The notes beneath the pieces are model-generated. The model had not been told where the DNA came from. It saw only the letters and a list, made by a program, of their open reading frames with translations, and did not search any database. Shown here piece after piece: positions 1-38,338 of a DNA stretch of 38,338 nt; the stretch's first letter is position 1, and each line of letters begins with the position of its first letter. Origin of the DNA: Oscillospiraceae bacterium (GTDB lineage Bacteria; Bacillota; Clostridia; Oscillospirales; Acutalibacteraceae). The stretch covers positions 1 through 38,338 of the forward strand of contig SVPW01000020.1 of assembly GCA_015065645.1 (NCBI GenBank), given 5' to 3'. The translations under genes were made by a program, and so were the position numbers.

Positions 1-343
1 TTTTATCCCATCCATAACCTACGGTTGTAGATTCTGCTACCACTTTAAAACCCACTTGCAAATTATTATATTCCACATTTTGTTTACTTGCAGTTTTAAC
101 TGTTAGTTTAACCTCACAATTCATCTTGTTAGCATATACATTTTCAAATACATCAGGGTCACTTACGTTTGTGCTGAAAGTGATATATTCTTCGATATTG
201 TCAACTGTTAAATCAACAATCTTCGGCTCATCATTAATTTGGTTGTTTGCATTATCATTGTTTGTTCCACTATCACTACCACAACCGCACATAGATACGA
301 CAAACATAAAAACGGTCAGACCAAAACATAATAACTTTTTCAT
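1..343 (-). CDS. Secreted lipoprotein, C-terminus cut by window edge
   Basis: The frame opens with ATG at 343 behind AAAGGAG and runs off the left edge, so about 114 N-terminal residues are visible. The N-terminus (MKKLLCFGLTVFMFVVSMCGCG) is a lysine-led hydrophobic signal ending in a lipobox-like Cys, followed by a Ser/Asn-rich linker, which predicts a lipid-anchored extracellular protein. The next stretch looks like a beta-sandwich (DLTVDNIEEYITFS, EVKLTVKTASK), but I recognise no family. It lies 15 bp downstream of the 49-residue gene at 359-508 and may be cotranscribed with it. Function unknown. Confidence 0.7.
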   Translation of the reverse strand, partial: MKKLLCFGLTVFMFVVSMCGCGSDSGTNNDNANNQINDEPKIVDLTVDNIEEYITFSTNVSDPDVFENVYANKMNCEVKLTVKTASKQNVEYNNLQVGFKVVAESTTVGYGWDK

Positions 344-358
344 AATTATAATCTCCTT

Positions 359-508
359 TTAATGTCTAATTTTTTCAATTTCTAACACATCTTTGCACAA
401 TTTTCGCACCGCCGCAACAAACGATGATAATCCGTGTGCCTTTTGATACTCTTTGATTTTATCAATCAAAAATTTATCATCGTCTATGAACTTTATAACC
501 TTTGCCAC
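359..508 (-). CDS. 49-residue ribbon-helix-helix-like protein
   Basis: GTG start at 508, seven bases after GGAGG, and stop at 359. The product begins MAKVIKFIDDDKFLIDKIKE and continues with a second helix around SSFVAAVRKLCKDVLEI. A short basic beta strand followed by two helices is the layout of small Arc/MetJ-type ribbon-helix-helix DNA-binding proteins; the family call is inference from this pattern. An ATG two bases upstream in another frame ends after five codons, so GTG is preferred. Its mRNA would carry a long structured leader and a terminator hairpin, which suggests transcription attenuation. Confidence 0.6.
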   Translation of the reverse strand: MAKVIKFIDDDKFLIDKIKEYQKAHGLSSFVAAVRKLCKDVLEIEKIRH

Positions 509-527
509 ATGTATCCCTCCTTAAAAC

Positions 528-559
528 AAAAAAGTGTGTGCAACCGAAGCTACACACAC
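528..559 (-). terminator. Rho-independent terminator in leader (attenuator-like)
   Basis: On the minus strand an 11-bp stem (GTGTGTGTAGC paired with GTTGCACACAC, two G-T pairs) closes on a TTCG tetraloop and is followed directly by six T. It lies between the promoter at 701-729 and the gene starting at 508, so it would stop transcription before that gene unless antagonised. Confidence 0.75.
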
Positions 560-695
560 CGAAAAACGCATAACTCCAGTTTGCTACCACACAAAACTAT
601 TAGCAACCCATACGAGAATGCCAAAATAGAGAATGCGTTTTTACCAAAATAAAAACGATTCCCGTATCAGTTGCTATATTTAGTTTTGTGTGGTG
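560..695 (-). promoter_or_regulatory. Structured 5' leader with long imperfect palindrome
   Basis: The predicted transcript starts near 695. Its first 14 bases (681-694) are perfectly complementary to 586-599; the pairing continues imperfectly inward (600-619 with 658-679) and closes with an inner stem near 635-657. A 16-codon reading frame (ATG at 571, TAA at 521-523) runs through the terminator hairpin, as leader peptides in ribosome-mediated attenuators do, but its ribosome site is too close to the ATG to be convincing. No ligand or riboswitch class is recognised. Confidence 0.5.
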
Positions 696-700
696 AGTTT

Positions 701-729
701 ATGATACCATAATTACATTACTTTTGCAA
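701..729 (-). promoter_or_regulatory. SigA-type promoter for leader and gene at 359-508
   Basis: Minus strand: -35 TTGCAA (724-729), 17-bp spacer, -10 TATCAT (701-706). The predicted start near 695 coincides with the outer arm of the leader palindrome. Confidence 0.65.
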
Positions 730-736
730 TACATAA

Positions 737-776
737 AAAAACAAAAAAATCGAACAGACTGTGAAATCTGTTCGAT
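737..776 (-). terminator. Terminator of the four-helix-bundle gene
   Basis: Perfect 10-bp stem (749-758 with 767-776) and 8-base loop, followed on the minus strand by TTTTTTTGTTTTTTT. It begins eight bases after the stop codon at 784. Confidence 0.85.
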
Positions 777-783
777 AAAATGT

Positions 784-1134
784 TTACTTATTCAATTTGC
801 TTTTCGCAGTATTTATTGAAGTAACCAATAACTTTTTAACTTCAATGCACTTTTCTAAAATTTCGTTGTTATCATAATATCCGCTTTCAATTAAAAGCTC
901 AAGCCAATATTCGCTTTCAGAACATTCTTTTAGTGCAATTTGAAGTTTAGCGATAAAATCGGCTATTCCGTGGCCATAAAACGCTTCACGAATATTTGCA
1001 CCAACACTTGTACCGCTACGAATAAGTTGGTTTGTGAGAACGCTTTCCTTTTTAGTTTGCTTTATATAGTTGCAAACCTTAATTATCTGCAAAGCAAATT
1101 CTTTGGATTTTATAATCAACGGACTGTCAGCCAT
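784..1134 (-). CDS. Four-helix-bundle protein (S23/IVP family)
   Basis: 116 residues, the usual length for the TIGR02436/S23 four-helix-bundle family, first known from intervening sequences in 23S rRNA genes and also common as stand-alone chromosomal genes. Family hallmarks are visible: an opening LIIKSKEFALQII helix, the conserved RSGTSVGANIREA turn-helix (about residues 39-51), SEYWLELLIESGY and a final basic helix. Function is unknown; related proteins form pentamers. It has its own promoter and terminator, so it is monocistronic. Before the element at 1349-8444 inserted, it would have lain just downstream of the tRNA-fMet gene. Confidence 0.9.
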   Translation of the reverse strand: MADSPLIIKSKEFALQIIKVCNYIKQTKKESVLTNQLIRSGTSVGANIREAFYGHGIADFIAKLQIALKECSESEYWLELLIESGYYDNNEILEKCIEVKKLLVTSINTAKSKLNK

Positions 1135-1158
1135 AATATTACCGCCTTTCCTGCCACA

Positions 1159-1187
1159 ATTATACCACTATAAAATAAAAAGGGCAA
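1159..1187 (-). promoter_or_regulatory. Promoter of the four-helix-bundle gene
   Basis: Minus strand: -35 TTGCCC (1182-1187), 17-bp spacer, -10 TATAAT (1159-1164). A GCAAGGT/ACCTTGC inverted repeat (1184-1201) overlaps the -35 box and could be an operator or a weak terminator for transcripts arriving from the right. Confidence 0.7.
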
Positions 1188-1317
1188 GGTGTAAACCTTG
1201 CGTTTATAATTTGTGCCGTAGGCACACCGAACTTATTACCTCTTACTTATTACTTTTTACTTCCCAAAGCCCCAAGGTCTTTTTGAGGTAAGAGTGAAGA
1301 GGTAATAGGTAAAAAGT

Positions 1318-1348
1318 AAGCCCCAAGAACTTATCGTCCTCGGGGCTT
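1318..1348 (-). terminator. Old terminator of the tRNA-fMet gene, now stranded
   Basis: A 10-bp stem (1318-1327 with 1339-1348, one G-T pair) directly follows the tRNA 3'-end copy at 1349-1393 on the minus strand. It would be the original tRNA terminator, separated from the tRNA by integration. It is not followed by a clear T run. The stretch 1202-1317 holds no gene; it contains imperfect inverted TTACCTCTTACTTATTAC-type repeats (about 1231-1262 and 1284-1320). Confidence 0.5.
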
Positions 1349-1393
1349 TGGTTGCGGGGACAGGACTTGAACCTGCGACCTCCGGGTTATGAG
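1349..1393. repeat. Attachment-site repeat, integrase-proximal (tRNA 3' end)
   Basis: 45 bases identical to 8400-8444, the 3' part of the tRNA-fMet gene including the encoded CCA, T-arm and anticodon-stem 3' side. The match stops exactly at both ends (1348 and 1394 differ from 8399 and 8445). Only the 3' 45 bases are present here, so this copy is not a functional tRNA gene. Confidence 0.93.
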
Positions 1394-1432
1394 TGGGATT
1401 TAAAGCTTATTGTATTTTGTAGTATCTTATTG

Positions 1433-1457
1433 AAAACCGCAGTATTAAGCGGTTTTT
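1433..1457. terminator. Terminator after the integrase gene
   Basis: AAAACCGC/GCGGTTTT 8-bp stem (1433-1440 with 1449-1456), 8-base loop, with T-rich flanks in both directions. It lies between the integrase stop at 1606 and the attachment repeat, insulating element from chromosome. A similar ACCGC/GCGGT hairpin closes the other end at 8352-8395. Confidence 0.65.
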
Positions 1458-1489
1458 AACGCCTTGACTTTTTGTTTCTTTTAATATTC

Positions 1490-1532
1490 TTTGGGGTTTA
1501 CGAGTATAAATAAACCCCAAATAAACCCCAAA
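1490..1532. repeat. 11-bp repeats near left end (possible Int arm sites)
   Basis: TAAACCCCAAA occurs twice in tandem (1511-1521, 1522-1532) and once inverted (1490-1500). The same tandem pair occurs at the other end of the element (8309-8330). Pairs at both ends, each within about 140 bp of the crossover repeat, fit arm-type binding sites of a tyrosine integrase; the role is inference. Confidence 0.5.
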
Positions 1533-1605
1533 CAAGACCCACGGCTCACGCTATAAAAATACCGCTCACAAAATGCAAATATCACACTTTGAAAGCGATA
1601 TTGTA

Positions 1606-2988
1606 TTATGCTCTTTTCTGTGCAAGCGGTTTAAGGATATTGCCGAGAAGCTCCGCCGCTCGTTCATCAGCTGATTTTATTGCGTGGGCGTACACATTGC
1701 TTGTGGTTGTCATATTGCTGTGACCCAAGCGTTTTGATACGGTCCGTAAATCAACACCTGAAGCAATCAAAAGTGTTGCGTTTGTATGGCGTAGGCTGTG
1801 CAAATGTATGGGCGGTAAGTTATTCTTTTTGATAAAATCGGAAAACCACGCCGAAACGGTACAGGGATGAATCGCTTTGCCGTTCCATTGTGTAAAAATT
1901 TTATTGCTGTTTATCCATTTATCGCCGAGTTTTAACCGTGTTGTGATTTGCTCCTTTTGGTGCTGTCTCAATACCTCTATCACTTCGTCAGGGACCTTTA
2001 TAACACGCTTTGAGGATTGTGTTTTTGTTTCATCATCAAACACGCCACGCCCATTAAGATACAAAGACGAGCGACTTATATCAATAAGGTTGTTATTAAA
2101 ATCTATATCCGACCACTCCAGGCCGCACAGTTCACCCCTACGCATACCCGAATATAACAATACTGTTATCATTGCCCGGTATTGTAACGGCTCCGCTTGC
2201 AAGCAGTTTAATAATTCTTGTGCTTGTATCTCGTCTAAATATTCCGCCTCTTTGCGTTCTGCTTTGGGCGGCTCTACCCTTGAGCACGGATTAGAAAATA
2301 TCACTTGCCATTTAACCGCCTTTTCAAGTATCGAAGAGACAAGTCTGTGATGATGTAATATGGTTTTACCCGACAATGCTTTAGGCTCTCCGATAGGCTC
2401 AAACAGCGTTTTAAGCGGCATTTCAAGAGCTTTAGCAATACTTAAAGCTGATTTTTCCGTGATTGTTTCGCCAAGAGTAACGGCGGACACGGTACGAGCT
2501 CCAACCCCTGCCTTTTTTGCTAAAGCCGCACGGCTCATCTTACGCTTTTTAAGCAGATTGGCAATATCAACCTTTGCCTTTAAGGTAGCCCCACGGCGTG
2601 AGCCGTTTTTTTCAATATCGTTGTAAAGTTCGATTAAGTGCTTTGGTTGCAAGCGTTCTAAACGAATATTCCCGATTATACGATTTATCAAAGTAAGCAT
2701 ATCTTTATAGCGTGCTACTGTTCGGGGGCGGAGCTGTTTCTCTGCGTATTCTGCAAGCCAATATTCGGCAAAATCTGCGAAGCGGATAGAGCTATCCATT
2801 ATCTGCCCTGATTGCACACGCTCCTCAAATTTAACCTTTTGCCGTTCAAGCTCCTTTTTAATCTGTCGCTCTGTCATACCGTATTCAGGCGTCCAGGTGT
2901 AACGCTTTTTAATCTGCTTGCCTGTAATGTCATAGCCTGCAGAAACGGTAATTCTATAGCTGTTTCCTCTTTTTTCTACTGTTGCCAT
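1606..2988 (-). CDS. int: Tyrosine integrase with inserted helix-turn-helix
   Basis: 460 residues. The N-terminus (1-35) resembles an arm-binding AP2-like domain, a core-binding domain starts about residue 67, and the catalytic domain spans about 245-445. The active-site set is complete: R283 (GMRRGEL), K327, H397 and R400 (HSLRH), H423 (LGHS) and Y433. Between the two helical parts of the core-binding domain lies an XRE-like helix-turn-helix (about 138-196; LLKKRKMSRAALAKKAGVG..., ALSIAKALEMPLKTLFEP), making the protein longer than the usual 380-400 residues. It should integrate and, with the product of 5889-6134, excise the element at the tRNA site. ATG at 2988 follows a weak AAAGGGG site. 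Confidence 0.95.
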   Translation of the reverse strand: MATVEKRGNSYRITVSAGYDITGKQIKKRYTWTPEYGMTERQIKKELERQKVKFEERVQSGQIMDSSIRFADFAEYWLAEYAEKQLRPRTVARYKDMLTLINRIIGNIRLERLQPKHLIELYNDIEKNGSRRGATLKAKVDIANLLKKRKMSRAALAKKAGVGARTVSAVTLGETITEKSALSIAKALEMPLKTLFEPIGEPKALSGKTILHHHRLVSSILEKAVKWQVIFSNPCSRVEPPKAERKEAEYLDEIQAQELLNCLQAEPLQYRAMITVLLYSGMRRGELCGLEWSDIDFNNNLIDISRSSLYLNGRGVFDDETKTQSSKRVIKVPDEVIEVLRQHQKEQITTRLKLGDKWINSNKIFTQWNGKAIHPCTVSAWFSDFIKKNNLPPIHLHSLRHTNATLLIASGVDLRTVSKRLGHSNMTTTSNVYAHAIKSADERAAELLGNILKPLAQKRA

Positions 2989-3022
2989 AAATAAAAACCC
3001 CTTTTTTAATCAAAATAGTTTC

Positions 3023-3051
3023 TTGACTAAATCGGGAGCATAGTTTATAAT
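3023..3051 (+). promoter_or_regulatory. Strong promoter facing away from int
   Basis: -35 TTGACT (3023-3028), 17-bp spacer, -10 TATAAT (3046-3051). No plus-strand gene follows; a terminator at 3104-3147 does. The spacer and -10 lie inside a GGAGCA/TGCTCC inverted repeat. Confidence 0.65.
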
Positions 3052-3057
3052 AATTTT

Positions 3058-3147
3058 GCTCCTGATTCAATCTCCCCGATTTTATCAGGGTGTTTTAGAA
3101 TAGCGGTTCTGTTTTACTTCCTACGGTGCGACAGAGCCGTTATTTTT
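3058..3147 (+). ncRNA. Candidate small RNA antisense to the int leader
   Basis: A near-consensus promoter would start transcription near 3058. An 8-bp hairpin (3104-3111 with 3132-3139) followed by TTATTTTTATT would end it near 3147, giving about 90 nt. There is no start codon with a ribosome site inside. If int is read from upstream, this RNA is antisense to the int mRNA leader and could limit integrase synthesis. The promoter and terminator are visible; the role is inference. Confidence 0.45.
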
Positions 3148-3252
3148 ATTTATATCAAAAATCTTGCGTATTTTGCCTTGTATGGCGTTTTTGGGGTTTG
3201 GGTGTGAAAGTTTATTAAACTGTCGAGAAAGTCCCCAAAATCGTTTAAATAA

Positions 3253-3262
3253 CTGCAAGCGG
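3253..3262. repeat. CTGCAAGCGG motif copy
   Basis: One of several copies of CTGCAAGCGG found only at gene junctions of the element (others at 3867-3876, 5816-5825, 6661-6670 and a one-mismatch copy at 6139-6148). This one lies ten bases beyond the stop codon of the zeta-like gene. Its role is unknown. Confidence 0.5.
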
Positions 3263-3271
3263 ATTGTATTA

Positions 3272-3838
3272 TTATATAATTTCGCTGTTTTCCAAGTGCT
3301 TTTTTAATTCCTCAACCCATTTCGGGGCGTTATCGGAAATATCAAAGTGACTATTTCGGTACTCTGCCACAACCTTAAAGCCGTTTTCATTGTCATAGAA
3401 TACCGCTTCATCACAGAACGGCAACACACTTGATATATCATCATACCGAGAAGCAAAGCGGCGGATAACATCAAGGGGCGGTATATCGTGACCGCCTTTT
3501 TGTACCCTGTTAGCAATCCGGCGCAAGCTTTCATCAACGGAGGATATACCAACATAATACAATCTCACGGTATAGCCGTTTTCTTTTGCCTTTTGTGCCG
3601 TCCTTGCGGTTTTATGTCCTGAAAGGGTTGTTTCTTGTGTAAAGCTTAAACCGCTTGCTATACACTTATCAATAAGTTTTACAGCGGCTTTTCCGCCTGA
3701 TAACTTATCACCGTATTGTATATTCAGTTTATCAACATCAATTATAGTGCCTAAATCCTTTGTTTCAGCTTTGAGTACACCTGTTAAACTGCTTTTGCCG
3801 GTTCCGTTTACTCCGCCGATTATTGTATATATTTTCAT
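3272..3838 (-). CDS. Zeta-toxin-like P-loop kinase
   Basis: 188 residues from ATG at 3838, which follows AAAGGTGG; an upstream in-frame GTG lies inside that ribosome site. The N-terminus has a Walker A loop (GGVNGTGKSSL), then IDVDKLN, a conserved TQETTLSGHKT segment and an arginine-rich RRIANRVQKGGHDIP stretch. This is the layout of the zeta-toxin/COG4185 kinase group, some of which phosphorylate UDP-N-acetylglucosamine. No epsilon-type antitoxin gene is adjacent. It sits between cI and int, in the leftward transcript expected to be on in the integrated state, a common place for cargo that benefits the host. Toxin, defence or maintenance function is inference. Confidence 0.75.
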   Translation of the reverse strand: MKIYTIIGGVNGTGKSSLTGVLKAETKDLGTIIDVDKLNIQYGDKLSGGKAAVKLIDKCIASGLSFTQETTLSGHKTARTAQKAKENGYTVRLYYVGISSVDESLRRIANRVQKGGHDIPPLDVIRRFASRYDDISSVLPFCDEAVFYDNENGFKVVAEYRNSHFDISDNAPKWVEELKKHLENSEII

Positions 3839-3866
3839 TGTGCTAACCACCTTTTTAACTATAATA

Positions 3867-3876
3867 CTGCAAGCGG
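3867..3876. repeat. CTGCAAGCGG motif copy
   Basis: Same motif, just beyond the stop codon of the CI-like gene and upstream of the zeta-like gene's ribosome site. The flank GGATTATATTAT closely matches that of the 3253 copy (GGATTGTATTAT). Confidence 0.5.
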
Positions 3877-3877
3877 A

Positions 3878-4543
3878 TTATATTATGCTCGTATACGCTA
3901 CTGCTTTACCGAGTATTTGTATTGTTTCAAGTTCTGTTCCCGAATAAACAAGCGGAGCAAAAGCAGAGTTACACGCAACAAGCGTTAATGTATCACCCGA
4001 TAAATAAACTTTTTTAAGTGTTGCTTCATCCCCGATAAGTACAGCGGCGATTTGTCCGTTATCAACTACCGGCTGTTGCTTTATATAAACCACATCACCG
4101 TCATTGATATGCGCTTCAATCATACTATCACCTTTACAGCGTAAAGCAAAATCGGCTTTTATAAACTCAGGTAAATCAATATTGTCCTCTATATTTTCGG
4201 CGGCAAGTATCGGCTCACCGCAAGCAATAGTACCAAGTAACGGTATTTTCCTCATTTTCGGCATTGGGAGGATGTTTTTGGCTGTATAAATATCATTTTC
4301 AGCATTTAAAGCAATGTCAATATCATCTACACAATTAAAAAGCTCATTTAAAGTCATTTTTAGACCTTGCGCTATTTTTTTGAGTTGTGGTAATGTTGGT
4401 GTTATTGGCAAGTTGGTATTTGGGTTTTTGCCCTTTTCTAACATTGATATATAACCGTTTGATAATCCTGATAATTCAGCAAATTTGCGTTGGGATAAAT
4501 TATGCTCTTTTCTGTATGAAATTATTAAATCCGATAGTTTCAA
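3878..4543 (-). CDS. CI/LexA-type repressor (XRE + S24 peptidase)
   Basis: About 221 residues. The N-terminal XRE helix-turn-helix (LSDLIISYRKEHNLSQRKFAELSGLSNGYIS) is followed by a linker and an S24 self-cleaving domain. Using the TTG start at 4543, the likely scissile bond is Cys108-Gly109 (IACGEP), nucleophile Ser140 (GDSM) and general base Lys177 (TLKKV). TTG is preferred over the in-frame GTG at 4552 because AGAGGTG is then the ribosome site. It should repress the rightward genes and be inactivated by RecA-stimulated cleavage after DNA damage (family knowledge). It faces the Cro-like gene across overlapping promoters. Confidence 0.9.
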   Translation of the reverse strand: MKLSDLIISYRKEHNLSQRKFAELSGLSNGYISMLEKGKNPNTNLPITPTLPQLKKIAQGLKMTLNELFNCVDDIDIALNAENDIYTAKNILPMPKMRKIPLLGTIACGEPILAAENIEDNIDLPEFIKADFALRCKGDSMIEAHINDGDVVYIKQQPVVDNGQIAAVLIGDEATLKKVYLSGDTLTLVACNSAFAPLVYSGTELETIQILGKAVAYTSII

Positions 4544-4572
4544 ATATATCACCTCTTTGTGTTGTCAAATAT

Positions 4573-4601
4573 ATTATACAAAGCAATGAAAAAGAAGTCA
4601 A
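4573..4601 (-). promoter_or_regulatory. Leftward promoter (cI-zeta-int)
   Basis: Minus strand: -35 TTGACT (4596-4601), 17-bp spacer, -10 TATAAT (4573-4578). Transcription would start about 20 bases before the TTG start of the repressor. Confidence 0.8.
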
Positions 4602-4602
4602 G

Positions 4603-4693
4603 AAAAATGTTTAATTTTATAAACAAAAAATGTTTAATGTGCTTGACAAACTCAAAACAATGTGATAATATCGTTTGTGTAACCGATTAAACA
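4603..4693. promoter_or_regulatory. Repressor operators: TGTTTAAT repeats
   Basis: AAAAATGTTTAAT occurs at 4603-4615 and 4626-4638, 23 bp apart, between the two divergent promoters. An inverted ATTAAACA lies at 4686-4693, near the rightward transcript start. This layout fits binding sites for the CI/Cro pair; binding itself is inferred. Confidence 0.55.
4643..4671 (+). promoter_or_regulatory. Rightward promoter (cro-like and rep genes)
   Basis: -35 TTGACA (4643-4648), 17-bp spacer, -10 TAATAT (4666-4671); flanked by the TGTTTAAT elements. Confidence 0.75.
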
Positions 4694-4711
4694 AAGAAAG
4701 GAGGTTTAAAA

Positions 4712-4912
4712 ATGGTATATCGTATTAAGGAAATCAGGGAAGAAAGAAAAATGACCCAAGAAGAATTGGCAAAAGCAAGCGGAGTGAGCAGAGCAACTAT
4801 TGCGGCATTAGAAAACCATACCGCAAGAACCACCACAACTAAAACGCTTTTAAAACTTGCTAATGCATTAGGAACTACTGTTGACGCTATTTTTTTTACG
4901 CCTAATGTTTAA
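4712..4912 (+). CDS. Cro-like XRE regulator
   Basis: 66 residues, almost entirely one XRE helix-turn-helix: IKEIREERKMTQEELAKASG then VSRATIAALENH as turn and recognition helix, and a closing LLKLANALGTTVDAIF helix. ATG at 4712 follows AAAGGAGG. As first gene of the rightward transcript opposite the S24 repressor, it fills the Cro position of a bistable switch. The length is typical of stand-alone Cro/YgzD-type proteins. Confidence 0.9.
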   Translation: MVYRIKEIREERKMTQEELAKASGVSRATIAALENHTARTTTTKTLLKLANALGTTVDAIFFTPNV

Positions 4913-4942
4913 TCAATTTAACAAAACAAAGGAGTTGATACT

Positions 4943-5083
4943 ATGAACACACTGCATTTAATACAAACCGCTGCCGAGCTTATAGGCGTTGCTGTTTTGG
5001 TTGTTGCTTTACTCAACGAGCGGAAGATAGCCGATTTTGAAAAGCGATTTTTTCAAAGGCTTAAAACGAGGTTTTCCAAATGA
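4943..5083 (+). CDS. 46-residue single-pass membrane protein
   Basis: ATG at 4943 preceded by AAAGGAG, stop at 5081. The product starts MNTLHLIQTAAELIG, has one hydrophobic helix (AELIGVAVLVVALL, residues 11-24) and a basic tail (EKRFFQRLKTRFSK), which predicts an N-out, C-in membrane micro-protein. I recognise no family. The good ribosome site and position in the rightward operon support it. Confidence 0.6.
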   Translation: MNTLHLIQTAAELIGVAVLVVALLNERKIADFEKRFFQRLKTRFSK

Positions 5084-5099
5084 AAGAAATAAAAAAGCC

Positions 5100-5187
5100 G
5101 TGAGCTACCCAGGCAAAGGAACGCTCACAGCAAAAACAAATAAACCCCATAAAGGGCAGTTTTATTATATCAATTCTGCCGGGGTTT
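5100..5187 (+). other. Two intergenic hairpins
   Basis: GTGAGC (5100-5105) pairs with GCTCAC (5123-5128). AAACCCC (5142-5148) plus inner GGCAG pairs with CTGCC plus GGGGTTT (5181-5187). There is no T run after either, so they are unlikely terminators; they may shape mRNA processing or translation of the next gene. A similar GTGATGT/ACATCAC hairpin lies at 5766-5797, in the next gap of the same operon. Confidence 0.45.
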
Positions 5188-5211
5188 GTCAATAAACGGA
5201 GGTAAAATTTT

Positions 5212-5406
5212 ATGAATGATATTATAAACGAATTAGAAGACGCTATTGTTAATCTTGATTCTATACACCATAATTTAGACGCTTTAAGTGACAGTCAATG
5301 TCGTATACACCCCTCTGCGCTTTTCTTTTTAGGCAAAGCTTTAGAGAAAACAGTAACACAGCTTGATAAAATATCGAAGCAGATTATGGAGGGCGCAAAG
5401 CAATGA
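5212..5406 (+). CDS. 64-residue helical hypothetical protein
   Basis: ATG at 5212 after CGGAGG. The protein is acidic at the start (MNDIINELEDAIVNLDSIHHNLDAL) and probably two amphipathic helices. No family recognised. Its stop codon overlaps the start of a 10-codon frame (ATGA at 5403-5406), so downstream translation is probably coupled. Confidence 0.65.
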   Translation: MNDIINELEDAIVNLDSIHHNLDALSDSQCRIHPSALFFLGKALEKTVTQLDKISKQIMEGAKQ

Positions 5407-5435
5407 ATTATTTAATAAACCCCAATAATGTTTGA
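5403..5435 (+). CDS. Ten-residue coupling peptide
   Basis: MNYLINPNNV, with ATG at 5403 nine bases after GGAGGG. It starts within the stop of the 64-residue gene (ATGA) and ends inside the start of the S24-like gene (ATGTTTGA, 5428-5435). That next gene has no ribosome site of its own and a stop codon just upstream in frame, so termination-reinitiation at this mini-frame is the simplest way to translate it. Confidence 0.4.
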   Translation: MNYLINPNNV

Positions 5436-5730
5436 TATTCCTAATAGTTGGTTAAACGGCAACGCAGAAGATTATTTTGCAGTGACCGTAAATCATCACA
5501 ATTATATACCTTGCTTCGCTAAAGGTGATTTGATACTTATAGACCGCAGAACCGACAAGCCTAATTTAGGCGGTTTATACCTTGTAGGAGTTGAAAACCG
5601 CATTGAATTTCGGGTGATATATGACAATGACCCTTTTACGCTTCACGGTATCACGCCATATATACCGCCGCTTGTCGATGTTGAATATAGTTTAATCGGC
5701 ATACCACGCAAGATTATCAGGAATATTTAA
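5428..5730 (+). CDS. S24-fold protein lacking catalytic residues
   Basis: 100 residues. The pattern NYIPCFAKGDLILIDRRTD...PNLGGLYLVGVE...EFRVIYDN...VEYSLIGIPRKI follows the beta-strand order of the LexA/CI C-terminal domain. It has no helix-turn-helix. Where the repressor has GDSM there is NHHNY, and the catalytic Lys position reads EFRV, so it should not cleave itself. Dimerisation with the element's CI through the shared fold, as antirepressor or modulator, is a reasonable hypothesis but only inference. Translation appears coupled to the mini-frame at 5403. Confidence 0.55.
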   Translation: MFDIPNSWLNGNAEDYFAVTVNHHNYIPCFAKGDLILIDRRTDKPNLGGLYLVGVENRIEFRVIYDNDPFTLHGITPYIPPLVDVEYSLIGIPRKIIRNI

Positions 5731-5806
5731 ACCGCATTTTGAAGTTGAATGCAAAAATAAAAAAAGTGATGTAAGCCCGACCAAAAGCACACATCACCTT
5801 TAAGGG

Positions 5807-5825
5807 AAGCACCGCCTGCAAGCGG
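5807..5825. repeat. 19-bp repeat AAGCACCGCCTGCAAGCGG, copy 1
   Basis: Exact copy of 6652-6670. The inner CCGC-CTGCAA-GCGG can form a small hairpin and contains the CTGCAAGCGG junction motif of the element. Confidence 0.7.
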
Positions 5826-5888
5826 ATTTTCTGTATTTGTATTATACCTCAATTATTCTAAAAAGTCAATTATAAAGGAGTTTTCAGC

Positions 5889-6134
5889 GTGAAAAGAATT
5901 AAGACAAAAGCCAAAGCGTCACCCCTGCCGAGAATGAGGACCATTAAAGAAGCGTATGCAGAGCTTAAAGCTAAAGACCCAAAAACCTCATTATCGGAGT
6001 ATGCACTGCGGCGAATGATAAAAACGGGACAAATACCAAGCGTTTACACCGGCAACCGCTACCTTGTAAATATGGCACTTGTAGAAAACTATTTTTTCAA
6101 CACACAAACAGGCATTTTGCACACAGTAAAATAA
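5889..6134 (+). CDS. Excisionase-like helix-turn-helix protein
   Basis: 81 residues, GTG start at 5889 after AAAGGAG. The basic N-terminus is followed by a MerR/excisionase-type winged helix: RTIKEAYAELKAKDPKTSLS, then EYALRRMIKTGQIPSVYTGNRYLVN, where the GxIPxxxxGxRYxVN pattern is typical of the HTH_17 group. It likely serves as recombination directionality factor for the integrase, binding near the attachment sites. Many HTH_17 proteins are plain regulators, so the excisionase role is inferred from context. Confidence 0.7.
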   Translation: MKRIKTKAKASPLPRMRTIKEAYAELKAKDPKTSLSEYALRRMIKTGQIPSVYTGNRYLVNMALVENYFFNTQTGILHTVK

Positions 6135-6166
6135 ACCCCTGCGAGCGGATAAGGAGTTAAAAAACA

Positions 6167-6673
6167 ATGTCACCAAGAAAAACAGAGCATAAAAGCGGCG
6201 GCACACCGCTTAAAATGGCAAGATATAATGAGAAATTGCAATGCCGCAAGCTCTCACAGCTTTTAAGCAAGTATTTTAATAACAACGATTATTTTATAAC
6301 GCTGTATTATCCCAAAAGCACACCGCCCGAAGATTTAAACCACGCCAAAGCACAGTTATCTGACTATATATCCAATTTGCGGCAAGTTTATAAAGATTAT
6401 GGGAAAGAGCTTAAATACATAAAATTCCCGATTTGTACCAAAGGCGGCAGAGTAAGGCATTATATAATCATTAACAAATCCGTTATTTTAAAAAAGTATA
6501 TATGCGGACTTTGGGCGGAAAGTGCTTGTCTTTCAAGAATAATAACGCTTGATAAGCTCCCACCTGCAGATAAAACCGCCCAAATACTTATTGATTTAAC
6601 CAAAAGAGATTTTACAATGTACCACAAATGCTATATTACAAGCCGTAATATAAGCACCGCCTGCAAGCGGTAA
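6167..6673 (+). CDS. HUH-fold Rep paralogue with dead active site
   Basis: 168 residues, ATG at 6167 after AAGGAG. It aligns along its length with residues about 36-170 of the Rep at 6775-7653: TPLKMARYNEKLQ matches TPPAMARYNEKMQ, DYFITLYYPK matches DLFITLHYNR, and GKELKYIKF matches GGELKYIKV. Both metal-binding histidines are gone (RHY at 97-99 replaces HHH), and the catalytic Tyr and Lys positions read Ile and Asp (AQILIDLTK for AAYLIKQSK). It also lacks the C-terminal part. The intact frame and good ribosome site suggest it is kept for DNA binding or Rep regulation rather than being debris. Confidence 0.75.
   Translation: MSPRKTEHKSGGTPLKMARYNEKLQCRKLSQLLSKYFNNNDYFITLYYPKSTPPEDLNHAKAQLSDYISNLRQVYKDYGKELKYIKFPICTKGGRVRHYIIINKSVILKKYICGLWAESACLSRIITLDKLPPADKTAQILIDLTKRDFTMYHKCYITSRNISTACKR
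6652..6670. repeat. 19-bp repeat AAGCACCGCCTGCAAGCGG, copy 2
   Basis: Exact copy of 5807-5825, here overlapping the last codons of the dead Rep paralogue, which ends in STACKR. The repeats lie 845 bp apart and bracket the excisionase-like and dead-Rep genes. Confidence 0.7.
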
Positions 6674-6685
6674 TTCTTTTTTGAT

Positions 6686-6735
6686 AAGTGCTTAAACATT
6701 AAAAATCGGGGTATATACTCCCCGATTCAGCACTT
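6686..6735 (+). promoter_or_regulatory. Large hairpin before rep, candidate origin
   Basis: Nested palindrome: AAGTGCT (6686-6692) pairs with AGCACTT (6729-6735), and AATCGGGG (6704-6711) with CCCCGATT (6720-6727), leaving the loop TATATACT. It ends 25 bp before the rep ribosome site and has no T run. HUH initiator proteins commonly nick in or beside such extruded hairpins near their own gene, so this is the best visible candidate for the double-strand origin. The nick site is not determined. Confidence 0.5.
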
Positions 6736-6774
6736 GATTGAATATATTAACATTATGACAAAGGAGGTAGCGGA

Positions 6775-7653
6775 GTGTTTGCATACCGTCACAGAGAATA
6801 CAAAGCCGGGCGCACGATAGAAGTTATAGAAACATACCCCGGAAACTGCGGCAGAGGTTTAACCCGTGAAAAATACAAAGGTGTAACCCCTCCGGCAATG
6901 GCAAGATATAACGAAAAAATGCAAGTGCATAAGCTGACACGGCTTATAAATGCTAATTTTATCCCTGATGATTTATTTATAACCTTGCATTATAACCGAC
7001 AAGACAGACCGACCCCCGAAACAGCCAAAGCGCAGTTATCGGCTTTTCTTCGCAAGCTGAAAGCGTTATACAAAAAGAACGGCGGCGAGCTTAAATACAT
7101 AAAGGTCAGCGCATACGGTAGCAAAGGCGGTATACATCATCACATTGTAGTAAATAATATCGGACTTAATTTTGATTTAATAACCGCATTATGGAAGTTT
7201 TCAACCCGAAAGCCTGATTTTACGCCGCTTTACGATAACGGCGAATACTCCGCCCTTGCCGCTTATTTAATAAAACAATCCAAGATAACGAAATATAATG
7301 CTCAGGTTCTCACCGGCAGAACCTACAGCGGAAGCCACAACCTAAAACAGCCTGAGCTTATAAAGGATGAATACATAGAACGCATAAAGTGGAATGAACC
7401 GCCAAAAGCTAAAAAGGGTTATTTGATAGATACTGACAGTATAGAGGCAGGGATTAACGAGCTGACAGGAAAACCGTATCTATTTTACCGTATGATAAAA
7501 GAAATAGCCGCAGACAAAGAAACACGGTGCAAGAGCCGAGCTGATAACCGCCAAGAGGTAAAGAAGCGTTGGGGAGCTATTGCACCATTAGGCGACATTG
7601 TTTTCAAAAAAGAATTAACGAAAGGAAATAAAAATCAAGCTGAAAAAAGCTGA
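6775..7653 (+). CDS. HUH rolling-circle replication initiator (Rep)
   Basis: 292 residues, GTG at 6775 seven bases after AAGGAGG. The three motifs of single-tyrosine HUH endonucleases are in order: motif 1 LFITLHY (67-73), motif 2 GGIHHHIVVN with the metal-binding HHH at 121-123, and motif 3 AAYLIKQSK with Tyr164 and Lys167. This fits the phage G2P/ORF2-type Rep group. It should nick one strand at the origin, form a 5'-phosphotyrosyl link and launch rolling-circle replication of the excised circle. The C-terminal 120 residues are basic, with no helicase domain visible, so a host helicase is probably needed. Confidence 0.88.
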   Translation: MFAYRHREYKAGRTIEVIETYPGNCGRGLTREKYKGVTPPAMARYNEKMQVHKLTRLINANFIPDDLFITLHYNRQDRPTPETAKAQLSAFLRKLKALYKKNGGELKYIKVSAYGSKGGIHHHIVVNNIGLNFDLITALWKFSTRKPDFTPLYDNGEYSALAAYLIKQSKITKYNAQVLTGRTYSGSHNLKQPELIKDEYIERIKWNEPPKAKKGYLIDTDSIEAGINELTGKPYLFYRMIKEIAADKETRCKSRADNRQEVKKRWGAIAPLGDIVFKKELTKGNKNQAEKS

Positions 7654-7981
7654 ATCCTACGCGCACACACGCACGCAAGACTATATAATACACACTCATT
7701 AAAATAATGCTACAAAACGCAACACACCCACCAATAAGCAAAATAAACTTAAATAGCAGAGCTATTTAAAAGCTGTTTTCGGCAGTAAATGTGTTGCATA
7801 GTGTTTCATCCGTTAAAATATCAAATTTTGATAAGCTCTACGCACGATACATAATAGCATTAAATCAGACTTGAAAAGTTGACAAAACTGAACACTTCAC
7901 GGCATAATGTAAATATAAAAAACAGTTAATACCGCCGTTTTGCGGTTGACTGCAAAAATTATATTATCAGGAGTGCAAAGT
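7654..7981 (+). promoter_or_regulatory. Gap after rep: promoter and inverted repeats
   Basis: No gene of convincing length. TTGACA (7879-7884), 18-bp spacer and CATAAT (7903-7908) form a plausible promoter for the gene at 7982. GCAACACAC near 7718 and GTGTTGC near 7791 are inverted copies, and AAATAGC-AGA-GCTATTT near 7752 is a short hairpin. The region could hold a single-strand origin or attachment-linked sites, but nothing specific is recognised. Confidence 0.4.
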
Positions 7982-8311
7982 ATGTGTTACGGTCAATTTA
8001 AAAGCCTTTTAATATATTACCGCCGACTTGATAAGGATATAGAAAAATTAAGCAAAAATACAACATTTGATAATCTTTCTGAGCTTAACCGTAAGATAAG
8101 GACAAAACAGAAAATAGAAAAGCTTATTTTAAATACTGATGATATGCTTGTAAAGGAAATTTTAATACTGCGCTTTGCTAAAAGGTGTAGTTGGGTAAAG
8201 ACCGCCGCACGGATGGGGCAACACTACACGCCCGATAATTGCCGTATGATAATAAAGCGGCACTTTGAAAAGCGTTCCGCCGCCGATTTTAAGCGATTTT
8301 TAGAGCAATAA
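7982..8311 (+). CDS. Sigma-region-4-like DNA-binding protein
   Basis: 109 residues from ATG at 7982, which follows AGGAG; an in-frame TTG further upstream has no ribosome site. The first half is helical and basic (YYRRLDKDIEKLSK...). The C-terminal half, VKEILILRFAKRCSWVKTAARMGQHYTPDNCRMIIKRHFEK, has the helix-turn-helix pattern of sigma-70 region 4, as in phage late regulators of the ArpU/RinA kind. The stop codon lies in the 11-bp repeat pair at 8309-8330. It may activate element genes; this is inference. Confidence 0.65.
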   Translation: MCYGQFKSLLIYYRRLDKDIEKLSKNTTFDNLSELNRKIRTKQKIEKLILNTDDMLVKEILILRFAKRCSWVKTAARMGQHYTPDNCRMIIKRHFEKRSAADFKRFLEQ

Positions 8312-8330
8312 ACCCCAAATAAACCCCAAA
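8309..8330. repeat. 11-bp tandem repeat near right end
   Basis: TAAACCCCAAA twice in tandem (8309-8319, 8320-8330), identical to the pair at 1511-1532. It is the same kind of repeat at the same kind of position, about 70 bp from the crossover repeat. Confidence 0.55.
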
Positions 8331-8351
8331 GCACAGATTTTAAGCAAAAAG

Positions 8352-8396
8352 AAAACCGCCGAGCTTTGCCAAGAATGGCTTAACCAAGCGGTTTTT
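8352..8396 (+). terminator. Terminator of the element's rightward genes
   Basis: AAAACCGC (8352-8359) pairs with GCGGTTTT (8388-8395), with a secondary GCCA/TGGC stem inside the loop and TTTTT at the 3' side. It separates the element's genes from the tRNA. Confidence 0.65.
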
Positions 8397-8399
8397 CTA

Positions 8400-8475
<76 letters not shown>

Positions 8476-8504
8476 ATATATGGCACTTGACTTAGTGCCT
8501 TATT

Positions 8505-8533
8505 ATTATACACAATTCATTATGATAATGCAA
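8505..8533 (-). promoter_or_regulatory. Promoter of tRNA-fMet
   Basis: Minus strand: -35 TTGCAT (8528-8533), 17-bp spacer, -10 TATAAT (8505-8510). A GGCACT/AGTGCC hairpin (8482-8499) lies in the short precursor leader. Confidence 0.75.
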
Positions 8534-8567
8534 GCCTTTTTTTAAAAAATTTTATCTTTTTTAATTT

Positions 8568-9383
8568 TTATTGTTTTTTAAGCCGTGATGCCGCTGAAAA
8601 AACTAAAAATACGACAAGATTCACCACCACAACAGCGGCTCCTGCGGGCATATCAAATCCAAAAGAAAGCATTATTCCGCTTACAAATGAAATAGTGGCA
8701 ACCACCATTGACATTATTATTACCCTGCTGTAACACTTACAAACACGCATTGCCGAAAGAGCCGGGAATGTAATGATACTTGAAATAAGTAATGCACCCA
8801 TCATTCGCATTCCTATTACCACAGTAACAGCGGTTAGAACTGCAATTAAGCTATTATACAGTTTCACCTTAACACCTGTGGCGGTAGCAAACTTTTCATC
8901 AAAGGTGCAAACAAATATCTTATTATAAAAAAGCAGATACATAACAAGCACCATTATTGCCACTGTTGCTGAGATATAAACATCCTGCTTGCTCATTGCA
9001 AGAATACTTCCAAACATATAGTTATTAATATCTGTGTTCATGCCTGTTGTCATAGTGGCTACAATAACGCCTATTGCCAAGGCACTGCTTGACACCATTG
9101 CTATTGCGGCATCACCTTTAACCTTACCGTTTTCGCTTATACGAAGCAGTAAAAATGCCGCTGCCACAACCACAGGAATTGCAACCTGTAAAGGGGCAGC
9201 TCCAACAGCCAATGCCACAGCCGCTGAGCCGAAAGCAACGTGTGAGAGACCATCACCCAACATTGAAAAGCGTTTAAGCACCAAGTTTACGCCCAATACA
9301 CTTGCACAAACGCATACCAATATACCAACCACTAATGCACGGACAGCAAAGGGATATGACAAAATTTCAGCAATAAAGCTCAT
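8568..9383 (-). CDS. znuB: Zinc ABC transporter permease
   Basis: 271 residues with about eight hydrophobic segments and the ABC-3 family pattern: LVLKRFSMLGDGLSHVAFGS (about 36-55) for the cytoplasmic coupling region and MGALLISSIITFPALSAMRV late in the chain. It forms the membrane channel for zinc (possibly manganese) uptake with the ATPase at 9380 and the binding protein at 10078. Its ATG overlaps the znuC stop by four bases. It is the last gene of the zur-led operon; no clear terminator hairpin is visible before the tRNA promoter. Confidence 0.93.
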   Translation of the reverse strand: MSFIAEILSYPFAVRALVVGILVCVCASVLGVNLVLKRFSMLGDGLSHVAFGSAAVALAVGAAPLQVAIPVVVAAAFLLLRISENGKVKGDAAIAMVSSSALAIGVIVATMTTGMNTDINNYMFGSILAMSKQDVYISATVAIMVLVMYLLFYNKIFVCTFDEKFATATGVKVKLYNSLIAVLTAVTVVIGMRMMGALLISSIITFPALSAMRVCKCYSRVIIMSMVVATISFVSGIMLSFGFDMPAGAAVVVVNLVVFLVFSAASRLKKQ

Positions 9384-10081
9384 ACCTCGCCCTCCTTAAT
9401 TTTATTATAAAATGAGGTTTTGAGATAATCATCAACCGAGCCATAAAAATTATCACCCTCACCGATATGCAGAATATGCTTCGCCTCACAAACTGCACGG
9501 TCAACATCATGTGAAATCATAATTATGGTTATTCCGCTATCGTTAAGCTTACGAATAAGTGAATACATCTCATTTTGAGAAACCGTATCAAGACCGTTTA
9601 CAGGCTCATCCAATAAAAGCACACGCTCTGCGGCACAAAGTGCACGACAAAGTAAAACACGTTGCTGCTGACCACCCGAAAGTTCTTTAAAGGAACGGTT
9701 TTTAAGCGAGCAAAGATCCAGCATATGAATATTGCTTTCACCCATTCTGCGCTGAGAGGCACTATATGTTAAGCCGAAAAAGCTTTTTGCCGAAAAGCCT
9801 GACATAACAACCTCATTAACACTTGCAGGGAAATCACTTTTAGTTTCACTGCGTTGAGGCAACCAACCTATATTTTTTCTTGAAAAACCGTTACATTCAA
9901 TACTTCCGCTGTACTTAACACCCGTTCCCAAAATACAGTTCATAAGGGTGGTTTTTCCTGAGCCGTTTTCACCTAAAATACAAAGATAATCCCCATCCGT
10001 AACAGAAAAATTCAGGTTTTTAAAAACACTTCGTCCCTCAAATGAGACCGAAAGCTTTTTTGCGGTTATAAGCTCACTCAT
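9380..10081 (-). CDS. znuC: Zinc ABC transporter ATPase
   Basis: 233 residues from ATG at 10081, which overlaps the znuA stop (ATGA) and follows AAAGGAGG; the GTG six bases upstream lies in that ribosome site. Walker A GENGSGKTT (37-45), ABC signature LSGGQQQR (134-141), Walker B VLLLDEP (154-160) and switch histidine in MISHD are intact. It is cytoplasmic and powers zinc import. Confidence 0.94.
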   Translation of the reverse strand: MSELITAKKLSVSFEGRSVFKNLNFSVTDGDYLCILGENGSGKTTLMNCILGTGVKYSGSIECNGFSRKNIGWLPQRSETKSDFPASVNEVVMSGFSAKSFFGLTYSASQRRMGESNIHMLDLCSLKNRSFKELSGGQQQRVLLCRALCAAERVLLLDEPVNGLDTVSQNEMYSLIRKLNDSGITIIMISHDVDRAVCEAKHILHIGEGDNFYGSVDDYLKTSFYNKIKEGEV

Positions 10082-10992
10082 TTCCACCCCTCCTTTAAAG
10101 CATTCAAATTATTACGCATAATCTCAACATAGGTTATACCGTTTTCAAAATCCTCAAGCGTTACATTATGTGCCGAATGAAGCTCCAAAATTTTAACACC
10201 CGTTTCCTCAGATAATACATTTGCTATATTTTTGGCACTCATTTCGGTGCAATACACATACTTTACATTATGCTCTTCTACGCTTTTTACAAGCCTGCTC
10301 ATTGTTTTAAGGCTTATATCGGTACTGTTTGCACAGCCACCGAACGCTGCCTCATACTTTATACCGTAATTTTCTGTAAAATACAGAAACGGAAAGCGGT
10401 CTGCAACCAAAATAAAGGGATTTTCCTTTACTTTTACAGTATTTTTTATTTCGTTATCAATCGCCTTTATTTCATTTATATAATCATTGCAGTTTTTACG
10501 GTATTCCTTGGCATTTTTTTCATCAATGTTGCAAAGGTAATCACAAATTTCCTCCAACATCAAAACGGCATTTTGGGGAGATGTCCATATATGTTCATCC
10601 GCACCGTGAGAATGTGAATCTTCGTGATTATGGTCATGTTCGTGCTGCTCAGAACAAAGCTCATCAATACAATCAATAAGCTTTAGGCTGTTTACATTCA
10701 CATCGGCAAGCAGCGTATTCACCCATTCATCCGAATGGCCACCGATATACATAACCACATCGGCATTATATACTGCTTTAATATCAGATGGTGCAGGCTC
10801 AAAGCTATGAACCTCTGTACCAGGAGAAATCAGCAAATGGCAATCAACCAAATCTCCCCCAACCGCACGAACAAAGTCATATATAGGAAAGATTGTTGTT
10901 ACTATATTAAGCTTTTCTTCATTTTCTTTTTTATCTAAACCGCATCCGCACAATAGCAAAAGCGACATTATAATCACTAAAACTCTTTTCAT
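10078..10992 (-). CDS. znuA: Zinc-binding lipoprotein of the ABC transporter
   Basis: 304 residues. ATG at 10992 overlaps the zur stop; the ATG at 11004 touches its only ribosome-site-like bases and is less likely. The signal peptide ends in a lipobox with Cys17 (LLCGC). Cluster-9 features: His62 (EVHSFEPAPSD), a His-rich zinc loop at about 117-134 (HEHDHNHEDSHSHG, then DEHIW) and later TEMSAKNIANVLSEETGVKIL. The histidine loop points to zinc rather than manganese. It sits outside the membrane and delivers zinc to the permease. Confidence 0.93.
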   Translation of the reverse strand: MKRVLVIIMSLLLLCGCGLDKKENEEKLNIVTTIFPIYDFVRAVGGDLVDCHLLISPGTEVHSFEPAPSDIKAVYNADVVMYIGGHSDEWVNTLLADVNVNSLKLIDCIDELCSEQHEHDHNHEDSHSHGADEHIWTSPQNAVLMLEEICDYLCNIDEKNAKEYRKNCNDYINEIKAIDNEIKNTVKVKENPFILVADRFPFLYFTENYGIKYEAAFGGCANSTDISLKTMSRLVKSVEEHNVKYVYCTEMSAKNIANVLSEETGVKILELHSAHNVTLEDFENGITYVEIMRNNLNALKEGWK

Positions 10993-11399
10993 TTTGCCGA
11001 ACATTCCTTACATTTACCGTAAAGCACGGTTTTAAGTTTATCTACAGAAAAGCCGTGTTCTTCACCGATATGCTTTGCAAGCTCGGTAATATGCTCGCAC
11101 TCAATATGAATAAGTTTACCGCAGGATACGCATTTAAGATGAAAATGATCGTGGCAACCCTCATCCGATAAATACTGATAGCAAGCACTTTCCCCCACAG
11201 CGGCATATTTTTGTACCCTGCCCTCACTAACAAGCTTTTCAAGGCAACGGTAAACCGTGGTTCTGCCAACGGCATTACCCTGCAAAGCAATTTGTTCGGT
11301 AAGCTCTTCCACCGTGATATGATTACCGTTATTTTGACGCAAAGCCTCTTCAACAATGGCACGCTGTTTCGTTTTATATCCGGATGTTGCTATTGCCAT
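10989..11399 (-). CDS. zur: Fur-family zinc regulator
   Basis: 136 residues. The winged-helix recognition helix is GRTTVYRCLEKL (45-56), the metal region is HDHFHLKCVSCGK, and two CxxC pairs (C90/C93, C130/C133) hold the structural zinc. As first gene of the zinc uptake operon with a palindromic site over its own promoter, it is almost certainly Zur, not Fur or PerR. ATG at 11399 follows GAGGTG. It should repress the operon when zinc is replete. Confidence 0.9.
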   Translation of the reverse strand: MAIATSGYKTKQRAIVEEALRQNNGNHITVEELTEQIALQGNAVGRTTVYRCLEKLVSEGRVQKYAAVGESACYQYLSDEGCHDHFHLKCVSCGKLIHIECEHITELAKHIGEEHGFSVDKLKTVLYGKCKECSAK

Positions 11400-11412
11400 A
11401 ATCTACACCTCG

Positions 11413-11439
11413 ATTTGAAAATGAATTTCATTTTCAAAT
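11413..11439. promoter_or_regulatory. Zur-box-like operator
   Basis: A 27-bp near-perfect palindrome built on TTTGAAAATGAA and TTTCATTTTCAAA. It lies immediately downstream of and touching the -10 box, so binding would block transcription start. Confidence 0.8.
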
Positions 11440-11466
11440 TATACAATAAATAAGCTTTTCTGTCAA
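11438..11466 (-). promoter_or_regulatory. Promoter of zur-znuACB
   Basis: Minus strand: consensus -35 TTGACA (11461-11466), 17-bp spacer, consensus -10 TATAAT (11438-11443). Confidence 0.88.
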
Positions 11467-11471
11467 GCAGG

Positions 11472-11512
11472 CAAAAAAATAAAGACTGTGCCTTTAAAAA
11501 TCCGGCACAGCC
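11472..11512 (-). terminator. Terminator after SGNH lipoprotein gene
   Basis: GACTGTGCC (11484-11492) pairs with GGCACAGCC (11504-11512), allowing one G-T-type mismatch, and is followed on the minus strand by a T-rich tail (11472-11483). Confidence 0.85.
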
Positions 11513-11518
11513 TTGTAT

Positions 11519-12277
11519 TTACTCAAAAACTACATTTTTAGTCATATATTCTGCTATTACACGATAACCTGAACTATTTGGATGCAGATGATCAGATGCC
11601 AAATTATTAATATCCATAAAATCATCATATAACCCGTGATAAAGATCAATAAATTGACAGTTATATTCCTGTGCTACCTCCTGCTGCATCGGTAATATAT
11701 AATTCAGGTAAAGCGGGTCACGCTCATTCCAATTACTTTCTGTGGCTTTCTTTTTCCGGTCGTACCTTTTCATTGTAAGACCGCTGCTTATAATAACCGT
11801 AGGTTTTGAGGGCATATCAAGATAATGCTCTACTATTTCGCAAAGTTTAAGCTTATACTCATAAGCATCAGACTGACTTATCATAACACGGGCATCGTTA
11901 GTTCCGAGCATTATTATCACATAATCAGCTTCAAACTTATTGCTTTTGCTGTAAGCCGCAGTATTCGGATACCAAAGGGTTTTATCTCTGCCACTTTTGT
12001 TATAAACATAGCTGCTTCCTTTTCCGAAATTGCCGACTTCATAATTTTCACCTAAAATAAGCTGTAATTGTTGAGGATAAGCACCGCCAAAATCACCATC
12101 TTGCCAACCTTTTGCTCCTATACCCTCTGTAAGGCTGTCACCCACGCAGGCTATACGGATAACTTTTGAAGAATCGTTATTTTCGGTTTTTTTATCACTG
12201 CTTTTTGAACAGCCTGAGCATAAAAGCAGACTGCTCAAAACCAAAAACGATAAATACTTTTTAAAATTAAGCTTCAT
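11519..12277 (-). CDS. SGNH/GDSL hydrolase lipoprotein
   Basis: 252 residues from MKLNFKKYLS; an ATG 15 bases upstream is equally possible because neither has a strong ribosome site. The lipobox LLLCSGC gives lipid Cys23. SGNH blocks: IACVGDSLTEG (Ser48), a block II glycine near VGNFGKGSS, MLGTND, and DHLHPNSSGY with the catalytic His. It is probably an extracellular esterase/deacetylase acting on acylated carbohydrate (family knowledge). It is clearly paralogous to the C-terminal domain of the neighbouring giant protein (12339-15818). Confidence 0.88.
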   Translation of the reverse strand: MKLNFKKYLSFLVLSSLLLCSGCSKSSDKKTENNDSSKVIRIACVGDSLTEGIGAKGWQDGDFGGAYPQQLQLILGENYEVGNFGKGSSYVYNKSGRDKTLWYPNTAAYSKSNKFEADYVIIMLGTNDARVMISQSDAYEYKLKLCEIVEHYLDMPSKPTVIISSGLTMKRYDRKKKATESNWNERDPLYLNYILPMQQEVAQEYNCQFIDLYHGLYDDFMDINNLASDHLHPNSSGYRVIAEYMTKNVVFE

Positions 12278-12295
12278 ACCTACATACACCATTTT

Positions 12296-12330
12296 AAAGA
12301 AAGGCAGTTTTTAAAACCGCCTTTCTTTTT
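12296..12330. terminator. Hairpin between the two SGNH genes
   Basis: AAAGAAAGGC (12296-12305) pairs with GCCTTTCTTT (12319-12328). The T run is on the plus strand; on the minus strand, where it would end the 12339-15818 transcript, it is weaker, so some readthrough into the lipoprotein gene is possible. Confidence 0.55.
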
Positions 12331-12338
12331 AAAAAATT

Positions 12339-15300
12339 TTAATAGAAAATATCAAGCGAAATATTTTGTGAAATATACTCTGCAAGTGCTCTGTAACCTG
12401 CATCATTTGCGTGAAGAAGGTCAGAAGCAAGCCCGCCTTTATTTTCCAAAAATTCCTTAGTGCCGTAATATGTATCAATAAACTCAAGGCCTAATTTTTC
12501 GGCTACGGCTATTTGCTGAGGATGAACGAAATTACGGAATTTGTCATCACGGGTTACCCAAGAAGTATCTGTTTCGAGCTTTGCTTCATCATATTTTGCC
12601 ATTGTAAGACCGTTACAGATATATATTACGGGTTTATTCTCTCCTGCAAGCCATCTGTTTGCAATATCTTCTAAAGCCGCACCGTATTGTTCGGATTTTT
12701 CTTCATCAGAAACAAGTTTAGCATCGTTTGTACCCAACATAATAATTACTATATCGGCATCAAAATCAATACTCGGCTGATACTTTGCGGTATTGGGATA
12801 CCAAAGACTTTCGCCTCTACCTGCATAATACCAAGCATAGCTGCCTCCAACACCAAAGTTCTCAACAATGCAGTTATCATCGGCAAGAATAGCATTTAAC
12901 TGTTCGGGATAAGCGTACTGATAGTCGCCGCTTGCCCAGCCGGTAGCACCTACGCCCTGTGTAAGGCTGTCACCAACGCAGGCAATACGAATTTTACCAA
13001 ACGGGGTATGATTCAGGCTGTCGCTGTTTCTTTTAAGTATCTTGCCGTCAAATGAAAGATATCTCGGAACACCGTAAGATTTAGCACCGTCTATAACGGT
13101 ATACGGCTTTAATTCAACATACTGATTACCCTCATCGCTTAACAAATCGCCGAATACAAACGGATAGTTATAACCCTCTTTAAGACCCTCAAATCGGAGC
13201 TGTGTTTCTGCCATAACCTTTTTAAAACGAACAATGTCTTTAACATTTATGGCGGTGTCGCCGTTAAGGTCTGCCTGAGTATTAAGCGCTTTGCTTTGAA
13301 TAATACCGCTTCTTAATGCGGCAATATCATCTGCATCGGCATCGCCGTTTGCATCAATATCACAGTAATAAACCTTGCTTGCCGTGGAAATATAAGGCGT
13401 TTTATCTGCTGATAAAGCATTTACGTACTCAGTAGATACCACTCTTTCAGTATCGCCATTTTCCTTTTTAACAACAATCTCAAAACCAATTTCAGTTACA
13501 TTTTCAATGTTATCAATATTAATTACAGCCGCACCGTTTTCGGTATCAAGTCCTGTAATTCTCAATGGGAACGGAATATATTTAGGAGTGAGAATTACAT
13601 TTTCGGTTGCGGTAAAGCTATAGCTTTCACTGCTTGTTACAAGTGTTTCACCGTTATACCAGCCGCCAAAGTAATAACCATATTCGGGAGTGGCGGTTAC
13701 GGTTACGGTTTCGCCGTAGGAATAAGTACCTGCACCGGTTACTGTTCCCTCTTCACTGCTATTTGCGGTTACAACGCAGTCGGGAAGTTTTGTAACCTTA
13801 AAATCGCTTACAACCACATCCTTAAGGTTTGTAAAAATACCTACACCACCCGAAGAATATGCCGTATTATATGTTACCGAGTTGCTTGTTGAAGAAGCAT
13901 TGGTTTTGGCAGAAAATACTTCACTTTCTTTTCCTGTGGCAACATTTACAAGACTGTAATAAATAGTACCTCGTATAACCTTTACTTTAAGGCGTAATTT
14001 TTCCCCTGCACCATTTACAGTCTGAAGTATTGAAGAAACCTTATACGTAGCACCGGACACGGCACCTATATTGGTGTTTAAGGTGCCGTCTGCCTTTCTG
14101 CCGTAACGTACAAGCTGTAAGGTCATTTCGTTATCGGCTGAGGAGGCGGCTCTTATTGCATTTACCGAAAATGCAGTAAGACCTGCAGATTTATAAATGG
14201 TGTCCTGAACATAGAACATAATACCTGCTTGAAGATTTGTAGAGGAAGGAAATGTAAAATCCGCCTGAGCTTCAAAGTTTTCCACTTCAGTATACGGGGC
14301 TTCATTTACCAGCTCTTTAACGCTGATATTAGTATAATCGTGAGTACCGTTAGATACAAACGCTATTGAACCGCCCTTGAAAAGATTTGCTTTAGCAGAA
14401 GCAGATAAACCTTCTGTAAGGCTTATGGAAGCGGAGCTTTTACGGTTAAGGTCGGTCAGGTCATATACGGTTACATTTACAGTCGTGCCTATTACCTCAA
14501 CCTCCATACGAATATTTTTCTGATCGGGAGCCGCTAAGAAGCCTTCAAATTTAACCTCCTTGTAGGCAAAACCCGAAGCGGTAGAATAGTTTCTTAGTCT
14601 GATATACAGATCCATACTGTCAGCCGCACTGTATGCAAAAAGCAGATAACCGGGTGTACCAAAGCTTGCCTTTTCAAAGAATACATCCTGCATACGGAAA
14701 GCAATACCGCCGTAAAGTGCATTACCATTAGTCTTTTCAAGGTTAAATGAGGCTTTAAAATCCTCAACATTGGTATAGCCCTTAATCTTCACCTTGGACT
14801 GACTGTAGCTTGAAATACGGTCATCTGCAAATTTAACACCGTAATCTACAACATCATCACCTGTTGTATTGCCGTGAATATCATAAAAATCACGGTTATA
14901 AAGGTTAAATATTTCCTTTTCATGGGTAACATAGTTTGTAGGCACGCTGCCTTTAAGGCTTATGTCCTCAATAGTGTGATGTCCGTTTGTAACAAAAGCA
15001 AAGGAGCCGTTATCATAATACTGACCGGCCGTAATGGTAGGAACTAACGAGAAGCTGTTGGAGTATGTATTTTCAGCATTTGCGGCATCGGCAACGGTGA
15101 AGTTGAGTGTTTTACCCGTAACCTTAACGCTAACCTTAACGCCGTTTGTTGCTGCACTCAAAAGACCGGTTTTGGTTAAAGTAGTTTCTTCCTTAGCAGA
15201 AGCAGTTGAATATTTTCTGAGCAAAACCTTAACATCACAGCTTTCGGCTTCACTTACAACAAGCAACATATAGCCTTGAGTGCCAAAGGTTGCGGTTCTG

Positions 15301-15818
15301 AAATCGGAATCCTGCAATCTGAAAGCTATACCGCCGTAAAGAGATTTTGTTTCTGCGCTCAATTTTGTGACTTTAAATTCGGTTTCAAAATCGGTCATAC
15401 CCTCGGTGCCGTCAAGCTTTAGCTTAGTAGTAGCATCGGCAGTGGTAATTGTGTTTGCAGTAGCATCAAATGAAGCACCGTATGTATTTACCGCATTTCC
15501 GGTAATATAATATTTATTGCCGTAAATATCATAATTAGCAATATTATAAAAATCAGTAAAAGTTTTTTCCCCATAGGTAACAGCACTGTCAAGCGCTTGC
15601 ATTTTAAGAGCACCGGTACTTGTTACAATACCATCCGATGTCTCAGTCGGCATTTTGGAAGCAGAGCTGTTTCTGACCCAAAAATCAGAAAGATCATCAT
15701 AAGTCACAGCAGTTACATCGGCAGAGACTGCAGTGGGCACAAAACAGCACATTACAGCTATTATTGCCGACAGTAAAACTGCGGCTGATTTTTTAAAGGA
15801 TTTCAAAAATAACTTCAT
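12339..15818 (-). CDS. Giant secreted dockerin protein with SGNH esterase
   Basis: 1159 residues from ATG at 15818 behind AAGGAG. Order: signal peptide (1-33); three related LamG/3-keto-disaccharide-hydrolase-like beta-sandwich modules (about 75-290, 300-510 and 515-690, each with a YGGIAFRLQD/AGIMFYVQD-type strand); an InlB-type GYYFGGWYNGE repeat; a type I dockerin (about 817-872) with two Ca loops (DIDANGDADADD, DLNGDTAINVKD); and a C-terminal SGNH domain (about 943-1159; Ser951, GTND, His1136). It is probably secreted, perhaps docked to a scaffold, and deacylates plant or mucin glycans. An internal dockerin ahead of the catalytic domain is unusual. Two 14-bp repeats lie upstream. Confidence 0.85.
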   Translation of the reverse strand: MKLFLKSFKKSAAVLLSAIIAVMCCFVPTAVSADVTAVTYDDLSDFWVRNSSASKMPTETSDGIVTSTGALKMQALDSAVTYGEKTFTDFYNIANYDIYGNKYYITGNAVNTYGASFDATANTITTADATTKLKLDGTEGMTDFETEFKVTKLSAETKSLYGGIAFRLQDSDFRTATFGTQGYMLLVVSEAESCDVKVLLRKYSTASAKEETTLTKTGLLSAATNGVKVSVKVTGKTLNFTVADAANAENTYSNSFSLVPTITAGQYYDNGSFAFVTNGHHTIEDISLKGSVPTNYVTHEKEIFNLYNRDFYDIHGNTTGDDVVDYGVKFADDRISSYSQSKVKIKGYTNVEDFKASFNLEKTNGNALYGGIAFRMQDVFFEKASFGTPGYLLFAYSAADSMDLYIRLRNYSTASGFAYKEVKFEGFLAAPDQKNIRMEVEVIGTTVNVTVYDLTDLNRKSSASISLTEGLSASAKANLFKGGSIAFVSNGTHDYTNISVKELVNEAPYTEVENFEAQADFTFPSSTNLQAGIMFYVQDTIYKSAGLTAFSVNAIRAASSADNEMTLQLVRYGRKADGTLNTNIGAVSGATYKVSSILQTVNGAGEKLRLKVKVIRGTIYYSLVNVATGKESEVFSAKTNASSTSNSVTYNTAYSSGGVGIFTNLKDVVVSDFKVTKLPDCVVTANSSEEGTVTGAGTYSYGETVTVTATPEYGYYFGGWYNGETLVTSSESYSFTATENVILTPKYIPFPLRITGLDTENGAAVINIDNIENVTEIGFEIVVKKENGDTERVVSTEYVNALSADKTPYISTASKVYYCDIDANGDADADDIAALRSGIIQSKALNTQADLNGDTAINVKDIVRFKKVMAETQLRFEGLKEGYNYPFVFGDLLSDEGNQYVELKPYTVIDGAKSYGVPRYLSFDGKILKRNSDSLNHTPFGKIRIACVGDSLTQGVGATGWASGDYQYAYPEQLNAILADDNCIVENFGVGGSYAWYYAGRGESLWYPNTAKYQPSIDFDADIVIIMLGTNDAKLVSDEEKSEQYGAALEDIANRWLAGENKPVIYICNGLTMAKYDEAKLETDTSWVTRDDKFRNFVHPQQIAVAEKLGLEFIDTYYGTKEFLENKGGLASDLLHANDAGYRALAEYISQNISLDIFY

Positions 15819-15852
15819 CAAAAACACTCCTTACAAATATTTTTATAAGGTA

Positions 15853-15881
15853 ACATTAACATATTTCGTTTCTTTTTTCAA
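15853..15881 (-). promoter_or_regulatory. Probable promoter of giant SGNH gene
   Basis: Minus strand: -35 TTGAAA (15876-15881), 17-bp spacer, -10 TAATGT (15853-15858); moderate match. Confidence 0.45.
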
Positions 15882-15918
15882 CGATAGTTGTGCATTTTAA
15901 CCTCATTTGAGCAAACAT

Positions 15919-15962
15919 CGAAACAAAAAGTCTGTTATTAGCTATCAGCGAAACAAAAAGTC
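15919..15962. repeat. Two direct copies of CGAAACAAAAAGTC
   Basis: 14-bp copies at 15919-15932 and 15949-15962, 30 bp (about three helix turns) apart and upstream of the promoter at 15853-15881. A partial inverted match (TTTCGTTTCTTTTT) overlaps that promoter. Phasing and position suggest an activator or repressor site for the polysaccharide gene. Confidence 0.45.
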
Positions 15963-15972
15963 GTGTTTTCAA

Positions 15973-16018
15973 AAAAAGAAGAACTGTCTCACAGTTTAGT
16001 GAGACAGTTCTTCTTTTT
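15973..16018. terminator. Strong bidirectional terminator
   Basis: Perfect 20-bp stem with 6-base loop (15973-15992 with 15999-16018), A/T ends on both sides. It ends the 16022-20305 gene on the minus strand. Confidence 0.92.
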
Positions 16019-16021
16019 AGG

Positions 16022-19000
16022 TTAGTCTATATAAGAGGGGTTAACATAGGTATTTTCATAGATATGTTCGGGATAATCGCCCTTTATATCTATTGGAAGC
16101 TTGGTGGTATATGTACCAAAGCCTGTAACTATTGTCTGCTTAACATTGGGGCTTTCTTTGAGTAACCAGTTGTTATGAGCAGAGGTATTATACTGATAAT
16201 AGAACTGCTTAGCACCCGGCCACAGGCAGTATGTGGGATCATAAACCTGATATGCGGAAAGTGAACCGTCTATACCGTGGTGAGCAAGCTGTAAAACATC
16301 ACTCTTTAAGTAATCGCCAAACTGTTCTACCATAAGTGCTTCAGCCGCGGGAAGTGCATCGCCAAGCCACAAGGTAGACTGACCGCCGACATACATTCTG
16401 AATATCGTGGTTGAATTGTTGAAGTTTGTTTCAGGTAATATTGTTGGAGCGAAGTCCTCAAATGTCTGCAAAACTTCAAACTCAGCATTTCTTACATAGA
16501 ACTTATTACCTGTATGAACCTTAATAACCGGAGTATCATAATAATATTCATCCATTACAACCTTTGTAATTCCGTACTCTTTAAGCGTTGTACCCATTAT
16601 TCCAGGAGAATTTGCGGCTATATCTTTATCACTCGGGAAATTATAGTAGAACTTTTCAATCACAACATCATCGTGATAGTTAAGGGCAAACTCATTGAAA
16701 TTACCTACATGGTCACTATGTGCATGAGAGAATATCCAGGCGGCAATTACCGGCTTTTGACCTGCCGGAGTTTGAGCTACAAGTATATCATAAAGATTCT
16801 TAGACTCACGGTTATTTCCTGCAGCGTAACCGCCGTCAAATACAATAAAGCTGTTATCCTCAAGTCTTATAATGAAGCACATACCCTCAACAACGGTAGA
16901 AGCATCCAAATTCATACCCGTAATCCGGGTATCTACCTTAACGGAGGTATTGTAAATATTTTCGCTTGCAAGACCGGGTAAATAGGTCTTAGGCTCCCAA
17001 ACAACCCTTACAGTCTTATTGCTGTCAATATAATAAGCGTTAACCGTAAGATTTTCATTTGTATAGGTTGCAAAGAGATTGTTTTCTATTGTATTTGTAG
17101 TATAAAGCTCAAAGCCTACATACTCCAAAGCCTTCAGATACTGATTATATGTAGCGGCAGTGGTACCAACGGCTGTCATAATCTTTGTACCGTCTCCTGC
17201 CTCAGTTTCGGTTACAGTGCCCTCGGTGTAATAAGGAATAACACCGCCATCCAACCACTTGGAAATTGTAAGCGAGCTGTTATTGGTGTAATCCGCCCAC
17301 TTGTTTGCGGCTACTGCACCTGCGGCTATCTTCTTCATACGAACAAGGTCTTTAACATTGAATACTGTACCGTCAGCATTTGCATCGGCACGCTCAAGGG
17401 CTGTACCCTTAACCTCTTCAATACCCAAAATAGCCTTGCGAACAAGAATCATATCATCGGCATCAACAGCACCGTTAGGAACAAGGTCGCCGTAAACGAT
17501 ACGGGTGGAAGCCTTTCTGCGATTATTCACAACATTGATAAAGGGAGCATCGCTATCCTCAACAACAGTATAACAGTTACCGATAATCAGATTACCGTTA
17601 TCTCCGCCTACATATCTGTAACGGAAACGAAGATTTATAATCTGATAGGGCTGAGTTACATCAACCTTTGTTTTAAAGGTATCAAAGCCTGCGAAGGTTT
17701 TAATATCCATCTTTACATAACCCTTGAAGCCTGAGGGGATATCGGCAAAGCCGCCCTCTGCATCAAGTGCTGCAGATTTCCATTCACCGTCATAAATACT
17801 CATATAAGAATATTTACCGTTTTTCCAATCAATATATGTACTTGCGAAAGAGGGTTGTGAAATATAGAGTGCGGGACCTTCTTCGGTGTAATTTGGCATT
17901 TCAATATATACCATAAAGGTATCAACACCGGGTTGCATATTGGTATTAGCCCAGTTTTTGGAATACATATGAAGATCGGTTATAACATTACCGCTTATGC
18001 TTCCCAAAACAACAGCCTTATCGGCAGTATTTCCAACGCTGTCAATAGTGGTATATGTAGCTTCGGAATCAACCGTGCCGCCTGTTGTGTTTGTGATTGT
18101 AACATTATGTCTCGGATAATATGTACTTACCGTCATAGCGTTTGCGTTTTTGGTAAGATTATAATTTCTTGCGGCAATATTAGCCTTAGTTTCAAGGTTA
18201 TAAGTGCGGTTAAGCAGATACAAAATACCGCCGAATACAAAATCACCGCTTTCTTCGCTCACACCGTTAAAGCCAAGAGATAATTCATTTATAATATAAT
18301 TAGAATAAACATCAAAGCTATAATTCTCATTAAAGTCAAGCTTTGCAACGTCAATACAGATATATCCCTTAAAGCCTGCGGGCAAACCTGTTAAAACAGC
18401 GTTTGTGCCACCAAAATTACGGATAGTACCCTCTTGCCACTCACTGCCTGTCAGGGAAAGATATGAGAAGCTGAGTCTATCTGTAAGCTTTGCGGTATAG
18501 CTCTTGCTGTTTTGGGTAAGCTTTACAGAGCTCAGGCAAAGTCCCCAATCGGTATCGGCTTTCTTATAATCGGGAAGCTCGGCATAGAACATTATGCCGT
18601 TGCCTGCATTAACTTCCTTATTGACAGACTGCATTACAAGACTGCCGTTTGCCGCATTTTCATCACTACCGCTCACACGGTAAATACCATCAAAACCGGT
18701 TGCCTTATCGGAGGCTATCTGAACGGTGTTGTTATCCTTTGTAAGGGTTGCGCCCCGGGCATTTAATGTTGCATTAACAGCCTGCAAGGAGGTAGCCCCG
18801 AATGCTTCTGCTGTAGCAGCCGTTGCAGATACACCTGTAACTGCAACGCTGTCACTATCAGCAATAACAGAATAGAACGAACCGATTACAAGAGGACCGT
18901 TTGCTCCGCCTACATGGTTAAAGCGGAATTGATAGTTTTCAACATTATAAAATTTAGTGAAATCAAAGTTTTTCCAAACAACAGTGCTTGAATTTCCGTA

Positions 19001-20305
19001 GAAGCTAAAGTCCTTAAGGCTGAATTTGATATAGCCCTTAAAGCCTGATTTAAGCTCTGCAAGCTCACCGTTAGAGCCTACTATACCCCTTTGCCACTTA
19101 CTGCCGTTTACATCGGCATAGTAATACTGTGCACCTACGGGGTCAACATAAGAGGGCCAGCTTGAGCCCTGCTGTATACCCGGCATTGAGATATAAAGTG
19201 CAGGAGTATCGGCTTCAAATGTGGGAAGCTCAACATACATCATAAATGTATCTACACCGGGCTGCATTTTGGTATTGGGCCACATTTTGCTGTACATATG
19301 AATACTGTCTATAGCTTCACCTGTTGTACTGTCAAGCATAACGCCGTTTCCACCACCTGGGCAAGAAGCGGTATAATTGGAATTTGCGGCAATAACATCC
19401 CCGCCTGAAGGATTGGAAACAGTTACATTCCATCTGGAAGCGTGTGCTGTAACAAGCACTGCGTCCTTATTACCTCCAAGCTGATAATAGCAATCCCTTA
19501 ATTCCATAAGGGTTGAGTAGTTGTTATCATCATCGGGATAGTATAATACACCGCCGAAGATAAGGTCACCGCAATCTCCGCCGACAGCGTTGAAGCCAAA
19601 GCCCATATTTATAAGCATATAGTGCCTTGAAAAATCGGGATATACTCCATTTGCGGGATGGAACTGTGAAGAAGAAAGGTCTATACGAACATAACCCTTA
19701 AAGCCTGAGGGGAGTTTTGAAAATACAGCCAAATTGCCGTCAACCGTTGTGGTTTCGGCAAACTGCCATCTATCGTATGATTTGGAAATAAACGAATAGC
19801 TTATGGGGGCTTCACGCTTACTCCAGAAATTTACATTATCCTGATTTATGTAGAAAGAATTAAGACTAAGCGCCCAGTTGGCACCTGCCGCCGCATAATC
19901 AGGCAGCTCTACATAAAACATAACAGTATTGTTATCAAGAATAAAAGAACGGTTAATCCATTGCAGGGTAAAGTTTTCGGTAGCCTTTCCTGCAACAGGG
20001 CCTGAGAGAGAACCATCTATACTGCTTATAACACAAGCACCGTCCCAACCTGCTGCTTCTCTCCAACCGGGAGTTGTAATAGAAGTGTTCTTTACAAACT
20101 GGGTATTAAGCGTACCTGATGATGTTGCAAGCTTTGGTACTGCGTACCTGAAGGATGTGACATCGGTAACTTTCAGTGTATCGGCAGCATCATTTATTTC
20201 GCTAAGTGCAGTACCTGTAATTGCTGAAACTGCGGTTGACTGCGAAAATACCATACACGAAACAAGCACCGAAACACATAAAATAAGGGAAAGTATGCGT
20301 TTCAT
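16022..20305 (-). CDS. Giant secreted dockerin protein with metallo-beta-lactamase domain
   Basis: 1427 residues from ATG at 20305, seven bases after GGAGGT. Signal peptide 1-28. Then four beta-rich modules of about 200 residues in A-B-A-B order: A modules share FMxYVELPDYxxAxxxWxLxLxS-like and GFKGYxxIDxxxxxF patterns, B modules share HMYSKxWxNTxMQPGVDTFM and GPLVIG/GNLIIGxxYxVxxDSD. A dockerin (about 938-997) follows; its first Ca loop (DLVPNGAVDADD) is degenerate, the second (DANADGTVFNVKD) intact. The C-terminus (about 1130-1427) is a ComEC/Rec2-like metallo-beta-lactamase domain: HAHSDH (1194-1199), LGDA (Asp1316), AHHG (1341-1344). Two-metal hydrolase, substrate unknown. Confidence 0.85.
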   Translation of the reverse strand: MKRILSLILCVSVLVSCMVFSQSTAVSAITGTALSEINDAADTLKVTDVTSFRYAVPKLATSSGTLNTQFVKNTSITTPGWREAAGWDGACVISSIDGSLSGPVAGKATENFTLQWINRSFILDNNTVMFYVELPDYAAAGANWALSLNSFYINQDNVNFWSKREAPISYSFISKSYDRWQFAETTTVDGNLAVFSKLPSGFKGYVRIDLSSSQFHPANGVYPDFSRHYMLINMGFGFNAVGGDCGDLIFGGVLYYPDDDNNYSTLMELRDCYYQLGGNKDAVLVTAHASRWNVTVSNPSGGDVIAANSNYTASCPGGGNGVMLDSTTGEAIDSIHMYSKMWPNTKMQPGVDTFMMYVELPTFEADTPALYISMPGIQQGSSWPSYVDPVGAQYYYADVNGSKWQRGIVGSNGELAELKSGFKGYIKFSLKDFSFYGNSSTVVWKNFDFTKFYNVENYQFRFNHVGGANGPLVIGSFYSVIADSDSVAVTGVSATAATAEAFGATSLQAVNATLNARGATLTKDNNTVQIASDKATGFDGIYRVSGSDENAANGSLVMQSVNKEVNAGNGIMFYAELPDYKKADTDWGLCLSSVKLTQNSKSYTAKLTDRLSFSYLSLTGSEWQEGTIRNFGGTNAVLTGLPAGFKGYICIDVAKLDFNENYSFDVYSNYIINELSLGFNGVSEESGDFVFGGILYLLNRTYNLETKANIAARNYNLTKNANAMTVSTYYPRHNVTITNTTGGTVDSEATYTTIDSVGNTADKAVVLGSISGNVITDLHMYSKNWANTNMQPGVDTFMVYIEMPNYTEEGPALYISQPSFASTYIDWKNGKYSYMSIYDGEWKSAALDAEGGFADIPSGFKGYVKMDIKTFAGFDTFKTKVDVTQPYQIINLRFRYRYVGGDNGNLIIGNCYTVVEDSDAPFINVVNNRRKASTRIVYGDLVPNGAVDADDMILVRKAILGIEEVKGTALERADANADGTVFNVKDLVRMKKIAAGAVAANKWADYTNNSSLTISKWLDGGVIPYYTEGTVTETEAGDGTKIMTAVGTTAATYNQYLKALEYVGFELYTTNTIENNLFATYTNENLTVNAYYIDSNKTVRVVWEPKTYLPGLASENIYNTSVKVDTRITGMNLDASTVVEGMCFIIRLEDNSFIVFDGGYAAGNNRESKNLYDILVAQTPAGQKPVIAAWIFSHAHSDHVGNFNEFALNYHDDVVIEKFYYNFPSDKDIAANSPGIMGTTLKEYGITKVVMDEYYYDTPVIKVHTGNKFYVRNAEFEVLQTFEDFAPTILPETNFNNSTTIFRMYVGGQSTLWLGDALPAAEALMVEQFGDYLKSDVLQLAHHGIDGSLSAYQVYDPTYCLWPGAKQFYYQYNTSAHNNWLLKESPNVKQTIVTGFGTYTTKLPIDIKGDYPEHIYENTYVNPSYID

Positions 20306-20398
20306 TTGGTTTACCTCCATTTTTTATTTAAAGGGTGTTTTGACGGATACAAATATGTAATCCATGGGGTTTGCACCCGTCTGACACATCCCTTTCAA

Positions 20399-20419
20399 GG
20401 ATTTTTTGTGAAAAAATCC
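20399..20419. other. A/T hairpin in leader of giant MBL gene
   Basis: GGATTTTTT-GTG-AAAAAATCC palindrome, about 100 bases upstream of the start codon. TATAAT on the minus strand near 20425-20435 may be the -10 box, but no good -35 is seen. The rest of 20306-20512 is A/T-rich with nothing else recognised. Confidence 0.35.
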
Positions 20420-20512
20420 CATAATCATTATACGATTGTGCAAAAAAATAGTATATCATTTATATATTTCATTTTATCATTTATCATTTTTTTTAAAACG
20501 AGAATGAGACGC

Positions 20513-20553
20513 TGTAAAAACAAACAGACCCCAAGCAAAAACTTGAAGTCTGT
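20513..20553 (-). terminator. Terminator after chimeric glycosidase remnant
   Basis: ACAGAC (20524-20529) with GTCTGT (20548-20553), extended inside by CAAG/CTTG, followed on the minus strand by TTGTTTTTAC. Confidence 0.7.
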
Positions 20554-20576
20554 ACTGATAATAAAGATTTTAACTA

Positions 20577-21071
20577 TTATATTTCAATAAAAAAATCAAA
20601 CTTAATATTCTTTTCGCCAAACCTGTACTTATCTTTAAGCTCAGGTCCGCAAGAGTTTGAACCAATACCCGAAACCTTATAATCCACCCTTAAATAGGTG
20701 TTTTGGTCACAGGTAAGCTCATCGGTATGCTCTGCTTTATACAAAACATCGGCGCTGTAATTTGAAACATTGAACTCAAATTCACCCTTTGAACCAAATT
20801 TCATTTTACCGATTGAAAGCATCTTTGTTTTATTATGATTGCCGTGCTCTTGAGGACGAACATAATTAACATATTGTTTTTCGCTATTGCTTTCATAAAG
20901 GCCAACATTAGTAAAATATGTATCCCAATAATACAACTCCTGATATGCATCAGAAACGCATGGTGTTGTATATGGATACGGTAATCCAATCAAAGTGCCG
21001 CTGCTTTCAGGACAGTATTTTACCGTTTTTTTCGATATTTTCATCTAAAACTTTTTAATTTTGTCATTCAT
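20577..21071 (-). pseudogene. Chimeric remnant: GH63-like N-terminus fused to LacZ C-terminus
   Basis: The frame read from ATG at 21044 gives 155 residues. The first about 50 (VKYCPESSGTLIGLP..., QELYYWDTYFTNVGL) match the start of trehalase/GH63-like exo-glycosidases. From about residue 48 on (VGLYESNSEKQYVNYVRPQE, then YKAEHTDELT, YLRVDYKVSGIGSNSCGPEL) it is the C-terminal strand region of GH2 beta-galactosidases. All catalytic regions are missing. An in-frame ATG at 21071 (MNDKIKKF) precedes a TAG at 21045-21047, so the original longer frame also has a nonsense codon. It lies 13 bp after GH3. A deletion joining two neighbouring glycosidase genes explains it. Confidence 0.7.
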
Positions 21072-21084
21072 AGCCTCACCAAAC

Positions 21085-23235
21085 CTAACTTATTTTTAAA
21101 ACAATCATTTTCTCAGCTAAACAATTAGAACCTATATAAACCTCAATTTCGCCCTTTTCAACCACATATTCACCGTTGCTCAGATAATAACCCAAATCAT
21201 CAAAGCCTAAAGAAAACTCAATATTTTTAGCTTCACCCTTTAATATTTCGGTCTTTTCAAATGCCTTTAATTCCCTTAAAGGACGCATCATTGAAGCCAC
21301 GGGGTCGTGAATATAAAGCTGAACGGTCTCTTTGCCGTCATAATTGCCTGTATTTTTAACACAAACGCTTATTTTAAAACTTTCTCCCGCCTTCAAGTCA
21401 TTTAATGATAATTCTTCCTTTATAGCTTTCGGATTTTCATATTCAAATTCCGTATAAGAAAGACCATACCCAAACGGATAGTATGGTGTGGGAATACTAT
21501 CAACATAACAAGCACCCGGATTTTCACCGTAATAGCAATTAACCGGTCTTCCGCTTGAAGTAACGTTATAGTAAAGCGGAATATGCGTTGCAAGACGGGG
21601 TACCGTTACAGGCATTTTACCCGAAGGCACTACATCTCCATATAAAATATCACACGCAGCCTTTGCGGTCATACTTCCGGAATGCCAAGCGTATATAACA
21701 GCATCTAAATTTTCAGCTATACCCTGCATTGCAATAGGTCTGCCGCAGAAAAATACGCCTACAACCTTTTTGCCGGTAGCCTTAGCTTTTCTTATAAGGT
21801 CTTTTTGGTTTTCGGAAATTGATATATCAGAAACAGCTCTTGATTCACCTGTTGCTGACCAGCTTTCTCCCAAAGCCAATACAATAACATCAGCCCAATC
21901 CATAGCCTTTCCTGTGCTATCCCAATTAAGACCTCCAAATGAGGTTGCCCAAATTTCACCCTTGGAGGCATTTTTTAAAGCACTGTAAAAATGCTCAGTT
22001 TCCTCTGCTTTACCGTCTATCGTCCAGCTTCCGAGCAGGCTTCTTTGCTCATAGGTAAACGGACCTGCAAGTGCTATTTTTGCATCCTTTTTAAGTGGTA
22101 AAACACCGTTATCATTTTTAAGCAAAACCATTGATTCGGATGCCATTTCATAAGCCGCTTCAAGATGTTTTGTACGATCCATTTCAATGTGATTGCAATA
22201 AGGATTTTCAAAAAGCCCCTTATAAAGCTTAACCTTTAAAATTCTTTTAACCGCTTCATCTACAACCTTTATATCAATGCTGCCGTTTTTAACAAGCTCT
22301 TCTAAATTATCAATATAACAGTTATCCTGCATATCCATATCAAGACCTGCATTTAAAGCCAACAAGCAACAATCTGCGACTGTTTTTGCAACACCCTGAC
22401 GCATAAGCTGTATTACGGCATTAAAATCAGAAACAACAAAGCCGTCAAAGCCTAACTGACCTCTTAATATATCAGTTAAATAATATTTGCTTGAGGTTAC
22501 AGGCTGACCATTAATATCATTAAAGGAGGACATAACGGTTTTAGCTCCGGCCTTTATTGCACTGCGGAATGCAGGCAGATAATTATTATGAAGGCTATAA
22601 TCGGAAATTTCGGCACGGTGGTAATCTCTTCCGCCCTCACTTGCACCATAGCCTATATAATGCTTAGCACAGGAAAGCATACGGTCACTTTTGCTTACAT
22701 CATCACCCTGAAGACCTTTAACTATTGCCTCAGCCACCTTTGCTCCCACAAACGGGTCTTCTCCTGTGCCCTCAATTATTCTTCCCCATCTGGGATCACG
22801 GCACATATCAAGCATAGGTGTAAAGGTCCAATGCACGCTTTCATTAGCGGCTTCTCTTGCAATACATTCATAAGATTTTTCAATCAAATCGGTATTAAAC
22901 GATGCTGTCATTGCAAGCGGAATCGGGAATACGGTACGGTGACCGTGAATAACATCACGACCGAAAATCATTGGTATACCGCTTGGGCTTTCCTCAACGG
23001 CTATGCGTTGCAATTCGTTATAAAAATTAACATCAATAGCTCCCTGTTCATCGTTACCGGCAGTAGCACCGACACACATGAGTATTGAACCTACTAACCC
23101 TTGCCTTACCTTTTCCTTAACCTGCTCCAAATTTTGAGCAACAGGTGTTTCAAGTTGATTTAACTGACCGATTTTTTCTTTTAAGGACATTTTTGAAAGT
23201 ATTTCCTCTGCCCTTTTTTCGAACTTGCTAAGCAT
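21085..23235 (-). CDS. GH3 beta-glucosidase, cytoplasmic
   Basis: 716 residues with no signal peptide. The N-terminal TIM barrel has FGRDVIHGHRT, the EDP and KH substrate residues (K191-H192) and the nucleophile Asp270 in GFVVSDFN. An alpha/beta sandwich follows (about 370-570; ALGESWSATGESR, PVTVPR), then a fibronectin-III-like C-terminal domain (VKNTGNYDGKETVQLYI). Length and order match BglX-type enzymes, which remove terminal beta-linked sugars from imported oligosaccharides. The GYGLSYTEFEYE stretch is typical. Its neighbours on both sides are decayed sugar genes, so this locus has lost part of its pathway. Confidence 0.93.
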   Translation of the reverse strand: MLSKFEKRAEEILSKMSLKEKIGQLNQLETPVAQNLEQVKEKVRQGLVGSILMCVGATAGNDEQGAIDVNFYNELQRIAVEESPSGIPMIFGRDVIHGHRTVFPIPLAMTASFNTDLIEKSYECIAREAANESVHWTFTPMLDMCRDPRWGRIIEGTGEDPFVGAKVAEAIVKGLQGDDVSKSDRMLSCAKHYIGYGASEGGRDYHRAEISDYSLHNNYLPAFRSAIKAGAKTVMSSFNDINGQPVTSSKYYLTDILRGQLGFDGFVVSDFNAVIQLMRQGVAKTVADCCLLALNAGLDMDMQDNCYIDNLEELVKNGSIDIKVVDEAVKRILKVKLYKGLFENPYCNHIEMDRTKHLEAAYEMASESMVLLKNDNGVLPLKKDAKIALAGPFTYEQRSLLGSWTIDGKAEETEHFYSALKNASKGEIWATSFGGLNWDSTGKAMDWADVIVLALGESWSATGESRAVSDISISENQKDLIRKAKATGKKVVGVFFCGRPIAMQGIAENLDAVIYAWHSGSMTAKAACDILYGDVVPSGKMPVTVPRLATHIPLYYNVTSSGRPVNCYYGENPGACYVDSIPTPYYPFGYGLSYTEFEYENPKAIKEELSLNDLKAGESFKISVCVKNTGNYDGKETVQLYIHDPVASMMRPLRELKAFEKTEILKGEAKNIEFSLGFDDLGYYLSNGEYVVEKGEIEVYIGSNCLAEKMIVLKIS

Positions 23236-23258
23236 TTAACATAACCCCTTAATATTTA

Positions 23259-23582
23259 TTAACCATATCTTTCAAACAAGATATTTTTCATAACCTTAAC
23301 TGCAAATTCAGCCGTTTCAATAAGAAAATCATTGCCGAAATGCCTTAAATTAAGCTCCATATTATAAACTCCGCTATAACCTATTTCATCCAAAGCATCA
23401 AAAACATCATTCCAATTTATAGTTCCCGTCATAGGAATTTTATGCTGATCGGTAAAGGTATCATTATCATCAATGCTGAAATCTACGGCATCGGCTCCTA
23501 TTTGCGAAGCTATTTCCAAAGCCTTTATATCGCCGTATTTCTTTTGTAATGCTCCAATGGAAAAACCTATCTTTCTTTTCAT
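23259..23582 (-). pseudogene. Sugar isomerase/epimerase-type TIM barrel with internal deletion
   Basis: 107 residues from ATG at 23582 (GGGGTG upstream). The start (KIGFSIGALQKKYGDIKALEIASQIGADAVDFS) is the first strand-helix of a xylose-isomerase-like/AP-endonuclease-2 barrel. The rest (GTINWNDVFDALDEIGYSGVYNMEL) is the last two strands. Normal members have about 260-290 residues, so about 160 central residues, including the metal ligands, are missing around the SIDDNDTFTDQHKIP junction. The frame is kept, but the fold cannot form a full barrel. It lies 23 bp upstream of GH3 and probably marks the start of that operon; TATAAT at 23652-23657 may be its -10 box. Confidence 0.7.
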
Positions 23583-23735
23583 TTTACCACACCCCGGCAT
23601 TAAATCAAACTTTTTTATTTATTTTTTAATACAACAAACAAATTTTCTGCCATTATATTAAATGCTTTAACGAAGAAAAAGGAATGACACCTAAAAAATT
23701 TCGTTCAATCACAGCAAAAAAATAATTGAGCAAAC

Positions 23736-23772
23736 AAAAAACAACAGGTTATCACTAACCTGTTGTTTTTTT
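23736..23772 (-). terminator. Terminator of the 51-residue gene
   Basis: Hairpin built on ACAACAGGTTA and its complement, flanked by A and T runs on the two sides, so it can work in both directions. It lies about 40 bp past the stop at 23810. Confidence 0.8.
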
Positions 23773-23809
23773 AGTAATAATACTTACATACTATCGAGAA
23801 TAAAAATTA

Positions 23810-23965
23810 TCAAATTTTTTTACCCTTTAAAATATCTATACATTTTTGATAGGTTAAAACCTGCCCCTTTTTGTTTATAAGCTGCATAAGATTGATTTTT
23901 TCTTCAATGTCAGCATACAACGAACGGGAAACGCCTTTTCTTATATAGCCCTTAAAATCATCCAT
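23810..23965 (-). CDS. 51-residue protein in the palindrome regulon
   Basis: ATG at 23965 nine bases after GGAGG, stop at 23810. The sequence starts MDDFKGYIRKGVSRSLYADI and continues as amphipathic helix (EEKINLMQLINKKGQVLTYQ) to a basic end (DILKGKK). No family recognised. It sits between its own terminator and that of the upstream operon, with a private promoter carrying the same palindrome as the chaperone-protease operon, so it is probably part of that regulon: a small adaptor or regulator is possible. Confidence 0.7.
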   Translation of the reverse strand: MDDFKGYIRKGVSRSLYADIEEKINLMQLINKKGQVLTYQKCIDILKGKKI

Positions 23966-23991
23966 TTTTTAAAACCTCCGTTTATTCTTTG

Positions 23992-24039
23992 ATTATATTA
24001 TACTACAATTATTTTTAATTTTTTCTGTTATAAACAGAA
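23992..24039 (-). promoter_or_regulatory. Regulon palindrome and -10 for the 51-residue gene
   Basis: Palindrome TTCTGTTATAAACAGAA at 24023-24039. On the minus strand TATAAT boxes follow at 23997-24002 (20-bp gap) and 23992-23997 (25-bp gap). No TTGACA-like -35 is present, so the palindrome probably serves an activator or an operator at the -35 position. Confidence 0.65.
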
Positions 24040-24044
24040 GTTTT

Positions 24045-24078
24045 AAAAAAAGAACTTCAATATGAAGTTCTTTTTTTG
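24045..24078. terminator. Terminator of the chaperone-protease operon
   Basis: AGAACTTCA (24051-24059) pairs with TGAAGTTCT (24063-24071), with A7/T7 flanks; it works in both directions. It lies eight bases past the stop at 24086. Confidence 0.9.
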
Positions 24079-24085
24079 TTCAGTA

Positions 24086-24484
24086 TTATTCTTCAATATC
24101 CTCGGTTTCATCCACCGAAATAACCTCAGGCTCTGCACCCATTCCATTTAAAATCTCAAGCATTTCCTGCTTTGTTTCATCGCTGATAACCCTTTCATTG
24201 GTCTGCTTTAACAAAATATACTTTGCGTAATCGGGCTCTGTCATCAACCAATCTATTATAATAAACGCATTTGCAGGCTTATAGCCACATTCGTTTATAA
24301 GAAATTCAACCGTTACATCCTCAACCTTTTCTGTGGGAAGCTCACCGGTGAAAAGCCACTTAATAAACCAACGCTTGGTTTTGGGCTGCATTCCCTTAAC
24401 ACCCTTAAATAAAATCGCTATATCGCTATCTGCATAGCCATTTTTCTTAAAGAAATTTTTAAATTCACTAAATGTAATTTTCAT
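24086..24484 (-). CDS. Acidic helical partner protein, copy 2
   Basis: 132 residues: ITFSEFKNFFKKNGYADSD start, a central KTKRWFIKWLFTGELPTEK segment and an acidic tail (VDETEDIEE). It differs from the copy at 25160-25561 at about 6 of 132 positions plus a missing final Lys. Probably all helical and cytoplasmic; no family recognised. It follows its zincin partner by two bases, so the two are translationally coupled and may act as a complex (inhibitor, adaptor or substrate receptor). Confidence 0.8.
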   Translation of the reverse strand: MKITFSEFKNFFKKNGYADSDIAILFKGVKGMQPKTKRWFIKWLFTGELPTEKVEDVTVEFLINECGYKPANAFIIIDWLMTEPDYAKYILLKQTNERVISDETKQEMLEILNGMGAEPEVISVDETEDIEE

Positions 24485-24486
24485 AA

Positions 24487-25128
24487 TTAATTAATTCCCT
24501 CCAAAGCAGCATTTGCAAATGTTGTTGCATCCGCTTCCACAGGCTGATTTGCATAACCACGCATATCTACCGATGGACTGATATAGTTTCTAAAGTTATT
24601 TGCCCATTTAGCTCTGGTTTTTTCATCAACATTCCAGAAACCGCTTTCCTTAGTAGCCTTATGCTGAACAGCGTGCCTGAGCTCATGAACGATTGTATTG
24701 ATAGCTTCTTTGATAAAGAATGCAAAGTTTTCATCATTCTTCTCAAACATAAGATATTTAATGTTAAATTCCAAGGTTTTAGTTTCAAAATTATAAAAAC
24801 CGCAAGAATTTATATGTTCTGCATTAATATCAACCTCAAGCTCAACACCGTAAAGCTTTGCCAATTCTTCAGCAAATTCGGTAAGCTCTGCAACCCTTTC
24901 TTTTTTGGGTATTTCACGAAAATGGTCAACTACATTATCGCCAAACTTTTCTTTTATAAAATTCTGTGTTTCTTTGATTTTTTCCTTATCGGTATCGCTC
25001 ATAGGAGCGCTTATTGCCTGCTGGGGCGGATTTTGAGCCGGAGCATTGCCCCATACACCAAAAAGATTACAAACCGCCCATCTTATAAACATTATTCCCG
25101 CTACGCCTAATAAAAGTGTTCCAATCAT
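24487..25128 (-). CDS. Membrane-anchored HExxH zincin, copy 2
   Basis: 213 residues, ATG at 25128 after GAGGTG. N-terminal membrane anchor (TLLLGVAGIMFIRWAV, 4-19), a Pro/Gln/Ala linker (28-42), then a domain ending in the zinc motif HELRH (148-152) and a downstream YANQPVEADATTFAN with Glu198 as likely third ligand. HExRHxxQ with a QPxExDAxxFA tail is a minimal zincin metallopeptidase layout, otherwise poorly characterised. The catalytic part is nearly identical to copy 1 (25564-26211), but the first about 40 residues are unrelated. Confidence 0.8.
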   Translation of the reverse strand: MIGTLLLGVAGIMFIRWAVCNLFGVWGNAPAQNPPQQAISAPMSDTDKEKIKETQNFIKEKFGDNVVDHFREIPKKERVAELTEFAEELAKLYGVELEVDINAEHINSCGFYNFETKTLEFNIKYLMFEKNDENFAFFIKEAINTIVHELRHAVQHKATKESGFWNVDEKTRAKWANNFRNYISPSVDMRGYANQPVEADATTFANAALEGIN

Positions 25129-25159
25129 TTTTTGTCACCTCAAAAATTTTTTAAAAATA

Positions 25160-25561
25160 TTATTTTTCTTCAATATCCTCGGTCTCGTCCACCGTAATAA
25201 CCTCAGGTTCTGCACCCATTCCATTTAAAATCTCAAGCATTTCCTGCTTTGTTTCATCGCTGATAACCCTTTCATTGGTCTGCTTTAACAAAATATACTT
25301 TGCGTAATCAGGCTCTGTCATCAACCAATCTATTATAATAAACGCATTTACCGGCTTATAGCCACATTCGTTTATTAAATATTCAACCGTTACTTCCTCA
25401 ACCTTTTCTGTGGGAAGCTCACCGGTGAAAAACCACTTAATAAGCCAGCGCTTGGTTTTGGGTTGCATTCCCTTAACACCCTTAAATAAAATCGCTATAT
25501 CGCTATCGGCGTAGCCATTTTTCTTAAAGAAATTCTTAAATTCACTAAATGTAATTTTCAT
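25160..25561 (-). CDS. Acidic helical partner protein, copy 1
   Basis: 133 residues, about 95% identical to the protein at 24086-24484; differences are conservative (F/L, D/E, F/Y, A/V, S/T). ATG at 25561 lies two bases after the zincin stop, with the ribosome site (GAGGGGG) inside the zincin gene. Function unknown; strict pairing with the zincin in both copies argues for a physical or regulatory link. Confidence 0.8.
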   Translation of the reverse strand: MKITFSEFKNFFKKNGYADSDIAILFKGVKGMQPKTKRWLIKWFFTGELPTEKVEEVTVEYLINECGYKPVNAFIIIDWLMTEPDYAKYILLKQTNERVISDETKQEMLEILNGMGAEPEVITVDETEDIEEK

Positions 25562-25563
25562 AA

Positions 25564-26211
25564 TTAATTAACCCCCTCTAAAGCAGCATTTGCGAATGTT
25601 GTTGCATCCGATTCAACCGGTTGATTTGCATAACCACGCATATCAACAGAAGGTTTGATATAATTATTAAAGTTATTTGCCCATTTTGTTCTGGTTTCTT
25701 CATCAACATTCCAGAAACCGCTTTCCTTGATAGCCTTATGTTGAACGGCATGCCTGAGCTCGTGAACGATTGTATTAATAGTTTCTTTGATAAAGAATGC
25801 AAAGTTTTCATCGTCCTTTTCAAACATAAGATATTTAATGTTAAATTCCAAGGTTTTAGTTTCAAAATTATAAAAACCGCAAGAATTCAAATGCTCCGCA
25901 TTAATATCAACATTAATTTCAACACCGTAAAGCTTTGCCAACTCTTCGGCAAATTCGGTAAGCTCTGCAACTCTTTCTTTTTTTGGCAATTCACGGAAAT
26001 GGTCAACAGCACTTTCGCCAAACTTTTCTTTTATAAGATCCTGTGTCTCTTTGATTTTTTCCTTATCTGTATCACTCATCGGTGCTGTAACAGCCTCAGG
26101 CGGTGCGTTTTTATTTTTCCTTTCCTTCCACTTTTCAATCAGTTTAATAACCGCCCATTTAATACCTTTATACAAATTATACAGTACATATCCAGCTAAT
26201 GCATTGCTCAT
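25564..26211 (-). CDS. Membrane-anchored HExxH zincin, copy 1
   Basis: 215 residues from ATG at 26211 (GAGG ribosome site; the in-frame GTG at 26220 overlaps it). The N-terminus MSNALAGYVLYNLYKGIKWAV, then a basic KLIEKWKERKNKN segment, differs fully from copy 2, but from APMSDTDKEKIKETQ onward the two match closely. The zinc motif HELRH and the YANQPVESDATTFAN tail are intact. The anchor is weaker and more basic than in copy 2, so the two proteases may sit at different membrane sites or partners. It has its own palindrome-bearing promoter. Confidence 0.8.
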   Translation of the reverse strand: MSNALAGYVLYNLYKGIKWAVIKLIEKWKERKNKNAPPEAVTAPMSDTDKEKIKETQDLIKEKFGESAVDHFRELPKKERVAELTEFAEELAKLYGVEINVDINAEHLNSCGFYNFETKTLEFNIKYLMFEKDDENFAFFIKETINTIVHELRHAVQHKAIKESGFWNVDEETRTKWANNFNNYIKPSVDMRGYANQPVESDATTFANAALEGVN

Positions 26212-26256
26212 TTTTGCCACCTCATAATTTTTTGTTTTTTGTTTTTCTTTATCCTT

Positions 26257-26299
26257 ATTATAATTTATATAGGAATAAAATGTTCTGTTTAAAACAGAA
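26257..26299 (-). promoter_or_regulatory. Regulon palindrome and -10 for zincin genes
   Basis: Palindrome TTCTGTTTAAAACAGAA at 26283-26299, 20-bp gap, then TATAAT (26257-26262) on the minus strand. It gives the zincin modules a promoter separate from the upstream ATPase genes. No -35 consensus. Confidence 0.7.
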
Positions 26300-26313
26300 G
26301 TTTTTAAAAAACT

Positions 26314-28218
26314 TTACCGCCTTATAAGCTGGTCACGTTCAAATCTTTCAACCTGAATTGCCAAGGAATTTATCCTTTCCCTTAAAAGCTTATAAACAGC
26401 TATATCATAAGGATGCACAAGGGATTTATTGTTATCCTGCAAAAGCTCACTTTTACGTAGCTTAAAGTTATGCTCAGCAAGCTCCTCCGGCTCCATAGCA
26501 GCGGTGCTTTTGCGTTTCAAACGCTCATATTCCTCAAGATTTTCCATACAGTAATCTTCTGTACGGAAAAGAACATCATCCGCTGTGGGAGCAAAGCCTT
26601 TTCTCAACATTCTGCAATAGCTTATTGCAATGCTATCAACATTTTCCTCACCGTCACCATATACAGTACAGGTTTCTGCCGATTTAATCAAAGCCTTTTT
26701 CCACATATCCCCTGTAATATAATCCTCATTAATAAGTGAACGCAATGCCACATTAACAATTTTAATTATATCCGAACCTATTACAATACGGGGCTTTCCG
26801 TTTTTAACAAACTTAGAATTTATAACCTCTAAAAACAGTTTTTGAGAGAAACAATCCTCTGAAAAACAATTAATTTCATCAACTGATTTTTCACGTGACT
26901 TTGCAATATTAGCCTTAGCACGCTGCAATGAAACCTTAAAAATATCGGCACATTCATTAGCGGTTGGAAGATAAACCGCATATAGTGCATCAAATCTTCC
27001 GCTTCTGAAAAATTCCTTAGGAAGACCGCCAATATTATTTGCGGTTGCAAAAATGAAGCACGGCTTTTGGTTATCCTGCATCCAACCAAGCATATAACCA
27101 AACATTCTTTTGAATGAAGATGAATCGCCGTCATTACCGCTTCCGCTAAAGCCTTTTTCGATTTCATCTATCCAAAGTACGCAGGGTGACATTGTTTCAG
27201 CGGTTTTTAAAGCAACCCTCATTTTACGCTCAGATTCACCCTGGTATTTATCCATAAGGCTACCCATATCCATTTTAAGAAGCGGCAAATTCAAAACCTG
27301 CGCTGTAAATTTTGCGGCTTCACTTTTTCCGCAACCTGGGATTCCGCAAAGCAAAACACCCTTAGGAGGCGGTGTGCCGGTTTTTCTTTTCAGTTTATTT
27401 GAATTATTAAGTGCATCATCCTGAGCCTCAAGCCATGCCTTAAACTTTTTCATACCGCCGATATTACCGGTTATATTACACTGCTCAAGAATTCCACCCT
27501 GCATTTTTTGCTTTTTGCGATCCCTGATGATTTTTTCAACAGCCTTATCATTCTCAAGAGAAACAGTGGCGTTGATTCTTTGCATGGTTTTTGATATTTC
27601 CTCTGTTGAGAAACCAAGAAAAGCAGTTGATATAGCCGAAAGGTAATCAGGATTTTCTGTTAAACAGCTTGCCGCCCCCGATTCCTTTAAAACAATATTT
27701 CGTATTTCCTCTTCTTCAGGAAGATCAATCTCCACAAACTCGGTATAGGTTTGCAAAAAAGGTGAAATTTGAACATCGGAAGAATAGAGCAAAACAGCAC
27801 TGTTTTGCAAAATTTCGTATTTAGGATGCGACTCATCCTCATGGTCCACAACATATTTTTCAAGCTTTGAAAAAATGGCATTTAATTCATTTCTACCATT
27901 AACATCATCAAAACCCGCAATCTTATATACCCAAAGATGCGGATAATCAATCATCTCATACTCCGGCAGTGAATTAAATTTAATATTTTTGGCATCTTTA
28001 AGTCTTTTCCCTGCCTTCATCCCCTCAACCAAGGGTCTGCCTTCGTACTGTCTTCCACCGGAAGAACCGCATACAGGCACAACCAATGGAGTATCAGTAT
28101 TTTCAATAATACTTTTGATTAAAATATCAGAATCGCTTTTTATGTATATAATAGGTATTCCGCCAAGCAGTGCCGAACGGCACTGCTTGAGAATTTTACT
28201 GCTTACGCTCTCTGCCAT
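26314..28218 (-). CDS. Ycf46-like AAA+ ATPase
   Basis: 634 residues. The N-terminal about 240 residues resemble the degenerate N-half of Ycf46-type ATPases (LLGGIPIIYIKSDSD). The AAA+ core follows: Walker A GIPGCGKS (292-299), pore-loop-like MDKYQGESERKMR, Walker B VLWIDE (347-352; CVLWIDEIEKGF is very Ycf46-like), sensor 1 in ATANN (391-395) and arginine finger in FRSGRFD (404-410). A helical C-terminus with repeated E/K-rich segments (about 540-634) could bind partners. Probably a cytoplasmic unfoldase/remodeller. ATG at 28218 follows GAGGG, ten bases after the Hsp70-like gene. Confidence 0.85.
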   Translation of the reverse strand: MAESVSSKILKQCRSALLGGIPIIYIKSDSDILIKSIIENTDTPLVVPVCGSSGGRQYEGRPLVEGMKAGKRLKDAKNIKFNSLPEYEMIDYPHLWVYKIAGFDDVNGRNELNAIFSKLEKYVVDHEDESHPKYEILQNSAVLLYSSDVQISPFLQTYTEFVEIDLPEEEEIRNIVLKESGAASCLTENPDYLSAISTAFLGFSTEEISKTMQRINATVSLENDKAVEKIIRDRKKQKMQGGILEQCNITGNIGGMKKFKAWLEAQDDALNNSNKLKRKTGTPPPKGVLLCGIPGCGKSEAAKFTAQVLNLPLLKMDMGSLMDKYQGESERKMRVALKTAETMSPCVLWIDEIEKGFSGSGNDGDSSSFKRMFGYMLGWMQDNQKPCFIFATANNIGGLPKEFFRSGRFDALYAVYLPTANECADIFKVSLQRAKANIAKSREKSVDEINCFSEDCFSQKLFLEVINSKFVKNGKPRIVIGSDIIKIVNVALRSLINEDYITGDMWKKALIKSAETCTVYGDGEENVDSIAISYCRMLRKGFAPTADDVLFRTEDYCMENLEEYERLKRKSTAAMEPEELAEHNFKLRKSELLQDNNKSLVHPYDIAVYKLLRERINSLAIQVERFERDQLIRR

Positions 28219-28228
28219 TTTTCATCCC

Positions 28229-30304
28229 TCACAAATCAAAACGTTTAAGCATAACAATTTCAAACGCTCTGTCTACCGTACTTGTGATTATCTCTTTATA
28301 AGCATTTGACTGAGATTTAAAATCTTCCACAAAAGGAACCATCATTTCTGCCTTATTTTTATTCATTTCATTTTCTATTGAATTTTTCACAGATTGACGA
28401 ATTCTTCTGCTTCTGGGCTTTTTCAAATCGGTATCCTTTAAAGAGGAACCAATCGTGTTAGCCGCAAACCACGCAACAAGAAGTGAAACACCAAAGGTTT
28501 CAGGAATCAAAATAACACCTATAACATAGGCTACAATCTTTGTAACCATAGCAGTTATCTTCTTGGGCAGTGATGAAAGGTCAATACCGGAAATCATTTT
28601 ATCAACATCAATACCCTTATAGTTTATCGAACCGGACTGTAATGACTGCCATACATCATTGGGGATTGCAACCTCACGGGCAACCTCCTCTGAATAAAGA
28701 TTTTTAACCTCTTCATTAACAGCCTTTACTATTTTTTGTGAAAGATCATTTTTCCACTTTTTAATTTCACTCTCACACATTTTTTGGGTAATCGTTCCAA
28801 TTTCATTATTATCAACACGGGTTTGTATGTGCTGTAACAAGGTTTCAACAGTAAGGGTATCACCCGAAGCATCTGCCCAAAGCGTTGTTTCTTCAACAAC
28901 AAGCTTTTTAACATTTTCAAATACAATGTCAGAAAGTTTGCCCTGCAAGGTTTCAATACTGCAGGATTTCAATCCCTCAATCTTTTTCACAACGTTATCG
29001 CAACAACGCTCCACATTGTAATCGGAAACGGCTATCCAAGCAAGTCCGTTTGATACTGTATGAGAGGGATTATCCTCAATAATTATCTGCTTATCGGGGA
29101 AAACCTCTTTACAAATTTCAGAGATATAGCCCATTTTACTTGCGCCACCGGTAAGAACCACGGTTTCAAGTGTGCAAGCTCTTTCCTCAGATACATCGGA
29201 TCCTGTATAATGCAAATATGTACTGCTTTCTATAATGCGCTTAGCTTCCTCAAAAAACTCACGGCACAAATCCTGCCAGCTGCCTGACTTTGGTGTTTTA
29301 CTGTCACAGGTGATATTAATTGCATTTTTCTTGGTAACATCGGTCATATACTCATCGTCAACGGTGATAGGAGTTTTAAGTCTCTTATTATCCTCATCCC
29401 GTTCAAAGGTACAGATAATATCGTGACCGTAAGGACCGAAAATACCGTTATAATATTCCTCTTTGGCGGATCTTAAATTATCCTCAATATCTGCAAATGA
29501 GGTTGCCTTAAAGCCAAATTCACCAAACATTTCGGTAGCCTGTCTATAGGCGTTTATTGTCATTTCCCTTTCAATAGCAGATGCGCCCAATGTCCAAGAA
29601 AATTCCATAAGCTTTCTGCCCAAAAGCATGTATGTAAAGTCCGCAGTTGAAGAACCAAAGTCAAAAACAGCGGCACCGTTAAGTGCAGAAACCTTACCCT
29701 TACCGTTTTCAATGGTGCTGAACATTGCAGCTCTGGATTCAGGAATAATTATAACATCATGAACACCAACGGCATTTTTGATTAAAGATGCATATTCATT
29801 CTTTGCTTCATCACTTGTCCAATCCTGAGTGGTAGGGCATCCGATAAGCAAATCAACATTGTTTCTTTCAGCCTCACTTAAATCGCCTACATTATACTTA
29901 AAAGCATTTTCAAGCAAAGCAAAAACATAACACGCCATTAACATTCCGTGTGTTATGCCGTTTTCCTTTGCAGCATCAGAATTGCCGTATTGTGTATCAA
30001 AAAGCTTTGGAGGCGCCTTAAAATAACAGAATTTTTCACCATCCACAACATAGGCAGGCAGCTTATTACCTATCATTATTTCTCCCAAGCTTTTTAAAAG
30101 CTCATAACCGGGACGGTTATTGCCCTTTAAAATAGCCATCTGGTCATTTGTAAGAATAAGCTGTGAAGAAATAATCTGGTCCTTGGTATTTTGAGCAACC
30201 AAACGCCTTACTTCATATCTCATATTTTGAATATCGGCAACCACCGGACAAGCAAGTGATACATCGCAATGCCCAAAATCTATTCCAATTACTTTTCTGT
30301 TCAT
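28229..30304 (-). CDS. Hsp70-like ATPase with C-terminal membrane segments
   Basis: 691 residues. The actin/Hsp70 ATPase fold is clear: phosphate-1 VIGIDFGHCDVSLA (5-18), phosphate-2 VFDFGSSTADF (213-223) and adenosine motif VVLTGGASKMGYI (382-394). There is no DnaK-type substrate domain; instead a long helical region (430-575), a hydrophobic stretch (about 583-618: VAYVIGVILIPETFGVSLLVAWFAANTIG) and a basic helical tail. It is therefore probably membrane-attached with the ATPase inside. The annotation as plain DnaK would be wrong. ATG at 30304 follows GGGGG; 10 bp before the AAA+ gene. Confidence 0.82.
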   Translation of the reverse strand: MNRKVIGIDFGHCDVSLACPVVADIQNMRYEVRRLVAQNTKDQIISSQLILTNDQMAILKGNNRPGYELLKSLGEIMIGNKLPAYVVDGEKFCYFKAPPKLFDTQYGNSDAAKENGITHGMLMACYVFALLENAFKYNVGDLSEAERNNVDLLIGCPTTQDWTSDEAKNEYASLIKNAVGVHDVIIIPESRAAMFSTIENGKGKVSALNGAAVFDFGSSTADFTYMLLGRKLMEFSWTLGASAIEREMTINAYRQATEMFGEFGFKATSFADIEDNLRSAKEEYYNGIFGPYGHDIICTFERDEDNKRLKTPITVDDEYMTDVTKKNAINITCDSKTPKSGSWQDLCREFFEEAKRIIESSTYLHYTGSDVSEERACTLETVVLTGGASKMGYISEICKEVFPDKQIIIEDNPSHTVSNGLAWIAVSDYNVERCCDNVVKKIEGLKSCSIETLQGKLSDIVFENVKKLVVEETTLWADASGDTLTVETLLQHIQTRVDNNEIGTITQKMCESEIKKWKNDLSQKIVKAVNEEVKNLYSEEVAREVAIPNDVWQSLQSGSINYKGIDVDKMISGIDLSSLPKKITAMVTKIVAYVIGVILIPETFGVSLLVAWFAANTIGSSLKDTDLKKPRSRRIRQSVKNSIENEMNKNKAEMMVPFVEDFKSQSNAYKEIITSTVDRAFEIVMLKRFDL

Positions 30305-30334
30305 TTAATTATACCCCCGAATCCGATACATTTT

Positions 30335-31264
30335 TTATTCTATATCGAATTTTTTTAATATTTCTGTATTGATTTTTTCCATAGCACCAATGTAAAAACC
30401 TTTAATTTCAGCCGCAGTCATGGTGCTTATGGGATTATTTTGGTTTTTATAGTCAAATGCCGATACCCACTGTGGTGTAAGCAATCGCTTTAAAACCTCA
30501 TAAAGCAGTTTACCTTTTTCAATGTTTTTACGCATTGCCGCAGCTTTTTCTTCATACATTTCAAGTAATTTTTGAAGAGATAAAATATCATCAAATTCTG
30601 CATTTCGTTTAGAAGCCTTTGACTCCAAAATATCCAAAAACTCAGCCGCACTTAATATTTGAGTGCAATCGCTTGGATTTATCGGCAAATCATTATTAAG
30701 CTTTTCTAAAAGCAGCTTTGCATCATTAAAGGCTTGCGGTAAATCCTTTATTGTTGCCACCGACTGACATTCGTTTTTAATAAATGCACAAACATTGCTT
30801 TTATTGCACAAAATTTCTTTCTTTTCAGCCTGAGATGCCGCTTCATAGCTTTCAAAAAGCTTATTCAGATAAACATTAAGGAAAAACACATAATTGTTAT
30901 ATCCCATAATTGCGGTGGTTTCAGGATCATCATCCGAAGATATTTCTTCGGCAAATTTATTTATCTTTTTTAAATAGTCGGCTATTTTTCCCTGACGGTA
31001 ATAAGCCGAAATAACAATATCTGCCAAATCGTTTTCAGCCTGTAATTTAACTGTTTCAGCCCACTTAAAAAAACAATCTTTAACTAATTCCTGTGCGGCT
31101 GTTTCACCTGAAAAGCTTAAAAACGAATCAATTTGCTTTATTCTATGCTTAACCATTCTTACAGATATAACATTTCGTGTGCCGGGATTGGTTGGCGCAA
31201 TATGAGTTTTAACGCCATCTGTCAGATTGGTCAAAAAATCTTTTATATCCTCTTTTATATCCAT
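30335..31264 (-). CDS. All-helical hypothetical protein of the operon
   Basis: 309 residues, no signal peptide or membrane helix. It appears to be long amphipathic helices throughout (ELVKDCFFKWAETVKLQAEND, KLLEMYEEKAAAMRKNIEKG). Cysteines are scattered. No family recognised. It lies 30 bp upstream of the Hsp70-like gene; co-chaperone or scaffold is possible from context only. Confidence 0.75.
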   Translation of the reverse strand: MDIKEDIKDFLTNLTDGVKTHIAPTNPGTRNVISVRMVKHRIKQIDSFLSFSGETAAQELVKDCFFKWAETVKLQAENDLADIVISAYYRQGKIADYLKKINKFAEEISSDDDPETTAIMGYNNYVFFLNVYLNKLFESYEAASQAEKKEILCNKSNVCAFIKNECQSVATIKDLPQAFNDAKLLLEKLNNDLPINPSDCTQILSAAEFLDILESKASKRNAEFDDILSLQKLLEMYEEKAAAMRKNIEKGKLLYEVLKRLLTPQWVSAFDYKNQNNPISTMTAAEIKGFYIGAMEKINTEILKKFDIE

Positions 31265-31282
31265 TAAAATACCCCATTTATC

Positions 31283-32668
31283 TCATATTAAAGTAAAAAT
31301 TCCCTCTTTGGGTTTTATAGTAAAGTTTTTGCCAGCACCGTTAAAATATACCTTTTCAAAACCCTTTTCGTCTATTAATGCCAAAGATTTTTGGGTATCA
31401 GATAATGCATATTGCATATAAGCATCCTTTGATTTTGGCTGTTTTAAGGAGCTGCCGAAGTATTTATCCAAAGATACAACCGCCGCTTCCGCTTTTCCGC
31501 CCTTTTCAAAGATAACCTTTCCATCTTGGGTTAATATTACATACCCATTATCAGTAACCTTAACCTCAACCACAGGTTTATTGATCATATCCAGCTTTAG
31601 CTTTGTCATATAATCCTCTGCCGGTTTATAAAAGTTACTGATTATCCTGCCGTTTTGAACAAGAAGAAATCCTTGCTCTTTGGAACCTGCAGAAAAACAA
31701 GCAATATTTTCAAAATTAAGAACCCACTCCTGCGAATCCTTTGAAAGTACCTTAATATCAGAAACTGCATTTCTCCGTTTAATAAGGCACAAATCATCAC
31801 TAAGGCTGATACCGGGCAGAATTTTAACAATTTTACCGGATACAACATTGCAATAACATGACTCACCGGGTTTTAAGGATAATGTTTGCACAAGTGATTC
31901 ATCTTCATCGCTGTACAACTCAATATTAACGGTGTAATAGCTGTTTGCACAAGCACCTGCTTCAATTTTCACGGTGGATATTTCACCGCCGTTTTCCAAA
32001 GCATTACCGCCGTAATACCAAAACTTATACGGCGTTTTGCTTGCCTTTAGCGGAGCGTTCTTTTCATAAGGAAACAAAGAAATTTCGTTATTAATTCCCT
32101 CTTCTTTAACCTGCTCTATACGATTTTCCTTAAAGGATTGTTTGGTTGCATCAACCTCTGACAATTCACAAATTGCCAGTAAAACGAGAACTTTTAGCAA
32201 GCTTTCCGGTGTTTTATCAAGAGATACGGATTTTGAAATAAATGCGATTTTTTCATCTATACGAGCCACTTCCAGCTCCTCATTTATTTCACTCATCACC
32301 TTACCGAGCTTCTCATTGATAGAAGCCCATTTTTCCTTATAATCGTATGTTCTGTCAATGCCAACAACCTCATCGGCCTTTTGCTCTAAAAAGAAATTTA
32401 AACCTTCTTTAACACTTTTGCATTTTTGGGGAAAGGTACGGCATTTAATTATGCCGTACCAAAATTCCTTACTTATATATTCAGCCGGTTTTTTAATCTT
32501 TTCACCGTCAAAGTCTACCGCAAACTGTAAAACAAGCGGCACACAATGAACAAGAGCAAAGGTTTCAAATGCCGGTAATTGAGCATAAACATCTAAAGGA
32601 GAAAAGTTTTTTTGCAAATCCACAAAATTCAAAATTGATACATCGTTAAGCTTTAATATTTTCCTCAT
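31283..32668 (-). CDS. Helical/beta two-part hypothetical protein
   Basis: 461 residues. The N-half (1-200) is helical. The C-half (about 215-461) is made of short beta strands with turn motifs (VQTLSLKPGESCYCNVVSG, GFLLVQNGRII, GYVILTQDGKVIFEKGGK, SLALIDEKGFEKVYF), like a propeller or beta-sandwich sensor/binding region. No membrane helix. No family recognised. Spacing to its neighbours is 29 and 18 bp, within one operon. Confidence 0.75.
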   Translation of the reverse strand: MRKILKLNDVSILNFVDLQKNFSPLDVYAQLPAFETFALVHCVPLVLQFAVDFDGEKIKKPAEYISKEFWYGIIKCRTFPQKCKSVKEGLNFFLEQKADEVVGIDRTYDYKEKWASINEKLGKVMSEINEELEVARIDEKIAFISKSVSLDKTPESLLKVLVLLAICELSEVDATKQSFKENRIEQVKEEGINNEISLFPYEKNAPLKASKTPYKFWYYGGNALENGGEISTVKIEAGACANSYYTVNIELYSDEDESLVQTLSLKPGESCYCNVVSGKIVKILPGISLSDDLCLIKRRNAVSDIKVLSKDSQEWVLNFENIACFSAGSKEQGFLLVQNGRIISNFYKPAEDYMTKLKLDMINKPVVEVKVTDNGYVILTQDGKVIFEKGGKAEAAVVSLDKYFGSSLKQPKSKDAYMQYALSDTQKSLALIDEKGFEKVYFNGAGKNFTIKPKEGIFTLI

Positions 32669-32697
32669 TTAAAAGTATACTCCGTTTCTGTATTTAT

Positions 32698-33828
32698 TTA
32701 GGTTGCAGGAACCTCTGCAGGCTGCTCAACAGCAGTCTTTTTACCCTTGCTAAAGAAGCCGCCGATAGCCTTGAAAATGTTTTTGCAAACTTCAACAATT
32801 TTTGGAATAACCTTATCCTTGATAAACAATACCAAAGCCTTAATTCCCTTAAAAACTGCTTTTCCTAATGCAAAAACGCATTTTACAAATTTTTCGCTAA
32901 CATCGGACCAGAAGCTCAATCCCTTTGTTAAAAGCTTAAACAAGCCAAATATCATAACCATAATTGCAGGGATTACCAAAAGTGCAGTAAACATTCCGGG
33001 AATAATCAAAAGTCCCAATGCGCCCAAAGCCACGATTGTTTGTATAATAACTATTGCACCAAGTATGAAGAGTAAGATGGATGCAATATCTTCTGCCAAG
33101 CTGCCGTTACCAACAGCTTCTGTTATACGCATTTCTTCCACACCTGCACAAACAAGAGTTGTGAGCTGAGGAGCTGTAATATCAACAGGAACACTATCAA
33201 TAGTACCGTTTTTAACCTGTGTATAAGCAAGCATTGCGGCAATAGCTCTTAAATCGCAATCCTTATCGCCAATTTCAATAATCATTTCAGCGGCTTCCTC
33301 AGGAGAGCTTGAAGCATCCAATTCGCTTGCGTGCTCCATAAGACCGTTAAACATTATACCGGAATTCTTAATAGCCTCTCTTGCCTGCTTCTTAATTTCT
33401 CTTTCCTTTGCGGGGGTTGCTTCCTCTTCGGTAATGGGGGTAATAAGTTCCATTTCCTCAAGAAGCTTTTTGCGGTCAACAGTGGGGTCATTAAGGGCTA
33501 TACTTGCGGCAGAAACCGCAGCAGTTATTTTAAGCCAATAATTGCAACGCTCCACACAGCTCTTGCCTTCATCCATCTTCTTCTGGAACTTTTTGATATA
33601 ACCGTCAAGGTTTTCTCTTGCTTCCTTATAGCTTGCATCAAAATTCTTAACGCTTTCTATAATAGAATCTGCAATTACGAGTCCCTGAGCTATGGTCTTA
33701 TCATCAAGGTTCTCAACATAAAGCCTTGCCATAACATCACGGGTGCTTTCGCCATCGGCGATACCGTTCATAATTTCCTGTGCCTGTTCCATTAATGCCT
33801 TGCTCTGTTCGTTAGTAAAGTTTTTCAT
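32698..33828 (-). CDS. Membrane protein, first gene of chaperone-protease operon
   Basis: 376 residues from ATG at 33828 (GGAGG upstream; the TTG at 33843 is upstream of that site). A long charged helical cytoplasmic part (1-245) includes a tryptic-rich EEATPAKEREIKKQ linker. Two to three membrane helices follow (about 248-300: IASILLFILGAIVII, LGLLIIPGMFTALLVI, IMVMIFGLFKLL). The tail is amphipathic and basic (IKALVLFIKDKVIPKIVEVCKNIF) and ends in a Pro/Glu stretch. No family recognised. As leading gene with membrane helices it probably anchors the complex. Confidence 0.78.
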   Translation of the reverse strand: MKNFTNEQSKALMEQAQEIMNGIADGESTRDVMARLYVENLDDKTIAQGLVIADSIIESVKNFDASYKEARENLDGYIKKFQKKMDEGKSCVERCNYWLKITAAVSAASIALNDPTVDRKKLLEEMELITPITEEEATPAKEREIKKQAREAIKNSGIMFNGLMEHASELDASSSPEEAAEMIIEIGDKDCDLRAIAAMLAYTQVKNGTIDSVPVDITAPQLTTLVCAGVEEMRITEAVGNGSLAEDIASILLFILGAIVIIQTIVALGALGLLIIPGMFTALLVIPAIMVMIFGLFKLLTKGLSFWSDVSEKFVKCVFALGKAVFKGIKALVLFIKDKVIPKIVEVCKNIFKAIGGFFSKGKKTAVEQPAEVPAT

Positions 33829-33871
33829 TTCTTTTTCCTCCAAAATTTTTTTGTTTTAGGGCCTTGCCTTG

Positions 33872-33919
33872 ATTATATCTTATCATACTTTTTTAAAAAG
33901 TTTTCTGTTTGAAACAGAA
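33872..33919 (-). promoter_or_regulatory. Regulon palindrome and -10, operon promoter P2
   Basis: Palindrome TTCTGTTTGAAACAGAA (33903-33919), then -10 candidates TAAGAT (33877-33882, 20-bp gap) and TATAAT (33872-33877, 25-bp gap). The TSS would be about 30-40 bp before the start codon at 33828. Confidence 0.7.
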
Positions 33920-33974
33920 GTTTTGAAGATATTTTTTTATTTCAAGGGAGCAACATTTTGCCTCGGCTGATTGT

Positions 33975-34018
33975 ATTATAAACCGTACCTATTTAAAAAT
34001 GTTCTGTTGCCAACGGAA
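33975..34018 (-). promoter_or_regulatory. Regulon palindrome and -10, operon promoter P1
   Basis: Palindrome TTCTGTTGCCAACGGAA (34002-34018, one mismatch), 21-bp gap, TATAAT (33975-33980). About 100 bp upstream of P2, so the operon has tandem promoters with the same operator. Confidence 0.6.
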
Positions 34019-34034
34019 GTTTTAAATAAAAAAC

Positions 34035-34568
34035 TTAATCATATATATTTTCAATTTCGGGATATCCGTTCAAGCGATATTCCTCTAATACCTCATAAAC
34101 ATCAACCGGGTCATAAACCCTTAAATTTATAAGTGCCAAAATTATTTGGTCACGCTTATCCTTTGGGTCAAAGCTGTTTGAACCTCTATGCATCAAATCA
34201 ACCGCATCGTCCTCATTAAGCTTTAAAGCTATAACCAATTTAAGCAGTGTTTTTTTCTTTAGCTTTATCAATCCCCAACGCAATGAGCTCCATGTTGATT
34301 TATCAATAAACGCATATTTATAAAAAGCCGCTTCATTCAGTTCCCCGTTCTTTCTGTAAAAATCACGGTTATTTAATTTATTTATATGCTCAACAATTAC
34401 ATCATATAATGATTTTTCTTTTTCTGAAAGGCTTAATCTCTCCCTTATACCTGCACTTATTGCCGGATTGGAAATTTTTGCGGTTGTAACATTTAAGCTA
34501 AAACCGCCGATTTGTGACGAACGCTTACTTATATAATCCTCAACCGCCGTTAAAAGAAATTTTTTCAT
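34035..34568 (-). CDS. Noncanonical HTH regulator next to the operon
   Basis: 177 residues from ATG at 34568 (AAAGGG upstream); an in-frame ATG at 34649 lacks a ribosome site. The central part has an XRE-like fold of the kind in which a short helical pair (NEAAFYKYAFIDKSTWSSLRWG) precedes KKKTLLKLVIALKLNEDDAVDLMHRGS, and ends with YDPVDVYEVLEEYRLNGYPEI. I have seen this order in small clostridial regulatory proteins, but the family name is uncertain. Its stop lies 16 bp before the first palindrome, so it is the natural candidate to bind TTCTGTT-N3-AACAGAA. It is not itself preceded by that motif. Confidence 0.65.
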   Translation of the reverse strand: MKKFLLTAVEDYISKRSSQIGGFSLNVTTAKISNPAISAGIRERLSLSEKEKSLYDVIVEHINKLNNRDFYRKNGELNEAAFYKYAFIDKSTWSSLRWGLIKLKKKTLLKLVIALKLNEDDAVDLMHRGSNSFDPKDKRDQIILALINLRVYDPVDVYEVLEEYRLNGYPEIENIYD

Positions 34569-34669
34569 TTTTTGAATATCCCTTTCATATAACGAATAAT
34601 TATGAGTTTTAATTCGAGAAAAGCAATAAATTAAATATAAATATTCCATTTAATCAATATATATGCATA

Positions 34670-34698
34670 ATTTTATCATAATCGACATCGTTTTGCAA
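34670..34698 (-). promoter_or_regulatory. Promoter of HTH regulator
   Basis: Minus strand: -35 TTGCAA (34693-34698), 17-bp spacer, -10 TAAAAT (34670-34675). It is a normal SigA-type promoter without the regulon palindrome, so regulator expression is probably constitutive. Confidence 0.6.
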
Positions 34699-34782
34699 TA
34701 ATAAATAATTTTCGCATAAGCAGAAATAAATATTTTGTGTATATAGCTAATTATTTTTAAAAAAATTTGTAAATCTGCATAA

Positions 34783-34823
34783 CAAAAATAGGTCTGTAAC
34801 ACTTAAAAGTGAAACAGACCTAT
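34783..34823 (-). terminator. Terminator of VanY-type gene
   Basis: ATAGGTCTGT (34788-34797) pairs perfectly with ACAGACCTAT (34814-34823), T-rich tail on the minus strand. Confidence 0.9.
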
Positions 34824-34833
34824 GCTTTTCATA

Positions 34834-35856
34834 TTATTGGTAAATTGAGGTTATACCCAAATATTCTTCCAAACAAAGACCGCTGTTATATACCGCCGTT
34901 GCAATTTCAATACCAAGGTATCTGATATGCCAAGGCTCATACATATATCCTGTTACAGCTTCCTTTCCTTGCGGATAGCGAATGATAAAGCCGTATTTAT
35001 AGCAGTTTTCAGCAAGCCAATTTGCCTCCGGAGAGCCTGCAAAGCTTGCATTTGCCTTATTTATATCAAAGGCTAATCCCGTTTGATGTTCGGAATGACC
35101 GGGTCTTGCAGAATAACGGTCGGCTGCGGCCACACCATCTCTTTTAACATAGTTATTATAAAGGGTTTTCTGGGTTAAATAGCTTCTGAATCCCGATCTG
35201 ACAAAAAGATTTAGCCCTTGCTCCTTTGCTGCGGCAAACATTTCTTGCAAAGCGGCATTTGCAACGGGGTCAACACCCGGATTATATGTGCTTGGTAAGG
35301 GATAGGTTTTATTTGCAATTAAAATGCCGTTAATATATGTAATTTCAGGCTCTATCGGTGCAATATAAGGGGTAACAGTAACCGAAACATTTGCAAAAGC
35401 ATTTGGATTATCTGCAGAACTAACGGTAACTGTGCAGTTTCCAACACCCACACCCGTTATCCTGCCGTATTTATTTACTGTTGCAATAGCCGTATTATCG
35501 CTTGTCCAAACCTCACCCTTATTTGTTGCATTTGTAGGATGCATTGTAACTATTGGCATATCGTTAGAACCCTGCATAACGGTAACCGAATATTTACTCA
35601 AGGTAATACTCTCAACCCCAATATGCACAATCTTAGGAGTTTCAATTTCCACAGCCGGTTCGCTTTCCACAGCCGGTTCGCTTTCCACAGCCGGCTCGCT
35701 TTCCACAGCCGGCTCCTCTTCTTCCACAATAACATTAGAGTTAATTGCAGGTTTTGATTCTAATGTCTTTTCCTCTTTTTCATTACAGCCGACAATAGTA
35801 AATATAATTAAAAGATTAAGCGCTATTGCTGCCAATCTGTAAACCAAATTTTTCAT
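34834..35856 (-). CDS. VanY-type D,D-carboxypeptidase lipoprotein
   Basis: 340 residues. Signal peptide with lipobox (FTIVGC), then a linker of four PAVESE-type repeats (about 49-72), a Big2 immunoglobulin-like domain (SITLSKYSVTVMQGS...GVGNCTVTVSSAD) and a VanY/LdcB catalytic domain. Zinc motifs: SGFRSYLTQ, RPGHSEHQTGLAFDI (SxHxxGxAxD) and EPWHIRY. It trims the terminal D-Ala (or acts as L,D-carboxypeptidase) of peptidoglycan stem peptides outside the cell. No vancomycin genes are nearby, so it is a housekeeping cell-wall enzyme. Own promoter and terminator. Confidence 0.93.
   Translation of the reverse strand: MKNLVYRLAAIALNLLIIFTIVGCNEKEEKTLESKPAINSNVIVEEEEPAVESEPAVESEPAVESEPAVEIETPKIVHIGVESITLSKYSVTVMQGSNDMPIVTMHPTNATNKGEVWTSDNTAIATVNKYGRITGVGVGNCTVTVSSADNPNAFANVSVTVTPYIAPIEPEITYINGILIANKTYPLPSTYNPGVDPVANAALQEMFAAAKEQGLNLFVRSGFRSYLTQKTLYNNYVKRDGVAAADRYSARPGHSEHQTGLAFDINKANASFAGSPEANWLAENCYKYGFIIRYPQGKEAVTGYMYEPWHIRYLGIEIATAVYNSGLCLEEYLGITSIYQ
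35646..35717. repeat. 18-bp tandem repeat coding PAVESE linker
   Basis: Four units of TTTCCACAGCCGGTTCGC, the last two with small changes. It is in frame with the VanY-type gene and codes the repeated PAVESE linker. Copy number is likely to vary between strains through slippage. Confidence 0.85.
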
Positions 35857-35874
35857 TATCCCTCACCCATTTTT

Positions 35875-35902
35875 ATTATACTTTTTTGAACCAAAAAAGC
35901 AA
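35875..35902 (-). promoter_or_regulatory. Promoter of VanY-type gene
   Basis: Minus strand: -35 TTGCTT (35897-35902), 16-bp spacer, -10 TATAAT (35875-35880); ribosome site GTGAGGG follows. Confidence 0.6.
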
Positions 35903-35994
35903 GATAAAATTATGTTTTAAAAGAAAAATATGAAATTAAATCCACCCATGCTCACAGGCATTTCACAAATCCCGCAGGGATTTATTTCATTGAA

Positions 35995-36022
35995 AAAGAC
36001 CTTGTCGAAAGACAAGGTCTTT
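35995..36022. terminator. Bidirectional terminator
   Basis: AAAGACCTTGTC-GAAA-GACAAGGTCTTT, 12-bp perfect stem. It is preceded by AAATCCC-GCA-GGGATTT and other small palindromes (35935-35990), which have the look of a dispersed repeat but cannot be confirmed here. It ends the membrane-protein block on the minus strand. Confidence 0.85.
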
Positions 36023-36143
36023 TTTTGTCTATGGGCTACAAAAAAGATATTTTTGCTGTTTTTGCGTATGAATTCGAACTCTCACATAGTAATTAAACTT
36101 AAAAGAGTACTATCGAAGAATCTTCATATCAGATGTTAATCTC

Positions 36144-36542
36144 TTAAACCTTCCTGTACTTGATAAAACAAACACCGAATGTTCCTACCAGGAGTAAAGT
36201 TATGATTACACCGATTACCGTGATATATTCAACTCCAAACATCAGCGGCATCAGAGACGTCGCCGCAGCAATACCGGACACGATCATAATAGCCGCATTC
36301 AACCCCTTGCCTTGCTTGAACAGATAGATGACCGCTAACACAAGCAGAACACAAGTCAGTAGCGCAGTAATGAACGGGCCAAAGTTGGCATAACCAAACG
36401 GTGTTAAACTGAAATAATTGTATGTCCGTATCCACGGTTCTCCTTCGGGATTACTAAACCTTAAAACCACTCCGTTAGGAAGCAGTTCGAGAATCAGCAC
36501 TACAACAGAAAGCACCGTAAAAAGAAATTTCTTTATTTTCAT
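36144..36542 (-). CDS. Small membrane protein, four predicted helices
   Basis: 132 residues, ATG at 36542 after AGGAGG. Helices about 5-22, 54-76, 84-100 and 107-125; the extracytoplasmic segment after helix 1 carries RFSNPEGEPWIRTYNYF. No family recognised. It is the last of four small membrane-protein genes on one strand. Base composition of the block (many CG-rich codons, e.g. GCGAGAACACCG) is higher in GC than the AT-rich operon to its left. Confidence 0.75.
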   Translation of the reverse strand: MKIKKFLFTVLSVVVLILELLPNGVVLRFSNPEGEPWIRTYNYFSLTPFGYANFGPFITALLTCVLLVLAVIYLFKQGKGLNAAIMIVSGIAAATSLMPLMFGVEYITVIGVIITLLLVGTFGVCFIKYRKV

Positions 36543-36557
36543 TATAATCCTCCTATC

Positions 36558-36914
36558 TCAGTTCCACATCATCATTTGGATATATTGGTAGGTAATGAAA
36601 AGCGACACGGCAAACATTCCAACGACATACAGAACTCTGAGCCATATCTTTTCTTTCGGTATTTTTCTTGATAAGAATACCGAAGTGATCGTTACACATA
36701 ACGAAATAAAGAACCAAAACAGAGCCGTAAAGTTATTTGCATTAAAATCGGGATGAATAATGTTGCCGAGCTCATCTACCTGTGGGCAACCGCAACCGAA
36801 CCACTCCACAATAAATTGTTGATTTGCCCAACTATACGGAACGAGTAGTATGGCGAACAGTAGCAAGGGAGAAACGAGGATTACAATTCTTTTCAGAACC
36901 GACTTTTTATTCAT
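36558..36914 (-). CDS. Small membrane protein, three predicted helices
   Basis: 118 residues. Helix 1 at about 10-28, an extracytoplasmic loop with GCGCPQVDELGN (possible disulphide or metal site), helix 2 about 64-80 and helix 3 about 92-112. Its ATG overlaps the stop of the preceding gene by four bases (36911-36914), indicating coupled translation. No family recognised. Confidence 0.75.
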   Translation of the reverse strand: MNKKSVLKRIVILVSPLLLFAILLVPYSWANQQFIVEWFGCGCPQVDELGNIIHPDFNANNFTALFWFFISLCVTITSVFLSRKIPKEKIWLRVLYVVGMFAVSLFITYQYIQMMMWN

Positions 36915-37288
36915 TCCTGCTCACCGCCTTTTTGCTTTTTAAGAGTCATCTTCTTGCCAAAGTGCGTTCCAAGCATGGCGAGAACACCGACTGGCAGATA
37001 GATCGCCGAGTACGCATACAGATCCCAAACAAAGTCGGAAATAGCAATTCCGAACAACAGAGGGAACAAAACTGCTACCGCAAGCGGTATCCACCACAGT
37101 TTACGAAGTTCTGTGCCCGCCATAATGCTGAGACAAACAACAAGGATAGGATTCACCGTAAGGAACGAAATAAACCATAGGCCAATTCCTGTCCAGTCCG
37201 GGAATAGTTTTATCGCCAGCAACGGCAAGACCATCATAAATAAAATGAGAGTTATCGCCGTTATGATAATTTTTGTGCTGATCTTCAT
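36911..37288 (-). CDS. Small membrane protein, four predicted helices
   Basis: 125 residues from ATG at 37288 behind AGGAGG (an upstream in-frame ATG has no ribosome site). Four hydrophobic segments, e.g. IIITAITLILFMMVLPLLA and LWFISFLTVNPILVVCLSI, and a basic tail ending GKKMTLKKQKGGEQE. No family recognised. Its neighbours are similar small membrane proteins. Confidence 0.75.
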   Translation of the reverse strand: MKISTKIIITAITLILFMMVLPLLAIKLFPDWTGIGLWFISFLTVNPILVVCLSIMAGTELRKLWWIPLAVAVLFPLLFGIAISDFVWDLYAYSAIYLPVGVLAMLGTHFGKKMTLKKQKGGEQE

Positions 37289-37329
37289 TGGATACCACCT
37301 CCTACATTCCTTTGTTAATTGAAGTTTGT

Positions 37330-37638
37330 TTATCTGCTCATAAAAAGCAATCCCAACAAAAGCATAACACACATTGCTATAGACAACCATTTGCCCACAT
37401 TGGCAAACAAGTCATCCTTATGCTTCATTGCAATCGGAATTGCAGGAATTACAAACAACAGCGAATAGAATACTGTGTAATGTGTTCCACTTGCATTTGC
37501 TGTATTTGACCAGGTTGGGATATTAAGTGTTGCAAGAATGCTATCTCCCAAACAAAAGCCCATTATCTCAAATGCCCATATAAAGGCAAAGAACGATAAC
37601 CCAAACGATATTGAACCAATACCAAGCTTCTTTTTCAT
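37330..37638 (-). CDS. Small membrane protein, first of block
   Basis: 102 residues, ATG at 37638 after AGGAG. Helix 1 about 5-32 (GSISFGLSFFAFIWAFEIMGFCLGD), a polar loop NIPTWSNTANASGTHY, helix 2 about 55-70 and helix 3 about 83-100. No family recognised. A TATAAT (37682-37687, with TG at -15) about 40 bp upstream is the likely promoter of the block. Confidence 0.7.
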   Translation of the reverse strand: MKKKLGIGSISFGLSFFAFIWAFEIMGFCLGDSILATLNIPTWSNTANASGTHYTVFYSLLFVIPAIPIAMKHKDDLFANVGKWLSIAMCVMLLLGLLFMSR

Positions 37639-38000
37639 ACAGCTTCTCCTATAACCGCACCGGGAAATCTTTTATAGAAATATTATAACATATAATTGTG
37701 ACTTTTTCTACCACTTTTCAAAACATAATAGACGTAGAGAAAAATCTTCATGCTGTCCGAGTTTTTGTGATACAAGACTCCCGAACAGAAGGAAGAGGAA
37801 TATGCCTTGAAATTAGCGGATTTATGAGACACGTGCGGATAGACTTAGGGGTTCGAAAAGGTTTGTTTTTCAATCTTCTAATTGCCGAATTTGCGTTTTT
37901 CTGTTTTTAGTCCGGCTGACAAAAAGAAAATGCGACCTCGAAAAGTCGCATAAATACTGGGTTTTATAATAAAAACACCATTGAGTCTGAACTTGAGGGT
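37639..38000. other. Non-coding stretch with two strong hairpins
   Basis: No credible gene: the open frames here lack ribosome sites and resemble no family. ATGCGAC (37930-37936) pairs with GTCGCAT (37945-37951). ACACCATTGA plus GTCTGAAC (from 37975) pairs with GTTCAGAT plus TTCAATGGTGT (ending 38017). The second hairpin overlaps the broken RelA/SpoT frame and includes an inverted copy of its last codons. Confidence 0.5.
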
Positions 38001-38338
38001 TCAGATTTCAATGGTGTCTTTACTTTGATACTTATATACTAAATGAACACCTCTGTAACCAGTATCAGGATTAGGTGATTTTATGTAATCCTTTTCATTA
38101 TGCAAATTATGTCATATTCGGGACGATTGGAACTTATTTTTAATATTATAAATATCCTCAATAGTTGGGACAATCACTCTGCAACCACCCAAATCCTGCA
38201 TACGATAAAGTTTCATTTTTGGAAAACGTTTTAACTTATCTATAATAGTATCCAGTCTTTTTAATCTTTGAACAACAATAGCTTCATCTATATCTTTAAC
38301 TTGCTTTTTCAAGTTAATCGTGAAAGTATTCATAGGAA
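38001..38338 (-). pseudogene. Broken RelA/SpoT-family synthetase, partial
   Basis: The frame enters from the right edge. RLKRLDTIIDKLKRFPKMKL...MQDLGGCRVIV is the RelA/SpoT (p)ppGpp synthetase signature. A TGA at 38112-38114 interrupts SSRI; reading on in the same frame gives HNLHNEKDYIKSPNPDTGYRGVHLVYKYQSKDT, the next conserved segment, up to a second stop at 38001. An Arg codon (CGA or AGA) to TGA change explains the break. The product would lack GYRGVH and everything after it, so no synthetase activity is expected. The 3' part is also missing. Whether the 5' part is intact lies outside the window. Confidence 0.75.

Follow-up and report, generated by a model that had tools for sequence, protein, structure and literature searches.

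A conserved yet unnamed set of eight genes has been found on the minus strand of a 38,338-nucleotide contig from an Oscillospiraceae bacterium (SVPW01000020.1; the whole stretch analysed is termed the window). One regulated operon brings together an AAA+ motor, a protease and an Hsp70-type ATPase that lacks the usual substrate-binding domain, and the protease, together with a small partner protein, is reused elsewhere with several different NTPase front ends. We tentatively interpret the set, with confidence a little short of even, as an accessory, conditionally activated, NTPase-gated, membrane-associated protease system. Judged from sequence, its role is probably in conflict or stress. Understanding the set would assign function to several undescribed protein families of gut Clostridia and Bacteroidota and, should the partner prove to be an inhibitor or adaptor, the zincin-partner pair would represent a small, testable switch.

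Gene order and operators define one unit

The original prediction described five consecutive same-strand genes followed by two zincins with paired acidic proteins. All of these open reading frames (ORFs) were confirmed at the positions first given, on the minus strand, and the short spacing was borne out: the genes for the 376-, 461-, 309-, 691- and 634-aa products are separated by 10-30 nt, the AAA+ gene and the first zincin gene by 93 nt, and each zincin gene from its partner by 2 nt. The unit extends past these genes, to a regulator gene upstream (34035-34649) and a 51-aa ORF downstream.

Eight families recur in identical order in six other genomes, with 48-55% identity between the AAA+ proteins, and on the strength of this repetition the gene set exceeds chance. 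In a seventh genome all seven families visible on its contig are present, while two further genomes hold all eight in shuffled order; across the genomes with the set, AAA+ identity to the window ranges from 36 to 56%. The proposal that the genes form one unit is upheld by this conserved order and by a 20-nt palindromic operator motif, which has four exact copies here and none elsewhere in the 1.86 Mb assembly. Copy 1, AACTTCCGTTGGCAACAGAA (34002..34021), and copy 2 (33903..33922, followed by TATAAT) lie upstream of the 376-aa gene, copy 3 (26283..26302) upstream of zincin A and copy 4 (24023..24042) upstream of the 51-aa ORF, all on the minus strand; the matching promoter noted earlier was therefore recovered. 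The first gene of the set, recognized by family conservation, encodes a 204-aa regulator (HTHL; 34035..34649) whose family also heads the set in loci L014-L019, L021 and L022. An iterated search located a homologue (L072:130-1170) with Macro and Cro/C1 helix-turn-helix (HTH) domains; for the window protein, Pfam returned no HTH domain with E allowed up to 0.1. We infer that HTHL binds DNA.

Two ATPases and three further proteins

Profile scans covered 20 products of the window, ten of them encoded by the operon, and hydropathy was scanned as a 19-residue mean with a threshold of 1.5. Peaks below 1.7 carry little weight, because the same threshold flags P461 (1.68, 1.58) and the AAA+ protein (1.66). 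Membrane segments had been predicted in the 376-aa and Hsp70-like proteins, and hydropathy backs both assignments. The membrane protein (MEMB; 32698..33828) is 376 aa long from its ATG, or 381 aa from an upstream TTG at 33843, and carries hydrophobic segments in its C-terminal third (mean up to 2.75); it has no credible relative in the PDB. P461 (461 aa; 31283..32668) and P309 (309 aa; 30335..31264) belong to the conserved families. No credible relative of P461 was found in the PDB or Pfam, and the Pfam matches of P309 are weak and all below cut-off.

The 691-aa protein (28229..30304) yielded no single-sequence Pfam match at E up to 0.1; profile comparison and predicted fold identify an Hsp70-fold nucleotide-binding domain at about residues 1-430, in agreement with the original assignment. 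The best profile match stops at this domain and a substrate-binding β-domain was not found. The C-terminal part is helical, with a hydrophobic segment at 583-601 (mean 2.11), and the model contains no strand of at least three residues after residue 409 (559-565 and 605-622 fall under pLDDT 50). The ten operon products, searched with E up to 0.1, include neither a DnaJ (J-domain) nor a GrpE match.

The 634-aa AAA+ ATPase (26314..28218) matches PF00004 at 2.4e-25, again as first proposed. It is VCP/Cdc48-like, aligning to VCP over two stretches, with a single Walker A in its C-terminal half; in 14 of 14 sequences residues 1-250 are devoid of a Walker A, and one occurs further along. Ycf46 proteins, with which this ATPase was originally grouped, have a degenerate N-terminal and an active C-terminal AAA domain; the library searches gave no hit to a Ycf46 model.

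A duplicated zincin-partner pair

Zincin A (218 aa; 25564..26220) and its partner, a small acidic protein of 133 aa (PART; 25160..25561), are followed by copies of both, zincin B (213 aa; 24487..25128) and partner B (132 aa; 24086..24484). The two pairs are a tandem duplicate, with nucleotide identities of 0.816 and 0.955 over aligned codons. Zincin A carries HExxH and a conserved Q-x-[VI]-E, and H153, E154, H157 and E203 are invariant in 37 of 37 zincins, E203 being the likely third acidic zinc ligand; motif and predicted fold together, the latter nearest to Spartan/IrrE, place these proteins among the zincins. At E up to 0.05, SprT-like Pfam families match 19 of the 37 (best 1e-4), M78 (IrrE) only four (best 0.0027) and DUF6782, a putative metallopeptidase family, 29. 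A Nocardioides zincin (L026) passes the DUF6782 gathering cut-off of 27 with 31.0; the window zincins, at 15.3 and 15.2, score under it.

Both zincins had been described as membrane-anchored. This holds for zincin B, which has an N-terminal hydrophobic segment (residues 2-20, mean 1.94), but the N-terminus of zincin A has only a predicted helix (2-35) without a hydropathy peak, so that an anchor is supported for zincin B only. The partner, small and helical, is dedicated to the zincin: zincin and partner are on the same strand in all 41 detected pairs and within 150 nt of each other in 40. The regulator gene, the 51-aa ORF and the tandem duplication of this pair had been overlooked in the original prediction.

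Sister loci and distribution

Whether homologues of these genes reside mostly in other contexts has a divided answer. The full eight-gene set stays together in other genomes, whereas the zincin-partner module also occurs without this Hsp70 or AAA+ protein, beside HerA, SPFH or dynamin proteins, in the front-end combinations Hsp70 + HerA, SPFH + HerA and dynamin + HerA. Such machines, sharing one protease pair across several bacterial phyla, are possibly stress or virus-defence systems. In one neighbouring Hsp70-HerA set, the protease position is filled by a papain-fold toxin domain, and neither zincin nor partner was detected beside the Hsp70 homologues on a Calothrix plasmid and in G1045. Presence is very patchy, with the set absent from three genomes of the same genus. 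An integrase or relaxase was recognized, at motif level, in only 5 of 66 loci. Zincin matches were absent from plasmids and numbered four in viral contigs; for the Hsp70-like protein, phage records yielded nothing and plasmids a single match below E 1. RNA-repair neighbours were missing at E 1e-5 from the window and from L014, L015, L016, L020, L022 and L023; some of these stop shortly beyond the set.

Comparison with named systems

The original prediction knew of no named system with this composition, and none matching was found in PADLOC, NCBIfam, Pfam or the literature searched. No PADLOC defence model covers the set, the matches being confined to IetA (the best for the AAA+ protein, 2.8e-19), LeoBC (to the C-terminal region of the 691-aa protein) and DruG (0.025). 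IetAS is an anti-phage system in which IetA is an AAA+ protein and IetS a protease, a subtilisin. It shares with the window an AAA+ ATPase adjoining a protease, but the window protease is a zincin and the Hsp70-type ATPase, membrane protein and partner are additional; the NCBIfam IteA model scores 57.4 against a cut-off of 510, and no subtilisin match was found among the operon proteins. FtsH likewise combines an AAA+ motor with a zinc protease (M41) at the membrane, in a single chain, whereas two separate genes encode these parts here: the AAA+ ORF has no peptidase match, and its FtsH_fam score is 58.1 against a cut-off of 600. The metallopeptidases IrrE/PprI and CapP and Spartan/SprT have the nearest zincin folds but differ in that the window zincins have a dedicated partner and zincin B a hydrophobic N-terminus.

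The type III-A extensions of CoCoNuT systems, as described in section 10 of PMC11090510, resemble the family of the window set in their exchangeable ATPases, which are either AAA+ proteins of SpoVK type, in which one ATPase domain is active, or ATPases of VirB4/HerA type, and in their small helical protein and Hsp70-like parts. No zincin figures in that section. The CoCoNuT core consists of an McrB GTPase and McrC/coiled-coil nuclease; the 20 window proteins scanned matched neither McrC nor a coiled-coil nuclease nor HEPN. PSP and band-7 (ydjFGHI-type) envelope systems share SPFH proteins with sister loci of the zincin-partner pair; the window set has no SPFH or PspA match, and the main text of PMC11237479 mentions neither Hsp70 nor HerA. 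The NTP-dependent ternary systems (MoxR-vWA) and GTPase-Hsp70 conflict systems (GTPase with tubulin/Hsp70), in the account given in sections of PMC7159879, also join a chaperone-type NTPase to proteases or effectors, but in a different composition.

A proposed mechanism and its alternatives

The combination of Hsp70-type ATPase, AAA+ protein and zincin in a membrane-linked arrangement, as originally envisaged, is supported. In the model we infer, the Hsp70-type ATPase would join the 376-aa membrane protein in a platform beneath the membrane that senses a disturbance, for example phage entry or envelope damage. The AAA+ ring would serve as a motor, either activating the membrane-tethered zincin or feeding it, and the partner, encoded directly behind the zincin, may keep the protease inactive or connect it to the motor. 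Dosage would be controlled by HTHL through four operators of its own, and duplication of the pair would supply two proteases with different N-termini. Extended to the sister loci, this suggests an as yet unnamed family of NTPase-gated membrane protease systems providing inducible immunity by membrane proteolysis, with the zincin and helical partner as invariant core, an exchangeable front end and a protease position that a papain-fold toxin can occupy, from Clostridia and Bacteroidota to Treponema and Armatimonadetes; we regard this broader proposal as possible, though doubtful. Counted against the gated-protease interpretation are the lack of a covering defence model, the scarcity of phage and plasmid matches, the few integrase or relaxase loci, the zincin-less Hsp70 homologues, the missing RNA-repair neighbours and the housekeeping-like genes, such as dxs or his, that (by eye) adjoin some SPFH-type sister loci.

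These last neighbours suit envelope upkeep. The set could be a split FtsH analogue, in which the AAA+ ring and tethered zincin clear damaged membrane proteins selected by the Hsp70-type ATPase, as maintenance and not defence. The AAA+ gene alongside a zincin whose N-terminus is hydrophobic, the relatives in SPFH/band-7 loci and the description, in parts of PMC11237479, of band-7 and PspA operons as sub-membrane stress assemblies all fit; the very patchy presence and the papain-fold toxin in the protease position do not, and we consider quality control rather unlikely. Less probable still is that the zincin acts as a regulatory protease in the manner of IrrE/ImmA/CapP, whose M78 domain acts on an HTH repressor, cutting HTHL or the partner on a signal, with its own operators or another module as output. 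It is improbable that the set is an export machine whose ATPase carries the protease, or some other protein, through the membrane to act as a toxin, in the style of VirB4/EssC-type secretion: HerA/FtsK-type ATPases replace the AAA+ protein in sister loci, the Nocardioides zincin of L026 is preceded by a 100-aa WXG-like helical protein (by eye) and two SPFH loci encode zincin domains with long acidic stretches on their N-terminal side, but none of the 20 scanned window products matched a secretion system, nor did Pfam give a WXG100 match for four Nocardioides zincins. That the genes are chance neighbours, for which nothing speaks beyond weak single-sequence annotation, is contradicted by the gene order conserved across six further genomes and by the locus-specific operators, and deserves practically no credence.

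A small downstream ORF

After partner B, a terminator-like hairpin followed by a T run (24051..24071, minus strand) was read by eye and is absent from the scan listing. Beyond it lies the 51-aa ORF (23810..23965, minus strand), a possible small component, with operator, TATAAT and GGAGG upstream. Against loci L014-L083, tblastn gave it no relative with E below 0.30; by eye, a small ORF and similar motif follow PART in L017-L019 and, weakly, in L015.

Conserved gene order

The unit is larger than the five genes and zincin/partner pairs of the original prediction. Genes for a 204-aa regulator (HTHL), a membrane protein (MEMB), two proteins of 461 and 309 aa (P461, P309), an Hsp70-like protein (HSP70), an AAA+ ATPase, an HExxH zincin (ZINC) and its small acidic partner (PART) follow one another on a single strand, in the order HTHL-MEMB-P461-P309-HSP70-AAA+-ZINC-PART, in the window and at loci L014, L015, L016, L017, L018 and L019. 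These loci come from a single scan with the zincin, run across an 84,980-species collection and returning 66 loci; gene families were called with iterated profiles, built here and run on unfiltered ORFs. Because the loci were found via the zincin, its presence is by selection, whereas that of the other seven families is not. L020 holds seven families, all that its contig covers; L021 and L022 hold all eight in other orders; and L023, the locus of genome G875, has HSP70, AAA+, ZINC and PART with other genes interspersed. The AAA+ proteins are 48-56% identical to that of the window at L014-L020, 36% at L021 and 43% at L022. Identities of 83% between L016 and L020 and of 98-99% among L017, L018 and L019 mark these as closely related, and the conserved order therefore represents about five separate lineages.

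All of the predicted ORFs are present on the minus strand of the window: 376 or 381 aa (MEMB, 32698-33828 or 33843), 461, 309, 691 (HSP70) and 634 aa (AAA+), followed by two zincin/partner pairs, A and B. Among the ten operon proteins scanned, the sole Pfam match above cut-off was AAA (PF00004, 2.4e-25) in the 634-aa protein, and NCBIfam gave nothing above its curated cut-off. PADLOC returned IetA-type matches for the AAA+ protein, a weak LeoBC match in the C-terminal region of HSP70, and a single DruG match at 0.025. One Walker A motif, absent from the first 250 residues, is found in 14/14 AAA+ family members (window counted), and a [RK]-x-G-R-F motif in 13 of the 14, the exception (L079) being cut by a contig end. 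The best solved relatives of the family profile are VCP-type ATPases, matched in two stretches. The AAA+ protein may be Ycf46-like; the library results contained no model of that name.

Distribution and neighbouring genes

Single-sequence Hsp70 searches of 394 genomes of the order (E up to 1e-10) and 398 of the phylum (E up to 1e-5) found none besides the own genome, as did a three-row profile in the 394 genomes. A 16-row profile matched 3/300 family genomes (the own, G875 and, more weakly, G1045), and Hsp70 was absent from three same-genus genomes. The zincin occurs in 5/150 family genomes, own included.

Downstream of the set, a methyltransferase, RNA ligase and HD-kinase trio is found at L017-L019 (one lineage; L017:15444-18188) and L021 (15327-18061). 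L017-L019 also carry a gene resembling vWA, with a score under the Pfam cut-off; L021 and L023 have EcsC and HD_4 genes in common; and an ADP-ribosylglycohydrolase gene is present in L021. Pfam served to identify these neighbours, and homology searches to compare them between loci. At E 1e-5, none of the seven neighbour families, from methyltransferase to ADP-ribosylglycohydrolase, was detected in the window, L014, L015, L016, L020 or L022, where some contigs end soon after the set. These genes offer a hint of conflict islands, drawn from two or three lineages and no control set.

Operators

The motif AACTTCYGTTNNNAACAGAA was derived from the sequences before MEMB and before zincin A. A close form, AACTTCTGTTTNAAACAGAA, has 6 matches in the window at up to three mismatches (0.07 expected), including two pairs that are both strands of one palindrome. 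The assembly (1.86 Mb, 85.7% complete) contains four exact copies of the motif, all at this locus (34002-34021, 33903-33922, 26283-26302 and 24023-24042); at up to two mismatches it has eight places, one of them the opposite strand of a locus site, against one for a reversed control. The copy at 24023-24042 had no part in writing the motif; it stands ahead of a 51-aa ORF that has a TATAAT and a GGAGG of its own. Upstream of MEMB, the core AAAACTTCTG is matched perfectly at a distance of 97-113 nt in the window, L014 and L017-L019, and with a single mismatch at 66 nt in L016, against a background in which 0.7-1.5% of same-locus segments match equally well. The match before MEMB is weak, with two mismatches, in L015 and L022, and at three mismatches L021 gives no support. 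By eye, a similar motif stands ahead of a small ORF after PART in L017-L019 and, weakly, L015. From gene position, we infer that HTHL binds the motif. One HTHL homologue (L072:130-1170) bears Macro and Cro/C1 HTH domains.

Sister systems and possible function

The gene contexts of the 66 zincin loci reveal the zincin-partner pair in other company. It accompanies Hsp70 and HerA/DUF87 at five Bacteroidota loci having a glycine-zipper-like membrane protein (Pfam 6.5e-4, below its cut-off); at two further Hsp70 and HerA/DUF87 loci, L040 and L043, the Hsp70 is DnaK-like. Elsewhere the pair occurs with SPFH and HerA, with dynamin and HerA, or with HerA alone (Pfam 1.7e-5 and 1.2e-5 for HerA; 1.9e-24 and 7.7e-17 for dynamin), and dynamin-type genes immediately follow the window-type set in L016 and L020. 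Partner and ATPase co-occur: both are present at 35 loci, the partner only at 6, an ATPase only at 5 and neither at 20 (Fisher p 1.9e-7, ignoring relatedness). Among these 20 are the ten loci from Nocardioides, and six from Clostridia whose stand-alone zincins have a gene context in common. Stand-alone zincins with no partner detected and a conserved gene context were noted at L057, L058, L061, L063, L067 and L074; the neighbours at L058 look housekeeping-like by eye.

The protease may also be exchangeable. Downstream of the window-type set, L015 has a second set (12096-20648), in which Hsp70, a 601-aa protein and HerA come first and a papain-fold toxin domain (PF15644, 5.2e-14) comes last. 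Among polymorphic toxins, those of papain-like type form an established class (PMC3482391). The Hsp70, 337-aa and HerA set of G1045 is followed by a 350-aa protein (L087:3131-4183) with an acidic repeat and, by eye, a cysteine-protease-like motif, to which Pfam gave no match.

The nearest described logic, in the available text of these sources, is that of the CoCoNuT extensions, with chaperone-based conflict systems (PMC11090510; PMC7159879; PMC8195603). In the former, SpoVK-type AAA+, EssC and VirB4/HerA ATPases interchange beside a small helical protein (PMC11090510). The same portions of the three papers do not describe the zincin-partner pair or the window operon. The available text of the PSP paper treats band-7, with zero occurrences of Hsp70 or HerA (PMC11237479), and a literature search on DUF6782 returned no paper. 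An NTPase plus a protease effector is a kind already known; the wider family is the bolder reading.

The leading, tentative reading is that the window set may be an NTPase-gated membrane protease system with a conflict or stress function; envelope quality control is less likely. The evidence points both to defence and to envelope maintenance: conflict is favoured by the patchy presence and the papain-toxin exchange, maintenance by SPFH sister loci that sit among genes that read as housekeeping. Regulatory cleavage of the IrrE/CapP kind appears rather improbable, and a role of the set in export more so.

At L026 (9198-10549), a Nocardioides zincin with a helical-looking N-terminal part is preceded by a 100-aa WXG-like protein, an arrangement suggestive, by eye, of type VII export; Pfam lent this context no support.

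Other features of the window

The first 8.5 kb include a tyrosine integrase containing an internal HTH (1606-2988), a Zeta-toxin-like gene (3272-3850) and a tRNA-Met (8400-8475), possibly parts of an integrated element. Metal ABC transporter genes (ABC-3, ATPase, ZnuA) occupy 8568-11004 on the minus strand, and a protein of 1432 aa encoded at 16022-20320 has both a metallo-beta-lactamase-type and a dockerin assignment among its domains. A 155-aa ORF (20577-21044), which matches just the final stretch of the profile for the beta-galactosidase small chain, is possibly a gene remnant. Finally, an 18-bp tandem repeat of 3.7 copies (35646-35712) gives a 340-aa protein, carboxypeptidase-like by eye, an acidic repeat close to its N-terminus.
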